Of a stretch of DNA of 52,032 nt, positions 1-52,032 are shown in pieces. The stretch is from Corallococcus terminator. Its GTDB lineage: Bacteria; Myxococcota; Myxococcia; Myxococcales; Myxococcaceae. Numbering within the stretch: position 1 is the first letter of the stretch; each line of letters opens with the position of its first letter. The stretch covers positions 1 through 52,032 of the forward strand of contig NZ_RAVZ01000017.1 of assembly GCF_003611635.1 (NCBI RefSeq). Reading direction: 5' to 3'. Both the position numbers and the translations under genes were made by a program. Below the pieces are notes generated by a model. That model saw only the letters and a list, made by a program, of their open reading frames with translations. It was not told the DNA's origin and did not search any database.

Positions 1-56
1 GGGCAGGTGGGGGAGCACGGGTGGGAGTACCGGCGCAGGCGGCCGGAGGGGGCGCG

Positions 57-509
57 CGACGACGCAGCAGGTCGAAGCTGGCTCGGCCGTACATCTGACG
101 CTTGAGAAGCCTGAGCTTCGTGAGTTGACCCTCGGACTGGGCGTTACTCCAGGGAGACGTCAGCGCGGCCCGGACGACATCGCCGGCTCTGTTCGAGTCC
201 TTTCGCGAAGGTTTCCATCGCGCGCACACCGCACCTGCGAGCCTTGGTCAGCCACGCTTCAAAGGGCTGACAGGACTTCGTTGGCTCGGCTCCGCGTGCG
301 ATGCCTCGCGAGCGCACGAACAGCCACACCCATTGCTTCGGCGAGGCGAGCGCGTCGGGGCGTGTGCCCGTCGACCACCAATTGCCGCCGGGGTCGCTGC
401 GTGCGCCGAAGCGTGGCGGAGCGGTCCGTCGCATTTGGAGCCAACGGTGGACCTGACGTGAGGTGCCACGAAAACCCTGGGCGCGAATCTCCCGCCAGAG
501 TTCACATAC
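57..509 (-). pseudogene. ISL3-family transposase remnant
   Basis: This stretch is a diverged second copy of the C-terminal part of the intact ISL3 transposase at 25014-26666. Both translate to the same blocks (ELWREIRAQGFRGTSRQVHR, GGNWWS, RPDAL, RPFEAWL, VETFAEGLEQ). Relative to the intact copy it lacks about 100 bp near position 319, its frame is broken, and homology stops near 57 and near 509. No terminal inverted repeat remains on the left. It cannot encode an active transposase. Its orientation matches the intact copy. Confidence 0.85.
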
Positions 510-540
510 ACAGAGGGGCACCGCGCTATATCGTGGAGAC

Positions 541-1317
541 ATGCCCACCACGAAGCATCCCGGCCCGAAGGCAAAGCGCCTCAGCACGGGAACCCTCACG
601 CCGGAGGGAGTCCCATCACTCCTGAAGCGGACCGTTCGTGGGAGGTTCGCGAAGTCGAGCACGCTCCGCGAAGCCAGGCGCTTCGCCGCGCAGCGCCTCG
701 CCGGAGAGTGCTCGGACTGCGACATCATCCACCACGAGGGACAGCTCGTCCTCGACGAACTCTCGACCGGACGGAGACCTCGGATGGGCCTCTTGATCGT
801 CGAGGGAGACCTCATCGTGAAGGGACGCTACGAAGACTCGCTCGACCCCGGGTCCGTCGTGGTCGTAACAGGCACCCTGCGCGCGGGGGATGTCATCACG
901 AAGGGGTTTCTTGAGGTTCACGGGGACCTGATCGCCGAGCGGTCAATCCTTTTCATCGACAACGATGCTTGCTGCGAGGTCTTCGGAGACGTCCGTGCCC
1001 CCTTCGTCTACACGAACTACCACGCGGTGAAGGTGCATGGAGGCGTGAAGGCACGACTCGTCACGGGAGACGCGAAGCACATCCGGAGCCAGCAGAAGTA
1101 CGCCTTCATCGAGGAGACAACTCGCGAGGTCCGCGAACGCCTCTCGCCCAAGCTGCTGAAGGTCTTCGCGGACGAGATGTTCGAGGACGAGGAAGGCGAC
1201 GAGGCGGACCCGGATGAGCCGTGGATCGACGCCATCGACCCGGAGAAGCTCGCCGCGTTCGTCCGGCGCGGCCAATCCGTGCTGGCGGAGGCTCCGCCGA
1301 GTCGGCGGCGGAAGTGA
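541..1317 (+). CDS. beta-helix (bactofilin-like) repeat protein, function unknown
   Basis: This is a 258-residue protein. Residues about 55-170 contain successive short strands of the type L-x-V-x-G-x-L (for example GLLIVEGDLIVKG, VVVVTGTLRAG, FLEVHGDLIAE), which suggests a right-handed parallel beta-helix like those of polymer-forming bactofilins. The C-terminal third is charged (EDEEGDEADPDEP) and probably helical. No signal peptide is visible, so it is probably cytoplasmic. I chose the ATG at 541 because an upstream ATG at 463 would read into the ISL3 remnant; the ribosome site (GGAG) is poorly spaced. It lies 122 bp before an Imm11 gene and could be part of an immunity or effector cassette, but nothing in the sequence proves that. 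Confidence 0.7.
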   Translation: MPTTKHPGPKAKRLSTGTLTPEGVPSLLKRTVRGRFAKSSTLREARRFAAQRLAGECSDCDIIHHEGQLVLDELSTGRRPRMGLLIVEGDLIVKGRYEDSLDPGSVVVVTGTLRAGDVITKGFLEVHGDLIAERSILFIDNDACCEVFGDVRAPFVYTNYHAVKVHGGVKARLVTGDAKHIRSQQKYAFIEETTREVRERLSPKLLKVFADEMFEDEEGDEADPDEPWIDAIDPEKLAAFVRRGQSVLAEAPPSRRRK

Positions 1318-1439
1318 CGAGGATGGGCGCGCGGACATCTTCTTCTCGTAGAGGCCCACGGACTGCCGCTCCCAGACTCCGGGGACGCAACTCCAGAAGC
1401 TTCTGATTCAAGGCGAATGAGGTCATTGGGAAGTCCACC

Positions 1440-2009
1440 ATGCAGACTCGGTACTTCAGGCTCAACGAAGCTGTGCAGGCCGGTGACTGGTCCCTAGGCC
1501 CCCTGATGGACGCACAGGGCAAGGAACTGGAAGACGCGACGGAGTTCACCTCGGGCCGGCCCGTCCATGCCCCTGACCTCCTGAAGCTTCGTGTTCGAGA
1601 GCAGGGGCGTCGGCGCGACTTCACCCTGGCAGGCGCCGGCAGGGTTCCCGTGGTCCACCACAGGATGGCAACCCATCTCGCGGAGTATGCCTCCCCGGAA
1701 GTTCAACTGCTGCCCGTGAGCGTCAAAGGCGGCTCAGGTGAGTACAGTGTTCTGGTGGCCACGAAACTCATCCGATGCATCGATGACAAGGCATCGAAAG
1801 AGATACAGGTCTGGAAACCAGAGGATGGGCAACCGGGCAAACCTGGCCACTATCGCAGCATCATCGGGATGCGAATTGACCCGAGGAAGGTCGGCCACTT
1901 CCAGGTGTTTCGCACCTGGGGTTGGTCCGACGCGCTCATCGTCTCGGAGCACATCAAGCAGCTCCTGGAGAACAACAAGGTCACGGGTTTGGACTTCGAG
2001 GAAGTCTAG
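1440..2009 (+). CDS. Imm11-family (MXAN_0049-like) immunity-type protein
   Basis: The 189-residue product matches what I know of the myxobacterial Imm11 family (formerly DUF1629). The hallmark C-terminal block is a beta strand followed by HFQVFRTWGWSDALIVSEHI and a final GLDFEEV, with an N-terminal tyrosine/phenylalanine-rich start (MQTRYFRLNE). These proteins are predicted immunity partners of polymorphic toxins, and many copies occur without an adjacent toxin. The start has GGGAAG six bases upstream. No cognate toxin is recognisable next to it: the upstream neighbour is the beta-helix protein and the downstream neighbour is a transposase tail. It may be an orphan immunity gene. The family assignment is from memory of the motif, not a search. 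Confidence 0.7.
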   Translation: MQTRYFRLNEAVQAGDWSLGPLMDAQGKELEDATEFTSGRPVHAPDLLKLRVREQGRRRDFTLAGAGRVPVVHHRMATHLAEYASPEVQLLPVSVKGGSGEYSVLVATKLIRCIDDKASKEIQVWKPEDGQPGKPGHYRSIIGMRIDPRKVGHFQVFRTWGWSDALIVSEHIKQLLENNKVTGLDFEEV

Positions 2010-2026
2010 ACCGGAGTGGGAAGAGC

Positions 2027-2390
2027 CACGCGAGCTGCCTCTAGCAGCGACGAGACAGGAGCGCACGCTGCGGCTGGATGGGGCCGGGTTGCTCAAGCAG
2101 GAGTTTCGCGCTGGACGTCTTCGCCTGCGGCAGGTGTAGAGGCAGGCGCCGGGTGCTGGCGTATCTGACGGCTCCCAGTGGGGTGCGTGCCATCCTGGAG
2201 CACCTGGGACTGCCCACGCGGCCTGGGAGACTGGCCCCAGCACGGGGGCCACTCCAGAGCGCGTGGTGTTGAGCGCCAGGCCGCAGTGGCCCCCATGCCC
2301 AAGCCCCCTGCCGCGCCCCTGAGGGAAGCGCGGCCTGAGCGGGCGTGTGCCCCATGAGGGCTGCACGGCTTCTCCACCGGCCAGGCGCAC
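2027..2390 (+). mobile_element. IS91-family transposase C-terminal remnant plus element end
   Basis: The translation up to 2272 is the C-terminus of an IS91-type (Y2/HUH) transposase: a zinc-ribbon remnant (FALDVFACGRC) followed by RRVLAYLTAPSGVRAILEHL and a terminal LAPARGP...AWC. A one-base frameshift separates the LLKQEF and FALDVF segments. After the stop at 2272, a further ~110 bp resembles the non-coding end of a second IS91 tail at 26760-26950. The catalytic region is absent. The block AGTGGGAAGAGCCAC near 2016-2030 resembles the right inverted repeat of the ISL3 element at 26735-26750, suggesting an old ISL3 junction here too. Confidence 0.7.
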
Positions 2391-2703
2391 AGCTCGGCGG
2401 CACCCGTCAGCGTCCCTCTTCGGCACCTCTGCTCCAGCCCCCACCCTCAACAGGCCTTCTATTCGCCCTATGCGTGGCAACAGTCATGGATGGGCTGCAG
2501 ATCTTCCGCGAAGAAGCCCTGCCACACCCGCTGCCCCCCGCAGGAAGTGGGGCTGGGGCTGACGCTTTCGTGCAGGGGAGGCCGTCCGCGCTCGTCGACG
2601 GTGGCTCCATGTCTCCGACAGATGGAAGGACCGTGCGGGGCGGAAGCATTCTGGACACGTGCTCAAGGCCGTGCCGAGACTCGTTCTGGTAGTGAATACA
2701 TCC
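2391..2703. other. intergenic stretch, no gene seen
   Basis: No reading frame here has convincing codon bias or recognisable homology. It separates the IS91 remnant from the M23 peptidase gene and presumably holds that gene's promoter. No clear promoter motif was found. Confidence 0.5.
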
Positions 2704-4044
2704 ATGCACGGAGTCACAGTGAAACTGTCACTTGTATCTCGTCCGGCGTGCTGGGGAGCGTTGACCACGCTCTCTCTGCTGGTGCTCATCCTGGTTGCCC
2801 CCGCGGCCCAGGCGGCCTGCCAGGTCGACTGCACCAACTGCATCAACAAGGCGGAGGGTTTTCCCATGCGCCTTCCGTGGGCCACCGGGGGGAACATCAC
2901 CATTGCCCAGGCCTATGGCTCGGGTTGGCACTGCGCCAAGGATTTCTACTCGCTCGACTTCTACCTGCCCCTGGGCACTTCGGTATACCCCGTAGCACCC
3001 GGCCGCATCTTCCAAACCGGCAACCTCGGCGATTACGGCAACTACGTCATGGTCGATCATCAGAACGGCTATCAATCACTGTATGCCCACCTGAGAGCCC
3101 CGGTCACGCTGGCCAATGGCACGCTTGTAGGCACCAGCAGCGTCATCGGCTCCGTGGGCTCGAGTGGCACCACGGAGGTCCACCTGCACCTGACCCTGTA
3201 TCAGGGCGCCCGGTGGCCAGGAGACGCGCAGGCCGTGGGAGTCGTCCCCGAGACGATGGGCGACTGTCTTCGGAACGGCTCGCTCTCCTGCTATGGCTTG
3301 GTGAGCGGGAACACGGTGACGAAGACGCCAGCCTGTGATGCGCAGTCGCAGTGCGCCCAGTGCATCCTCTCGGTGCGCAACGATATCCTCACCCACTACC
3401 AAAGCGCGGGGTGGAACACGCAGTGCCAGAACTGGGACGCCATCGTCAACAACTGGTGCGGCCCTTCGATGGAACCCTCGGCGTGCGCGGCCCTCCGCGG
3501 CAACCAGTGCGACACGCTCTGCTCGAACTGGGAGCCTCCTCCCTCCTTGCTGAACGTCGACATCGAGACGACGTCTGCCAGCCAGCACGGGTACATCCAA
3601 TCCTGGGGCCCCCGAGGCGCCTGGGCGTTCCATACATCCTACCCCAAATCCAACAACGGGGATCTGGGAAGCAAGTTCGGGTATTACTCAGCGGGCACCA
3701 CCGAGACGGTGGGGCAGTTGCTCAGCGCCCGCTTCAAAGCCAACACCCGATACGTCTTCGCCAGCCGGGCCTCTGGCGGAGCGGACAACCTGGGAACCAT
3801 TCCCTACCAGATTGGATACGCGAACATCGATAACAGCCTGGGAAGCTTCGTCGCCCTGAGCACCCAGGCCATCAGCGTCGACGGAGCCACCGGCTGGGTG
3901 CCGACGCAGGGGGTTACCTACATTACGCCAGCCTCCGGGGGGCCCATCGGCAAGCAGATCATCGTGCGTCTGGGCGATTACAACGCAGGGGGTCGCAGTG
4001 ACATCTGGTACGACAACTTCATCCTGACGGTGAGCGCCCCCTGA
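2704..4044 (+). CDS. secreted M23 (LytM/lysostaphin-type) metallopeptidase with C-terminal jelly-roll-like domain
   Basis: The 446-residue protein has a cleavable signal peptide (hydrophobic LTTLSLLVLILVAPAAQA). Residues about 45-180 form an M23 endopeptidase fold, with DFYSLDFYLPLGTSVYPVAPG, DYGNYVMVDHQNGYQSLYAHL and the second zinc motif E-V-H-L-H-L. The usual first ligand in HxxxD is phenylalanine at the aligned position (FYSLD); the nearest histidine is in WHCAKD. A cysteine-rich middle (CAQCILSVRND, CDTLCSNW) and a ~150-residue beta-rich C-terminal domain that may bind carbohydrate follow. M23 enzymes cut peptidoglycan cross-links or glycine-rich peptides, fitting cell-wall lysis of prey or remodelling. 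ATG 2704 was chosen because the signal peptide follows directly. Confidence 0.8.
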   Translation: MHGVTVKLSLVSRPACWGALTTLSLLVLILVAPAAQAACQVDCTNCINKAEGFPMRLPWATGGNITIAQAYGSGWHCAKDFYSLDFYLPLGTSVYPVAPGRIFQTGNLGDYGNYVMVDHQNGYQSLYAHLRAPVTLANGTLVGTSSVIGSVGSSGTTEVHLHLTLYQGARWPGDAQAVGVVPETMGDCLRNGSLSCYGLVSGNTVTKTPACDAQSQCAQCILSVRNDILTHYQSAGWNTQCQNWDAIVNNWCGPSMEPSACAALRGNQCDTLCSNWEPPPSLLNVDIETTSASQHGYIQSWGPRGAWAFHTSYPKSNNGDLGSKFGYYSAGTTETVGQLLSARFKANTRYVFASRASGGADNLGTIPYQIGYANIDNSLGSFVALSTQAISVDGATGWVPTQGVTYITPASGGPIGKQIIVRLGDYNAGGRSDIWYDNFILTVSAP

Positions 4045-4371
4045 AGGACGGAGCGCCACCCAGCATCACTCAGCGCTCGCTGGCGGAAACGCGCTGGCGA
4101 GCCTGCCACCCGCGGGGTGCGCTAGCACCGAAGCGCACGCCGCGCCCCTGACGAATCGTGTGGGCGCCTGCGCGCCCGGCGTTCCTGGAGGGATTCTCCC
4201 TGCACGCCAGATCCACCCCGGTCGAACCTCACCAGATTCCAGGGTGTCTGAGCGTCACCCGGCCGGTGGGGCGTCTGTCCTCGGTCGGGAAGACGCGGCC
4301 TTCAGAACGTGTTGGGGGCCCCGAGTCCATGCTTTGGTGGACACCCCTTTTCGTCGGGAGAACCCCCTTTC
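4045..4371. other. intergenic region with hairpin, no gene seen
   Basis: An inverted repeat (GCTCGC at 4075-4080 and GCGAGC at 4097-4102) follows the M23 gene and could act as a weak terminator. The rest presumably contains the promoter of the M3 peptidase. No small gene with a good ribosome site was found. Confidence 0.4.
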
Positions 4372-6576
4372 ATGCGTAACCTCTTCTTCGCCAGCGCGGG
4401 TGTGGCCGCGCTCGTCTCCTCCGGCTGTGCGACGACGTCCCCGGAGGCCCGCCCCGAAGTCGCCGCGCCGGCCCCCACGAGCGAGGCCGCCGCGCCGGGT
4501 GCAGCCCGGACTGCCCTGCCGGGGAAGTGGTCCGGCCCGTACGGCGGCGTGCCTCCCTTCGCCCAGGTGAAGGTGGACACCTTCAAGCTCGCAATCTCCG
4601 CGGCGATGGACGCGTACCGCCGGGAGCTGGACGCCATCGTCAGCAACCCCGCCGCGCCCGACTTCGAGAACACGCTGGCCGCGCTGGAGGACGCGGGCCG
4701 GACGTACGCCAAAGAGAGGACGCTCTACGGCATCTGGGGCTCGTCGCTGAGCAGCCCGGAGTTCCAGGCCGTGGAGCGGGAGATGGCGCCCCGCTTCGCC
4801 GCCTTCGAGGACGAAGTCTTCCAGAACGAGGGCCTCTTCCGCCGCATCGAAGCCGTCTACCAGTCCCCCGACAAGGCGAAGCTGACGCCGGAGCAGCAGC
4901 GCCTGGCGTGGCTGCACCACACGCGCTTCGTGCGCTCCGGCGCGAAGCTGGACGCGGCGGCCAAGGCGCGGATGGGCGCCATCAACCAGCGCCTGGCGTC
5001 GCTCTACACGTCCTTCAGCCAGCACGTGCTCGGTGACGAGGAGGGCTACACCGTCGTCCTGGAGTCCGAGGCGGACCTGGCGGGCCTGCCGGACTCCGTG
5101 CGCGCGGGCGCCGCCGCCGCGGCCGAGGCGCGGGGGCAGAAGGGCAAGTGGATCATCACCAACACGCGCTCCTCCATGGAGCCGTTCCTGACCTATTCGT
5201 CGCGCCGCGACCTGCGCGAGAAGGTCTGGCGCAACTACGTCAACCGGGGCGACAACGGGGATGCGCGCGACAACAACGCCATCATCCCGGAGGTCCTCAA
5301 GCTGCGCGCCGAGCGCGCGAAGCTCCTGGGCTACGCCACGCACGCGCACTGGCGCCTGGAGAACGCCATGGCCCGGACGCCCGAGCGCGCCATGGAGCTG
5401 ATGGAGGCGGTGTGGAAGCCCGCCGTGGCCCGTGTCCGCGAGGAGGTGGTGGACATGCAAAAAGTGGCTGACAAGGAGCGCGCAAAGCTGAAGATCGAGC
5501 CCTGGGACTACCGCTTCTACGCGGAGAAGGTCCGCAAGGCGAAGTACGACCTGGACCAGAACGAGGTGAAGCCCTACCTCCAACTGGAGAAGCTGCGCGA
5601 GGGCATGTTCTGGGTGGCCGGTGAGCTGTTCGGCTTCGCCTTCACGCCGGTGACGGACGTGCCCGTCTACCATCCGGATGTCCGTGTCTGGGAGGTGAAG
5701 GACCAGGCCTCCGGCCGTCACGTGGGCCTGTGGTACTTCGACCCGTACGCGCGGCCGGGCAAGCGCTCCGGCGCGTGGATGAACGCGTACCGCAACCAGG
5801 AGCGGTTCAAGGGTGAGGTGACGACCCTCGTCTCCAACAACTCCAACTTCGTGAAGGGCGCGCCCGGCGAGCCGGTGCTCATCTCCTGGGAGGATGCGAG
5901 CACGCTGTTCCACGAGTTCGGCCACGCGCTGCACGGCCTCAGCTCGTCGGTGTCGTATCCGTCGCTGGCCGGCACCAGCGTCGCGCGCGACTACGTGGAG
6001 TTCCCCTCGCAGCTCCTGGAGCACTGGCTGTCCACGCCCCAGGTGCTCAACACCTTCGCGCTGCACTACCAGACGGGCAAGCCCATCCCCCCGGCGCTGG
6101 TGGCGCGCATCGAGAAGGCCGCGACGTTCAATCAGGGCTTCGGCACGGTGGAGTACCTGTCCTCCGCGCTGGTGGACATGAAGCTGCACCTGGCGGGCGA
6201 CGTGAGCATCGACGCGGATGCCTTCGAGCGCGACACGCTCAAGGCGCTGGGCATGCCCAGGGAAATCGTGATGCGCCATCGCACGCCGCAGTTCGGCCAC
6301 GTCTTCGCGAGCGATGGCTACTCGGCGGGCTACTACAGCTACCTGTGGTCCGACACGCTGACGGCGGACGCCTTCGAGGGCTTCACCGAGGGCAAGGGCG
6401 CGTACGACAAGGCGGTGGCGGAGAAGCTGCGCAAGAGCGTCTTCTCCGTGGGCAACACCGTGGACCCGGCGGAGGGCTACCGCGCGTTCCGCGGCCGCGA
6501 CGCCGGCATCAACGCGCTGATGCGCAAGCGCGGCTTCCCGGTGCCCGCCGCCGCGCAGACGAAGTCGCAGCCCTGA
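4372..6576 (+). CDS. M3-family oligopeptidase / peptidyl-dipeptidase lipoprotein
   Basis: The 734-residue protein is a full-length M3 (thimet oligopeptidase / Dcp-type) zinc metallopeptidase. The zinc motif HEFGHALHG lies at about residue 514, and the C-terminal substrate-binding block (FGHVFASDGYSAGYYSYLWS) is intact. An N-terminal lipoprotein signal ends in LVSSGC, so it is probably anchored to a membrane and cleaves short peptides in the periplasm or at the cell surface. That fits a predator that digests prey proteins. ATG 4372 was preferred to 4309 because it starts the lipoprotein signal. The gene ends at a strong hairpin (6608-6633). An antisense open frame across most of the gene is a codon-bias artefact. 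Confidence 0.93.
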   Translation: MRNLFFASAGVAALVSSGCATTSPEARPEVAAPAPTSEAAAPGAARTALPGKWSGPYGGVPPFAQVKVDTFKLAISAAMDAYRRELDAIVSNPAAPDFENTLAALEDAGRTYAKERTLYGIWGSSLSSPEFQAVEREMAPRFAAFEDEVFQNEGLFRRIEAVYQSPDKAKLTPEQQRLAWLHHTRFVRSGAKLDAAAKARMGAINQRLASLYTSFSQHVLGDEEGYTVVLESEADLAGLPDSVRAGAAAAAEARGQKGKWIITNTRSSMEPFLTYSSRRDLREKVWRNYVNRGDNGDARDNNAIIPEVLKLRAERAKLLGYATHAHWRLENAMARTPERAMELMEAVWKPAVARVREEVVDMQKVADKERAKLKIEPWDYRFYAEKVRKAKYDLDQNEVKPYLQLEKLREGMFWVAGELFGFAFTPVTDVPVYHPDVRVWEVKDQASGRHVGLWYFDPYARPGKRSGAWMNAYRNQERFKGEVTTLVSNNSNFVKGAPGEPVLISWEDASTLFHEFGHALHGLSSSVSYPSLAGTSVARDYVEFPSQLLEHWLSTPQVLNTFALHYQTGKPIPPALVARIEKAATFNQGFGTVEYLSSALVDMKLHLAGDVSIDADAFERDTLKALGMPREIVMRHRTPQFGHVFASDGYSAGYYSYLWSDTLTADAFEGFTEGKGAYDKAVAEKLRKSVFSVGNTVDPAEGYRAFRGRDAGINALMRKRGFPVPAAAQTKSQP

Positions 6577-6607
6577 ATCCCTTGGGGTTCAGGGGCTTGA
6601 ACACGAA

Positions 6608-6633
6608 GGCCTCGCGATATTCATCGCGAGGCC
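6608..6633 (+). terminator. strong hairpin terminator of the M3 peptidase gene
   Basis: GGCCTCGCGAT and ATCGCGAGGCC form a perfect 11-bp stem with an ATTC loop, 31 bp after the stop codon and followed by CTTGTTG. It is symmetrical, so it could also stop transcription arriving from the minus-strand reductase and GFA remnant. Confidence 0.8.
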
Positions 6634-6778
6634 CTTGTTGAACAAAAAGGCCCTGCCGGTTGGCAGGGCAGTCGAGGCAGTGGCACACGCCGACGCGGTA
6701 CGGCCGTCCCGGCGCGACGATGCGGACGCTGCCGCACAGGCAGCCGACGGTGAAGCGCTCGGGTCCTTCCACGGTCAT
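6634..6778 (-). pseudogene. GFA/CENP-V-domain protein, N-terminal remnant
   Basis: The first ~45 residues read as the start of a GFA-type zinc-binding protein: a CLCGSVRI block followed by CHCLDCPANRQGLF, which resembles the family's CxCG and CHCxxC motifs. After that the frame runs into the M3 terminator hairpin and the antisense of that gene, so the second half of the domain is lost. The ATG overlaps the stop codon of the upstream reductase (ATGA), so it was once translationally coupled to it. Intact GFA proteins are about 120-150 residues. Confidence 0.6.
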
Positions 6779-7329
6779 CCCGCTTTGCGACGGAAGTGGA
6801 GCGCCTGCACGCCGGACTTGAACCGCTGCGTCGATAGGAGCTCGAGATGCCGCGCACTCGACAGGCCATGAAACAACGTCGGCCCGCGGCCACTGATGAT
6901 GGGATGAACGACGAGGCGGTACTCGTCGATGAGCCCCAACTCCTCGAGCGCAGCCGCGAGCTTGGGCGCTCCGACGAGGACACCCCGCTCGGTCTTCGCT
7001 TTCAGCGCCGAGATCGCCTCGCGAAGGTCACCCTCCACCTTGATCGTGTTCTGCCACGGAAAGTCGCTCCGCGAGCCCGACACGACGTACTTCGCCTTCG
7101 CCTCGAGCTTCTGTGCCCACTCGCGCATCGCGCGCGGCGCCTTTTCGTCGCGTGCCACCGCGGGCCAGGCTCCCTCCATCAGCTCGTAGGTGTTGCGCCC
7201 GAAGAGCATCGCCCCGCTCTGATCCATGAGCTGCGTCCAATAGTCGTGCAGCTCGTCGTCCGCGATGCCCTGGGTGTGATCGATGCACCCGTCCAAAGTT
7301 ACGTTGAGACCGAAGGTGAGGAGGTTCAT
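6775..7329 (-). CDS. RibD C-terminal / dihydrofolate-reductase-like family protein
   Basis: The 184-residue protein is a full-length member of the RibD-C/DHFR-like family common in soil bacteria. Visible blocks are the N-terminal strand (LLTFGLNVTLDGCIDH), the nucleotide-binding-type AMLFGRNTYELM, KYVVSGS, GVLVGAPKLAAALEELGLIDEY and HPIISGRGPTLF. Members bind NAD(P)H-like cofactors, but their substrates are mostly unknown. It is cytoplasmic. The stop overlaps the start of the GFA remnant by an ATGA, indicating a former two-gene operon. Confidence 0.85.
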   Translation of the reverse strand: MNLLTFGLNVTLDGCIDHTQGIADDELHDYWTQLMDQSGAMLFGRNTYELMEGAWPAVARDEKAPRAMREWAQKLEAKAKYVVSGSRSDFPWQNTIKVEGDLREAISALKAKTERGVLVGAPKLAAALEELGLIDEYRLVVHPIISGRGPTLFHGLSSARHLELLSTQRFKSGVQALHFRRKAG

Positions 7330-7512
7330 GGCGTGGGATTCTACGAAAAGCGCGCCTAGCGCGCAGCAGCCCGAGCCACCGACGCAATGCCCGTCAGGCG
7401 CCTGCGCGTCTTTCGGTGCGCCGCGCGCGAAGCACGCGGCGCACCGATTCTCCTACCGAAACCGCGCTGAAATCAGAGCACGCCGCCCCATCGCGGTATC
7501 GCGGACAGCGAC

Positions 7513-9939
7513 TTAGAGTCCGTTGGGGACCACGGTCACGGTGCCGGAGCCCCTGTTGGTCAGGATGAGATCGGCGTACCCATCCGCGTCCATGTCCGCG
7601 GTGGCGATGGCGTTGAGGCCAGGCGAGGCGCCGGTCGTGACGACGGTGCCCGCGGTGAAGCCTCCGTTGCCGTTGCCGGTCATCGGGCGGACGCCGCCCG
7701 AGGCCGCTGTCACGAGGATGTAGGCGTCGAGCTTGCCATCGCCGTTGAAGTCACCGGCCACGACGCCCAGCGCCGAGTTGGCGGCCGTATTGGTCGCGGC
7801 GGTTGACTGAGCGCCGCTCGCGAAGGTGCCGTTGCCGTTGCCTCTGAAGTAGAAGAGGAACCGGCCGGCCGCGCCGTTCGAGAGGATGTCGAGCGTGCCG
7901 TCGCCGTTGGCGTCGCCGAAGGCGATGCCCGCTGTCTGGCCGCTGGCGGAATTGCTGTAGGCGACGGGTGCGGCGAACGTGCCGTCTCCCTGGTTGATGA
8001 GGACCGACAGGCGTGCGCTGGCGGGGCTCGTCACCACGATGTCGGAGAAGCCATCGCCATTCAGGTCACGGCAGGCGATGGTCGACTGAGCGCCGCCGGT
8101 GCTCTGGATGCCGATGAACGTGGGCGCGCCGAAGTTGCCCGCGCCGGTGCCGAACAGCACGCTCACCTGGTTCTGGGTCACGCTTGTCGTGGCGATGTCA
8201 GCCACCCCGTTGGAATCGAAGTCTCCGGTGCAGAGGTGGACGGAGCCCGGGGTGCCCGTGGTGAAGCTCGTCGGCGCGCCGAAGGTCCCGGGCGCGCTCG
8301 AGCCCAGGTTCTTGTAGACGCTGATGTTTCCGTTGATGAGGGGCAGGTTGGTCTGGCCGTTGACGGTGACGGCGTCGAGCCACCCGTCGCCGTCCACGTC
8401 CACGGCCACCACCGCGTTGCTGGAGAGCGAGGCGCTCCCGTAGTTGACCTCCGACTGGACGCTGGCGTCGCCATTCCCCAGGAAGACGGAGAGCGAGCCA
8501 GAGGGAGTCTGGGTCGACCCGGATTCGGCATTGGCCACCAGGATGTCGAGCTTGCCGTCGCCATTCACATCGGCGACCGCCGGGGCCAGCGGGCTGTGGT
8601 TCGCGGGGGAGCTGACCGGCGTGCCGGGGACCTGTTCGGTGGGGGCGGTCTGGCAGGTGGCGTTCGAGCATATCTGTCCCGTCGAGCACACGATGCCGCA
8701 GGCGCCGCAACTGTTGGCGTCGCTCTGGAGGTTCACCTCGCAGCCGTCGGACGAGTTCGCGTTGCAGTCCGCGAGGGTGCCTGAGCAAGACTGGCAGATG
8801 TTCCCCTCGTAGGTGGGCGCGCACTTGCAGGTGTAGCTACCCACGCCGTCGATGCAGGTGCCACCGTTCAGGCAGGGGTTTGCGGCGCACTCGTCGATGT
8901 TGGTGCAGGTCACGCCGTCGCCCTCGTACCCCGCATTGCAGGCGCAGGTGAAGGAGCCTCCGCTGTTGGTGCAGGAGGCGTTTTCGTTGCAGTTGTCGGT
9001 ACCGGCGGCGCACTCGTCGATGTCGGTGCAGGTCACGCCGTCGCCCGCGTACCCCGCATTGCAGGCGCAGGTGAAGGAGCCCCCGGTGTTGGTGCAGGAG
9101 GCGTTTTCGTTGCAGTTGTCGGTACCGGCGGCGCACTCGTCGATGTCGGCGCAGGTCACGCCGTCGCCCGCGTACCCCGCATTGCAGGCGCAGGTGAAGG
9201 AGCCCCCGGTGTTGGTGCAGGAGGCGTTTTCGTTGCAGTTGTCGGTACCGGCGGCGCACTCGTCGATGTCGGTACACACTGTCGGCTGTCCCGTGCAGGT
9301 GTAGCCCGGCTCCACCTGGCAGACACTGTTACAGCCGTCTCCCGAGAGTTGATTGCCGTCGTCACAGGTTTCGGCTCCCCCCATCACCCCGTCACCACAG
9401 AAGGGCCGGATGGACGTCTCCACCGCGTCCACCTGATAGATCCCTAACAACGCGCCCCGCAGGCGCACGTAGCGATAGGGGTAGGTCCCGAGGTACCTCG
9501 CCACCGCGACATGGGTCCCCAGGCCCATGTGCAGCAGGCTGGAGCCGACGTGGGTCCCATCCGCCTTCAGGAAGTCCACCTGGGCCACCAGGAACACCGA
9601 CAGGCCATGGTAATAGACGCGCAGGTCGCCGGTGCCCTCCTCGCCCTGCCCCAGGTCCAGCACCAGCGCCGAGGTGAGCAGGCCCGGTATCGTCGCCCGC
9701 TGCCCGTCCGGTGCGCCCAGCGCCCTGTTCGGGTGGAGCACCGCCGGCGTGGTGCCCGGCGCCACCGCGTCCGCATACAAGTCCCACGGCGGCGCGAGCT
9801 CCTGGCTCACCTGCGTCAACGCCTCATCGCTTCCAGGCTCTGCCCCTTCGTCGAGGGGCTCCACACCGCAAGCGCCCAGTGACAAGGCCAGTGTCACGCC
9901 CAGCCCCCACGACCACAGCACACCTTGACGGCTTCGCAT
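7513..9939 (-). CDS. EGF-repeat / FG-GAP (VCBS) surface lipoprotein
   Basis: The 808-residue protein starts with a lipoprotein signal (LALSLGAC). A discoidin-like beta domain follows (to about residue 185), then a Myxococcus-type cysteine-rich repeat (CGDG...ETCDDGN...GDGCNSVC). Next come three nearly identical 41-residue calcium-binding EGF domains ([18 protein letters not shown]...) and a fourth, different EGF domain. The C-terminal half has at least six FG-GAP repeats ([72 protein letters not shown]), each with a calcium-loop DxDxDG, forming a beta-propeller like integrin alpha chains. A role in calcium-dependent surface adhesion or protein binding is likely. ATG 9939 follows GGGGGAGAAACAAG. 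Confidence 0.85.
8896..9264 (-). repeat. three tandem 123-bp repeats encoding identical EGF domains
   Basis: Three head-to-tail 123-bp units start at 8896, 9019 and 9142 and differ at only a few positions. Each encodes one 41-residue EGF module. The near-identity at the DNA level points to recent duplication or gene conversion and makes repeat-number variation likely. Confidence 0.95.
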
Positions 9940-10558
9940 CTTGTTTCTCCCCCAATGAGCAGGATGGAACCCGGAATGGATCATCTCCCCCCCATGGAAT
10001 GAAAGACACTATTCCTTTCTCCCTCCCGCTTTTCCAGCAATATGCAAATGGCCAGCGTCCTCTGGCGACCAGCCAGAAAGCACTTGAGAACCATGGACAC
10101 AGAGTCCATGACATGCATTTGAGCGCCTCCGCGAATCGGGGGGATGAGGGGGGCACAGCGCACCTCCGACTGCGCCGGTGAGCCCCAGGAGCGTGGCCAG
10201 GCGTCAGACCTTCGAGCGGAGGTGACGCCAGCACAACCGCAAGTGCCAGTCATCATCTGTTCCCGCACGTCCGCGAAGTAGAAGGGGGCTGCTCGTGTGG
10301 CTGGAACTCTCGCGCCTGGGCTTGTCATGAACCGCCGTTACGCCTGGAACCCGAGTCCTGGCGCTATGACATATACGGGGAATCCACATGTGCCCGTCCG
10401 CCTTGGCGCTCATAAATGCAGACGCAGTGCATCTCCTTCATTCGGCGGAGGCGCCGGGGCATGTCGCGAATTGATGAGGGTCTTTAATTCAAACGACAAA
10501 TGTCAGAGTGATGTGGTTGTCTCCTGTTCCCCGGAATGCCTTCCGGAAAGGAGGCACC
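9940..10558. other. divergent intergenic region
   Basis: This 619-bp gap separates the divergently transcribed EGF/FG-GAP lipoprotein and astacin genes and must hold both promoters. It is AT-richer than its surroundings near 10001-10060 and 10470-10510. An imperfect palindrome ATGGAC(acaga)GTCCAT lies near 10092-10108. No convincing gene was found in it. Confidence 0.5.
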
Positions 10559-11887
10559 ATGCTTCGAAGCACATTGAAGTCCGCGCTGGTTGCACTGTTC
10601 ATCCCCAGCCTGCTGCTCACCGCTTGCGGTGAGGGACTGGAGTCGCGTCCCGCCCTGGACCCGGAGATGGCCCGAGTGCCGGCTGGCGCCCCGGTTCGCG
10701 AGGGCTACGCCTGGAACGCCGCGAGAGGGAAGCTGGTGCCAGTGAAGTACGCCGAGGTGGATGGACTGGCCATCCTCGATGGAGACATGGTTCTCGGCAC
10801 GGTGGAGGAGATGGAGGCGCGCGTGCGCGAGGTGAAGGCCCGGGGAGGTCTCGACGCCCCGGGGGTCCAGGCCCAGGGCGTGGCCATCACCGGGGCAAAC
10901 TTCCGCTGGCCCAACTCCGAGGTGCCCTACACCATCGACGCGGCTGTGCCAAACCAGGCGCGAATCACGGATGCCATCAATCACTGGCAACAGCGTACGC
11001 ACCTGCGCTTCGTGCAGCGCAACGTGCTCAATGCGGCGCTGTACCCGAACTACGTCAACTTCCAGACGGGCACCGGGTGCAGTGCCCACGTGGGACGGAT
11101 TGGTGGCAGGCAGATGGTGTCGCTGGAGGCCGCGTGCAGCACGGGCAACATCATCCATGAAATCGGACACGCCCTGGGTCTGTGGCACGAGCAGTCGCGC
11201 GAGGACCGCAATAACTACGTGCTCATCCGGCCCGAGAACATCACCGCGGGCTATGAGCAGAACTTCAGCCAGCAGATCGCCGACGGTGACGACATCCTCG
11301 CCTATGACTACGGCTCCATCATGCACTACCCGAGGACGGCGTTCTCGAGGAATGGGCTACCCACCATCGAACCACTGGGGGGGCAGGCCATCGGGCAGCG
11401 CGATTCGCTGAGCATCACGGATGCGGCAACCGTGGCGCGTCTCTATTCGAGAACCATCTCCCTGCGTGCCTTGCGCGGCCACTACGTGGTGGCCGAGGGC
11501 GGCGGCGGCGGCGCGGTGAACGCCAATCGTGCCGCCGTGGGTGCCTGGGAGCGGTTCCAACTGGTGGACCGCAACGGCTTCGAGTTGCAGACCGGAGACC
11601 TCATCCACCTGCAGACGGCCTCAGGTAACTATGTCATGGCCGTGAACGGTGGCGGCGCGGGGGTGACAGCCACCCCCACGGCGCCTGGCAACTATGAAAC
11701 CTTCCGCATCTTGAAGATAGCCGGCACGGGCCTGCTCACCATCGGCACCGGAGACACCGTGGCCCTGTCGACGAACGAACTCCTCAATCCCCGCTACCTG
11801 TATGCCGATAACGGTGGCGACGGCTCGGTGTATGCCGCCGGCGCCGCCGTGGGGCAATGGGAGCAGTTCACCATCACCTTCTACTGA
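10559..11887 (+). CDS. astacin-like (M12A) metalloprotease lipoprotein with C-terminal beta-trefoil-like domain
   Basis: The 442-residue protein has a lipoprotein signal (PSLLLTAC). Its catalytic domain carries the complete astacin motif HEIGHALGLWHEQSR at about residue 200 and the Met-turn SIMHYPR. A propeptide-like segment (residues 25-110) precedes RWPNSEVPYTI, the usual start of the mature enzyme. After about residue 300 there is a ~140-residue glycine-rich domain with repeated motifs (LRALRGHYVVAEGGGGGAV, HLQTASGNYVMAVNGGGAGV, RYLYADNGGDGSVYAAGAAV) typical of fascin-like beta-trefoils, which bind carbohydrate or actin-like ligands. The start has AAAGGAGG six bases upstream. Secreted or surface proteolysis of prey or matrix is likely. 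Confidence 0.9.
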   Translation: MLRSTLKSALVALFIPSLLLTACGEGLESRPALDPEMARVPAGAPVREGYAWNAARGKLVPVKYAEVDGLAILDGDMVLGTVEEMEARVREVKARGGLDAPGVQAQGVAITGANFRWPNSEVPYTIDAAVPNQARITDAINHWQQRTHLRFVQRNVLNAALYPNYVNFQTGTGCSAHVGRIGGRQMVSLEAACSTGNIIHEIGHALGLWHEQSREDRNNYVLIRPENITAGYEQNFSQQIADGDDILAYDYGSIMHYPRTAFSRNGLPTIEPLGGQAIGQRDSLSITDAATVARLYSRTISLRALRGHYVVAEGGGGGAVNANRAAVGAWERFQLVDRNGFELQTGDLIHLQTASGNYVMAVNGGGAGVTATPTAPGNYETFRILKIAGTGLLTIGTGDTVALSTNELLNPRYLYADNGGDGSVYAAGAAVGQWEQFTITFY

Positions 11888-12343
11888 GGGACGGGGTAGG
11901 GCCGAGGTGAAGTTGCCCCGGTTCCGCAGAGCGTTCCGCGCTTTCGCCCTCAAGCGGCAGCGCGGTGCGTCTTCTCGTAACCAGCGGGTGACTCGTAGTC
12001 GAGCGCGGAGTGGCGTCGGAGCGGGTTATACCAGTCCTTGATGAAGCGGAAGACGGCCCCTGGGCGATCGCCAACCAGAAGCGTTCTCGGTGCTCACGCC
12101 GCCCTACGGATGGACGACCGGGCGACGACATGGGAGGGCGTCCAGCTTGGGCAGACCGTCGACGAATCCTTGCAGCCATCGCAACTCCTCAGCTTCGAGT
12201 GTTGCGACAACCCGTTGAATCCACCCAAGACAGCCCTGTTGAGTTCGAGCGAATGGCCACAACGAAGAGGCTGGCAGCGCAACCAACCTGTCTACGCAAC
12301 CGGGCCACGCCCAATGCTGCTTGAGCCCCCTTGGGGGGCACGC
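11888..12343. other. intergenic region containing an IS3 tail
   Basis: Apart from the IS3-type transposase tail at 11950-12075, nothing recognisable is encoded. Short open frames around 12100-12290 have no homology that I can name. Confidence 0.5.
11950..12075 (-). mobile_element. IS3-family transposase C-terminal remnant
   Basis: Read on the minus strand, the sequence encodes the extreme C-terminus of an IS3-type OrfB: FIKDWYNPLRRHSALDYESP followed by AGYEKTHRAAA and a stop. Everything upstream of this (the DDE core) is missing or unrecognisable. Confidence 0.8.
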
Positions 12344-12670
12344 TCATGTGGCTGAGTAATGCACCGACGGCGACTCGCCTGGAAAGGTGGGGATCTGCTC
12401 GAGGAGCTGCTCGTCCACGAAGCACCAGGCCCAGTCCTCCCCAGGCTCGAAGGATTTGATGACCGGGTGGGAGCTGGCGTGGAAGTGCCGGGTCGCGTGG
12501 CGTGACGGCGAGTCGTCGCAGCAGCCCACGTGCCCGCAGGTCAGGCACAGCCTGAGATGGACCCATTCACCTCCGTCCCTCAGACACTCGACACATCCGT
12601 GGCCGGTGGGGTGGATGGGATCCGTCCGCTGATGCGCGGTCGCTTCCAGGTGGGAACATGCCTTCTTCAT
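12344..12670 (-). CDS. UBP-type zinc-finger protein
   Basis: The 108-residue protein is essentially one UBP (ubiquitin-hydrolase-type) zinc finger. Its cysteine/histidine ligands lie in CSHL, GCVECL, LRLCLTCGHVGCCD, RHATRHFHASSHPV and an aromatic WAWC. In eukaryotes this domain grips the free C-terminal Gly-Gly of ubiquitin. Bacterial stand-alone versions are common but functionally undefined. It starts 69 bp downstream of the flavoprotein gene on the same strand, and the two look like one operon. I recall the pairing of UBP fingers with CNB/thioredoxin-reductase-like proteins from other bacteria, which suggests a shared function. The ligand for the finger here is unknown. Confidence 0.88.
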   Translation of the reverse strand: MKKACSHLEATAHQRTDPIHPTGHGCVECLRDGGEWVHLRLCLTCGHVGCCDDSPSRHATRHFHASSHPVIKSFEPGEDWAWCFVDEQLLEQIPTFPGESPSVHYSAT

Positions 12671-12739
12671 GGCTCGCGCTCCGTGTGAGGGCCTGCATCC
12701 GAGGGCCCCGGGTGTCGAACATCGGGGATATGAGAGGGC

Positions 12740-14491
12740 CTATCGCAATGCGTGTGGCGGCCCCTGCGTGCTGGCGCGTCGGGATTCGGACGCTCGGGTG
12801 GAAGCCAGGCAGGAATGCACCTGCGACACCACGGCCGAGCCCTCGCCGATCGCCGCGCCCACCCGCTTGACCGAGTCCGAACGCGCATCGCCGATGGCGA
12901 AGACGCCGGGCAGGGTCGTCTCCAACGCGAACGGTGCCCGCCCGATGGCCGCCCAGGCTTCCGCATGGAGTGGCTGCTCGCCGGGCGCCACGCCCGTGCG
13001 CACGAATCCCTTCGCGTCCAGCGCGACACCGCAGCCCGTGAGCCAATCCGTGGCCGGGTCCGCCCCGATGAAGAGGAAGAGATGACGCACCTCGTGCTCC
13101 TCCTCCCGCCCGCTGGGCAGGTGCCGCCAGCGCACACTCCGCAGGCCCCGTTCGTCCGAGCCGGCCAGCGCCACGACCTCCGTCTCCAGCAGCAGCTCAA
13201 TGCGAGGGGATGCGGCCAGGCGCTCGACCAGGTAGCTGGACATGCTCGCGGCGAGCTCCGGGCCCCGCACGAGCACGCGAACCCGACGCGCGTGGTTCGC
13301 GAGGAATACGGCCGCCTGGCCCGCGGAGTTGCCACCGCCGACGAGCACGACCTCCTCGCCGTCGCACATGCGCGCTTCGATGGGGCTGGCCCAGTAGAAG
13401 ACCCCACGGCCTTCGAACTGGGCGAGGTTCGCGAGCGCGGGGCGGCGGTAGCGTGCGCCGCTGGCCACCACCACGGTCCGCGTGCGCACCGTGCGCCCGT
13501 CGGTCAGCTCGAGCGCGAGCGACGCATCAGGGTCCGCGCAGCGCAGGGTGGCGACCTGCGCCGGAATGGCCATCTCCACGCCGAACTTCTGGGCCTGCAC
13601 ATAGGCGCGCGCGGTGAGGGCCTGACCGGTGATGCCCGTGGGGAAGCCCAGATAGTTCTCGATGCGTGAACTGGCGCCCGCCTGCCCTCCGAAGGCCCGC
13701 TGATCCAGGACGAGTACCCGCAGCCCCTCGGAGGCCGCGTACACGGCGGTGGAGAGCCCCGCGGGACCCGCCCCCACCACGGCAACGTCATAGTGCGTCT
13801 CGAAGGCCCCCTCCGGAAGCAGGCCGAGCGTTCGGGCAAGGGTGCTCTCCGAGGGGTTCTTCAAGACCGAGCCATCGGGGCACACCACGAGCGGAAACTC
13901 CTCCACGCGTGGCGCGTAGCGCTCGATCAGCAAGGCCGCCTCGCCCCCCTGTTCCGGGTCCAGCGCGAGATACGGGTGGCCGTTGCGCGAGAGGAAGCCC
14001 TCCAGGCGGACCCTGCCCGCGCTTTCGGGAGGGCCGACCAGGACAGGGCCGCCAGCACCGGTTTCGAGAAGGCCCACACGGCGCAGGATGAGGGCACGCA
14101 TGATGCGCTCGCCGAGGTTCGCCTCCGCCACCATCAGAGCGCGCAGCCGGTGTGGGGGGATGACCAGCACCTCTACCTCGCCCACCGCGTGAGCGTCGAC
14201 GAGCGAGGGGCGGCCAGAGAGCTGGGCCACCTCACCCAGGAACTGTCCCGGGCCATCCTCCACGATGAGAATGGAGTGCCCCAGGCCATCGCGCCGGGAG
14301 ATGGCCACGCGGCCCCGGACGACCACGAACATCCCAGGGCCCGGTTGCCCGGCCGCGACGAGGCACTCCCCATCAGGGACGTGCCGGACCTCACCGAAGC
14401 GCAGCATGTGCTCTTGATCCCGGGCATCCAGGACGGGGAACATCTGGGAGCGGCGCGACTCGAGGTCTGGGGGCAAGGGAGCGGGAATCAT
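12740..14491 (-). CDS. cyclic-nucleotide-binding domain fused to thioredoxin-reductase-like FAD oxidoreductase
   Basis: The 583-residue protein has an N-terminal cNMP-binding fold (about 15-140: LVAAGQPGPGMFVVVRGRVAIS, GQFLGEVAQLSGRPS). A short thioredoxin-like or linker segment follows, then a thioredoxin-reductase-type flavoprotein from about 235. FAD binding is clear (YDVAVVGAGPAGLSTAVYAA; FAIGDARSDSVKRVGAAIGEG), as is NAD(P)H binding (VVLVGGGNSAGQAAVFLA). Where thioredoxin reductases have the redox CxxC, this protein has YWASPIEARMC, so it cannot do the normal dithiol exchange. It is probably a cytoplasmic NAD(P)H-dependent flavoenzyme gated by a cyclic nucleotide. Start 14491 skips a His/Val-rich upstream extension. 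The UBP zinc finger follows. Confidence 0.88.
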   Translation of the reverse strand: MIPAPLPPDLESRRSQMFPVLDARDQEHMLRFGEVRHVPDGECLVAAGQPGPGMFVVVRGRVAISRRDGLGHSILIVEDGPGQFLGEVAQLSGRPSLVDAHAVGEVEVLVIPPHRLRALMVAEANLGERIMRALILRRVGLLETGAGGPVLVGPPESAGRVRLEGFLSRNGHPYLALDPEQGGEAALLIERYAPRVEEFPLVVCPDGSVLKNPSESTLARTLGLLPEGAFETHYDVAVVGAGPAGLSTAVYAASEGLRVLVLDQRAFGGQAGASSRIENYLGFPTGITGQALTARAYVQAQKFGVEMAIPAQVATLRCADPDASLALELTDGRTVRTRTVVVASGARYRRPALANLAQFEGRGVFYWASPIEARMCDGEEVVLVGGGNSAGQAAVFLANHARRVRVLVRGPELAASMSSYLVERLAASPRIELLLETEVVALAGSDERGLRSVRWRHLPSGREEEHEVRHLFLFIGADPATDWLTGCGVALDAKGFVRTGVAPGEQPLHAEAWAAIGRAPFALETTLPGVFAIGDARSDSVKRVGAAIGEGSAVVSQVHSCLASTRASESRRASTQGPPHALR

Positions 14492-14647
14492 GAGCGTGCC
14501 CAAAGCATGGACATGGGACGCCCAGACGACATGAACATGGGCATGGTGCACTTTCGTGCACTGAGCGTCGCCCGCTTCCGTAGAGGCGGCAGCGCTTTAT
14601 CGAACCCTCTCTCACCAGGCCAGAGGGGCCGCCGATGACTCACTGTT

Positions 14648-15094
14648 TCATTCCTCGCCCGCGAAGGAGCCGATCAGGTCTTCGATGACGGCTCCGGCTG
14701 TTGCGTCCGTTGCGTCCGCGGTCACCCACACGAGCAGGTCGCCATTGACCGTTCCGTCGCCCTGCAGGCCTTGGGGCACGTGTGCCTTCAGCCAGTCCTC
14801 CGCGACACGCGCGTCCTTGTAGTTGTTGAACAAATAGACCGACGCCCGGATCGAACTCGCCGTCCTGCGCCGGCCGAAACCCGCCTGGGCGCCGAGGTCC
14901 TGGACAGCGGGAGTCGGCTCGGTCGGCGAGAACTCCGCGTTGCCCGCGCCATGGCGCAACAGTGCCTCGCCTCGTCGGAGAAAGGGATCGTTCAGGTTCA
15001 CGGGGCTCCTTGGCGGCGGGTTGCTGGCACACGCGCACAGCAGCAGCGAGAAGAACAGCGCGAGGCGGGCAGACAGCGTGAGCAGGGGTCGCAT
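14648..15094 (-). CDS. hypothetical lipoprotein
   Basis: The 148-residue product begins with a clear lipoprotein signal (LALFFSLLLCAC). The mature part has a proline-rich linker, then SSIRASVYLFNNYKDARVAEDWLKAHVPQGLQ and a C-terminal VWVTADATDATAGAVIEDLI. I recognise no family. I chose ATG 15094 because the frame upstream is antisense to the IS4 remnant. It is transcribed toward the flavoprotein gene but separated from it by about 155 bp. Confidence 0.65.
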   Translation of the reverse strand: MRPLLTLSARLALFFSLLLCACASNPPPRSPVNLNDPFLRRGEALLRHGAGNAEFSPTEPTPAVQDLGAQAGFGRRRTASSIRASVYLFNNYKDARVAEDWLKAHVPQGLQGDGTVNGDLLVWVTADATDATAGAVIEDLIGSFAGEE

Positions 15095-15245
15095 GGGTTC
15101 ATGCGATGATACCCTTGTCAGCGGGCCAGTCAGCGAGCTGAGCGATCCCCGCAATTGAGCGAGCAGATCGTCAGCCTCCTCCCTGACAGCTCCGTGCGGG
15201 GAGGAGTGGTGGGGTGCAGGAAGAGAGGCCCTGCTGGTACGCAAG

Positions 15246-16020
15246 GTGGCCATCAACGAAGAGCAGGTGCTGGCGTCCCTGGAGAACTTGTTCGAGGAAG
15301 ACCTGCACGCAAAGAGAGTGCTGTCGCTGGCGCATGCGACGTTGGGCGTGGTGCAGGCCGCGTCCCTGTCGGTGCACGCGATTGGCCAAGCGCTGGCGTG
15401 GGCGCGAGGCGGCGTGCAGAAGCACGGCATCAAGCAGGTGGACCGGCTGCTGTCCAACGAGGCGGTGGACGTGTGGAAACTGGCGGCCTCGTGGGTGCCG
15501 TACGTGCTGGCCGAGCGCATCGACGCGCTGAAGGTGACGGTGCTGGCGGACCGGACGCCGGTGCCGGCGGTTGGTGCTGGTGCACCAGAAGGGCATGAAG
15601 GAGTCGTGGTGTCTGGCCACCAGCCTGGGCCGTGCCAGCGCGCGCCAGGTGGTGGACCTCTACTCCCGGCGCTTCTCGTGTGAGGAGACGTTCTGGGACG
15701 TCAAGGACTTGAGATTCGGCATGGGGTTGTCCGCGGTGCACGTGAAGCGTCCCGAGCGGCGCGACAGGCTGCTGCTGGTGAGCGCATTGGCTCAGGTCCT
15801 GCTGACACTGCTGGGCGCCGCCGGAGAGAGCCTCGGCATGGAGAAGGGATTGAAGGCCAACACGGCCAAGACGCGCACCTACTCGCTCTTCCGTCAGGGC
15901 TGCATGTATTACCAGGCCATCCCCATGATGAAGGAGGAGCAACTGCTTCCGCTCGTCGAGCGCTTCGCCGAACTTCTTCACCGCCACCCCATCTTCCAGG
16001 AGGCTCTCGGCTTCATATGA
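15246..16020 (+). pseudogene. IS4-family transposase, internally deleted
   Basis: The 5' part (MAINEEQVLASLENLFEEDL ... VTVLADRT) and the 3' part (VLVHQKGMKESWCLATSLGR ... EALGFI) belong to one IS4-type transposase but sit in different frames, joined near 15555-15575. The middle containing the catalytic aspartates is deleted. The signature Y-(2)-R-(3)-E-(6)-K is intact in YSRRFSCEETFWDVK. The protein should be inactive. No flanking inverted repeats are obvious. Confidence 0.85.
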
Positions 16021-16212
16021 GGGGATGGCTCAGCTCCCCGAGGCCAGCGCCTGCTGCAAGCCGTGCCGCGCAACCGAGGGCGCGTCACCACCGACGCCCA
16101 GGGCTACTTCCGCCACGCGGGCTACCTTGCTCGCGTCGACTGAGGAGCGCTGTGAGCCCGTTTGGCAGGGCCTGCTTGCTATCCCCCCCGCCGTCCGTGC
16201 CAGTCTTGCCGG

Positions 16213-18540
16213 ATGAACCGCGTCCTCCTGCTGGCCGGACTGTTGAGCCTCGTTGCGTGCAAGGGCACCATCGAGCCAAGCCCCAACAACGGAGGCCCCA
16301 ACAACCCAGGTGAGCCTGGCGAGCCCGGCGGGAACCTGGGCGCCGCGTGCGTGGTGCAGTCGGTGCTCGCCAATCGCTGCGCCAGTTGTCACGGCGCGCT
16401 GCCGGCCCAGGGGGCGACGATGCCGCTGCGCACCCTGCACGACATGCGGGTGAGCTCGGGGATGGATGGGAGGCTCAGCAACGCCCAGCGCGCGCTCATC
16501 CGCATGCGCGACGACGCGTCTCCGATGCCGCCGGCCCCGCATGAGCGCGCGAGCGCAGCCGAGCTCGCCGCGCTCGAGACCTGGATCGGGCAGGGGATGC
16601 CCCTCTGCAGTGGCACGGGCGGCCCGCCCGTGACCGTGGTGCCCGAGCCCAACCTGCTTGATCAGTCCGCGCTCTTCAGTTGCACCGAAGGCGTGCGCTC
16701 GGATGCGCCGACGCGCATCCGCCGCATGAACCGGCGCGAGTTCACCCGCAACGTCGGTGGCTCGGTCGAGCGCAGTTGGACCGGGTTCAGCTTCTACGAC
16801 AACCCGCTCGATCCCAGCGCCATCGAGCAGTACAGCTCCTGGGCCACGGACGAGACGCTGGACGAGGCCACGGTGGAGCTCTTCCTGCCGGTGGTCGGCG
16901 CGGCCGCCTCGCCGTGGACGATGAACTACCCGGACGGCAACCGGATGGAGCGTGTCTACACCAACAGCCGCTTCAACTGCATGTTCAGCGACTCGAACCC
17001 GAGCGACACCTGCAAGCGCTTCCACCTGGGCCAGATGCTCGAGTTCGGCGTCTTCTTCCGCCCGCCCACCGAGGATGAGCTCACCCGCCTCACCGCCTTC
17101 GCGACCGCGGTCATCGCGCAGGAGCCGAGCAACTCCCCGCAAAACCGCGCGGACTCCATCACGCGGATCTCCAACGCCGCGTGGATGATGACCGGCGCCA
17201 TGTTCCGCCGCGAGATGGGCGGCGTGCCGGCCAACGGTCGCGTGGAGCTGACCAGCCTCGAGCTGGGCTCGCAACTGGCCTACGCGCTTGGGGGGCGCGC
17301 GCCCTCGGCCACGCCGAGCTTCGTGTGGCCGTACTACTCCGCGCCCCTCGAGGGGCATCTGGCGGACGTGGCCACCGCCGCGAAGGATGGCTCGCTCACG
17401 CAGGATGCGACGACCACCGGCCTGATCAAGAAGTACCTGGGCGGCGTCGACGCCAACCAGAACGGGACACCGCGCTTCGATCTGGTGCAGGACTACAACG
17501 AGGAGCAGCGCTCCAAGCGCGGGCAGTACTGGCTGGGTGACGGCGTCGCGGGCTTCTTCCGCGAGTGGCTCGGCTACGAGCACGTGTCCGCGGTGTTCAA
17601 GGAGTCCCCGGCGGCGACCTCGCGCTTCGATCTCGAGGGGCTCGGCTACATCAGCTCTGTCTCGTACGACAACCTGCTCACCAACTTCCATCCGCTGGAG
17701 CCGACCTTCATCCAGCAGTTCGACGATCTGATCGCGCGGGTGGTCGTCGAGGATCGGGACGTGCTGGCGAACCTGCTCACCACGCGCACCTTCTACGTGC
17801 CCTCCATGCAGAACGCGGCGTACGACTCGCATAAGGGCCTCTCGCACCCCTACAACGTCAGCGAGATCCTCCCGGCGACCGTCGCGGGCCGCTGGAAGAA
17901 GCTGCCAGACGCCGAGCGCGCGGGCGTGCTGACCCACCCGGTGTGGCTGGCCGCGCACGGCGGCAACTTCGAGGACGATCCGTCCATCGTCCACCGCGGC
18001 AAGTGGGTGCGCGAGAACCTCCTGTGCGGCTTCGTCCCGCCGCTCAGCAGCGTGCAGGTGGCAGCCCAGGTCGGCGCTCACGCTGCCGACAAGAACGCGC
18101 GCCGCCGCCTGCAGGAGGCGACCGCCGGAGCGCAGTGTCAGGGCTGTCACCGCCTGATGGAGCCGCTCGGCCTGCCCTTCGAGATCTACAACCACGCGGG
18201 CTTCCTGCGCGCGCGGGATCACTCGACCAGCGGAGGCTGGACCACGCCGGACGGAAGCTCGACACTCACGTCGATGCCGGACCCCGCGCTGGACGGCGCG
18301 GTGCGCGACGCAGTGGAGTTGAGCGAGCGCCTGGCGACGTCGCGGCACGTGAAACGCTGCTTCGTGAGACAGGCCTTCCGCTACTTCATGGCCCGTCCGG
18401 AGAACCCGAGCGACGCCTGCACGCTGACGCAGATGGAGCAGGCCTATGACCAGAACAACGGCTCGTTCTCCAAGATGCTGACCACGCTGATGACCAGCGA
18501 CACCTGGAAGACGCGGCGTGTGCCGCAGGCTGGAGAGTGA
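16213..18540 (+). CDS. DUF1592/DUF1588-type cytochrome-like lipoprotein
   Basis: The 775-residue protein has a lipoprotein signal (LAGLLSLVAC), a proline/glycine linker and a c-type heme motif CASCH at about residue 56. The Planctomycete-type DUF1592 region follows (RRMNRREFTRNV ... ANRADSITRIS). DUF1588 contains a second heme-like motif CQGCH near residue 642 (CQGCHRLMEPLGLPFEIYNH). DUF1585 at the C-terminus (KRCFVRQAFRYFMAR, MLTTLMTSDTW) completes the usual domain set. These proteins are exported and almost always paired with a DUF1552 protein. The electron-transfer or degradative role is not known. The DUF1552 gene starts 5 bp after the stop, so the two form an operon. Confidence 0.9.
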   Translation: MNRVLLLAGLLSLVACKGTIEPSPNNGGPNNPGEPGEPGGNLGAACVVQSVLANRCASCHGALPAQGATMPLRTLHDMRVSSGMDGRLSNAQRALIRMRDDASPMPPAPHERASAAELAALETWIGQGMPLCSGTGGPPVTVVPEPNLLDQSALFSCTEGVRSDAPTRIRRMNRREFTRNVGGSVERSWTGFSFYDNPLDPSAIEQYSSWATDETLDEATVELFLPVVGAAASPWTMNYPDGNRMERVYTNSRFNCMFSDSNPSDTCKRFHLGQMLEFGVFFRPPTEDELTRLTAFATAVIAQEPSNSPQNRADSITRISNAAWMMTGAMFRREMGGVPANGRVELTSLELGSQLAYALGGRAPSATPSFVWPYYSAPLEGHLADVATAAKDGSLTQDATTTGLIKKYLGGVDANQNGTPRFDLVQDYNEEQRSKRGQYWLGDGVAGFFREWLGYEHVSAVFKESPAATSRFDLEGLGYISSVSYDNLLTNFHPLEPTFIQQFDDLIARVVVEDRDVLANLLTTRTFYVPSMQNAAYDSHKGLSHPYNVSEILPATVAGRWKKLPDAERAGVLTHPVWLAAHGGNFEDDPSIVHRGKWVRENLLCGFVPPLSSVQVAAQVGAHAADKNARRRLQEATAGAQCQGCHRLMEPLGLPFEIYNHAGFLRARDHSTSGGWTTPDGSSTLTSMPDPALDGAVRDAVELSERLATSRHVKRCFVRQAFRYFMARPENPSDACTLTQMEQAYDQNNGSFSKMLTTLMTSDTWKTRRVPQAGE

Positions 18541-18545
18541 CTGCC

Positions 18546-19943
18546 ATGTTCTCGCGACGAACCGTCCTGAAGGGCATGGCCGCCGGCCTCTTCGCGCCCT
18601 ACTTCCACGACGTCTACGCCCAGTCGTCAGCTTTGCCGGCGCGCCTGGTGCTGGTCCTCGAGTGCAATGGCGTCTACCCCCGCGCGCTCCTGAGCACGGG
18701 CACCCGCGCGGCGCTGGGTGGACGCGCCAACACCTCCGACCGCCTCTTCTGGGACGCGTACAAGGACACGCCGCTGGTGCGTGAGGGCGACAATCTCGCC
18801 AGCGCGATCAGTCTCGGGCCGCTGGCGGCGTCTTCCGGCAACATCGACCTGGTGAACCGCTCCGCCGTGCTGCTGGGGCTCTCGAACCTCATCGCGGGCG
18901 GCGGGCACTCCAGCGGGACGGGCGGGCTGAGCTGCGCGGTGAACGGCGCGGGCGCGACCTTCGACGCGGTGATCGCACCTCGCCTGCGCCGTGGTGCACC
19001 GTTCGACGTGCTGCGCCTGGGCACCAGCTCCGCGCGCGTGTCGATCGTGTACGAGACCTGCGCGCTCGGACCCCGCAAGCCCGCGGGCATCATCGTCAAC
19101 CCGTCGCTCGCGTTCGACAGCACCTTCGGCTCGCTGCTCGGCGGCTCGACGAATGGGCGCGATCGCAAGATGCTCTTCGACTTCGCGCTGGCCGACTCGC
19201 GCAAGGCGCTGGCGGAGTTCAGCGGCAACTCCAACGAGCGGCTGAAGCTGGAGCGCTACCTCTCCTCGCTCGAGTCGCTGCGCACGCGGGAGGATCAGCT
19301 CGCAGGCATGGCGGACCGCGTGCGGCCCTACCTGCCGCTTGCGCCGAAGGACAACCCGCTCATCATCGGCGCGGGTTCACCGCCCGACTCGCTGAAGTGG
19401 TTCGAGGCGCAGTTCCAGATCGCCACGGCGTCCCTCCTGGGCGGGCTGACGAACACGGTGGTGCTGGCGACGGGCACCTCGGGCTTCGACGTGGCCTACG
19501 GCCCGGACGTGGCCGACATCCCGCGACACAGCCTGCAGCACGGCCTGGATGCGGGGCAGAACTGGGAGCGCGTCGCCGAGGTCACCCGCCGCCACGTGCA
19601 ACTGGTGGCGAACCTGGCGAGGACGCTGGCCGCCACGCCCGAGGTCGGCGCGAGCGGCTCGATGCTGGATCACACCGCGATCGTCTTCATGTCCGATAAC
19701 GGCGAGCAGCACCACTCGACCTCGCGTGAGTGGCCGAAGCTCGTGGTGGGCGGCAACGCGCTGGGCCTGAAGACCGACGGGCGCACGGTCGTGTACCCGA
19801 AGTACGACGCGGCCCGGAACCGGCAGGTCTCCAACCTCTTCAACACGCTCGGCCACGCGTTCGGAGACGCGGACTTCAACACCTTCGGGCAGGAGGGCAG
19901 CACGCGCATCGCGCCGGGACCGCTGAGCGAGCTGTATGGCTGA
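18546..19943 (+). CDS. DUF1552-family Tat-exported protein
   Basis: The 465-residue protein starts with a twin-arginine signal (FSRRTVLKGMAAGLFAPYF). The body matches the DUF1552 family: VLECNGVYPRALL, GHSSGTGGLSCAV, SYVDSTFGSLLGGS-type blocks, RLKLERYLSSLESLRTRE, and a C-terminal alkaline-phosphatase-like HTAIVFMSDNGEQHHS. Tat export implies folding, perhaps with cofactor insertion, before secretion. It is the partner of the upstream DUF1592 lipoprotein. DUF1552 resembles the sulfatase/phosphatase superfamily, so a metal-dependent hydrolase is possible but unproven. Confidence 0.9.
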   Translation: MFSRRTVLKGMAAGLFAPYFHDVYAQSSALPARLVLVLECNGVYPRALLSTGTRAALGGRANTSDRLFWDAYKDTPLVREGDNLASAISLGPLAASSGNIDLVNRSAVLLGLSNLIAGGGHSSGTGGLSCAVNGAGATFDAVIAPRLRRGAPFDVLRLGTSSARVSIVYETCALGPRKPAGIIVNPSLAFDSTFGSLLGGSTNGRDRKMLFDFALADSRKALAEFSGNSNERLKLERYLSSLESLRTREDQLAGMADRVRPYLPLAPKDNPLIIGAGSPPDSLKWFEAQFQIATASLLGGLTNTVVLATGTSGFDVAYGPDVADIPRHSLQHGLDAGQNWERVAEVTRRHVQLVANLARTLAATPEVGASGSMLDHTAIVFMSDNGEQHHSTSREWPKLVVGGNALGLKTDGRTVVYPKYDAARNRQVSNLFNTLGHAFGDADFNTFGQEGSTRIAPGPLSELYG

Positions 19944-19960
19944 GCCGCGAGAGCGGGCTG

Positions 19961-19978
19961 GGCGGCGGTGACGCCGCC
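19961..19978 (+). terminator. hairpin after DUF1552 gene
   Basis: A perfect 7-bp G/C stem with a GTGA loop, 18 bp after the stop. It lacks a T-tract, as is common in this GC-rich window. Confidence 0.55.
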
Positions 19979-20071
19979 ACAGGCACCCAACAGGACGCGG
20001 CGCGGGGCCCTCCGATTGTGGAGTGCCAGCCACGCCGCTCGGATGCTGCGAAGTTCGCTCGATTCACCGCC

Positions 20072-20160
20072 TGACTTAAGCGGCGCCACCCAGCTCTGGG
20101 CTACGTCTGCCCGGCGGAGTACGACTCCTCCCTCAAGTGGATGGAGTCAGTCCTTCCTAC
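20072..20160 (+). mobile_element. IS3-family transposase C-terminal scrap
   Basis: The plus-strand reading KRRHPALGYVCPAEYDSSLK matches the end of IS3-type OrfB proteins (consensus RRHSxLGYxSPxEYE). It is too short to be functional. Confidence 0.6.
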
Positions 20161-20551
20161 CGCCCATGTCGTATTTGCTGGCGTACGGGCTGGCCCCCCC
20201 CGGTCTGCCAACCACTCCTCGAATAAATAGTCGCCCCTACATTACCCGGGAGCACCAGCCCTGCGCCTGCGCCGGTCTGATGCACACGCTCGTCCGCCTG
20301 TGCCGCAGTTCGTACTGCTCCGTCCATCGCGGCGGGACGTTAGAGGCGAAGAGAGCGGGAAAGAATGCGATGGGCAGCCAAAGCACTCCAGGGATGCACC
20401 CAATGAGCCGCCTCCCTGGCGGCCCCACTTTCGTCCAGCGCCGGTGAGAACGTGGGCGCCCCCTCCGCCACGCTGAGCACCCTCCTCCTTCAGTGCGGGA
20501 GCGACGGCCTTCCAGCCAAGGCGCGGGTCGTTCGAGCGGGTGAGGGGAACC

Positions 20552-21004
20552 GTGCTTGACGAGGGTCAGCACGCGGCCTGCGTCGACGCCTGGCTGGTGG
20601 ACCGAGCCGCCAGGAATCTATCGACGGAGGATTTTCTCCAGCTCTTCGAGGCGGCACTCACCGTGCTGTGGAAACAGACGTTGACCACGCTCGGCGAAGT
20701 GACGCTGACCGCCATCGCCGGACGCGTTCTGCACAATGCCTCCGAGCGGTTCCCGCTCTTCGCGTCCCTCAACGTCGAGCGGGTGGGGGGGCTCCGGTTC
20801 GGAGAGCTTCGTGAGCAGGTCCACTCCGGGCACGACTCCGGGCTGAGGGAGGGCAGTCGATTCGTGCTCGTGGAGTTCCTCACCGTGCTCGGCAACCTGA
20901 CCGCTGAAATCCTAACGCCGGAGCTGCATGCGGAACTCTCCAAAGTCGCACTTCCGGAGGCGGTCCGTCCACGCGTCACCGCGGGCGAGGACACAACGTC
21001 ATGA
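20552..21004 (+). CDS. small helical protein coupled to a KaiC-like ATPase
   Basis: The 150-residue product starts at GTG 20552 with GAGGGG just upstream; a GTG at 20540 is the alternative. It is predicted mostly helical (EDFLQLFEAALTVLWKQTLT, TLTAIAGRVLHNA, FVLVEFLTVLGNLTAEIL). It has no signal peptide, no membrane segment and no family I recognise. Its stop overlaps the KaiC-like start by an ATGA, so the two are probably made in fixed proportion. By position it could be a regulator or adaptor of the ATPase, as KaiA/KaiB are for KaiC, but I see no KaiA or KaiB motif. Confidence 0.7.
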   Translation: MLDEGQHAACVDAWLVDRAARNLSTEDFLQLFEAALTVLWKQTLTTLGEVTLTAIAGRVLHNASERFPLFASLNVERVGGLRFGELREQVHSGHDSGLREGSRFVLVEFLTVLGNLTAEILTPELHAELSKVALPEAVRPRVTAGEDTTS

Positions 21005-23196
21005 CGAAGAGAATCGCCATCCCGCGCCTCCAGACCGGCGTCCCCAACCTCGATGCGCTCTTCAAGGGCGGCCTGCCCAAGGGCTCCGTCACCGCCGTGT
21101 GCGGCCCCCCCGGCTCGGGCAAGACGACGCTCACCCAGCAGATCTGCTTCCACAACGCCTCGGCCGCCCACCGCGTCCTCGCCTTCAACACCCTCTCGGA
21201 GCCGACCGCGAAGACGCTGCGGCACCTCCAGCAGTTCTCGTTCTTCGACCCGAAGAAGTTCGAGGAGGGCGTCCAGTTCGTGGACCTCGGCGCCATGCTG
21301 CGGCTGAGGAGCTTCGATGCGGCGCTCGCGCTCATCATGGACAACCTCAAGCAGGTCAAGCCAGACATCGTCGTCATCGACAGCTTCAAGGCCTTTGATG
21401 ACCTGGCGGCCTCCAAGGAGGAGCTCAGGATGTTCGGCTATGAGATCGCCGTGAACCTGATGGCTTGGGAGACCACCGCGCTGCTCCTCGGCGAGTACGG
21501 GCCCGCCGACTATGAGAGCAATCCGCTCTTCTCCATCGTCGACGGCCTCCTCGTCCTCTCTCAGCGCGTGTCCCAGGGCGAGCACCAGCGCTTCTTCAGA
21601 ATCGTCAAGATGCGGGGGACGGACCACAGCCGGGACGAGCATCCCTTCCTCATCACCTCCAACGGCCTGGAGATGTTCGCGCCCCGCGAGGCCATCAAAC
21701 GCGAGTCGATTCCGGAGGAGCCGCAGGAGCGCTGCAAGACGCACATCACCAAGCTCGACGAGATTCTCGGGCCCGGCATCCCCTGGGGGTCGAGCCTCCT
21801 GATCAGCGGCGTCGCGGGCACCGGAAAGACCGTCCTCTCTCTCGAGTTCATCTACCGGGGCGCGCTCGCGGGCGAGAAAGGCATCCTCTTCTCTTTCGAG
21901 GAGAGTGAGGAGCGCCTCCGCGCCGCCGCGAAGGGCCTCGGCTGGGAGCTCGACAGGGAGATTGAGCGCGGCATGGTGGAGATTGTCTTCATCCCCCAGC
22001 CCGACATCATGGTGGAGGCCCACCTCTTGATGATTCGTGAGCGCATCAAGGCCATGAAGGCCCGGCGCGTGGTCATCGACTCCGTCTCGGTGTTCCTGGA
22101 CAAGGTGACGGACCCGCAGCTCAGCCGCGAGAAGGTCTTCCACCTCTGTAGCATCGTCCAGAACGCACAGGCCGTCGGCTTCTTTCCCACCGACATCCCC
22201 TACGGCTCCCGTCAGGTCAGCCGCATGGGCGTCGAGGAGACCGTGGTGGACGGCGTCATCATCCTCAGCTCCACGGAGGAGGGCCTGGAGCGGGAGCGCT
22301 ACATCGAGGTGTACAAGCTTCGCAACACCGCTCACCTCAAGGGCCGACACGCCATGGCCATTGGCGCCGGGGGGGTCTCCATCTTCCCTCGTTACGGGGA
22401 ACAACTCCGCGTGGAGGCCCCTCCCCCCGCGTTGGAGGCTTCCTCCCGGCTGGGCTCTGGCACTCCCGGGCTCGACGGGCTGATGGGCGGTGGGTTGCTC
22501 AGGCGAAGCACCACCCTCGTCTCTGGCAGCGCGGGCGTCGGCAAGAGCACCTTCGGAATCCAGTTCCTCCTGGAGGGCGCCAGGGCTGGGGAGTCGGGCC
22601 TCTATGTCTCGATGGAGGAGGGGCCCGAGCAACTGCTCGCCAGCGCCGAGGCCCTGGGTTTGCCGCTGCGCGCGCAGCTCGACGCGGGCCTCATCCAGGT
22701 GCTCTACGTCTCCCGGGAGCACCTGCGCGCGGGTCAGTTCCTCACCGTGCTGTCGGACCAGCTCAAGGCGCTCAATGCCTCACGCGTCGTGCTCGACGCC
22801 GCGACGCAACTGCTGACGGCGCACACCCCCATCGACGAGTTCCGCCACGTGCTCTACAAGCTGGTGGTCCGCTTCAAGACCCTCGGCATCACCAGCGTCC
22901 TCACGCTCGAGTCGTCCTCGCTCTCCTCCATGGAGCGAGTCACGGACCAGGGGCTCTCACCCATCGCCGACAACCTGCTCATGCTGCGCTACAGGGAAGC
23001 GGCCGGCCGGCTGGCTCCTACGCTGACGGTCGTGAAGACTCGTGGCAGTGAGCATGAGCGGCGCACCCACTTCATGACGGTCGCGCGGGGAGGGCTGCGA
23101 ATCGGTGCGCCCGTGAGCGAGCTCCCGACGCCTTCCTGGGCCGCCCCCGAGGATGCCAAGCATCTGTCACAGCACGGGGATACGAGACAAGGATGA
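21001..23196 (+). CDS. three-domain KaiC-like ATPase
   Basis: The 731-residue cytoplasmic protein has three consecutive KaiC/RecA-type domains of about 235 residues. Walker A motifs are at about 35 (GPPGSGKT), 270 (GVAGTGKT) and 509 (GSAGVGKS). Domains 2 and 3 keep the catalytic glutamate pair after Walker A (SFEESEE, SMEEGPE). Domain 1 has NTLSEP there and may bind but hydrolyse ATP poorly. Each domain ends with the KaiC-type K-x-R-[GN] strand (KMRGTDH, KLRNTAH, KTRGSEH). Canonical KaiC has two domains. The gene overlaps its upstream and downstream neighbours by 4 bp each, so its partner is most likely the following histidine kinase. A timing or signalling scaffold is likely; a circadian role is not shown. 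Confidence 0.9.
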   Translation: MTKRIAIPRLQTGVPNLDALFKGGLPKGSVTAVCGPPGSGKTTLTQQICFHNASAAHRVLAFNTLSEPTAKTLRHLQQFSFFDPKKFEEGVQFVDLGAMLRLRSFDAALALIMDNLKQVKPDIVVIDSFKAFDDLAASKEELRMFGYEIAVNLMAWETTALLLGEYGPADYESNPLFSIVDGLLVLSQRVSQGEHQRFFRIVKMRGTDHSRDEHPFLITSNGLEMFAPREAIKRESIPEEPQERCKTHITKLDEILGPGIPWGSSLLISGVAGTGKTVLSLEFIYRGALAGEKGILFSFEESEERLRAAAKGLGWELDREIERGMVEIVFIPQPDIMVEAHLLMIRERIKAMKARRVVIDSVSVFLDKVTDPQLSREKVFHLCSIVQNAQAVGFFPTDIPYGSRQVSRMGVEETVVDGVIILSSTEEGLERERYIEVYKLRNTAHLKGRHAMAIGAGGVSIFPRYGEQLRVEAPPPALEASSRLGSGTPGLDGLMGGGLLRRSTTLVSGSAGVGKSTFGIQFLLEGARAGESGLYVSMEEGPEQLLASAEALGLPLRAQLDAGLIQVLYVSREHLRAGQFLTVLSDQLKALNASRVVLDAATQLLTAHTPIDEFRHVLYKLVVRFKTLGITSVLTLESSSLSSMERVTDQGLSPIADNLLMLRYREAAGRLAPTLTVVKTRGSEHERRTHFMTVARGGLRIGAPVSELPTPSWAAPEDAKHLSQHGDTRQG

Positions 23197-24671
23197 GCCC
23201 TGGTCGGCGAAAGAAGGCATCTCGCCATGACATGCGAGAGGAGGCGAGCGGACCGAGCACACGTTGCCTGCCCCCCGCCGACCCTTCGTTCGCGAGCCTG
23301 GAGCAGGCCTATCGACGGCTCGAGCACCTGTATGAAATCAGCAAGCTCTTCGCGAGCTTCAAGAGCGTCGCGCAGTCCTTCGACCCCGCGCTTGGCATTC
23401 TCGCGAAGTCGCTACCCCTGCGCAGCGCGGTCCTCATCCAGACGGAGAATGGCCAGTCGAGGATGATCATCTGGCCGTCCGAGTTTCAGGACTCCGAACG
23501 GCTGCGAGCGGTCAAGAAACACGCGGAGGCTTCCTATGCCTACCTCGTCGGGGCGAAGTCGACCGAGTCCCTCGGACTCAGCGAGCAGCCGGGTGAGACC
23601 CTGCTGCCCTGGCAGGAGCAGAGTGAAGGGGATGAAGAGAAGCGGTTCATCGTCATCCCGCTCGTGGTGGCCCAGCACTCGCTCTTCGGTGCCCTTCAGC
23701 TCGAAGGGGCCATGTCCCTCGACAAGAAGGACCTGACCTTCGTCAATGCCATCGCCAATCAACTCGCGATCGCGCTCGAGCGTGACCGCGCGTGGCGGCG
23801 CGACATCACCCGACGCGAGGACGCCGAGGAGGAGCGTTCCCAGGCGGAGACACGAGGCGCCGCATCTGAACGAGACCGCCTCGTCGCCGAGAGCTCGAGT
23901 GACAGATACGAGGCGCTCGCCAGGGAGAACGCCCAACTGTACAAACAGGCGCAGGTCGCGGTGAGAGAGCGTGAGCAGATCCTCGGGGTGGTGTCTCACG
24001 ACCTGAGGAACCCCCTCTCGACCATCATCATGACCACCGACGCGCTCGCACAGCAAGAAGCCACCGCGAGGCGGCCCGAGCTTCCAGTCCCCAAGGCGGT
24101 CGAGCGAATCCAACGCGCGGCCGAGCGGATGATGCGGCTCATCGACGACCTGCTGGACTTCGTGAGCATCGAGCGCGGGCACCTCTCCATCAAGCGTCAG
24201 CCCAATGACGCGGGCGCGCTGGTCAACGAGACGCTGGCGAGCTTCGAGCGCGTCGCGCAGGAACATCGGCTGACGATGACCGCGGAGGTCGAGCCGCGCC
24301 TTCCGCCCATTCTTTGCGATAGGGTTCGCATCCTCCAGGTCCTGTCCAACCTGGTGGGCAACGCCACCAAGGTCACCGCCGAGGGCGGGCACATCACCCT
24401 CAAGGTCGAGGCGCACGAGAACCAGAGCGTGTTCGCGGTCGCGGACGATGGTCCTGGGATTCGCGCGGACGACATCAAGCATCTTTTCGACCGGTACTGG
24501 CGCAGCGGCGAGGCGAGATACAGGGGGACCGGCCAGGGGCTCGCCATCGCGAGTGGAATCGTCGACGCGCATGGTGGCCGCATCTGGGTCGAGAGTGAGA
24601 GGGGACACGGCGCGACGTTCCGCTTCACGGTTCCCCTGGCCGAGGACGTCAGCACGGTCGCCACGCCGTGA
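23193..24671 (+). CDS. GAF-domain sensor histidine kinase
   Basis: The 492-residue soluble kinase has a GAF-like sensor (about 45-195: SFDPALGILAKSLPLRSAVL ... FVNAIANQLAIALERDRAW) and a coiled coil (200-255). HisKA follows with the phospho-acceptor at about His269 (VSHDLRNPLSTI), then an intact HATPase domain with the N box (QVLSNLVGNATKV), G1 (DDGPGI), F box (FDRYW) and G2 (GTGQGLAIA). No transmembrane segment or receiver domain is present, and no response regulator lies nearby. The start overlaps the stop of the KaiC-like gene (ATGA), which suggests that the KaiC-like protein is its input or regulator, analogous to KaiC-SasA but with GAF in place of the KaiB-like sensor. Confidence 0.92.
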   Translation: MSPGRRKKASRHDMREEASGPSTRCLPPADPSFASLEQAYRRLEHLYEISKLFASFKSVAQSFDPALGILAKSLPLRSAVLIQTENGQSRMIIWPSEFQDSERLRAVKKHAEASYAYLVGAKSTESLGLSEQPGETLLPWQEQSEGDEEKRFIVIPLVVAQHSLFGALQLEGAMSLDKKDLTFVNAIANQLAIALERDRAWRRDITRREDAEEERSQAETRGAASERDRLVAESSSDRYEALARENAQLYKQAQVAVREREQILGVVSHDLRNPLSTIIMTTDALAQQEATARRPELPVPKAVERIQRAAERMMRLIDDLLDFVSIERGHLSIKRQPNDAGALVNETLASFERVAQEHRLTMTAEVEPRLPPILCDRVRILQVLSNLVGNATKVTAEGGHITLKVEAHENQSVFAVADDGPGIRADDIKHLFDRYWRSGEARYRGTGQGLAIASGIVDAHGGRIWVESERGHGATFRFTVPLAEDVSTVATP

Positions 24672-24801
24672 CGTAGCGCCTGCCTTTGCCACCGCGGGCA
24701 CGCGGCACCATGGCCCGTCCGCATGCGGAGACTATGCCTCTCCTGGGCCTGCTCCGGTTCGGTGGACAGGTTGTGGAGTTGCCCCCGTCGAATCGGACAG
24801 C

Positions 24802-24960
24802 TCAAGGTTGAGAGTTAGCAGTACGGAACTCATGGGGTGACTTCATCTTGAGGCCCCGATGCGGGTGGCAGCGATTGTAGTCGTCGAACCAGGCGGGCAG
24901 ATGCGCCCGGTCGCGTTTCTTCCGCTCGCACTCGGGCCGCGCCGCCCAGGCGTAGTAGCC
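24802..24960 (-). mobile_element. IS3-family (IS2-like) OrfB C-terminal remnant
   Basis: The minus strand encodes LPAWFDDYNRCHPHRGLKMK followed by SPHEFRTANSQP and a stop, the end of an IS3-family transposase. It is cut off on its 5' side next to the ISL3 inverted repeat at 24972, so the ISL3 element may have inserted into it. Confidence 0.8.
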
Positions 24961-24971
24961 ACTGGGAGTAG

Positions 24972-26759
24972 CCCGGTTCCGTGGCTCTCCCGCACTTTGT
25001 GTGGACCGTAGGTTCAGACGGTGAGCAGCACTCGACGACGCAGTAGGTCGAAGTTGGCGCGGCCATACATCTGACGCTTGAGAAGCTTGAGCTTCGTGAT
25101 TTGGCCCTCGGCCTGGGCGTTGCTCCAAGGAGAGGTCAGGGCGGCCCGAACAGCATCGCCGTCCTGTTCGAGGCCCTCCGCAAAGGTTTCCACCGCGCGT
25201 ACCCCGCACGTACGCGCCTCGCCCAACCACGCTTCAAAGGGCCTACAAGACCTCGTGGGTCTTGCTCTCTGTGAAACGCCCCGCGAGCGCACGAGTTCGC
25301 AAAACCGCCGGGTCAATGCGACGACACGCGACGCTTCCTCGTCCTGCTCGATGCGCGCCAACGTCGCGGTCTCCGCGGGGGTCAACTCCGAGGGCTTCTT
25401 CACGCACAACCACGCCAATTGCTTCGGCGAGGAGAGCGCGTCAGGGCGCGTGCCTTTCGACCACCAGTTGCCGCCGGGGTAACCACGCGCCCCTGAGCGA
25501 GGCCGAGCGGTCCGTCGCACCTGGAGCCAACGGTGGACCTGCCGCGAGGTGCCACGAAAGCCTTGGGCGCGAATCTCCCGCCAGAGTTCGCAGGCGTTCT
25601 CACACCCTGCGACTTGTCGCCGCGTCAGGTACTCCAGATAAGGGTCGAGGATGCTCGGTCTAGGCACGCGCGCCGCGCGCTCGGGGAAGACTTCGGCGGC
25701 TGCGTATTTGCGGACGGTCCCTCGCGCAAGTCCCAGTGTGCGACTGATTCTCAGCAGGGGTTCCCCTACCAGGTGACGCAGCCGTACGGCTTCGTATGCG
25801 GCAACACGCCGGGAGCGGCTCTCCTCTCGGGCGTGGGCTTCGGCGTGAGTTCGCGAGAAGCTGGTGTGACGACGTGCAGGAGGAGTGTCTGCGCTCGGCA
25901 CGACTGGTAGCGCTCGAAGGCGAGGGTGAGCGCTGGTCATCCAGCGTTCCATCATTTGCCGTCCATTCAGCAGCAAGTGCCAGCGGTCCGCCACCTGCTG
26001 GGCCTCTGGAGCGCCCAGCACCGCCGCTCGTGCGTACTCAGTCGACCGCTCTCTGGCGATGACTTCCACGCCGGGGTGCTGGCGCAGCCAGGCGCTCACC
26101 GTGGGAGTCGAGCGGTCTGGCAACACGTCCCGCACGCAGTGCGCTTCCAGGTCGACAAGGATGGAGCCGTAGGTGCGCCCCTTGCGCAGCGCCCAGTCGT
26201 CGAGGCCCAGGACGCGAGCGGGGCTGGGAGAAGGCAGCGGAGCGCGGCGGATCAGCCGCAGGAGGGTATCGGGACTGGTGGGCATGGCCAGGGGCTTGAG
26301 CAGCCTGGCCCCAGCCTCTGCTCCGGCTGTGATTGCAACAGCGCACTGCGCGGTGGCCAGCCGCCGTGTCCGCCGAGCCTGAGCGGCCAGCAGGCGCACC
26401 GGCCGCTCCGCGAACGTGCGGCGGGAGCACTCCGGGTTTCGGCAGCAGAAGCGCCGCACACGCAGTTCGATTTGCACGACGCGCCCTGCGGCGGGCAGGT
26501 CCGCTGGGCGTCGGACGTAGCGACCATGCACCGCGGTACTGGACGTCTGGCAGGAGGGACATCGTGCTCCCGTGCCCTCCATGCGCACCCCGAGGACGAC
26601 ACCCGCCGCGCTACCGTGGGCCACCCGGTCCACCCGACACCCAGGAAGTGGGTACAGCGTTTCCATTCCCAGGGTGTATTCGCCCCGCTGGCAGCATGCC
26701 GTGTCTGCCTACTCCCCAGAGGGGAACCACACGAAGTGCGGGAGAGCCACGGAACCGGG
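24972..26759 (-). mobile_element. ISL3-family insertion sequence, apparently intact
   Basis: The element is bounded by near-perfect ~33-bp inverted repeats: left 24972-25004 (containing GGCTCTCCCGCAC) and right 26727-26759 (GTGCGGGAGAGCC on the plus strand). They differ at one position. It contains one full-length transposase. The strict element probably ends at GGCTCTCC (24983-26748). The 8 bp outside these ends (GGTTCCGT and ACGGAACC) are reverse complements rather than a direct repeat. The left flank is an IS3 tail and the right flank an IS91 tail. Confidence 0.88.
25014..26666 (-). CDS. ISL3-family transposase
   Basis: The 550-residue protein is full length for the family. It has an N-terminal zinc finger (CPSCQTSS...CCRNPECSRRTF), a helix-turn-helix region, and a DDE catalytic core with D in VLGLDDWALRKG, D in VADRWHLLLN and E near AQAEGQITKLK. 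The C-terminal end (LKRQMYGRANFDLLRRRVLL) is the typical family ending. An insert between the second and third acidic residues carries a second HTH (LLRISRTLGLARGTVRKY). No frameshift is visible, so it could be active. The truncated copy at 57-509 belongs to the same subfamily. Confidence 0.93.
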   Translation of the reverse strand: METLYPLPGCRVDRVAHGSAAGVVLGVRMEGTGARCPSCQTSSTAVHGRYVRRPADLPAAGRVVQIELRVRRFCCRNPECSRRTFAERPVRLLAAQARRTRRLATAQCAVAITAGAEAGARLLKPLAMPTSPDTLLRLIRRAPLPSPSPARVLGLDDWALRKGRTYGSILVDLEAHCVRDVLPDRSTPTVSAWLRQHPGVEVIARERSTEYARAAVLGAPEAQQVADRWHLLLNGRQMMERWMTSAHPRLRALPVVPSADTPPARRHTSFSRTHAEAHAREESRSRRVAAYEAVRLRHLVGEPLLRISRTLGLARGTVRKYAAAEVFPERAARVPRPSILDPYLEYLTRRQVAGCENACELWREIRAQGFRGTSRQVHRWLQVRRTARPRSGARGYPGGNWWSKGTRPDALSSPKQLAWLCVKKPSELTPAETATLARIEQDEEASRVVALTRRFCELVRSRGVSQRARPTRSCRPFEAWLGEARTCGVRAVETFAEGLEQDGDAVRAALTSPWSNAQAEGQITKLKLLKRQMYGRANFDLLRRRVLLTV

Positions 26760-26950
26760 TCACGCCCACCTGGGCTTGCCCACGGCATGTGCGAGGTTGG
26801 CCCCGGCACGAGGGCCACCCCAGGCCGCGTGGTGTTGAGGCTCAAGAGGCGCCAAGAGGTCCAGGCCCCTGCTACGCACCCGATGGGAGCGCGGTCTGGG
26901 CCGGCGTGTACCCCAAGGGGGCTCAAGCGGCCTGTCCACCGGCCGGGCTA
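26760..26950 (+). mobile_element. IS91-family element end remnant
   Basis: The reading GLPTACARLAPARGPPQAAW, ending in C and a stop at 26838, is the extreme C-terminus of the same IS91-type transposase as at 2027-2272. About 110 bp of similar terminal non-coding sequence follows (shared stretch ctccaccggcc / gtccaccggcc). The rest of the gene is absent because the ISL3 right end abuts it. Confidence 0.65.
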
Positions 26951-27040
26951 CTCCCATCGGACGGGAAACCAGGAGCACCGGTGCACGACCTCCGAGAAGA
27001 CGACGCCGACCGTAGCAGGTGCCCTGGGGTCGCAGGTCTG

Positions 27041-27796
27041 TCAAGGCGCCGCGCGTCCGCCGATCTCCGGAAAGCGCTCGTAGGCGCGCTTGAGCGCATC
27101 CAAGTGCGCAGGGTTGTCCAGGTCGAGCGGCATGTCGGTAAGCTGCACGACCCACCCGCCCGACTCCGTGCGCCGTGCCCGTGAGAGCAGTTCGGCGTCG
27201 CGGGTCGGGTCCGGGAACCCGATGACCTTCGCGGCAGGGGCCGACCAGTAGTTCAGCCATCCGAGGCGATGCGGAATCTCAGGTGCGCGGATCTTCTCAG
27301 GCAGCTTGAGTGCTGGCAGCCCCCGGGGCGGAATCCCTGGCTTGTGGACCGGATCGCGTGTTTGCCGTGCGATCTCGACACCCGCGCCAGACGGCGTCGC
27401 ATGCCCCCAAAACGCGCGGGCCCCTTCTGCCACGCCTCCAAGCACATCCGCTGCCGCCGCGATGACGGCCTCGTTCAGTGGCAGCTCTGCATGGGCATCG
27501 AGCAACGACTGCCCGCCCGGCGCTTGGCGCGCGGGTGTTTGCAACCCATAAATCGTCACAGGGAAGCTCTCGTCACCGTTGCATACGAGAGGGAAGCCTC
27601 CGTCCCTGGCCCCTTCGGAAAGCCACGTGTCGCGCTGCGGTAAAGCGATGGGGCGCCCCTCTTCGGAAACCTTCCAATCGAGGCGCAAGCCAGGGAAGGC
27701 CCGCTCCATTCCATGGACGACAGCGAGCGTGCGACCGTCCCTCGCAAGCAGCGCTGGCGCGTAGACAATGATGCCAAGGGTGGTTTGCGTGGTCAT
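27041..27796 (-). CDS. DUF5953-family protein, putative immunity partner
   Basis: The 251-residue protein matches my memory of the myxobacterial DUF5953 family: an N-terminal LGIIVYAPALLARDGRTLAV, a central VIAAAADVLGGVAEGARAFW and C-terminal GWLNYWSAPAAKVIGFPDP and WVVQLTDMPLDLDNPAHLDA. No signal or membrane segment is visible. Its ATG (27796) overlaps the stop codon of the upstream DUF6310 gene (ATGA), so the two are co-translated. Since the upstream product looks like an exported nuclease, a cytoplasmic immunity role is the simplest reading, though not demonstrated. Confidence 0.75.
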   Translation of the reverse strand: MTTQTTLGIIVYAPALLARDGRTLAVVHGMERAFPGLRLDWKVSEEGRPIALPQRDTWLSEGARDGGFPLVCNGDESFPVTIYGLQTPARQAPGGQSLLDAHAELPLNEAVIAAAADVLGGVAEGARAFWGHATPSGAGVEIARQTRDPVHKPGIPPRGLPALKLPEKIRAPEIPHRLGWLNYWSAPAAKVIGFPDPTRDAELLSRARRTESGGWVVQLTDMPLDLDNPAHLDALKRAYERFPEIGGRAAP

Positions 27797-28713
27797 CGCC
27801 TGCACCCCGTGACGACGATCTCCAGTTCGGGCGCCTCACGCTCCAGCGCTTCTCTGTGCGCTTCGGTGCTCACCCCAACGACGAAGCGATATCCACATGA
27901 CAGCGCGATGTTTCGCTCTTCCCGCATCTTGGCCGCCTGCCCTTTGATTACCCGCCCTCGGAGAAAGGCATTGTACGTGTCAAATTGGTCGGTCTTGATC
28001 TCCCACAGCACGCGCACGCCGACTTGCAGCGCATCGAAGCGCACGCCGCCAACGAGCACGTCCTTGCCGCGGTAGCGGTTCGGCGGAAACCAGTCAGCGC
28101 ACTCATTGTGCGGGTCATCTCCGCCTGCGTGAGGCACTGGAACAGGCTCGCAACTGGCGCGTCCCGTCCGGTCCACGGGCACAGGTGGCGCTGGGGGCTG
28201 CCGGTCCAGCCCCGCTGGCTCGGGCTTCAGCTTGGGCTTGCGTTGGGCTTCAGCTTCCCGGGATGCCACCTTCGTTCCTCGTGAGGTTCCTGCTTCCTCA
28301 GGGTAGGCGTGGCGGAATTCGTATGCATTCAGTGCTTCTTTGATGGCGACGCCGATCACCACCACGCCAAGCACGATCACGGCCCCCACGGCAATCTCAG
28401 GAGCCGCTAGCACGCAGAACCCGAGTCCCACGGCTGCAGCGTCCGCTGAAGCGAACGAGCATCTTCCCGTGGTGTCGTGGAACTCGATTCGGTCATGGTC
28501 GAGGGTCCGATAGCACTTCTCCACCAGCACGGCCCAAGGCTGGGAAGCCTCACGGACGACGCACTGTCCCCCGTCTGTCCACGGCAGCTTCGCTGCTCGC
28601 TGGATGTTGGCGAGCCTTGGGTTCCGCACCGTTGGCTCATTTCGGTTCGGCGCCGACGTAGCGCAGGCCGAGAGAAAGAGCAGAAGTGCGATGCAAGCTC
28701 GGAGCCGCGTCAT
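27793..28713 (-). CDS. DUF6310-domain lipoprotein, putative PD-(D/E)xK nuclease effector
   Basis: The 306-residue protein has a lipoprotein signal (LLLFLSACATS), a cysteine-containing middle and a strongly hydrophobic segment near residues 95-130 (GLGFCVLAAPEIAVGAVIVL...). A proline-rich linker follows, then a C-terminal domain with a restriction-endonuclease-like motif: D in GGVRFDALQ, then E-x-K in VLWEIKTDQFD, then VIKGQAAKM. This agrees with the DUF6310 family, which I believe to be myxobacterial. The layout (export signal, membrane segment, C-terminal nuclease) fits a polymorphic toxin delivered between cells, with DUF5953 as immunity. ATG 28713 has AAAGGAC at good spacing. Confidence 0.72.
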   Translation of the reverse strand: MTRLRACIALLLFLSACATSAPNRNEPTVRNPRLANIQRAAKLPWTDGGQCVVREASQPWAVLVEKCYRTLDHDRIEFHDTTGRCSFASADAAAVGLGFCVLAAPEIAVGAVIVLGVVVIGVAIKEALNAYEFRHAYPEEAGTSRGTKVASREAEAQRKPKLKPEPAGLDRQPPAPPVPVDRTGRASCEPVPVPHAGGDDPHNECADWFPPNRYRGKDVLVGGVRFDALQVGVRVLWEIKTDQFDTYNAFLRGRVIKGQAAKMREERNIALSCGYRFVVGVSTEAHREALEREAPELEIVVTGCRR

Positions 28714-29130
28714 GGTCACGTCCTTTCAATCAAGCGCGATGCTGGAGGTCAAGGCTCGCCCGCCCGGAGCATTCCAGCACGCGCTGACGTCGATGGTGTT
28801 CGGAGCGCGGCAGCACACACAGCCCGGAGCACACCAGCGGTGCGAAGACGCGCGGGCACCATCAGCCACGCCAAGGAGCGGCGCAGCTCAGGGGAGCCAA
28901 CGCGGCGGGCACCTCGTCAGTGGCCGGGCGCCAAGAAAAACCGCTGAAGGCGGGCACCGAGGAGCACCGCACGCAACCATCGAAATGACGATGCGCTACG
29001 CCCACCTGAGCCCTGACAGCCGGAGGGCGGCGGTCAACGTCCTGGACCGTCCGCTCGCTCCGGCGTGTGACATACGTGCGACACGCGTGGAGGACGCCGC
29101 CAACCACACGTAAGGACAGGGGGGAAACAG
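28714..29130. other. intergenic region holding an integrase tail
   Basis: Only the tyrosine-recombinase tail at 28970-29113 is recognisable. The part from 28714 to 28970 carries the DUF6310 promoter and otherwise shows nothing. Confidence 0.5.
28970..29113 (+). pseudogene. tyrosine recombinase (phage-type integrase) C-terminal remnant
   Basis: The plus strand encodes ATIEMTMRYAHLSPDSRRAA followed by VNVLD, the conserved end of phage-type integrases that carries the catalytic tyrosine (MRYAHLSP). The upstream catalytic R-H-R boxes are missing. It ends 18 bp from the 3' end of a tRNA gene, the classical position of an island integrase at its attachment site. Confidence 0.8.
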
Positions 29131-29206
29131 TACCGGGAGCGGGATTCGAACCCGCAACCTCCGCGTTCTGAGCGCGGCGCCTCTACCAAGATTGGGCTAC
29201 CCCGGC
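29131..29206 (-). tRNA. tRNA-like gene, anticodon CAG (Leu-type) with short variable loop
   Basis: On the minus strand it folds as a 76-nt cloverleaf: acceptor GCCGGGG/TCCCGGT (two G-T pairs), a D-arm with only three good pairs, anticodon stem CCGCG/CGCGG with loop CTCAGAA (anticodon CAG, Leu) and T-arm GCGGG/CCCGC with loop TTCGAAT. The variable loop is only 5 nt (AGGTT), whereas leucine tRNAs have a long variable arm. CCA is not encoded. It may be an aberrant or decayed tRNA-Leu. Confidence 0.75.
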
Positions 29207-29222
29207 GTGATGCGGTGATGAG

Positions 29223-29297
29223 TCGGGACGACTGGATTCGAACCAGCGACCTCGCGCGCCCGAGGCGCGCGCTCTGACCAGACTGAGCTACGTCCCG
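29223..29297 (-). tRNA. tRNA-Pro (anticodon CGG)
   Basis: A regular cloverleaf on the minus strand: acceptor CGGGACG/CGTCCCG, D-stem GCTC/GAGC, anticodon stem CGCGC/GCGCG with loop CTCGGGC (anticodon CGG), and T-loop TTCGAAT. The discriminator base is A and CCA is not encoded. It lies 16 bp upstream of the Leu-type tRNA on the same strand and is probably co-transcribed. Confidence 0.92.
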
Positions 29298-29336
29298 ATG
29301 TGAGGTGGAGCATCGAGGGAGGACCCGGACATGACT

Positions 29337-29368
29337 GAGGCCGGGTCCCCCCTCGGGAGCCCGGCCTC
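29337..29368. terminator. strong inverted repeat upstream of the tRNA pair
   Basis: GAGGCCGGG (29337-29345) pairs perfectly with CCCGGCCTC (29360-29368) around a 14-nt loop. It lies between the 36-codon gene on the same strand and the tRNA genes, so it probably ends the small gene's transcript. Confidence 0.65.
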
Positions 29369-29405
29369 TGGCCCTGCGTCTTCCCTGGGTTCCAGGGAGG
29401 CGGGG

Positions 29406-29516
29406 TCAGGTGCCGGGTGGACTGCCGCGGAAGGAGGCGATTGCCCATTCCAGGCTGTCGGGAGCGGGGACCGGGTCGGGAAGTGGATTCAGGTTCAGCT
29501 CGTCGCGCGTCGTCAT
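29406..29516 (-). CDS. small 36-residue protein with excellent ribosome site
   Basis: ATG 29516 is preceded by AAAGGAGCGGTGACC, an unusually good ribosome-binding site for this window. The peptide starts MTTRDELNLNPLPDPVPAPD and ends SFRGSPPGT. It is proline- and acid-rich in the first half, with no signal peptide, no cysteine and no recognisable family. It is divergent from the TetR gene at 29657 and followed by a hairpin. It could be a small regulatory or secreted peptide. Confidence 0.55.
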   Translation of the reverse strand: MTTRDELNLNPLPDPVPAPDSLEWAIASFRGSPPGT

Positions 29517-29656
29517 GGTCACCGCTCCTTTCGGGGATGAGAGACGCGGCGGAAATCCAGCCCTGACAAGTCCTTGCGACGACCTGCCCGCCCGCCCGCT
29601 TCCGGCTGCCTGAAGGGGTATTTGACCTTGAGGTACAAAATGCGTAGAAGGCCGTC

Positions 29657-30235
29657 ATGGCACGCCCACGGAAGTTCAAGCCCGAGGCCGTCGTGGAGAA
29701 GGCGATGGAGGTCTTCTGGACGAAGGGGTACGCGGGCACGACGCCCCAGGAGTTGGGCGAGCGGATGGGGCTGGGCCGGGGCAGCCTGTACAACACCTTC
29801 GACAGCAAGCACGGCCTCTTCGAGCACGCGCTGCGCCACTACCTCGAACACGAGTCGGTGAAGCTGCTCGCGTTGCTGAAGCAGCCGGGTTCGGCCAGGC
29901 AACGCCTGCGGGGGCTGATGCTGGCCATCATCCGGGTGGACCTCGCGGATCCGGAGCGCCGGGGCTGCATGGCCATCAACACCGCCATCGAGCTCGCCGG
30001 GCGTGATGAGGCCGCGACGAAGCTGGCCGCGCGCATGTTCGACCAGACCGAGGCGGCGTTCCTGGCCGTCATCGAGGAGGGCCAGCGCACCGGCGAACTG
30101 GAGGCTTCTCTTGATGCGGGGGCGCTGGCGAGCCTGCTGCTCAACACCCTCACCGGACTGCGCGTGCTCGGAAAGACAGCCCAGGACGCCACGCGGTTGG
30201 AACGGATTGTCGACACCGTCCTGAAGGTCTTTTGA
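29657..30235 (+). CDS. TetR/AcrR-family transcriptional regulator
   Basis: The 192-residue protein has the TetR helix-turn-helix at residues 10-55 (AVVEKAMEVFWTKGYAGTTP, GLGRGSLYNTFDSKHGLFEHAL). Its ligand-binding half contains RRGCMAINTAIELAGRDE, typical of the AcrR/YcdC-like group whose C-terminus resembles TetR_C_16. It overlaps the region just before the MBL-fold lipoprotein gene (stop 30235, next ATG 30238) and probably regulates that gene and itself. Confidence 0.92.
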   Translation: MARPRKFKPEAVVEKAMEVFWTKGYAGTTPQELGERMGLGRGSLYNTFDSKHGLFEHALRHYLEHESVKLLALLKQPGSARQRLRGLMLAIIRVDLADPERRGCMAINTAIELAGRDEAATKLAARMFDQTEAAFLAVIEEGQRTGELEASLDAGALASLLLNTLTGLRVLGKTAQDATRLERIVDTVLKVF

Positions 30236-30237
30236 TC

Positions 30238-31116
30238 ATGCCCCGACTTCCTCCCATCCGACTCGTCGCGCTCCTGCTCGGGGTGTTCACGGGCGCGTGC
30301 GCGAACCGTTCTCCGGTGGCGCCCGAAGCACCGGGGGCCGCAGGCCTTCCCTCCGTCCGCCTCTATGCGCTGGACTGTGGCCACATCGACGTGAAGGACA
30401 TGGGGCTCTTCGCGGACCGCAGTCCACCGGGAGGGCAGCCCGGCGAGCTGGTCGTTCCCTGCTTCCTCATCCAGCACCCTCGCGGCACGCTGCTGTGGGA
30501 CACGGGGCTGAGCGATGCCCTGGCCCGACAGGCCGGCGGCGCGGAGGACCCGGTGGGCAATCGCTTGCGGCTGGAGACATCCCTGGGCGTGCAGCTCACC
30601 CGGCTGGGACTGACCCCCGCGGACGTGCGCTACGTGGGCTTCTCCCATTTGCATGCCGACCATGCCGGCAACGCCAATGCGTTCACGGCGTCGACGTGGC
30701 TGGTGCAACGGCGTGAGTTCGAATGGGCGACCCAGACGCCGACACCCCTGGGCGTGGACCCGGGAGCCTTCTCCTCCTGGCGTGAGGCGAAGGTCCAGTT
30801 GCTGGAGGGGGACTTCGATGTCTTTGGCGATGGCAGCGTGCGCATCGTCTCCACGCCGGGCCATACGCCCGGACACCAGTCCCTGGTGCTTCGGCTCCGG
30901 AAGGCGGGGACCCGGGTGCTTTCGGGAGACCTCTGTCACACACGTGAGAACTGGGTGCGCCATGGAGTGCCCGCGTTCAACACCAGCCGCGAGGACACCC
31001 TTGCGTCCATCACCCGCGTGGAGGCCTTGCTGAAGGACTCGCACGGACACTTCATCGTGCAGCACGCTCCGGAGGACTTCCAATCCCTGCCGGCGTTCCC
31101 CTTGGCTCTGGAGTGA
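30238..31116 (+). CDS. MBL-fold (AHL-lactonase-like) lipoprotein
   Basis: The 292-residue protein has a lipoprotein signal (LLLGVFTGACANRS) and a metallo-beta-lactamase fold with all metal motifs: HLHADHAG, the downstream histidine in TPGHTPGHQS, aspartate in LSGDLCH and a late histidine (FIVQHAPED). The order and the early VPCFLIQHPRGTLLWDTGLS match N-acyl-homoserine lactonases and related hydrolases. It is probably periplasmic or outer-membrane attached and could quench quorum signals of other bacteria. It forms an operon with the upstream TetR gene. Substrate is unproven. Confidence 0.85.
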   Translation: MPRLPPIRLVALLLGVFTGACANRSPVAPEAPGAAGLPSVRLYALDCGHIDVKDMGLFADRSPPGGQPGELVVPCFLIQHPRGTLLWDTGLSDALARQAGGAEDPVGNRLRLETSLGVQLTRLGLTPADVRYVGFSHLHADHAGNANAFTASTWLVQRREFEWATQTPTPLGVDPGAFSSWREAKVQLLEGDFDVFGDGSVRIVSTPGHTPGHQSLVLRLRKAGTRVLSGDLCHTRENWVRHGVPAFNTSREDTLASITRVEALLKDSHGHFIVQHAPEDFQSLPAFPLALE

Positions 31117-31127
31117 GCGAAGCGCAT

Positions 31128-31157
31128 CCGCCCCACCGTGGGTGCACGGTGGGGCGG
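31128..31157. terminator. bidirectional terminator between convergent genes
   Basis: CCGCCCCACCGTG and CACGGTGGGGCGG form a perfect 13-bp stem with a GGTG loop. It sits between the converging MBL-fold and esterase genes and can serve both. Confidence 0.85.
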
Positions 31158-31174
31158 GCTCGCAGTCCGGGACT

Positions 31175-32176
31175 TCAGCGCGAGTGCTGCTTGAAGAAGT
31201 CCCACATGATGGTGGTGCCGTCGGGCCCGGCGGGGTCCGCGAACGGATAGGCGGAGTTGCCGCCCGGCCACGCGTGGCCCATGCCTTCAATCTCATACTG
31301 CTGGACCAGGAGCACGCCGCCGGTGACGTAGTTCCTCACCGTGTACTTGCGGCCTCCCGGTGAGGTGGCGGAGTAGACCTGGGTGGGGGAGTTCGACACG
31401 CTGTTGTTGTTCGCGCCGTCGTCTCCGTAGTCGTTCGTCTGGAGGAACTGGCGCACCGTCTGCGTGCCATTGATGGGATTGACGACATCGTCGGCCGTGC
31501 CGTGGACGACGAGCACCGGCACCTTCCGGCGCGGCTTGCCCGAACAGGCCCAGGCGTCATACCCCCGGTCGTCCGGCGAATAGATGCTGCCGAACTTCAT
31601 GGCGAAGAGGGTGCCGGAGGCCGTGGTGGCCGCCTTGTACATCGCTCCTGCGCCCACCATGCCGGCGGTGAACACATCCGAGTAGCAGGCCATCAGGATG
31701 GTCGACATCACCGCGCCAGCGGAGACGCCTCCCACGTAGACACGGCGCTCATCCACCGTGTAGTGGCCCTTCACCCAATCCACCATGCCGACAATCACTG
31801 ACGGCTCTAGACCGCCCCGATCCTGGTTGATGGAGAACATGAAGTTCCAGCACTGGGTGCCATTGGCGAGCATGGCCTGATTGGGATAGAGCACCAGGAA
31901 CTTCTCCTGGTCCGCCTTCTCATTCAGCCGTGCCAGTCCGGCGAACTGGTCTGGATTCTGGAGACAGCCATGGAGCCCGACGACCAGCGGGAGCCGCTCC
32001 CCGGGCTGATAGCCCGTGGGAACCCAGAGCTGGTAGCTCCGGGTCCCCCCGTCGCCGCTGTAGATTCCATGGACCCACGAGCCCGCCTGGGCCTGACTTG
32101 CACCCAGCATTCCGAAAAGCGCGCACAACCCCACGACCGCCCGGCAAAGGGCGCTGACATTCCGAGTCACCGACAT
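31175..32176 (-). CDS. extracellular PHB-depolymerase-family esterase
   Basis: The 333-residue secreted protein has a Sec signal (VVGLCALFGMLGASQAQA) and belongs to the LpqC/PHB-depolymerase family of alpha/beta hydrolases. The oxyanion strand is PLVVGLHGCLQNPDQF, the nucleophile lies in GVSAGAV, the acid is in VHGTADDVVNPING and the histidine is in GMGHAWPGGN. Such enzymes hydrolyse poly(3-hydroxybutyrate) or feruloyl/acetyl esters; substrate cannot be chosen from sequence. No polymer-binding domain follows. ATG 32176 is preceded by AGGAGG seven bases upstream. Confidence 0.9.
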   Translation of the reverse strand: MSVTRNVSALCRAVVGLCALFGMLGASQAQAGSWVHGIYSGDGGTRSYQLWVPTGYQPGERLPLVVGLHGCLQNPDQFAGLARLNEKADQEKFLVLYPNQAMLANGTQCWNFMFSINQDRGGLEPSVIVGMVDWVKGHYTVDERRVYVGGVSAGAVMSTILMACYSDVFTAGMVGAGAMYKAATTASGTLFAMKFGSIYSPDDRGYDAWACSGKPRRKVPVLVVHGTADDVVNPINGTQTVRQFLQTNDYGDDGANNNSVSNSPTQVYSATSPGGRKYTVRNYVTGGVLLVQQYEIEGMGHAWPGGNSAYPFADPAGPDGTTIMWDFFKQHSR

Positions 32177-32197
32177 CTGACTGCCTCCTGCTTCAAC

Positions 32198-32218
32198 GAG
32201 GCCGCGGGATGCGGCCTC
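32198..32218 (-). terminator. hairpin between alpha/beta hydrolase and esterase genes
   Basis: GAGGCCGC and GCGGCCTC form an 8-bp stem around GGGAT, just after the hydrolase stop and upstream of the esterase start on the same strand, so the two genes are probably separate units. Confidence 0.65.
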
Positions 32219-32255
32219 GGGAAGTTGCGGATGCGTCGGCGCCCGGGGCGGGGAC

Positions 32256-33074
32256 TCAGCCCGTGTGGAGCGCGTCGCGCGAGGGGCCTTCGACTTTCCG
32301 GAGGAAGCCCTCCACCGCCTCGACGACCTGTCCGGGTTGGTCCACCGGCGCGGCATGGCCGGAGTCCGTCAGCACCTGGAGCCGGGCCTTCTGAAGCAGG
32401 TCCACGTAGGCCTGCTTCGAAGCCTGGGGCGTGTAGTCCCGTTCGGAGTGCAGCACCAGCACGGGGCAGGACACGTCCTTCAGCCGCTCAAGGACGCTCC
32501 ACCCGAGCAGCCCCTTCGTCGCGCGCAGGTAGACGTCCGGCGCGTTGGAGCCCAGTCGCTCCACCGCCTGTCGCCGCAGGGACTCCTGCTCCGGTTTGGG
32601 AAACAGCTTCTTCGCCACGATCTTCGCCAACCCCTGGGGCCCCAGCGCCCGCAGCGCCAGGAGGCGCGTCAGGTACGCGAACCGCTGGCGCAGGGTGCGG
32701 GGGACCATGTCCGGCCCGCTGTTGATGACCACCAGACTGCGCACCAGGTCCGGCCGGTCCACCGCGAGCTGGAAGCCCATCATCCCGCCCATGGACAGCC
32801 CCACGATGTGCACCGACGACAGGCCCAGCCCGTCACACAGCGCGGCGATGTCGCGCGCGAAGAGCGCCACGCCGTAGGCCCCCGCCGGCTTGTCGCTGCG
32901 GCCGTGGCCCCGGGCGTCCGGAACGAGGAGGCGGTGGTGCGCGGAGAGCCGAGGCGCCACACCCTCCCAGTCGCTCCCCGAGGACCCCAGCCCGTGCAGC
33001 AGGAGCACCGGCGCGCCCTCGCCAGACTCCTCGAAGTGGAGGGTCACGCCTTCCTGGGTGCGAAACGTGGGCAT
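32256..33074 (-). CDS. alpha/beta-fold hydrolase
   Basis: The 272-residue cytoplasmic enzyme has the standard triad. Ser is in VGLSMGGMMG after PVLLLHGLGSSGSDW, Asp is in LVLHSERDYTP and His is in LTDSGHAAPVDQP. The lid region is alpha-helical (RQRFAYLTRLLALRALG...). It resembles 3-oxoadipate enol-lactonase/chloroperoxidase-type hydrolases, but substrate is open. ATG 33074 has GAGG upstream; an in-frame ATG at 33107 is the alternative. It is divergent from a TetR gene, with two palindromes between them, so it is likely a target of that repressor. Confidence 0.88.
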   Translation of the reverse strand: MPTFRTQEGVTLHFEESGEGAPVLLLHGLGSSGSDWEGVAPRLSAHHRLLVPDARGHGRSDKPAGAYGVALFARDIAALCDGLGLSSVHIVGLSMGGMMGFQLAVDRPDLVRSLVVINSGPDMVPRTLRQRFAYLTRLLALRALGPQGLAKIVAKKLFPKPEQESLRRQAVERLGSNAPDVYLRATKGLLGWSVLERLKDVSCPVLVLHSERDYTPQASKQAYVDLLQKARLQVLTDSGHAAPVDQPGQVVEAVEGFLRKVEGPSRDALHTG

Positions 33075-33114
33075 CGGCAGGGCCTCTTCATCCTGGGGGA
33101 CGGCCACATCGGGA

Positions 33115-33128
33115 TGAACGACTGTTCA
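33115..33128. promoter_or_regulatory. candidate TetR operator 1
   Basis: TGAAC(GACT)GTTCA has perfect 5-bp arms, 41 bp upstream of the hydrolase start. Its GAAC/GTTC arms resemble those of the stronger palindrome at 33176-33189. Confidence 0.55.
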
Positions 33129-33175
33129 GAGGTGCGTTAGACTTCACTGTCGTTGATGCCGTTGAAGGCTATCTG

Positions 33176-33189
33176 AACGAACGTTCGTT
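33176..33189. promoter_or_regulatory. candidate TetR operator 2 (perfect 14-bp palindrome)
   Basis: AACGAACGTTCGTT is a perfect palindrome ending 14 bp before the TetR start codon, where a repressor would block its own transcription or translation. It resembles known TetR-family operators in spacing and symmetry. Confidence 0.7.
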
Positions 33190-33203
33190 TCGCAAGGCCA
33201 CCC

Positions 33204-33863
33204 ATGTCCGTTCCTCTTCCTCCGTCCCGGTTGCGTGCTCGCAAGGCGGTTCTTCCGACCTCGGCGGTCCCTGACGGGACGCGTCGTCGCATCCTGGAAG
33301 CGGCGCTCCAGCTCTTCGCGAGCCGGGGCTTCCATGGCGCGTCCATCCGGGACCTGGCGACGGCGCTGGAGCTGCGGCCCAGCGCGCTCTACGCGCACTT
33401 TTCTTCCAAGGAGCACGTGCTGGCGGAGCTGGTGCTCATGGGCCACGAGGCGCACCACGAGGGGTTGCGCGCGGCGCTGCTCGGCGCGGGTTCGGAGCCC
33501 ATTGAACAACTGAGGGCGCTGGTCCGGGCCCATACGCTGCTGCACGCGAACCATCCCCAGCTCGCGGTGGTGGTGAACGAGGAGATCCACTCGCTGCCGC
33601 CGGAGCTGGCGGCGCCGGCCCTGGCCCTGCGGGAACAGTCCGCGGCCTTGCTGCACGCGGTCATCGAGCGGGGCAGGGCGCAGGGGGTGTTCTCGGTGCC
33701 GCACGCGGGGGTGACGGCGGCGGCGATCTCCACGCTGGGGCTGCGACTGCCGTACTGGTACGAGCCCACCCCGGCGCTCGACGTCGACATGCTGGCGGAC
33801 CTGCACGTGGAGCTGTCGCTGCGGATGCTGGGCGTCCAGGGCCCACCCGCCCCTGCGTCCTAA
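33204..33863 (+). CDS. TetR-family transcriptional regulator
   Basis: The 219-residue protein has an N-terminal arm, then a TetR HTH at about residues 25-72 (RRRILEAALQLFASRGFHGA, LRPSALYAHFSSKEHVLAEL) and a TetR_C-type ligand domain (EQLRALVRAHTLLHANHPQL, ERGRAQGVFSV). It probably represses itself and the divergent hydrolase through the two palindromes between them. The stop codon TAA is formed at the insertion point of an IS630 element: TA is the duplicated target and the third base comes from the element. Confidence 0.93.
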   Translation: MSVPLPPSRLRARKAVLPTSAVPDGTRRRILEAALQLFASRGFHGASIRDLATALELRPSALYAHFSSKEHVLAELVLMGHEAHHEGLRAALLGAGSEPIEQLRALVRAHTLLHANHPQLAVVVNEEIHSLPPELAAPALALREQSAALLHAVIERGRAQGVFSVPHAGVTAAAISTLGLRLPYWYEPTPALDVDMLADLHVELSLRMLGVQGPPAPAS

Positions 33864-33869
33864 CCCGCT

Positions 33870-34466
33870 TCAGGGAAGTTCAGTAAGGCGCAGGCCTGCG
33901 TGAAGGAAGAAGGCGGCGAGAACGTCGTGGCGGTGGCCCAGGCGCACGAATGAGGCGCGTGCCTGGGCGCGCAGCTCGGCGACAGAGTCGGGCGTGGCAT
34001 TGCGCAGCTCGGCCTTCACCACGCCGTTGCAGCCCTCCTCGGGATTGAGGTCTGGCGCATAGCCAGGCAGCCGCTCAAGACGGAAGTCCTCGGGGTGGCG
34101 GGCGACGAAGTCGAGCGTCTCGGCACTGTGGTGCTGGTTGAGGCCGTCCCACACGATGGTGAGAGGACGGCCCACGTTCCTGCGGAAGTAGCGCAGGGCC
34201 TCGATGATGTCCTGGCTGGTGAAGCTTCCCTCCCGGTGGCGCGAATACAGACGCGCCGGCTTGCGGCCGTACGGGGCAATGAGGGCGACGATGCTGGAGA
34301 CTTCGCGCCGCTTGTCACGACGGCGCAAGGTGGGCGGATGCCAGACGGGCGCCCAGGTAGACGCTACGCGGGCCCGAAACGAACTACCTGTCTCGTCCAC
34401 GAAGGCAATGGCCCGCCCGCTTCTTCGAGCCCCCTTTTGATGCGGGGCCAGTCGCGTTTCAGCCAT
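33870..34466 (-). CDS. IS630 transposase, DDE part (frame 2)
   Basis: The 198-codon frame contains the catalytic part of the transposase: D in AIAFVDETGSS, D in TIVWDGLNQHHS and E in YAPDLNPEEGCNGVVK. It lacks its own DNA-binding domain and is expected to be expressed by -1 frameshifting from the upstream frame at the A4G5 run (34430-34438, minus strand). That is a common arrangement in this family. Confidence 0.9.
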   Translation of the reverse strand: MAETRLAPHQKGARRSGRAIAFVDETGSSFRARVASTWAPVWHPPTLRRRDKRREVSSIVALIAPYGRKPARLYSRHREGSFTSQDIIEALRYFRRNVGRPLTIVWDGLNQHHSAETLDFVARHPEDFRLERLPGYAPDLNPEEGCNGVVKAELRNATPDSVAELRAQARASFVRLGHRHDVLAAFFLHAGLRLTELP

Positions 34467-34939
34467 GCCTCCACCAACGCATCGTCACGCTCCTTGGCTC
34501 GCGTGCGGGGCTGCTGCGGACTCAACCCCAGCCGGTGAAGGCGCTCGGCCAGGTAATTGGGGTGGTAGCGCACACCGAACGTGCGGTGGATGAGGTGCGC
34601 CACTCGCGTGAGTGTCCAACGCTCGGTAGGGAAACCGCAGGTGCGCGCCCCTGCCTTTACCAACTCCGCCACCTGCCGCCATTCCCCCGGACTCAACTTC
34701 GACGGTCGGCCCGTGCGCGGCCTCGCCTTCAGTCCGCGTGTCCTGCCGCCTGCCTCATGCAGTCGCCGCGCCCAACGACTGACGGAGGCCTCGCTGACTC
34801 CCACACGGCGCGCCACCTCCGCCTGCGACAGTTGCCCCCGTCGCAGGAGTCGTCCGGCCGCAAGCCGCCGCTCCTCAAGCTGCTGCGCCGTCCAGTGCTT
34901 TGGTTGCCACGCCATGGACGCCACCTCTCCATGACGCAA
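34364..34939 (-). CDS. IS630 transposase, DNA-binding part (frame 1)
   Basis: The 191-codon frame holds two helix-turn-helix units (RGQLSQAEVARRVGVSEASV; FGVRYHPNYLAERLHRLGLS) and the linker GRPSKLSPGEW. It ends out of frame within the catalytic region. It overlaps frame 2 by about 100 bp, with a slippery AAAAGGGGG in the overlap. The start may be a few codons in (MAWQPKHWTAQQ at 34915). Confidence 0.9.
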   Translation of the reverse strand: MRHGEVASMAWQPKHWTAQQLEERRLAAGRLLRRGQLSQAEVARRVGVSEASVSRWARRLHEAGGRTRGLKARPRTGRPSKLSPGEWRQVAELVKAGARTCGFPTERWTLTRVAHLIHRTFGVRYHPNYLAERLHRLGLSPQQPRTRAKERDDALVEAWLKRDWPRIKRGLEEAGGPLPSWTRQVVRFGPA

Positions 34940-34973
34940 CCGGTAGCTCCTTACCCAACTTCCCTGAAGGGGG

Positions 34974-35576
34974 TTAGCGAGCCGGGGGGACTCCGGGAGG
35001 GAGGAGCTGGCTCCTCCAGTCGCGCTTCTCGATGCGCCTCACGTTGTCGGCCTCCGCGAGCGTCGTCAGATAGCGGGACAGGTCGAGCAGTTCGGTGTCG
35101 TGCTTCTGCCCGTCGTACTCGCGCACGTAGATGGCATTGCCGTGGTTGTGGACGCACTTGGCGGGTGTGTCGTCGACAATCAGGACGCGCTCCAGCCGGT
35201 AGCCCCGCCGCTTCAACTTGTGCAGCTTCTTGACGTAGCCGTAGTGGGAGTCCGGGTCGAGGTGGCCGTCGTTCATCACGCGGGTCTTGTCGGCCGCGAA
35301 CGTGCAGCGGCTCCTTCCCCAGACAAACGCCAGGGGGAGCGCTGGCGGGAGGATGCGTTTCACGATCTCCATCACGTAGTCATCCGTCCCGGAGGACCAG
35401 ATCGCGAGCTGGAACCGGGAGGCGCATTCCGTGAGGAAGGGCTCCAGGTGCGGGCGCACGTGGCCGAAGAAACCCTGGAGCCGGAAGTCCGCCTTGCGGC
35501 CCAGGGGCTCCTCGCTCACGTGGACCAGGGTCTCATCCAGGTCGAGGATCAGGAGGATTCGGTCTGTCGGGCTCAT
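34974..35576 (-). CDS. HAD-family phosphatase, FCP1/NIF-like
   Basis: The 200-residue protein has the FCP1/SCP-type catalytic motif DLDETLVHVSE (D12, D14, T16), the second motif IWSSGTDDYVMEIV and the third region RVLIVDDTPAKCVHNHGNAI. This is the HAD branch that includes RNA-polymerase CTD phosphatases of eukaryotes; bacterial substrates are unknown. ATG 35576 starts just before the first strand. Its stop codon TAA now uses the TA target of the IS630 insertion plus a base from the element. Before insertion the gene would have ended in TAG overlapping the stop of the convergent TetR gene. Confidence 0.9.
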   Translation of the reverse strand: MSPTDRILLILDLDETLVHVSEEPLGRKADFRLQGFFGHVRPHLEPFLTECASRFQLAIWSSGTDDYVMEIVKRILPPALPLAFVWGRSRCTFAADKTRVMNDGHLDPDSHYGYVKKLHKLKRRGYRLERVLIVDDTPAKCVHNHGNAIYVREYDGQKHDTELLDLSRYLTTLAEADNVRRIEKRDWRSQLLPPGVPPAR

Positions 35577-35688
35577 CGGAGGCTGACGCGGCCGCACGTC
35601 CGGGCATGACGCGCGAGGGAGTGGGAGTCTGCCCCGAATGGTCCGAAGATGCGCCCGGCGGTTTCATCCTTCCTCGCGGGGCGTGTAC

Positions 35689-36876
35689 ATGACGGAGCTG
35701 GAAGACCTCACGGCGTTCGAGCAGCACCTGGCAGGAGGCCGAAGCCTCGCCAACGTCATCCTCCAGGGCCTGGACCTCACGGCGTGGAGCGACGCGGTGC
35801 TGAGAGCGGACCTCACGGGCACCATCTTCCTGGGGTGTCACCTGGAGGCGAAGACCCTGCTGCGGGTCGTCGAACAGGGCGCCATGGTGTTCCCGCCGTT
35901 CTCGGGCCTGCCCTATTCGCCCTACCGGGGCACGCTCTACACCCCGGAGGAGCTGTACGCGGGCTTCGACCCCGCGCACCCGGAGAGCTACGCGGACACG
36001 CCGGACGCGCGCATCTATGCGCACTGGAACTCGCGCGGAGGCGCCAACCCGCCCTCCCTGCTGGAGACCCTGGCGCAGCGGCTGCACGACCACGCAGTCA
36101 GTGACGCCCTGGAGGAGGTGCTCCTGCACGAAGGCAAACCCCGTCGGGTGGTGGCCATCATGGGCGGACACTCCATGCAGCGGGGCGCGCCGGACTACCG
36201 CTCCGTGGCGGAGCTGGCCCGTGCCCTGGCGCGCCAGGGGTTCTTCCTGGTGAGCGGAGGCGGTCCGGGCGCCATGGAGGCCACGCACCTGGGCGCGTGG
36301 TTCGCCGGGCGGAGTGATGGCGACCTGGACGCGGCGCTCGCGCTGCTGGCCGAGGCCCCGTCCTACAAGGACCGCGAATGGCTGGCGCGGGCCTTCGAGG
36401 TGCGCGCGAAATGGCCGATGCGCGATGAGGACCGAGCCCTGGGCGACAGCCTGGGCATCCCGACCTGGCTCTACGGCCACGAACCGCCCAACCCGTTCGC
36501 CACGCGCATCGCCAAGTACTTCGCCAACAGCGTGCGCGAGGAGGGCCTGCTCACCATCGCGAGGGGTGGCGTCGTCTATTCGCCGGGCAGCGCTGGCACC
36601 GTGCAGGAGATCTTCCAGGACGCCTGCCAGAACCACTACAACACGGTCGGCATCATCAGCCCGATGCTCTTCCTGGGCCGCGAGTTCTGGACGAAGACGC
36701 GGCCGGTGTACCCGCTGCTGGAGCACCTGGCGCGGGGCCATGAGTACGCGCGCCACCTGCTGATCACCGACTCGCAGGAGGACATCATCCAGGCGCTGGT
36801 GCGCTTCGACCAGGAGCGCGAAGGGGCACTGCCCGTGCCCCTCGCTGATGCGGGCGCCTTCGCTAAACTGGGGTGA
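35689..36876 (+). CDS. LOG-like (Rossmann) family protein
   Basis: The 395-residue protein has an N-terminal ~120-residue region containing pentapeptide-like text (LANVILQGLDLTAWSDAVLR). A Rossmann-like domain follows with RRVVAIMGGHSMQRG and LVSGGGPGAMEATHLGAWFA, the LOG/lysine-decarboxylase-like nucleotide-binding motifs. The usual PGGxGTxxE motif appears as SPGSAGTVQEIFQDA. LOG enzymes release ribose 5-phosphate from nucleotides; the altered motif and the larger size leave the activity open. ATG 35689 was taken because the upstream frame overlaps the divergent promoter. The 3' end overlaps the convergent ThiF gene by 14 bp. Confidence 0.8.
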   Translation: MTELEDLTAFEQHLAGGRSLANVILQGLDLTAWSDAVLRADLTGTIFLGCHLEAKTLLRVVEQGAMVFPPFSGLPYSPYRGTLYTPEELYAGFDPAHPESYADTPDARIYAHWNSRGGANPPSLLETLAQRLHDHAVSDALEEVLLHEGKPRRVVAIMGGHSMQRGAPDYRSVAELARALARQGFFLVSGGGPGAMEATHLGAWFAGRSDGDLDAALALLAEAPSYKDREWLARAFEVRAKWPMRDEDRALGDSLGIPTWLYGHEPPNPFATRIAKYFANSVREEGLLTIARGGVVYSPGSAGTVQEIFQDACQNHYNTVGIISPMLFLGREFWTKTRPVYPLLEHLARGHEYARHLLITDSQEDIIQALVRFDQEREGALPVPLADAGAFAKLG

Positions 36877-37435
36877 CCGAGGACAGGTTCACGAAGGCGT
36901 CCCGCTTCACCCCGTGCTTGCGGAAGTCCTGCACGGTCCGCGCGAGCGTGGCCGCCAGCAGTCCCAGGAAGGGCAGGTGCTCGCCGCCTTCACAGGTGGC
37001 CTGGCCCTGCGTGTCCTCCGTGTCCGGGACGAAGCGCTCGTCCCAGCGCACCAGGCCGAACGTCCCGTCCGCCGACACCGCGCCGTGCACCAGCGGCGTG
37101 CCCGTCTTCCGCGCGTGGTCGCTGAGCAACTGACGGCTGTCCTGGTTGTCGAAGGCGTCCACCAGCAGCTCCGCGCCCTTGCACAGCGCCTCCACGTTGT
37201 CGCGCGTGAGGCGCACGCCGAAGGACTCCGCCTTCACGCCGTGCAGGTTGTGGAGCTGGAGCTTCAGCGCCTCCGCCTTGTTCTTGCCGACGGACGGCTT
37301 CACGTACGCCTGTGACAGCAGGTTCTTCGACTCCACCCGGTCGAAGTCGATGAACACCAGCGTCGCATCCAGGTTGCGACACAGCAGGGCCGCCGTGGAT
37401 CCGATGGCCCCCACCCCGCAGAAGACGATGCGCAT
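36863..37435 (-). CDS. ThiF/E1-like adenylyltransferase (compact)
   Basis: The 190-residue protein is a minimal E1/ThiF/MoeB fold: GVGAIGS (ATP loop), FIDFDRVESKNLLSQ (the aspartate and asparagine of the adenylation site), GKNKAEAL (lysine) and DAFDNQDSR (aspartate). A possible catalytic cysteine lies in TCEGGEHLP. It lacks the zinc cysteines and C-terminal rhodanese or ubiquitin-fold domains of larger E1s. Such enzymes adenylate the C-terminus of ubiquitin-like or sulfur-carrier proteins. Its start lies 8 bp after the stop of an 82-residue protein, with GAGGG as ribosome site, so the pair is an operon and the small protein is the candidate substrate. Confidence 0.87.
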   Translation of the reverse strand: MRIVFCGVGAIGSTAALLCRNLDATLVFIDFDRVESKNLLSQAYVKPSVGKNKAEALKLQLHNLHGVKAESFGVRLTRDNVEALCKGAELLVDAFDNQDSRQLLSDHARKTGTPLVHGAVSADGTFGLVRWDERFVPDTEDTQGQATCEGGEHLPFLGLLAATLARTVQDFRKHGVKRDAFVNLSSVTPV

Positions 37436-37443
37436 GGTGGCCC

Positions 37444-37692
37444 TCAGCACGCCCCGAAGGGCACCTTCGGACGCAGGTAGATACGCTCCTCGCCGCGCGC
37501 ACCCCGGAAGCGGTCCACGACGTAGTGCTGGAACGCGTCCTCACCCAGGTGGATGCGGTGCAGGCCCGGCACTCCGCCCGAGCGCACCAGCTCCACCGCG
37601 ATGCGACGCACGTCCGTGTCGCTGATGGCCCGCTCCAGCTCCACCGGCACGTCGGCCGACAGTCCGTCGAAGGTGATGTTGAGCGTGGTCAT
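37444..37692 (-). CDS. small protein paired with ThiF, possibly beta-grasp/ubiquitin-like
   Basis: The 82-residue product (start MTTLNITFDGLSADVPVELE) has a predicted strand-strand-helix-strand-strand order. A first hairpin (LNITFDG / DVPVELE) is followed by a helix (DVRRIAVELVRSGG), then strands HRIHLGED, HYVVDRF and ERIYLRPKVPFG. That order and the size fit a beta-grasp (ubiquitin-like) fold, and the gene is directly upstream of an E1-like enzyme. The C-terminus is FGAC rather than Gly-Gly, so classical conjugation would need processing or a different chemistry. I do not recognise a named family; the fold is an inference. Confidence 0.6.
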   Translation of the reverse strand: MTTLNITFDGLSADVPVELERAISDTDVRRIAVELVRSGGVPGLHRIHLGEDAFQHYVVDRFRGARGEERIYLRPKVPFGAC

Positions 37693-37960
37693 GATGGCTG
37701 TCTCCTTGGAGCGCGCGCCCCGGACCCCAACCGCGGAAGCGCGGCCGGCCGGGAACCCTGGCCCGGGACGTCCCCGCCGCGTCCTTCCTGACAACCCCTG
37801 CCGTCGGGGGCGCGGCCTCCCCGCGATGTCTGGCGGGGTGTGAAGGGGCAGGCGCGCGGCCGGGCGCCAGCACCCGTGACGTGGCCGTTTCACGAGGCGG
37901 GCCGTCATCGCCTCTTCGCGGGGCCGTGCACAGTGTTGGGCTCCAGGAGGAATCCAACGC

Positions 37961-38677
37961 ATGGAGTCACCACCCGTACCGCATACCTGGAACGTGACGC
38001 CCCGGGAGGCCGTGGCGCTGCAGAAGCGCCTGCGCGAACAGCTCATCCTCCAGCCACCTCCAGGGCTGAAGGTCACGCGGCTTGGGGGCGCGGACATCTC
38101 CACGGAGAAGGGCAACGACACGGGCTATGGCGGCATGGTGGTGCTGGACGCGGCGACGCTTGCGCCCCTCGCGCGGTCCGTGGCGGCGGTGCCGCTGTCC
38201 TTTCCGTACGTCCCGGGGCTGCTGTCGTTTCGCGAGCTGCCGGTGCTGGCGGCCGTCTGGGCGCGGCTGACGGTCCGGCCCGACGTGCTCGTCTTCGACG
38301 GCCAGGGCACCGCGCACCCGCGCCGGCTGGGCATCGCCTGTCACGGGGGATTGCTCTTCGACGTGCCGTCCATCGGCTGCGCCAAGTCGCTCCTGGTGGG
38401 AACGCACGGCAAGCTCGCGGAGGGCAGGGGGGCCACGGCCCCCATCACGCACCAGGGCGAGGTGGTGGGCATGGCGGTCCGCACCCGCCAGGGCGTCAGC
38501 CCCGTGTTCGTCTCCCCCGGACACCGGATGGACCTGGAGACCGCCGTGGAGTGGGTGCTCAAGGCAAGCCCGCGCTACCGTGAACCGGAGACGACGCGTC
38601 AGGCGCACCGGCTGGTCAACGCCTTCCGCCGGGCGGGCGGTGAGGCGGCGGAGCTGGAAGGAGGGAGTCCCGGATGA
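37961..38677 (+). CDS. nfi: endonuclease V (deoxyinosine 3'-endonuclease)
   Basis: The 238-residue protein carries the EndoV signatures: the metal-binding aspartate in RLGGADIS, the wedge/strand motif FPYVPGLLSFRELP, the second aspartate in DVLVFDGQGTAHPRRLGIA and a downstream DVPSIGCAKSLLVG. EndoV initiates repair of deaminated adenine (hypoxanthine) in DNA and may also act on inosine in RNA. Its TGA overlaps the ATG of the DUF2905 gene. It is divergent from the ThiF operon across a 268-bp region. Confidence 0.93.
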   Translation: MESPPVPHTWNVTPREAVALQKRLREQLILQPPPGLKVTRLGGADISTEKGNDTGYGGMVVLDAATLAPLARSVAAVPLSFPYVPGLLSFRELPVLAAVWARLTVRPDVLVFDGQGTAHPRRLGIACHGGLLFDVPSIGCAKSLLVGTHGKLAEGRGATAPITHQGEVVGMAVRTRQGVSPVFVSPGHRMDLETAVEWVLKASPRYREPETTRQAHRLVNAFRRAGGEAAELEGGSPG

Positions 38678-38889
38678 AGCCCATGGGATTGACGCTGGTG
38701 GCGCTGGGCCTGGGGCTCGTGGTCGTGGGGCTCCTCGTCTGGGCCGGGGCCTTCTCCTGGTTCGGACGGCTGCCGGGGGACATCCGCGTGGAGAGCGGCC
38801 ACACGCGCTTCTTCGCCCCCATCGCGTCCATGCTGCTCGTGTCCGTGCTGCTCAGCCTGGGCGCCTGGGTGCTGCGCCGGTTCTTCTAG
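38674..38889 (+). CDS. DUF2905-family small membrane protein
   Basis: The 71-residue protein has two membrane segments (LTLVALGLGLVVVGLLVWAG and IASMLLVSVLLSLGAWVL) separated by the family hallmark WFGRLPGDIRVESG. The function is unknown; it is widespread in bacteria. It is coupled to nfi by a 4-bp overlap. Confidence 0.9.
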   Translation: MKPMGLTLVALGLGLVVVGLLVWAGAFSWFGRLPGDIRVESGHTRFFAPIASMLLVSVLLSLGAWVLRRFF

Positions 38890-39151
38890 CCACCGTTCCC
38901 GGTCGATTTCTCCTCAAGGATGGGCGGGCTCGCCGTCTGTCCGGCGGGGCCTGACCTGCCGGGTTGCCTGCCTGCTGTCCAGACGGGCAGCAGGGGGCCT
39001 GCCCTGGTGTTCCCGGGGCGGGCACAAGCCGGACGAGGAGTGGATCCGCGCCTTTGAACCGCGCAGCATGCGGCCCCCGTCTTGTCCGGCCCCGTCCGGG
39101 AATAAAGGCGACATTCGAAAGAGGGCGGCTGACCGGCCGTCAGGAGCGAGC

Positions 39152-41500
39152 ATGCGCAGGCTGTCATCCCCATTGAGCGAGCTGGCTTCGCACTACCCGG
39201 TGGTCGTCGTGGGGTCGGGGTATGGCGGCGGCATCTCCGCCAGTCGCCTGGCTCGCGCGGGGCAGCAGGTGTGCGTGCTGGAGCGCGGTCGGGAGATGCA
39301 CCCCGGCGAGATGCCTCGCACGCCCGCGCAGGCCCTGGCCGAGTTCCAGCTCCACTGCGCGCCGGGGCAGGGCGACCTGGACGTGGGCAGCCCCACGGGC
39401 CTCATCGAGGTGCACCGCAACGGGGATGTGTCCGTCATCAACGGCTGCGGCCTGGGCGGCACGTCGCTCATCAATGCCAACGTGACGATGCGGCCGGATC
39501 CGCGCGTGTTCGAGGATCCGCGCTGGCCCGCCGCCCTGCGTGCGGACGTGCACGGCCTGCTGGAGGACGGCTTCGCGCACGCGGAGCTGATGCTGCGACC
39601 CCTGCCGTACCCGGAGGACCATCCGCCGCTGCAGAAGCTCAAGACGCTGGGCATCTCCGCGGAGAAGCTGGGCGGACGGCTGATGCGGCCGCCCCTGGCC
39701 GTGACGTTCGAGGCGGGCGTCAACGCCGCGGGCGTGCGGCAGCCGGGGTGTTCGCTGTGCGGTGACTGCTCCACCGGCTGCAACACCGGCGCGAAGAACA
39801 CCATCCTCATGAACTACCTGCCGGACGCGCACGCGCACGGCGCCCGCATCTTCACCGAGGTGTCGGTGCGCGCGGTGGTGCCGGACGGCGCGAAGTGGCG
39901 CGTCTACTACCGCCCCCACCACACCGGCCGCGAGCGCTTCGACGCGCCCGACGCGTGGCTCACCGCGGACCGGGTCGTCCTGGCGGCCGGCACCATGGGC
40001 ACGGCGGAGATCCTCCTGCGCTCGCGCGAGCAGGGCCTGTCCGTGTCCTCGAAGCTGGGCCACCGCTTCAGCAGCAACGGCGACGTGCTGGCCTTCGGCT
40101 ACAACCTGGACATGCCCGTCCACGGCGTGGGCCACGGCGAGCAGGACCATGAGACGCGCGACCCGGTGGGCCCGTGCATCACGGGCGCCATCGACCAGCG
40201 CGACACGGAGCGGCTGGACGAGGGGATGATCATCGAGGAGGGCGCCATCCCCGGCGCGCTCGCCTCGTTGATGCCCGCGGCGCTCGCGGGCGCGTCGGCG
40301 ATGGTGGGCGAGGACACCGACGAGGGCATCCTGGACTGGGTCCAGGAGCGCATCCGTCAGGCCGAAAGCCTGGTGCGCGGCCCGGACCACGGCGCGGTGG
40401 AGCACACGCAGACGCTGATGGTGATGTCCCACGACGAGGCGAAGGGTGAGCTGCGGCTGGAGCACGACCGCGTGCGCCTGCACTGGCCGGACGCGGGCCG
40501 GGACCCCCAGTTGATCCGCGTGGAGGAGCGCCTGCGCCGGGCCACCGCCGCGCTGGGCGGGACCTACGTGCGCTATCCGCTCTGGACGGAGGCCTTCGGC
40601 AAGGAGGTGCTCTGCACGCACCCGCTGGGCGGCTGCGTGATGGCCGAGCGCGCCGAGGAAGGCGTCGTGGACCACGAGGGGCGCGTCTTCTCCGGGGCCT
40701 CCGGCCGCGCGGTGCATGAGGGGCTTTACGTGTCCGACGGTTCGGTGATGCCGCGCTCGCTGGGCATCAACCCGCTGCTCACCATCTCCGCGGTCGCCGA
40801 GCGGGCCTGCGCCCTGATGGCCCGGCGCAACGGCTGGACCATCGATTACGCGCCGCTGTCGGAGCGCGACGCCCGCCCGGTGCCCGGGCCCGTGGGCGTG
40901 CGCTTCACGGAGACGATGCACGGCTTCGTGTCCGGCGCGGTGGCCGCCCCGTTCCTGGATGCCGGCAACCCGGAGCGCGATGACGCCACGCCCCTGCGCT
41001 TCGTCCTCACCGTGACGGCGGAGGACCTGGAAGTGACGCTGCGCGACGAGCACCACCCCCTGAAGCTGATGGGCACGGTGACGGCGCCCGTGCTGTCGTC
41101 GCGTCCGCTGGTGGTGACGAAGGGCGAGCTGCGCCTGATGACGCGCGAGCATGCCCGGCCGGGTGGCCAGCGGATGGAGTACCTGCTGAACCTGCTCACC
41201 GAGGCCGGCGAGCGGTACTACCTGGAGGGCTACAAGGACCTCTACGACGATCCCGGCCTGGACCTGTGGAAGGACACCACCACGCTGCTGGTCTCCCTGC
41301 ACAAGGGCGACGGGGCCACGGCGCCGTGCATCGGCCGGGGCTTCCTGCGCCTCACCGCGACGGAGTTCGCCCGGCAGCTCACCACCCTGAAGGTGCTCAA
41401 CGGCCGCGACGAGCTGCACCGGCTGGAGGCGCTGGGCCGCTTCGGAAGCTTCTTCTTCGGCGCCCTCTGGGACACCTACGTCCGCCGCGTGGCTGCCTAG
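39152..41500 (+). CDS. GMC-family (cholesterol-oxidase-like) oxidoreductase with extra C-terminal domain
   Basis: The 782-residue flavoprotein has an FAD-binding Rossmann start (VVVVGSGYGGGISASRLARAG), the GMC motif around NGCGLGGTSLINANVTMRPD and a cysteine cluster CSLCGDCSTGCNTGAKNT. The C-terminal GMC block is THPLGGCVMAERAEEG ... YVSDGSVMPRSLGINPLLTI. This is the cholesterol-oxidase-like branch. After about residue 600 there is an additional ~180-residue beta-rich domain (MHGFVSGAVAAPFLDAGNPE ... GFLRLTATEFARQLT). The likely reaction is oxidation of sterol or other alcohols; the substrate is not determined. AGGAG precedes ATG 39152. Confidence 0.9.
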   Translation: MRRLSSPLSELASHYPVVVVGSGYGGGISASRLARAGQQVCVLERGREMHPGEMPRTPAQALAEFQLHCAPGQGDLDVGSPTGLIEVHRNGDVSVINGCGLGGTSLINANVTMRPDPRVFEDPRWPAALRADVHGLLEDGFAHAELMLRPLPYPEDHPPLQKLKTLGISAEKLGGRLMRPPLAVTFEAGVNAAGVRQPGCSLCGDCSTGCNTGAKNTILMNYLPDAHAHGARIFTEVSVRAVVPDGAKWRVYYRPHHTGRERFDAPDAWLTADRVVLAAGTMGTAEILLRSREQGLSVSSKLGHRFSSNGDVLAFGYNLDMPVHGVGHGEQDHETRDPVGPCITGAIDQRDTERLDEGMIIEEGAIPGALASLMPAALAGASAMVGEDTDEGILDWVQERIRQAESLVRGPDHGAVEHTQTLMVMSHDEAKGELRLEHDRVRLHWPDAGRDPQLIRVEERLRRATAALGGTYVRYPLWTEAFGKEVLCTHPLGGCVMAERAEEGVVDHEGRVFSGASGRAVHEGLYVSDGSVMPRSLGINPLLTISAVAERACALMARRNGWTIDYAPLSERDARPVPGPVGVRFTETMHGFVSGAVAAPFLDAGNPERDDATPLRFVLTVTAEDLEVTLRDEHHPLKLMGTVTAPVLSSRPLVVTKGELRLMTREHARPGGQRMEYLLNLLTEAGERYYLEGYKDLYDDPGLDLWKDTTTLLVSLHKGDGATAPCIGRGFLRLTATEFARQLTTLKVLNGRDELHRLEALGRFGSFFFGALWDTYVRRVAA

Positions 41501-41601
41501 CAGCCGGGCGGGCGGCGCAAGGTCCACCAGGCCGCGATGACGTGCCCTCCGGGGTGGGCATGGGCACCCTGTTTCCCACCGGGACCGACAGGGAGGACCC
41601 C

Positions 41602-42117
41602 ATGGCTGAAGACCGTGACCCGCAGCGCCGCTCGGGTGCACCCCAGGATGACGAGCGTGCGGAGGAGCACCGCGAGCCGTCCATCGAGGAGCGGCGTGCG
41701 CGGCGCAGTGCCATGCGCGCAAGTCAGACCTATGCGCGCTTCATCGACCACCTGTGCGAACGGGGAGGCATGTCGCCCGCCGTCGCCCAGCAGGCGGCCG
41801 TCTCCGTCCTCTGCGGGCTGGAGCAACGGCTGCACGCGGAGGAATCCCACGACCTGGAGGCGCAGCTTCCCCGCAAGCTCACGGAGCTGCTGCACCGGTG
41901 CGAGCGCCACGACGCCGAGGTCCGTCCGGAGAAGTTCGGGCGCGATGAGCTGCTCAGGCAGGTAGGGGATGACCTCGCCCTGCACCCGGACGCGGTGGAG
42001 CCGGTGGTGCGCGCGGTGATGGACTCCGTCCGCCATCTGATCAGCGAAGGCGAGGCCGAGGACGTGAGCGCGCACCTGCCGCAGGACATCCGCCACCTGT
42101 GGCTGCCGACGATGTGA
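41602..42117 (+). CDS. DUF2267-family protein
   Basis: The 171-residue protein has a charged, disordered N-terminus (EDRDPQRRSGAPQDDERAEE) followed by a helical DUF2267 domain (YARFIDHLCERGGMSPAVAQ, VLCGLEQRLHAEESHDLEAQ, LPRKLTELLHRC). The function of the family is unknown. The start has GGGAGGACCCC upstream. A hairpin at 42124-42150 follows the stop. Confidence 0.85.
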   Translation: MAEDRDPQRRSGAPQDDERAEEHREPSIEERRARRSAMRASQTYARFIDHLCERGGMSPAVAQQAAVSVLCGLEQRLHAEESHDLEAQLPRKLTELLHRCERHDAEVRPEKFGRDELLRQVGDDLALHPDAVEPVVRAVMDSVRHLISEGEAEDVSAHLPQDIRHLWLPTM

Positions 42118-42123
42118 CGCGGG

Positions 42124-42150
42124 GCCCGCCCGACGGTGTGTCGGGTGGGC
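42124..42150 (+). terminator. hairpin terminator after DUF2267 gene
   Basis: GCCCGCCCGAC and GTCGGGTGGGC form an 11-bp stem (one G-T pair) with a GGTGT loop, 7 bp after the stop codon. Confidence 0.7.
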
Positions 42151-42246
42151 TCCATCCCCGGGCCCTTTCGCACGCGCGCGAAACGTGGCGCGTGTCAGGG
42201 GCAGCGAGGTGCCCTAAGGTCTCCGGCGCACCCTGCCGGAGAACGC

Positions 42247-42504
42247 ATGGCCCTCGACGATGACTTCAGCGCCGCCCAGACGCGGGTGAAGACGCTGACC
42301 AAGGCTCCTTCGAACGACACGCTGCTGGAGCTGTACTCCCTCTACAAGCAGGGCACCGACGGGGATGTGCAGGGCAAGCGCCCTGGCATGCTCGATATCA
42401 AGGGCCGTGCGAAGTACGACGCCTGGGAGAAGCGCAAGGGCCTGGCGAAGGACGCCGCGAAGCAGCAGTACGTGGCGCTCGTGGAAAAGCTGCTGAAGAA
42501 GTAG
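42247..42504 (+). CDS. acyl-CoA-binding protein
   Basis: The 85-residue protein is a canonical ACBP: FSAAQTRVKTL, then LLELYSLYKQGTDGDVQGKR and PGMLDIKGRAKYDAWEKRKG, with the conserved Tyr/Lys residues that bind the CoA adenine and phosphate. ACBPs buffer long-chain acyl-CoA in the cytoplasm. They are frequent in eukaryotes but patchy in bacteria; myxobacteria are among the holders. It sits 9 bp upstream of a metallophosphoesterase gene and likely shares its transcript. Confidence 0.95.
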   Translation: MALDDDFSAAQTRVKTLTKAPSNDTLLELYSLYKQGTDGDVQGKRPGMLDIKGRAKYDAWEKRKGLAKDAAKQQYVALVEKLLKK

Positions 42505-42513
42505 ACGCCGCCC

Positions 42514-43671
42514 ATGCCCCGCTGGCTCAGCCTCGCGCTGTTCCTCGTGCCGGTCATCTCGCTGCTCGCGGTGGCCCACGTCTATCTGTACCGCCGCCTC
42601 GTGCGGGATGTGACCGCGCGCAAGGGACTGCGCCGCGCCGGGCTCGTGCTCTTCGCCGGAGGCTTCGTGGGCTCCGTGGGGGCCCGCATCCTGGGGGCGA
42701 TGCTCTCCTCGGAAGTGGCCCGCGCGGTGGGCATCGTGCTGCTCTTGTGGATGGGGCTGGTGCTCTACCTGCTCATGTTCACGCTGATGCTGGACGTCGG
42801 CGGGCGGATTGTCGCGCGCGTGCGCAAGGCGCCGGAGCCTGCGTCGCCGGAGCGCCGGGCGTTCCTGGCGGCGGGCGCCACCGTGGCCGGCGCGACGGTG
42901 AGCACCTACGGTGCCTGGAGGGCCTTCCACCCTCCGGACGTGCGCGACATCCAGGTGCGACTGCCCCGGCTGCCCAAGGCGCTGGAGGGCTTCACGCTGG
43001 TGCAGCTCACGGACATCCACATTGGCGGGGTGGTGCAGCGCCGCTTCGTGGATGAGCTGGTGGCGCGCACCAACGCGCTCAAGCCGGACCTCATCGCGGT
43101 GACGGGGGACCTGGTGGACGGCACGGTGGCGGAGCTGGGGCGCTACGCCGCGGGCTTCGGCGCGCTCAAGGCCCGGCACGGCGCGTTCTTCATCACCGGC
43201 AACCACGACTACTATTCGGGCGCGGATGCGTGGGTGGCGTTCGTCCAGGGCCTGGGCATCACCGTGCTGCGCAACCGCTCCGTGTCCATTGGCGACGCGG
43301 GCGCGTCCTTCGACCTGCTGGGCGTGGATGACTGGAGCGCGGTGAAGCTGGGCGAACCCGGTTACGACCTGGACGCGGCGATGCGCGGGCTGCGTCCGGA
43401 CCGCGCGTCGGTGCTGCTGGCGCACCAGCCCTCCAACTTCCAGGAGGTCGCCCGCCGCGACATCGGTTTGCAGGTTTCAGGGCACACGCACGGCGGACAG
43501 ATGTTCCCGGGCAACGTGCTGGGACACCTCGTCTGGGGCGAGCAGAACGCGGGCCTGAGCCAGATGGGCAACTCCCACCTCTACGTCAGCCGGGGCTGCG
43601 GCTTCGTGGGCCCGCCCATGCGCGTCGGCGCGCCGCCGGAGATTGCCCGCATCATCCTGCTGCCGGGCTGA
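42514..43671 (+). CDS. membrane-anchored metallophosphoesterase (YkuE/YaeI-like)
   Basis: The 385-residue protein has three hydrophobic membrane segments in the first ~100 residues, a linker (PERRAFLAAGATVAGATV) and a calcineurin-like phosphoesterase domain. All metal-binding motifs are present: LTDIHIGG, VTGDLVDG, GNHDYY, LLAHQP and SGHTHGGQMFPGN. Relatives hydrolyse lipid A precursors or other phosphate esters at the membrane (YaeI/LpxG-type); the exact substrate is not clear. The stop overlaps the convergent JAMM gene by 20 bp. Confidence 0.9.
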   Translation: MPRWLSLALFLVPVISLLAVAHVYLYRRLVRDVTARKGLRRAGLVLFAGGFVGSVGARILGAMLSSEVARAVGIVLLLWMGLVLYLLMFTLMLDVGGRIVARVRKAPEPASPERRAFLAAGATVAGATVSTYGAWRAFHPPDVRDIQVRLPRLPKALEGFTLVQLTDIHIGGVVQRRFVDELVARTNALKPDLIAVTGDLVDGTVAELGRYAAGFGALKARHGAFFITGNHDYYSGADAWVAFVQGLGITVLRNRSVSIGDAGASFDLLGVDDWSAVKLGEPGYDLDAAMRGLRPDRASVLLAHQPSNFQEVARRDIGLQVSGHTHGGQMFPGNVLGHLVWGEQNAGLSQMGNSHLYVSRGCGFVGPPMRVGAPPEIARIILLPG

Positions 43672-44035
43672 GCCGGGGCCGGCCGTACAGCAGCCCCGAA
43701 GCGATGCGGAGCGGCGCGGCCCACGGGGGTTCGTTTCGCACGGGCACGTCCTCGCCACCGACGCGGGCCACCATTCCGTCGGGGGCCACCACCGAGAAGC
43801 GCAGCGGCCGGCCCAGCGCCGCTTGCAACGCGGCCATCGTCGTCTCGTCCTCCGACGAGAAGCCGAGCGGCCCTTCGGGGTGGCTGTGGGTCACCTCCAC
43901 CAGCGTGTCCCGCAGGCTCCAGATGGCCTCCCACCGTGCCCGGGAGTCCGGCAGCGCCACGGGGTCGTCGAACGAGTCACCCCACAGCACTTCGTCCCCG
44001 GGCCCGATGAGCAGGCACACTTCACGCGTCGACAT
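43652..44035 (-). CDS. JAB/MPN-domain (JAMM) metalloprotease
   Basis: The 127-residue protein has a full JAMM motif: H50-x-H52 (VEVTHSHPEG), then S60 and D63 (FSSEDETT) in the exact H-x-H-x7-S-x2-D spacing, with an early Glu (STREVCLLIG). It is followed by RFSVVAPDGMVA, a common MPN strand. JAMM enzymes cut isopeptide or peptide bonds after ubiquitin-like tails in eukaryotes, and in bacteria they process ubiquitin-like or sulfur-carrier proteins. It is the last gene of the Ro-like operon, starting 48 bp after the coiled-coil gene. A ThiF/E1-like gene lies 6 kb away on the same strand. Confidence 0.88.
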   Translation of the reverse strand: MSTREVCLLIGPGDEVLWGDSFDDPVALPDSRARWEAIWSLRDTLVEVTHSHPEGPLGFSSEDETTMAALQAALGRPLRFSVVAPDGMVARVGGEDVPVRNEPPWAAPLRIASGLLYGRPRLSPAAG

Positions 44036-44083
44036 GGGCCCTCGCTTTTCCGTGGCCTTCCCGGATGCGGGAGGCGTGTGTGT

Positions 44084-45175
44084 TCAGACATGCCGGGTGA
44101 TGACCAGCGCGTCCGTGTCGATGGCTTCCTTCAGCACGGACGGCAGGCTCTCCAACGTCACGCGCGCGTCCGCGCCCGCGAGGCACACGCCCGCGTCGCG
44201 CACCCGCAGCGTCGCCATCTCCACCACCGTGACGAAGCGCTCGCCCATGAAGCTGTAGACCACTTCCATGAGGCCCTCGCCCAAACGACGGTGGTCGAGC
44301 ATCCGAGCACCGGCCTTGTTCAACGCGCGTTCCGCCCACTCACCGGATGCCGCCTCCGCGCGACGACGCGCGCCGGGCGAAAGGCCGGCCCCGTTCCACG
44401 GCTCCCGCGACCCGCCTGTCGCTCGCGCGGACGTATCACCGCGAACTGCGTGGGCCATCGCACGGGTCTCCGCGTCCCGGCGGATCTCCTCCAGGGTTCG
44501 CTCGCGCTCCGTCCGCGCGGACTCCAGCGCTTGGGCCTCCGCGTCCCAGCGGGCCTGTTGGTCCACCTGAATGCGCAGGAAACGGGCGCGCTCTTCCGCC
44601 AGCCGCCGCAGACACGCCTCCGCCTCCGTGCGTCCACCCCGGGCCACGTCGAGCACACGCGCGCGCGCCTCCACCGGTGCGAAGGGGATGCTCGTGCCGC
44701 GCGACGCGGCTTCCAACACCGCGAAGCCGAACGCCGCGCGCAGGGACGCGCCCACGCCGCGCGCATCCCCCAGCGGACGGTCCTCTTCCAGCGCATGTCG
44801 CGCCAGCTCCTCTGCTTCGCCTTCGAACTCCACGCCTTCGAAGACGAGCGTGCCGTCATGCCAGCGGCGCGCCGTCACCGGCGACAGGCGCTGGGGCTGC
44901 TCCTCCGGCATCAACGCCAGAAGCTCCGCCACCGCGCCCTCGCGCACCAGTCGGGTGCCCCACAGGTGGCCCCGCACGCGCGGCCGGGCCTCCAGCCCTT
45001 CGGCGGAGGCCGGCTCGCGCGCGGTGGCCTGACGGCCCCTCACCTCGAAGCGCCACCAGCCCGGTTCCACGGGCGAGGTGACGTGCAGGCGGCGTGAAGG
45101 CGCGTCCACGGTCCCGCCGCCGAAATACGGCAGCACCGCCGACTCCACCTTCCCGAGCAGCTTCCGGTAGTCCAC
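44084..45175 (-). CDS. coiled-coil protein of the Ro-like operon, function unknown
   Basis: The 363-residue protein has three parts. Residues 1-175 are a mixed domain beginning LHVTSPVEPGWWRFEVRGRQ. Residues about 185-250 are a charged coiled coil (EERARFLRIQVDQQARWDAE ... RTERERTLEEIRRDAETR). The C-terminal ~90 residues are GEGLMEVVYSFMGERFVTVV ... DAGVCLAGADARVTLESLPS. The final V-C-L followed by L-x-S-L-P-S-V-L loosely recalls the catalytic-cysteine strand of E2 enzymes, but the required upstream YP/HPN features are not visible. No signal or membrane segment. It starts 16 bp after the Ro-like gene, so it is co-transcribed. Confidence 0.75.
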   Translation of the reverse strand: MDYRKLLGKVESAVLPYFGGGTVDAPSRRLHVTSPVEPGWWRFEVRGRQATAREPASAEGLEARPRVRGHLWGTRLVREGAVAELLALMPEEQPQRLSPVTARRWHDGTLVFEGVEFEGEAEELARHALEEDRPLGDARGVGASLRAAFGFAVLEAASRGTSIPFAPVEARARVLDVARGGRTEAEACLRRLAEERARFLRIQVDQQARWDAEAQALESARTERERTLEEIRRDAETRAMAHAVRGDTSARATGGSREPWNGAGLSPGARRRAEAASGEWAERALNKAGARMLDHRRLGEGLMEVVYSFMGERFVTVVEMATLRVRDAGVCLAGADARVTLESLPSVLKEAIDTDALVITRHV

Positions 45176-45191
45176 GCCCCTGCCTCCTTCT

Positions 45192-46952
45192 TCACGCCAC
45201 CTTCAGCAGGGGCGTGCTCATCACCCGGTCCACCCAGCCGGACTGGCGGGCTCCCGCCATGCGCGGCGCGTCCATCAACGTCTGGAGCACCCGCGGCACC
45301 TGGTAGGGGTCCGCGAACTGCCCCACGCTCACCTCGCTGAAGGGCACGCCCAACTGCGCCGCGCCCGTCCGCACCGTGTTGCCTCGCGCACCCGCCACGC
45401 TCACCAGCATCGCCATCGCCGCCACGGTGTAGCCGCACCCGTGGAAGGCCTTGGCGAACTGGTCGCCCGCCTCGCCCGCCTCGTCACCCACCACCATCAC
45501 CACCAGCTTCGCCTCCGCCGGGATGCGCACGCCCGCGCGGTGGAGCGCGTGCACCGCCGCTCCATGCACCGTGCCGCCCGACGCCTTCATGTCGGCCAGC
45601 ATGTGCTGCACCGCCGTGCGGTTGGCCGCCTTGGGCTTGAGCACCGTGCCCATGGTGTCGAACGCCGCAACGTGCAGCTTGTCCATCGGGAAGCCCGCGA
45701 GGATGCGCGACAGCGCCTCCTTCGACTGCTCGATGGCACCCTCCATCGACCCCGACTTGTCGATGAGGAACATCACCCGCACGTCCATGTCCGCCGTCGC
45801 CTGCGCCACCGCCTGTCGCGCGGCGTTGTCGCTCGCCTCCTCCAGCTTGCGGCGCAGCCCCTCGCCCCGGACGTTCTTCGCGATGTTCAGCGAACGCTGA
45901 TCCGTGGCGCGTGACACCGCCCGCTCCCAGCGCGCCTTCACGCTCGGCTCCTCCAGCAGGCCCAGCTCCTCCAGCGTGGGCGTCATCAGCCGCAGGTCGC
46001 GGTCCGACAGCGACGGCAACAGCGTCGCCAGGATGGCGGGCGTGAGCCCCACGTCCTTCGGCAGGCGGCCCACGACCTCCTTGTAGGAGAGGCGCTCCAG
46101 CTCAATCCACTCGCAGATCTCCGCCTCGCTGAGCCCGTCGAAGCGCTCGCGCTTCACCAGCGTGAGCCCCTGGAGGCCCACGTCGCGGTGCCCCGCGTCC
46201 GCCTGCTTCTGCTTCCAGCCGAGCACCTCGAAGAAGCCCTGCGACATGGGCTTGTAGCCGGCCTTGCGCGCCAGCTTCTTCAGCGTCTCCTTGTAGCCCG
46301 CCTTCACCAGGCCCTGGAGCATGGGCAGGTTCGCCTCGCGCGCGGCCAGCCACTTCCGCGCCACGTTCTTCCAGCGGCCCATGGGCGGCTTGTGCGACGC
46401 GGGGTCTCCGAAGCCCGCCTCACGGTTGAGGCGCGCGATTTCGGGCACCTCCAGGAGCTCCGCCACGCGCAGCACCGCCTTGGGCGTGAGCATGCGCGTG
46501 GAGCGGCGCACGTAGTGCAGCACCATGGCCTCGCCGATGGCGCGGAAGTCGTCGTCGTGGAACGCCACGGCACCCTGGCCGTCGCGCACGGGCAGGCCCG
46601 CGTGACCCTGCACCAGCATCAGCGCGCAGGTGGCCACCTTCAGGTCGCGCCAGTCCGTCTGCGTCAGCGCGTACGACGCGAAGTGCGCCATCAGGGTGGG
46701 GTTCAGGCGGTACAGCTCCAGGAGCTGGCCGTACAGCTTCACCGCCGCGGGCACGAACAGGCCCGGCGCCACCTTGGGCCAACGCGCGCGCGCCTGGGGA
46801 TGCGCGTGCGCCGCCGCCTCCCAGGTGCCGGACACGTTCAGGCCGGGGCGGTGGTGCCACAGGTGCGCGGAGCCGCCGAGCACCACGTCGAGCAGTCGCT
46901 CGGCGGGTCCCCGCTGCGTCTCCGGAAGGGTCGTCTGGGTGCGCGTCGTCAT
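45192..46952 (-). CDS. Ro60-like protein (TROVE-type helical region plus VWA domain)
   Basis: The 586-residue protein has an N-terminal ~370-residue helical repeat region and a C-terminal von Willebrand A domain with an intact MIDAS (DKSGSM at about residue 398; later SGGTVHGAAV and VVMVVGDEAGE). Blocks match the human Ro60 order: GRWKNVARKWLAAREANLPM then ETLKKLARKAGYKP (Ro: GRALRKAIADWYNEKGG ... KDLLRLSHLKP), and ICEWIELERLSYKEVVGRLP then AILATLLPSL (Ro: VIHLIEEHRLVREHLL ... ALLQEMPLTALL). Ro proteins are ring-shaped RNA-quality-control factors that bind Y RNAs. ATG 46952 has GGGGGA upstream. A candidate Y RNA lies 150 bp upstream on the same strand. Confidence 0.78.
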   Translation of the reverse strand: MTTRTQTTLPETQRGPAERLLDVVLGGSAHLWHHRPGLNVSGTWEAAAHAHPQARARWPKVAPGLFVPAAVKLYGQLLELYRLNPTLMAHFASYALTQTDWRDLKVATCALMLVQGHAGLPVRDGQGAVAFHDDDFRAIGEAMVLHYVRRSTRMLTPKAVLRVAELLEVPEIARLNREAGFGDPASHKPPMGRWKNVARKWLAAREANLPMLQGLVKAGYKETLKKLARKAGYKPMSQGFFEVLGWKQKQADAGHRDVGLQGLTLVKRERFDGLSEAEICEWIELERLSYKEVVGRLPKDVGLTPAILATLLPSLSDRDLRLMTPTLEELGLLEEPSVKARWERAVSRATDQRSLNIAKNVRGEGLRRKLEEASDNAARQAVAQATADMDVRVMFLIDKSGSMEGAIEQSKEALSRILAGFPMDKLHVAAFDTMGTVLKPKAANRTAVQHMLADMKASGGTVHGAAVHALHRAGVRIPAEAKLVVMVVGDEAGEAGDQFAKAFHGCGYTVAAMAMLVSVAGARGNTVRTGAAQLGVPFSEVSVGQFADPYQVPRVLQTLMDAPRMAGARQSGWVDRVMSTPLLKVA

Positions 46953-47483
46953 GGCAGTCCCCCTTTCGGGACGTCGGGAACAAAAAGGCAGAGGCATGCC
47001 CGGGAAGGGCAGCCAGGGTTGGAAGGGAAGGGTGAGCGCCCGAGTGAGGAAGCCGGAAGGCTGAATTAACAGTTCAGTGTCGGACCGCCGACGGGCCCCC
47101 CGCCCTTTCGAGCGAGGGGATGGAGTCGAACCATGGCTTGTGGGGCCTCTTCGGCCGGGCGCTCGAAAGCGATGCGCCCCTGGACGCCCCCTTGTCCGGA
47201 TTCCTGACGGGGGATTTCCCAGGCTTTTCCGCTGCTTCCCTGGCCTCATTAAAGGGCGAAGGGGGCCCGTGCTTTTTCTCGAAAAGGGGCGTCAGGAAGC
47301 CCCAGCGGGTCGCGTCGAGGCATTCCAGGTGCTCCCGACTGTCCGGTGGTTCCGGCACGCGGGCGCCCACGACTTCATGGGAGGCTGTCCGCGGATGCCA
47401 ACGTGGTACCTTGCCGCGCCACATCCCCGCAACCCAACCTCCCGGGATGACGCCCGTCCCGGGACAGCCTCCAGGGCCTTCCG
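46953..47483. other. intergenic region containing a structured RNA
   Basis: The 531-bp gap separates the minus-strand Ro-like operon and a plus-strand sigma factor gene. Apart from the candidate Y RNA (47105-47169), open frames across it have no homology. A run near 47264-47290 (gtgctttttctcgaaaagg) is locally AT-rich and may belong to the promoter of the RNA. Confidence 0.5.
47105..47169 (-). ncRNA. candidate bacterial Y RNA (tRNA-mimic type)
   Basis: On the minus strand the 65-nt sequence is closed by a perfect 10-bp stem, CTTTCGAGCG with CGCTCGAAAG. Inside are two arms: GGCC(GAAGA)GGCC, and ATGG(TTCGACT)CCAT, whose loop is an exact tRNA T-loop. Bacterial YrlA RNAs pair their 5' and 3' ends into a Ro-binding stem and carry a tRNA-like module with a T-arm. 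The location just upstream of a Ro-like gene, on the same strand, is the usual one. The true ends may extend beyond the stem. No anticodon-type or D-arm is clear, so the tRNA mimicry would be partial. Confidence 0.5.
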
Positions 47484-48155
47484 GTGTACGAGCAGCTCAC
47501 GGATGAGGAATTGTTCGCGGAGGTGTCCCGCCGCCGCACCACGGGCGAGCCCGTGGGCAACCCCTTGGGGGCCCTCTGCGCGCGATGGGCGCGCCCGGCC
47601 CGCTACGTCATCAGCAGGATTCAGGGCAGCTACGGACGCGGTTCTCCGGCGGACGCCGACGAGCTCTTCCAGGACGCGGTCGGGAAGTTCCTCGACCGGG
47701 GCCTGGACCAGTTCCGCGGCGTGTCCGAACAGATGCCGGGCAGGAGCGCGTCTCCCAAGACGTTCTTCCTGCGCATCGTCAAGCACGTCGCCATCGACTT
47801 CTACCGGCGACACCGGGAGGAGCTGGCGCCCGCGCCGTCTTCACCCGACGACGTCATGGAAGAGACCCCGTCCGAGGTGGCCCGGGCGGTGGAGGGCGCA
47901 CGGCGTCGCGAGGAGCGCGCCGAGGCGCAGGAGCTGTATTGGGCCGCCTACGCCAGGCTCCAGCAGGAGCACCCCAAGGAGGCTTCAGCATGGGAGCTGT
48001 ATCACCACGAGGACGTGGAGGATCACGAGGAATGCGCACGGCGTTTGGACATCAGCGTGGTGAATTCGTACAAGCGCGTCAGTCGCGCCCAGGCATACCT
48101 GCGCCTGTACCTGCTCGAATTGCAGCGGGACGGTCAGCCGGAAGAGCCGTCGTGA
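47484..48155 (+). CDS. ECF-type RNA polymerase sigma factor
   Basis: The 223-residue protein (GTG start) has sigma region 2 at about 50-110 (ADADELFQDAVGKFLDRGLD ... FFLRIVKHVAIDFYRRHREE) and a C-terminal region 4-like HTH (HHEDVEDHEECARRLDISVV, NSYKRVSRAQAYLRLYLLEL). Region 4 is diverged but intact. It is an extracytoplasmic-function-type sigma factor that would redirect RNA polymerase to its own regulon. A zinc-finger protein (48202) follows after 46 bp and is probably its anti-sigma factor. Confidence 0.88.
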   Translation: MYEQLTDEELFAEVSRRRTTGEPVGNPLGALCARWARPARYVISRIQGSYGRGSPADADELFQDAVGKFLDRGLDQFRGVSEQMPGRSASPKTFFLRIVKHVAIDFYRRHREELAPAPSSPDDVMEETPSEVARAVEGARRREERAEAQELYWAAYARLQQEHPKEASAWELYHHEDVEDHEECARRLDISVVNSYKRVSRAQAYLRLYLLELQRDGQPEEPS

Positions 48156-48201
48156 AATCCCTCGGAGGGATGCTGTCCTCCGCCCCGCGCGGGATGCCGC
48201 G

Positions 48202-49392
48202 ATGAAGGGCGATACGCTGTCCCGCTACCAGGCCCGTCACGCGCGCCTGTCCGCGGGCCCCGCTCCGGTGGGCGAGCTGTTGGAGGCGGTGGGGGATGTG
48301 CTGCGCCGCTCGGATCGGCTCGGCACCGAAGGGGTGGAAGAGGCCCTGAAGGCGCTGGGCCGCGCGGAGCTGGAAGCCTGGGTGAGCGCGCAGAAACCAC
48401 AGGCGCTCCAGCCGCTCCTGCTCCGGGCCGCCGAGGAGTCGATGGAGGCCGCGCTGGGCGATGAGGGGGAGGAGTCCGATGTGTGGCGCGCCTCCGCGCT
48501 AGAAGGCCTCTCCGCTCGCGACCGGGCCGCCTCCGCCGCCCGCGCGCTGAGCACCTGGGAGATGTTGAAGGGTCCGCTGGAAGGGGACGCCGCTTCCGCT
48601 CGCGAGCGCTTCCTCGGGGCGCTGGGGCACCTGGACACCTCGCTGCGCCCCCGGGCGCGCTGGTTCATCCCCCTCAACGCCGAACGCCGTGCCGAGCGCG
48701 ACCTGTTGGACCCCGTGGAGCGCCCCGGCGCCTGGTGGTTCTCCGCGCGGGCCGGTTGTGACGACCTGCTGGCGTCCTGGACGGGCAAGCCCCTGAAGGA
48801 CCCCGAACACCTGAAGGACTGCGCCGGCTGCCGCGCGGACCGTGCGGAGACGGCGGTGGTGGACACGCCCCCCCGGCGCCACCTCACCGAGGACGAGCTG
48901 TGGCGCCTGGACTCGGGCGAGATGGGCGGCGAGGAGAAGGCGCGCGTGGAGGCCCACACCGCCTGGTGTGGCGAGTGCGCGCAGGCCGTGCTGGCGCTGG
49001 AAGAGGGCGACGCGGCCATCGATGAGGCGCTGGAGCTGGAGGAGGACGGACTGTCCGCCCCTCGCGCGGCCAGGGACTCCCGCGCGGACGCGGCCCGGCG
49101 CCCCGGCGCGGCCCGTCTGCCGGAGCACCGCGAGGTGCTGGAGGAGCGGCGTGACTTCCGCGTGGTGCTGGTGCGCGAGCGTCAGAAGCTGCGGCTGCTC
49201 GTGCAGCCCCTGGGCACGCGCGCCGTGACGGCCGCCGTCTTCCTGTCGCCGGGGCGTCCGTCGCTCAAGCCGACGCAGGGGCCGGAGGGGTTGTCCTTCG
49301 ACCTGTCCACCGCGCTGGCCACCGGCGCGCACGCGGCCCACCTCACGGTGCAGGCCGGGCAGGAGACGCTGGAGCGCGACTTCGCGTTCTAG
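48202..49392 (+). CDS. soluble zf-HC2-type protein, probable anti-sigma factor
   Basis: The 396-residue protein has a long helical N-terminal region (LLEAVGDVLRRSDRLG ... LSTWEMLKGPLEGDAASARE) and a cysteine pair CAGCRADR. A zf-HC2-like segment follows at about 230-275 (LTEDELWRLDSGEMGGEEKA, then HTAWCGECAQAVLALEEGD). The C-terminal beta-rich domain is EERRDFRVVLVRERQKLRLL ... HLTVQAGQETLERDFAF. No transmembrane helix is present, so any sensing is cytoplasmic. Gene order after a sigma factor and the HxxxCxxC motif suggest an anti-sigma factor. Confidence 0.72.
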   Translation: MKGDTLSRYQARHARLSAGPAPVGELLEAVGDVLRRSDRLGTEGVEEALKALGRAELEAWVSAQKPQALQPLLLRAAEESMEAALGDEGEESDVWRASALEGLSARDRAASAARALSTWEMLKGPLEGDAASARERFLGALGHLDTSLRPRARWFIPLNAERRAERDLLDPVERPGAWWFSARAGCDDLLASWTGKPLKDPEHLKDCAGCRADRAETAVVDTPPRRHLTEDELWRLDSGEMGGEEKARVEAHTAWCGECAQAVLALEEGDAAIDEALELEEDGLSAPRAARDSRADAARRPGAARLPEHREVLEERRDFRVVLVRERQKLRLLVQPLGTRAVTAAVFLSPGRPSLKPTQGPEGLSFDLSTALATGAHAAHLTVQAGQETLERDFAF

Positions 49393-49409
49393 CCGTCGCT
49401 GGCGGACAC

Positions 49410-49438
49410 GGGCCGGGGGGAAGGTCTCCCACCGGCCC
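49410..49438. terminator. bidirectional hairpin terminator
   Basis: GGGCCGG (49410-49416) pairs with CCGGCCC (49432-49438), and an inner GGGGA/TCTCCC extends the stem. It lies between convergent genes (anti-sigma and the exported protein). Confidence 0.7.
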
Positions 49439-49456
49439 TTCGCATGACGGGGCCTG

Positions 49457-50746
49457 TTACTGGCGTCCGGAGGGCGGGATGTAGCCCTCGCGGTCGTCAT
49501 AGGCCTGGGACGAGCGCACCGGCGGGCGGATGTCCACGGCCCGCGGCGCATCCGAGTCGCTCCGGAAGCCGCTGGACAGGAAGGCCGCCACCAACTGCGT
49601 CAGGGGCGGCCGGGTGGCCAGCGCCACGCCACACACGTCGAGCCGGTCCTCCACGTACCTTCCCCGGGACTGGATGTAGGCGTTGCATCCCTTCTCCGTG
49701 ACGATGGTGGGGTCGCGACGCAGGTAGCGCCTGAGGGTGCCCCAGCGCATCTCGAGCGTGTCCGCGCTGAGCCGCACGAACACCGGCGAGCCTCCCCAGG
49801 TGCCCTCGATGAGGGTCGCGGCGCCGCCGGCGCGAACCTTCACCGCGAGGTCGCGCACCTCATAGGCGCCGTTCACCTCGATGCCGTGCTCGAAGAGCTC
49901 GTCGCCGAAGGAGCCCTTCCACGTCGAGCCGGTGCCGCGCACGAGCGGCGTCTTCGTCTCCACGCGCTGGCTGTCGAACCAGAATGCGCCCACCCGGCCC
50001 AGCGGCATGTTCTTGCGGCCCCAGATGGGCGGAGCGTCGTCCAGGCCCTGCGGCCCGGAGGGCAGGGGCTGCTGAGGGGCGCTGAGCAGGTCCGTCGTCT
50101 TCACCGACGCGTCCACCGGTTCGAAGCGCACGCCGTCCAGCCACGCCTGGCCCGCGCCGCTCATGATGAGGCCCGCCATGATGGTGGTGGCCTCTTTGGG
50201 CACGTCCAGCACCACGTCGTAGCGCTTGCAGCCGTGGGTGCCCACCAGGGCGCGCGACTGCATGTTGTCGAAGGCGAGCGGCTGCTTGGGGTCCACTCCC
50301 TCCACGCGCATCCACAGCCCGGCCCAGCCCTTCACGTCCTGGTGGCGCACGGCGGCGGTGAAGCGCAGGCGCTTGCCCTGGAAGTCCTTCGCGCTGAAGG
50401 CCTGCATGAAGGTGCCGAAGCTGTCGGTGGCCTGGGTGCGCGAGCGCAGGAAGGCGCTGCGGCTGCCCTCGCACGGGGCGCTCGCGTCCACGCCGGCTTC
50501 GTAGTGCTGGGGTGCGCTCTCCGTGACGTACCAGCCCTGTGGCAGCTTCGACTGCGTGGCGCTGGGCGAGGTGGCGGGGAGGCCCTGCGACGTGGACGGA
50601 GGCGTCGCGGCGGGAGGCGTCGCGACAGGAGGCGCAGCGGTGGGAGGCGCCGCGGACGGCTGCGCTGGGGCCGGTGGGGTCTGGGCGCTCGCGAGCGACG
50701 TCCATCCCGACAGGAGCAGTCCGAGGATGCGGGTTCGCGGGCTCAT
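49457..50746 (-). CDS. exported proline-rich protein with jelly-roll-like domains
   Basis: The 429-residue protein has a Sec signal (ILGLLLSGWTSLASAQ), a ~45-residue proline/alanine-rich linker and a beta-sandwich-like domain (GKRLRFTAAVRHQDVKGWAG, YDVVLDVPKEATTIMAGLIM, GQAWLDGVRFEPV). A C-terminal region (about 280-400) contains IEVNGAYEVRDLAVKVRAGG and YIQSRGRYVEDRLDVCGVAL. The first domain resembles the carbohydrate-binding-like modules attached to some myxobacterial regulators. The function is unknown. The stop of the anti-sigma gene at 50758 lies 11 bp upstream, so all three minus-strand genes (52.0-49.5 kb) probably form one operon. Confidence 0.75.
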   Translation of the reverse strand: MSPRTRILGLLLSGWTSLASAQTPPAPAQPSAAPPTAAPPVATPPAATPPSTSQGLPATSPSATQSKLPQGWYVTESAPQHYEAGVDASAPCEGSRSAFLRSRTQATDSFGTFMQAFSAKDFQGKRLRFTAAVRHQDVKGWAGLWMRVEGVDPKQPLAFDNMQSRALVGTHGCKRYDVVLDVPKEATTIMAGLIMSGAGQAWLDGVRFEPVDASVKTTDLLSAPQQPLPSGPQGLDDAPPIWGRKNMPLGRVGAFWFDSQRVETKTPLVRGTGSTWKGSFGDELFEHGIEVNGAYEVRDLAVKVRAGGAATLIEGTWGGSPVFVRLSADTLEMRWGTLRRYLRRDPTIVTEKGCNAYIQSRGRYVEDRLDVCGVALATRPPLTQLVAAFLSSGFRSDSDAPRAVDIRPPVRSSQAYDDREGYIPPSGRQ

Positions 50747-50757
50747 GGCGGAAGTCC

Positions 50758-51291
50758 TCACAGGGCCGCCGGGCGCGAACTCAGCGCGACGTCGGGACGG
50801 TGCGCGGAGGCGTCGTAGCGGGGGACTTCGCCCATGCCGCCGGGGTGGTAGACGAGCAACCCACGCGCGCTGGCGGAGCGCAGGCAGTGCTCCTGCGTCG
50901 CCAGGTCCGGGCACGCCACCATGATCTCCAGGGGCTCCGTGTCGTCCTGTCGCCAGGCGTCCTTCACCGTGGCGACCGGGCCGGGCCCCTCCACCGGGAC
51001 CTCCGTGGGGCGCAGCATCAGGAACACGGAGGCGGCCACCGCCATCAGCGCAGCCGCCGCGGCGACGGGGCGGTGCCAGCGCGCGGGGCGTAGCACGACG
51101 GCCTCGCGGGAGGATGCGGCGGCGACCTCGTACAACTGTTCGTCCAGGAGGGCTTCTTCCTGGAGCAGGCGCGCGCACGCGTCGCAGGTGAGGGTGTGGG
51201 CCTCCAGCTCCGCCGCGGCGTCCGGCGGCAACGCGCCCAGCAGGTACTGCTCCGTGCGGTCGCGGGTGACGTGGGGCGTGAGCCTAGACAT
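50758..51291 (-). CDS. membrane anti-sigma factor (zf-HC2 type)
   Basis: The 177-residue protein has an N-terminal zf-HC2 motif (EAHTLTCDACARLLQEE: HxxxCxxC), one transmembrane helix (residues about 80-100, VAAAAALMAVAASVFLML) and a ~75-residue C-terminal domain outside the cytoplasm (EIMVACPDLATQEHCLRSAS). Such proteins hold the sigma factor at the membrane until a signal destroys them. Its start overlaps the end of the sigma gene by 8 bp, so the two are translationally coupled. Confidence 0.88.
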   Translation of the reverse strand: MSRLTPHVTRDRTEQYLLGALPPDAAAELEAHTLTCDACARLLQEEALLDEQLYEVAAASSREAVVLRPARWHRPVAAAAALMAVAASVFLMLRPTEVPVEGPGPVATVKDAWRQDDTEPLEIMVACPDLATQEHCLRSASARGLLVYHPGGMGEVPRYDASAHRPDVALSSRPAAL

Positions 51292-51928
51292 GGGTTTCCT
51301 CTTCGAGCGCGGTGCGCAGCTTCTTGCGGACCTCGCACAAAATCTGTCGCACGCGCTGGACGGACAATCCCACGCGGGTGGCGACCTCGGAATGGGGGAG
51401 CCCCTGGCCGTCGCAGGCCAGGAGGAAGACGTTGCGCGCGCCCGGGGACACCTGGGCGAGCGCGTCGCGGGCGCGGGTGAGCTGCTCCTCGGAGAGCAGG
51501 CGCCTTTCCGCGGACTGCGTGGGGTCCACCGGCTGCTGGCGCTCCGGCAGGTCCTCCACCGTGCCGTCCACCGATTCACGTCGGGTGCGGCGGGCGTCGT
51601 CCGCAGCCAGGAAGGACGCCTGGGCGAGCGCGAGGTGGGGCAGGCGCAGCTCCGTGAGCAGTCCCCGCTGTTGCTGCTGGATGAGGCGCGCCCACGTCTC
51701 CTGGGCCAGCTCCTGGGCGCGGTCCACCCGGACGCCCCGGGCGAGCAGCGACACCACCACCCGGCGCTGGTGCCTCGCGACGAGCGCGTCCCACGCGGCC
51801 CTCTCTCCCGCCAGCGCGCGTCGGGACAGGGCCTCCTCATCCGGAGCGACCCCGGGCCTGACGGCCTCGTCTGTCTCCTGACGCGACTGGAGCGTCGTCA
51901 TCCCAAAGCCTTGTACGGCTGCATCCAT
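51284..51928 (-). CDS. ECF-type RNA polymerase sigma factor
   Basis: The 214-residue protein (from ATG 51928) has sigma region 2 (ERAAWDALVARHQRRVVVSL ... AQELAQETWARLIQQQQ) and region 4 (ARNVFLLACDGQGLPHSEVA, TRVGLSVQRVRQILCEVRKK). The start could also be ATG 51901. The cognate anti-sigma gene overlaps its 3' end. The promoter must lie between 51929 and the end of the window, so the upstream region is incomplete. Confidence 0.88.
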   Translation of the reverse strand: MDAAVQGFGMTTLQSRQETDEAVRPGVAPDEEALSRRALAGERAAWDALVARHQRRVVVSLLARGVRVDRAQELAQETWARLIQQQQRGLLTELRLPHLALAQASFLAADDARRTRRESVDGTVEDLPERQQPVDPTQSAERRLLSEEQLTRARDALAQVSPGARNVFLLACDGQGLPHSEVATRVGLSVQRVRQILCEVRKKLRTALEEETHV

Positions 51929-52032
51929 GCCGTCTTCCCGTAGCGCACGTCGGTCGGTCGGGGACGCAGTGTGCCCCGGTGCCCGTGGGAAACGCGCATC
52001 CTGCCCGGTCATATCGACAAAGGGGGCCAAGG

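Follow-up and report, generated by a model that had tools for sequence, protein, structure and literature searches.

Introduction

In operon type 6d of Iyer, Burroughs and Aravind (2006), an E1-like enzyme, a JAB peptidase and a small beta-grasp protein with a strongly conserved C-terminal glycine are each encoded by a gene of their own, together with genes for a protein with a conserved cysteine that matches E2 profiles and for a largely alpha-helical protein (PMC1779556). In Bil (BilABCD) and type II CBASS, an E1, an E2-type carrier and a JAB/JAMM peptidase act on a C-terminal glycine (PMC11354881, PMC10097602), which in Bil the JAB exposes by trimming the ubiquitin-like protein (Ubl; PMC11354881). 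A single operon of the FtsH/vWA-MoxR ternary conflict systems combines a vWA protein with JAB, E1, E2 and Ubl components (PMC7159879). The trn operon of Anabaena carries 26 tRNAs and stays silent until translation stress, in an account (PMC10272220) whose text nowhere mentions ThiF or TROVE.

Here we analyze a 52,032-nucleotide stretch of Corallococcus terminator DNA (the window; positions 1 to 52,032 of contig NZ_RAVZ01000017.1) that holds a set of five genes, encoding a predicted Ubl, a compact ThiF, a JAMM metalloprotease, a 363-residue protein (P363) and a helical/vWA protein. We propose, with a probability of roughly 0.6, that they form a JAMM-matured, E1-activated Ubl modification system tied to tRNA/translation stress; both the chemistry and the role are drawn from protein families, conserved residues, co-variation and linkage.

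The set resembles type 6d in its E1, JAB/JAMM, Ubl with C-terminal glycine, cysteine protein and helical protein, and differs from it in that P363 lacks an E2-profile match, the helical protein bears a vWA domain and the locus is linked to tRNAs. Unlike Bil and CBASS, it has a vWA/TROVE-like partner, and its Ubl is of a single domain; one compact E1 domain takes the place of the E1-E2 fusion or two-domain E1, and nucleotide cyclase and effector are both absent. MoxR ATPases, a RING-type E3, a Ubl-E2 fusion and caspase-like effectors belong to the FtsH/vWA-MoxR systems only, and none is among the five genes. The pairing of a small beta-grasp partner with a MoeB-type adenylating enzyme recalls ThiS-ThiF, MoaD-MoeB and Urm1-UBA4, from which the set is set apart by its Gly-tail end, an E1 without CxxC, and regular JAMM and P363 partners.

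We take operon type 6d to be the PRTRC cassette. Membership in it was rejected: the window ThiF scores 29 bits against PRTRC_ThiF, below the cut-off of 145, and the Ubl and P363 fall outside the curated PRTRC, Prok_Ub and Prok-E2 families. A full-text literature search showed no earlier description of the gene set among the matches listed. A Ubl linked to Ro may have been mentioned before; a survey of RNA-repair systems in NAR (2016) reportedly covers Ro/TROVE contexts.

Results

A predicted ubiquitin-like protein adjoins a compact E1-like enzyme

The 82-residue Ubl is encoded on the minus strand (37447–37692; stop codon 37444–37446) and starts at an ATG at 37692, with AAGGAGA placed 8 bp before it. 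Because its frame is conserved in 28 of 59 related genomes and at 70 loci in the GTDB collection, the open reading frame is not a chance one. AlphaFold2 modeled the protein with high confidence (pLDDT 92.1, pTM 0.81) in the order E-E-H-E-E, the strand-strand-helix-strand-strand arrangement that the preliminary description had read from the sequence. The protein is predicted to adopt a beta-grasp Ubl fold; no different fold emerged from the model, and the structural matches (ubiquitin, PI3K, molybdopterin synthase and ISG15) are weak, the best of the 50 VIA matches listed having a Z of 5.9, under 8. The matching parts of the PI3K structures are presumably their Ub-like domains. Foldseek returned no match to the model below E 0.001, and searches of the window Ubl (E<=1) and 15 Ubls against NCBIfam and of 40 Ubls against Pfam yielded no informative family.

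All 69 complete homologs share the C-terminal sequence RP(K/R)VPFG, followed by 0–16 variable residues. In the window, this motif is YLRPKVPFG (residues 72–80; 37453–37479, minus strand) and the tail is Ala-Cys (37447–37452), so that the protein ends FGAC and not Gly-Gly, as had been noted before. Gly80 is the last invariant residue (alignment A7); four of the 69 genes end exactly at it, and in five a further Gly follows as first tail residue. Conservation of VPF is partly imposed by the search, with 25 of the 70 loci found by the pattern YLRPKVPF only, a pattern that does not include the Gly. We infer that cleavage exposes this glycine in the mature form.

The ThiF/E1-like enzyme (36863–37435, minus strand; 190 residues) starts at an ATG at 37435, separated from the Ubl stop by an 8-bp spacer, TGA-GGGCCACC-ATG. 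This bears out the earlier placement of the small protein directly upstream of a compact E1, and the enzyme matches Pfam ThiF at E 2.7e-20. Its invariant columns (alignment A3) comprise GxGxxG, D-x-D, N..Q, K and DxxDN. Against solved structures its profile finds MoeB (best, E 1.5e-10), UBA4 and ThiF, with MccB also among the matches. The Arg of the MoeB NLxRQ motif is replaced by Ala or Ser in this family, and CxxC pairs are absent from the alignment. Cys148 in the C-terminal part (TCEGGxHLP; 36992–36994, minus strand) is the sole Cys column at >=97% in the wide set (67/67). It lies one residue off in the alignment from the MoeB Cys, the catalytic Cys of MoeB being near the TC-V-E-A-G segment, and is a candidate catalytic Cys from its conservation.

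Sulfur-carrier systems classically pair a small stand-alone Ubl with a compact ThiF, and MoeB is the best solved E1 relative. The Ubl might therefore be a ThiS/MoaD/TtuB-like thiocarboxylate carrier to tRNA or a cofactor, with the P363 Cys as sulfur relay and JAMM acting as in CysO/Mec+. We consider this quite unlikely: the conserved end is Phe-Gly and not the Gly-Gly of ThiS/MoaD sulfur carriers, the five conserved genes include no rhodanese, TtuA/Ncs6-type thiolase or thiazole synthase, and neither the vWA protein nor P363 would have an evident role.

Loss of the JAMM metalloprotease coincides with loss of the Ubl tail

The 127-residue JAMM protein (43652–44035, minus strand), a predicted Ubl maturase and deconjugase, matches Pfam Prok-JAB at E 1e-4 with 22.6 bits, slightly under the curated cut-off of 25. 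Its metal and catalytic residues E5, H50, H52, S60 and D63 are invariant (alignment A4, n=13), the last four within the active-site motif HSHPEGPLGFSSED (43847–43888, minus strand). In contiguous operons, the JAMM motif is intact in 19/19 with a tailed Ubl and broken or lost in two of four with a tailless one (Fisher p 0.024), or in three of five counting G076 (p 0.005). A JAMM signal downstream of ThiF in G076 (E 0.24) was dismissed, as it lacks the motif and overlaps a tRNA. G108 was discarded as a JAMM-less genome and left out of the count: a contig end cuts P363, the JAMM site lies outside the assembly, and the Ubl has the tail AGV. In G110, a stop codon that seemed to lie within the JAMM match proved to be its terminal stop.

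Four sets lack an intact JAMM (Kovacikia as judged from a 16-kb region only), and in each of them the Ubl stops at the Gly; the vWA tree shows four JAMM losses, every one in tailless rows. Independent pairs were too few for a sign test to reach significance (median p 0.25). Because JAMM loss coincides with tail loss, and tails with an intact JAMM, the FGAC end probably marks a precursor and JAMM is probably its maturase.

The preliminary description had placed JAMM 6 kb away on the same strand. Its position holds. Plus-strand genes intervene in the window genome, so that JAMM and Ubl are not on a single transcript here. These genes fill the 6 kb (37961–43671, plus strand) with EndoV, a GMC oxidoreductase (assigned by eye), ACBP and a metallophosphatase, and break the ancestral operon in two.

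P363 and the helical/vWA protein

P363 (44084–45175, minus strand) has a predicted OB-like N-terminal region, a long helix and an E2-like C-terminal domain. In the model (pLDDT 88.6), this domain runs helix (267–287), four-strand meander (291–299, 302–309, 312–319 and 324–327), Cys331 and helix (344–353), an order that constitutes an E2-like topology and is shared by other folds. Cys331, in D-x-G-x-C-L (44183–44185, minus strand), is invariant in 35/35 homologs, is kept in phage and cyanobacterial relatives (alignment A8), and is a candidate E2-like catalytic Cys. The motif prompted us to consider P363 as an E2 family member, a reading that we did not adopt, since neither a sequence relation nor a listed structural match was found. 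The A8 profile hit no E2/UBC among PDB sequences, the window protein found no informative NCBIfam family (E<=1), and 29 members had nothing in Pfam at E<=10, a search in which HMMER filters drop most weak matches. No E2 is among the structural matches listed, for which alignment was restricted to Foldseek candidates. The N-terminal part matched the interdomain of Mpa, the mycobacterial proteasomal ATPase, with a best Z of 5.8 over 99 residues, too low to mean much. We regard a function of P363 as E2-like carrier as an even bet.

The helical plus vWA protein (45192–46952, minus strand; 586 residues) matches vWA families and is remotely TROVE/Ro60-like, the TROVE link being weak. Ro60/TROVE ribonucleoproteins act in RNA quality control, and the likeness would lie in a helical N-terminal region that leads into a vWA domain bearing a DxSGS MIDAS. 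Against it, Pfam TROVE has no match in the window genome and none over cut-off in any of the 59 genomes. By itself, the window protein finds vWA families and no others, and a profile of its close homologs finds only vWA-type chains. The Kovacikia homolog matches the solved TROVE structures 9kop and 9l5y at E 0.006, and profile A9 does so at 1e-4, A9 being seeded with the cyanobacterial relative and its match spanning the helical/vWA border. We did not accept the window protein as a TROVE member, the link running only through the cyanobacterial relative; a TROVE/Ro60 relation is a hypothesis suggested by these profile matches.

The lack of an E2 match for P363, the predicted OB-like region and TROVE-like partner, which could offer an RNA acceptor, and the MccB match of the E1 also fit adenylation without protein conjugation. 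MccB modifies peptide C-termini with nucleotides; the Ubl would similarly be joined to a small molecule, a lipid or an RNA end, or would regulate P363 or the vWA protein non-covalently. We find this distinctly improbable, since transfer to an amine would account more simply for the JAMM and for the invariant E1 and P363 cysteines.

The five genes share one distribution

The earlier proposal that an E1, a candidate modifier and a JAMM protease share one window is borne out, the three being part of the five-gene set. All five genes occur in the same 28 of 59 related genomes, and close homologs of all five are absent from the other 31; the genomes compared are kin, and the split is not made of independent cases. 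Within one genus, four species lack all five genes and three have all five; in a second, two lack them and three have them. Each of the 16 same-genus genomes searched (G000–G015) carries the set. Outside the myxobacteria it is found in a handful of other bacteria and in giant phages, and it often forms one operon. At most other Myxococcota loci it forms a single operon in the order vWA-P363-JAMM-Ubl-ThiF, and JAMM-Ubl-ThiF are adjacent in that order in operons of distant bacteria. The ancestral operon thus has two genes, P363 and vWA, beyond the three proposed earlier.

That the vWA-P363-JAMM and Ubl-ThiF blocks are functionally unrelated neighbors might be argued from the JAMM and Ubl genes lying on different contigs in 10 of the 28 relatives and 21 kb apart in G032, and from locus L168, where JAMM-Ubl-ThiF has no P363 or vWA gene in 9.6 kb upstream. 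The perfect co-occurrence, the co-absence within genera and the single operon elsewhere oppose this, as does G029, in which the ThiF adjoining Ubl is a deletion remnant and a separate contig holds an intact vWA-P363-JAMM-ThiF without Ubl, which points to complementation in trans in that genome. Functional independence of the blocks is already disfavored, and we give it almost no weight. That the set is not whole at every site, as at L168, weighs against the modification reading: three loci (L125, L128 and L173) have a tailed Ubl and ThiF with JAMM absent from 3.0–4.9 kb upstream, and in Archangium-type MAGs Ubl-ThiF is placed away from the remaining set genes.

Association with tRNA arrays and giant phages

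On the same strand as ThiF and 7.6 kb downstream lies tRNA-Pro(cgg) (29222–29297, minus strand), followed by tRNA-Leu(cag) (29130–29206, minus strand), the second tRNA of a reduced array; the two are probably what remains of the tRNA array. Repeats around them are for the most part chance-level pairs, plus the paired tRNAs. Same-strand tRNAs follow the set at 20 of the 47 loci with >=6 kb of downstream flank and are absent from the other 27. Across all 69 loci, 203 tRNAs lie downstream on the same strand, against a single one on the other strand and 9 upstream; tRNAs of one array are not independent of each other. Polyangia loci have mostly none or few. A related set on a Kovacikia plasmid adjoins a 24-tRNA cluster, a large supernumerary array like that of the Anabaena trn operon. 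A PCRF-AAA+ protein is also linked to the gene set.

Jumbo phages carry the set, and a 402-kb viral contig keeps the operon order; the phage and cyanobacterial copies lie inside or close to tRNA clusters. A phage search with the Ubl gave one convincing match, Rctr197k, and nine Mycobacterium phage records (E 0.8–0.9) that we judged chance; a plasmid search with the Ubl gave none. The vWA-alignment scan of viral sequences gives a lower bound among the matches listed, with no convincing set among them at L186–L188. The tRNA arrays, the phage link and the membership of P363 and the vWA protein are all absent from the preliminary description.

From the links with tRNA arrays, phage tRNA clusters and the PCRF-AAA+ protein, we suggest a role for the system in tRNA or translation stress, tentatively and at a little under even odds. 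The tRNA linkage would also fit tRNA thiolation by a sulfur carrier.

Occurrence in jumbo phages and variable presence among species of one genus would also suit anti-phage defense or phage counter-defense, with an effector controlled through Ubl conjugation and the tRNA arrays as passengers on the same mobile regions. Bil is a Ubl pathway that acts against phages. Bacterial Ubl pathways likewise counter phages in CBASS (PMC10097602, PMC10449767), and vWA-MoxR conflict systems can hold a whole Ubl pathway (PMC7159879). On the other side, PADLOC matched only E1 domains of E1-E2 proteins, which led us to reject membership in a known defense system, and its Ubl match (E 0.055) was judged chance. 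The five genes include no recognizable toxic effector, and the set occurs in every same-genus genome searched. Most defense islands are not present in every genome of a genus. A defense role is, in our view, rather unlikely.

Discussion

We favor a Ubl modification system on the shared distribution of the five genes, their operon order, the relation between tail and JAMM, the catalytic-type residues invariant in E1, JAMM and P363, and the tRNA linkage. JAMM would trim the Ubl precursor after the VPFG glycine, as the co-variation of tail and protease suggests; ThiF, from its family and conserved residues, would adenylate that glycine and then form a thioester on Cys148. These two steps we consider highly likely. 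The Ubl would next pass to Cys331 in the E2-like domain of P363, whose predicted OB-like region may bind a partner, possibly RNA. The target could be the TROVE-like vWA protein or a translation component, and JAMM may also remove the modifier, as its retention in two of four tailless contiguous operons hints. That the whole is a novel class of Ubl conjugation system, shared by bacteria and phages and dedicated to tRNA or translation damage, joining a Ro60-like RNA-binding protein, an OB-domain E2-like P363, a JAMM-matured Ubl, a minimal E1 and spare tRNA arrays, is a possibility with the odds tilted against it.

To our knowledge, bacterial Ubl pathways have so far been studied only in anti-phage defense or sulfur chemistry, and we know of no study on the purpose of tRNA arrays outside Anabaena. 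The present system resides on the chromosome and recurs regularly in a large bacterial family, and searches of the family libraries placed neither its Ubl nor its putative carrier. Complementation in trans and the joint loss of tail and JAMM are natural experiments that make its chemistry predictable, and they raise the testable question of whether ubiquitin-like tagging operates in the tRNA/translation stress of bacteria and giant phages. If the proposed reading is true, jumbo phages bear the whole set beside their own tRNA clusters, and ubiquitin-type chemistry would have been tied to RNA quality control before eukaryotes.

A five-gene set in the Corallococcus window

All five genes lie on the minus strand of the window, which belongs to a 10.35-Mb genome. 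They encode a 586-amino acid protein with a helical and a vWA part (vWA protein; 45192-46952), a 363-amino acid protein whose C-terminal part has a predicted E2-like topology (P363; 44084-45175), a JAMM metalloprotease (43652-44035), an 82-amino acid candidate ubiquitin-like protein (Ubl; 37447-37692), and a 190-amino acid ThiF/E1-like protein (ThiF; 36863-37435). The gene coordinates bear out the 8-bp gap from Ubl to ThiF reported in the preliminary description. Between JAMM and Ubl, 6 kb are occupied by opposite-strand genes for EndoV, a GMC-type oxidoreductase (assigned by eye), ACBP and a metallophosphatase. The nearest locus from a named species, Corallococcus praedator (L144), encodes a Ubl of 98% identity. 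We also noticed a NIF/FCP1-type phosphatase gene (34977-35597, minus; Pfam NIF, 1.3e-31) that shares the strand of ThiF and lies downstream of it.

The five genes are present or absent together

Comparison across genomes shows that the five genes form a unit. The preliminary description named co-occurrence of ThiF, the small protein and JAMM as a check, and the three do co-occur: among 59 related genomes, the Ubl is present in 28, and JAMM and a closely similar ThiF (E 3.7e-77 or better) are found in the same 28, the three sets being equal by script. One extra weak JAMM match occurs in G047 (8.4e-4), and the remaining 31 genomes contain only distant ThiF-family matches (E 1.2e-14 or worse). 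Compared by eye, P363 and the vWA protein also occupy the same 28 genomes, with extra weak vWA matches in G024 and G055. All but one of the 28 have Ubl and ThiF side by side, and wherever JAMM and Ubl share a contig (18/28) their strand is identical.

Because shared ancestry could explain this 28/59 pattern, we examined presence and absence within genera; in the phylum, 76 of 195 genomes have the Ubl. In genus g16 it is absent from G116, G030, G117 and G118 and present in G119-G121, and in genus g17 it is absent from G107 and G111 (79% complete) and present in G031 and G108-G110. The four g16 and two g17 genomes that lack it contain no close ThiF, JAMM or P363 and no full-length vWA protein, showing weak ThiF-family and vWA matches only. 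All five genes occur in G119-G121, G109, G110 and G031, the vWA gene of G120 being represented by two contig-end pieces. In G108 (80% complete), P363 is truncated at a contig end and JAMM is absent from the assembly.

Operon order is conserved, with exceptions

A scan of GTDB contigs yielded 70 Ubl loci. Outside the Myxococcaceae, they come among others from records under the titles Polyangiaceae, Labilithrix, Kofleriaceae and Nannocystaceae and from two isolates of Virgisporangium (Actinomycetota). Micromonosporaceae, Planctomycetota and Terriglobia are each represented by a single, possibly misbinned, MAG contig bearing that label. A further locus, L148 (BNCN01000002.1), is titled Comamonas sp. 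KCTC 72670; it is of Myxococcus type and clusters beside M. xanthus on the vWA tree, and the record is probably a mislabelled strain.

In 24 of the 70 loci, no more than 1.5 kb lies between the end of P363 and the Ubl, and comparison of these contiguous loci shows the order vWA-P363-JAMM-Ubl-ThiF, to the limit of each contig. A JAMM with an intact motif lies between P363 and Ubl in 22 of the 24; L158 has none and the copy in L162 is broken. L162, otherwise compact, also has a Ubl-ThiF gap of about 5.6 kb (10240-15837). An opposite-strand block interrupts the operon in Corallococcus and Myxococcus, and in Archangium-type MAGs its halves lie on separate contigs. L168 (JACPVJ010000037.1) contains JAMM-Ubl-ThiF, with no P363 or vWA gene in 9.6 kb upstream; here the system is either minimal or split. 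L125, L128 and L173 contain Ubl-ThiF, with vWA, P363 and JAMM absent from 3.0-4.9 kb upstream. Genome G029 has two incomplete loci that complement each other: one (L091; C7, 9426-9800) combines an intact Ubl with a deletion remnant of ThiF and a vWA gene, and the other (L090, on C27) has vWA-P363-JAMM-ThiF intact and the Ubl missing.

The Ubl has a ubiquitin-like fold prediction and an invariant glycine before a variable tail

The strand-strand-helix-strand-strand order of the preliminary description was recovered in the structure prediction (strands 2-8, 11-17, 57-63 and 69-75, helix 25-38; mean pLDDT 92.1, pTM 0.81, from a 40-row alignment). Foldseek returned nothing below 0.001 for this model. 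In a second structural comparison, the top match was a ubiquitin variant (Z 5.9), then PI3K chains, whose matched segments we take to be their Ub-like domains, and later molybdopterin synthase (Z 5.5) and ISG15 (Z 5.1). Because these Z scores are below 8, they are consistent support rather than proof. Searches of 40 members against Pfam gave no informative family even at E 10, and 15 members gave chance-level matches only against NCBIfam.

Comparison of the C-termini, complete in 69 of the 70 Ubls, shows a conserved glycine followed by a variable tail: all 69 carry Y(L/V)RP(K/R)VPFG and then 0-16 residues, where YLRPKVPF was one of the two patterns used to find the loci (present in 66 of 70, and in 25 of these the only pattern) and the glycine lies outside it. 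Four loci lack YLRPKVPF, and the three complete ones all end in VPFGA. RPKVPFGA is likewise present in all 28 relatives from a whole-protein search, and divergent relatives found otherwise retain RP....(F/Y)G. Four Ubls have no tail, 24 have one residue, 28 two, four three, one four, two five, two six, and one each has seven, nine, 12 and 16. The tails vary freely (for example A, AR, AC, GSCCGS and AARYGLSRCVEN), and the Ubl of the phage Rctr197k continues for 61 further residues beyond RPKTPFG. On sequence, an invariant glycine with a dispensable, variable tail looks like a precursor cut after the glycine.

Observed JAMM losses fall among tailless Ubls

The tail is known for 23 of the 24 contiguous loci, in which we scored the JAMM motif as H-S/T-H-P-x6-S-x2-D. 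With a tail of at least one residue, the motif is intact in 19 of 19. Among tailless loci, it is intact in L140 and L169; L158 has no JAMM gene (P363-Ubl spacing 119 bp), and the JAMM of L162 has an internal deletion. Genome-wide searches (E 0.01) found no JAMM for L158 and only the broken copy for L162; for L140, L169, L163 and L134 they gave JAMM matches spanning the model wholly or for the most part. G076 (97% complete) encodes vWA-P363-Ubl-ThiF with no JAMM match genome-wide, and its Ubl stops exactly at RPKTPFG. In the distant cyanobacterial set, from Kovacikia minuta, the Ubl ends RPEAVYG and the 16-kb region examined contains no JAMM motif. The phage contig L184 combines a tailless Ubl with a JAMM-like gene.

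Fisher's test of tail against JAMM gave p = 0.024 when restricted to the 23 loci; p was 0.005 once G076 was included, 0.0012 with G076 and Kovacikia, and 0.0015 with four phage loci added. On the vWA tree (39 rows) JAMM was lost four times, each time in a tailless row (for Kovacikia as judged from 16 kb), and the tail changed six times; an independent-pairs sign test gave a median p of 0.25, with too few pairs to reach significance. Our reading of this comparison is that JAMM would be needed where there is a tail and could be lost where there is none. Because some tailless lineages retain JAMM, it probably removes the modifier as well.

Catalytic-type residues are conserved in the E1 and P363

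Comparison of the E1-like proteins shows that they retain GxGAxGS, DFDxVExxN..Q and DxFDN..R, and that Cys148 (window numbering) is invariant (67/67 in the wide set). In a profile match, Cys148 aligns one residue off the cysteine of MoeB TC-V-E-A-G, and the arginine of MoeB NLxRQ is replaced by Ala or Ser; both residues have a role in MoeB. In the P363 model (pLDDT 88.6, good confidence), the N-terminal region is beta-rich and is followed by a long helix; the C-terminal part is predicted as a helix, a four-strand meander, Cys331 and a helix. Cys331 is invariant in 35 of 35 and also present in the phage and cyanobacterial relatives read. The N-terminal region gives weak OB-type matches, the best to the interdomain of the Mpa proteasomal ATPase (Z 5.8). 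Sequence comparison found no E2 relation, the listed structural matches among Foldseek candidates include no E2, and P363 may be called E2-like by predicted topology and cysteine only.

In the vWA protein, vWA is the sole significant and consistent Pfam match. Its Kovacikia relative matches the vWA profile at E 1.5e-17 and, weakly, two solved TROVE proteins (E 0.006); a joint profile seeded with this relative matches the same proteins at 1e-4, across the border between the helical part and vWA. The proposal that the vWA protein is Ro60-like is a reasonable conjecture rather than a finding.

Phages carry the set, and plasmids its cyanobacterial branch

Comparison also reveals phage copies. In Rctr197k, recorded as a tailed phage of 197 kb and possessing head morphogenesis and terminase-like genes, all five genes are present and are interspersed with others (vWA 7e-144, P363 4e-40, JAMM 3e-21, Ubl 1e-15, ThiF 4e-57). 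All five also occur in L185 (IMG/VR, 402 kb), where they follow the bacterial order. A divergent set with weak Ubl or JAMM scores (L183 Ubl E 0.06; L184 JAMM 4e-4) is found in L184 (390 kb) and L183 (131 kb), and in L181 (177 kb) the Ubl is present and the other four were not seen within the 20 kb examined. In L183 and L184 the set has phage-type genes close by. No structural phage genes were among the proteins tested in L185 and L181, whose viral status is the collection's label. L183 also encodes a T4-type RNA ligase/tail-fibre attachment protein (16295-17410, plus; phrog_562, E 5.6e-47), 5.7 kb from the phage ThiF. The JAMM-less set of G076 (C199; L190/L193) groups with Rctr197k in the vWA tree (99% SH-aLRT), and this contig may be of phage origin. 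The cyanobacterial branch is plasmid-borne: on the Dolichospermum plasmid pAfl69 (L189, 2671-4352), a ThiF 80% identical to that of Kovacikia stands behind a hypothetical protein at the position of P363.

The set is linked to tRNA arrays

Comparison of the 69 loci with ThiF further shows linkage to tRNA genes. At least one same-strand tRNA lies downstream in 20 of the 47 loci with at least 6 kb of downstream sequence, and five or more in 12. Over all 69, we counted 203 same-strand tRNAs against one on the opposite strand downstream, and nine upstream of the Ubl; the two sides are of similar total length (478 and 525 kb). The largest arrays contain 24-26 genes and as many as 19 different tRNA labels. 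Four Corallococcus loci have a Pro-Leu pair only, which in the window lies at 29130-29297, on the same strand and 7.6 kb past ThiF. Between ThiF and this pair are two overlapping ORFs (33870-34939), by eye an IS630-type transposase, which may have helped move the array away. A 24-tRNA cluster and a PolyA_pol/CCA-type nucleotidyltransferase adjoin the Kovacikia set; among the phages, Rctr197k has 25 tRNAs within the 18 kb examined, L185 15, L181 35, L184 four and L183 two.

Thirteen loci, two of them from one genome, encode downstream on the same strand a protein of about 940 amino acids with AAA+ domains (ClpB-type) and a release-factor PCRF domain (at least 79% identity; L132:14644-17454, plus). 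At least five tRNAs are found in ten of these loci and none in one. This protein may belong to the same putative stress module as the five-gene set. In Anabaena, a silent 26-tRNA operon is turned on by translation inhibitors (PMC10272220).

Relation to known systems and a proposed mechanism

We take operon type 6d to be the PRTRC cassette, and curated models ruled out membership of the five-gene set in it. The logic of the set matches that of type 6d of Iyer, Burroughs and Aravind 2006 (PMC1779556) and that of the Bil pathway (PMC11354881), and partly that of vWA-MoxR systems with Ubl pathways (PMC7159879). In the proposed mechanism, JAMM would trim the Ubl, the E1 would adenylate it and form a thioester on Cys148, and the Ubl would be transferred to Cys331 of P363. 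The system as a whole may have a role in tRNA biology or translation.
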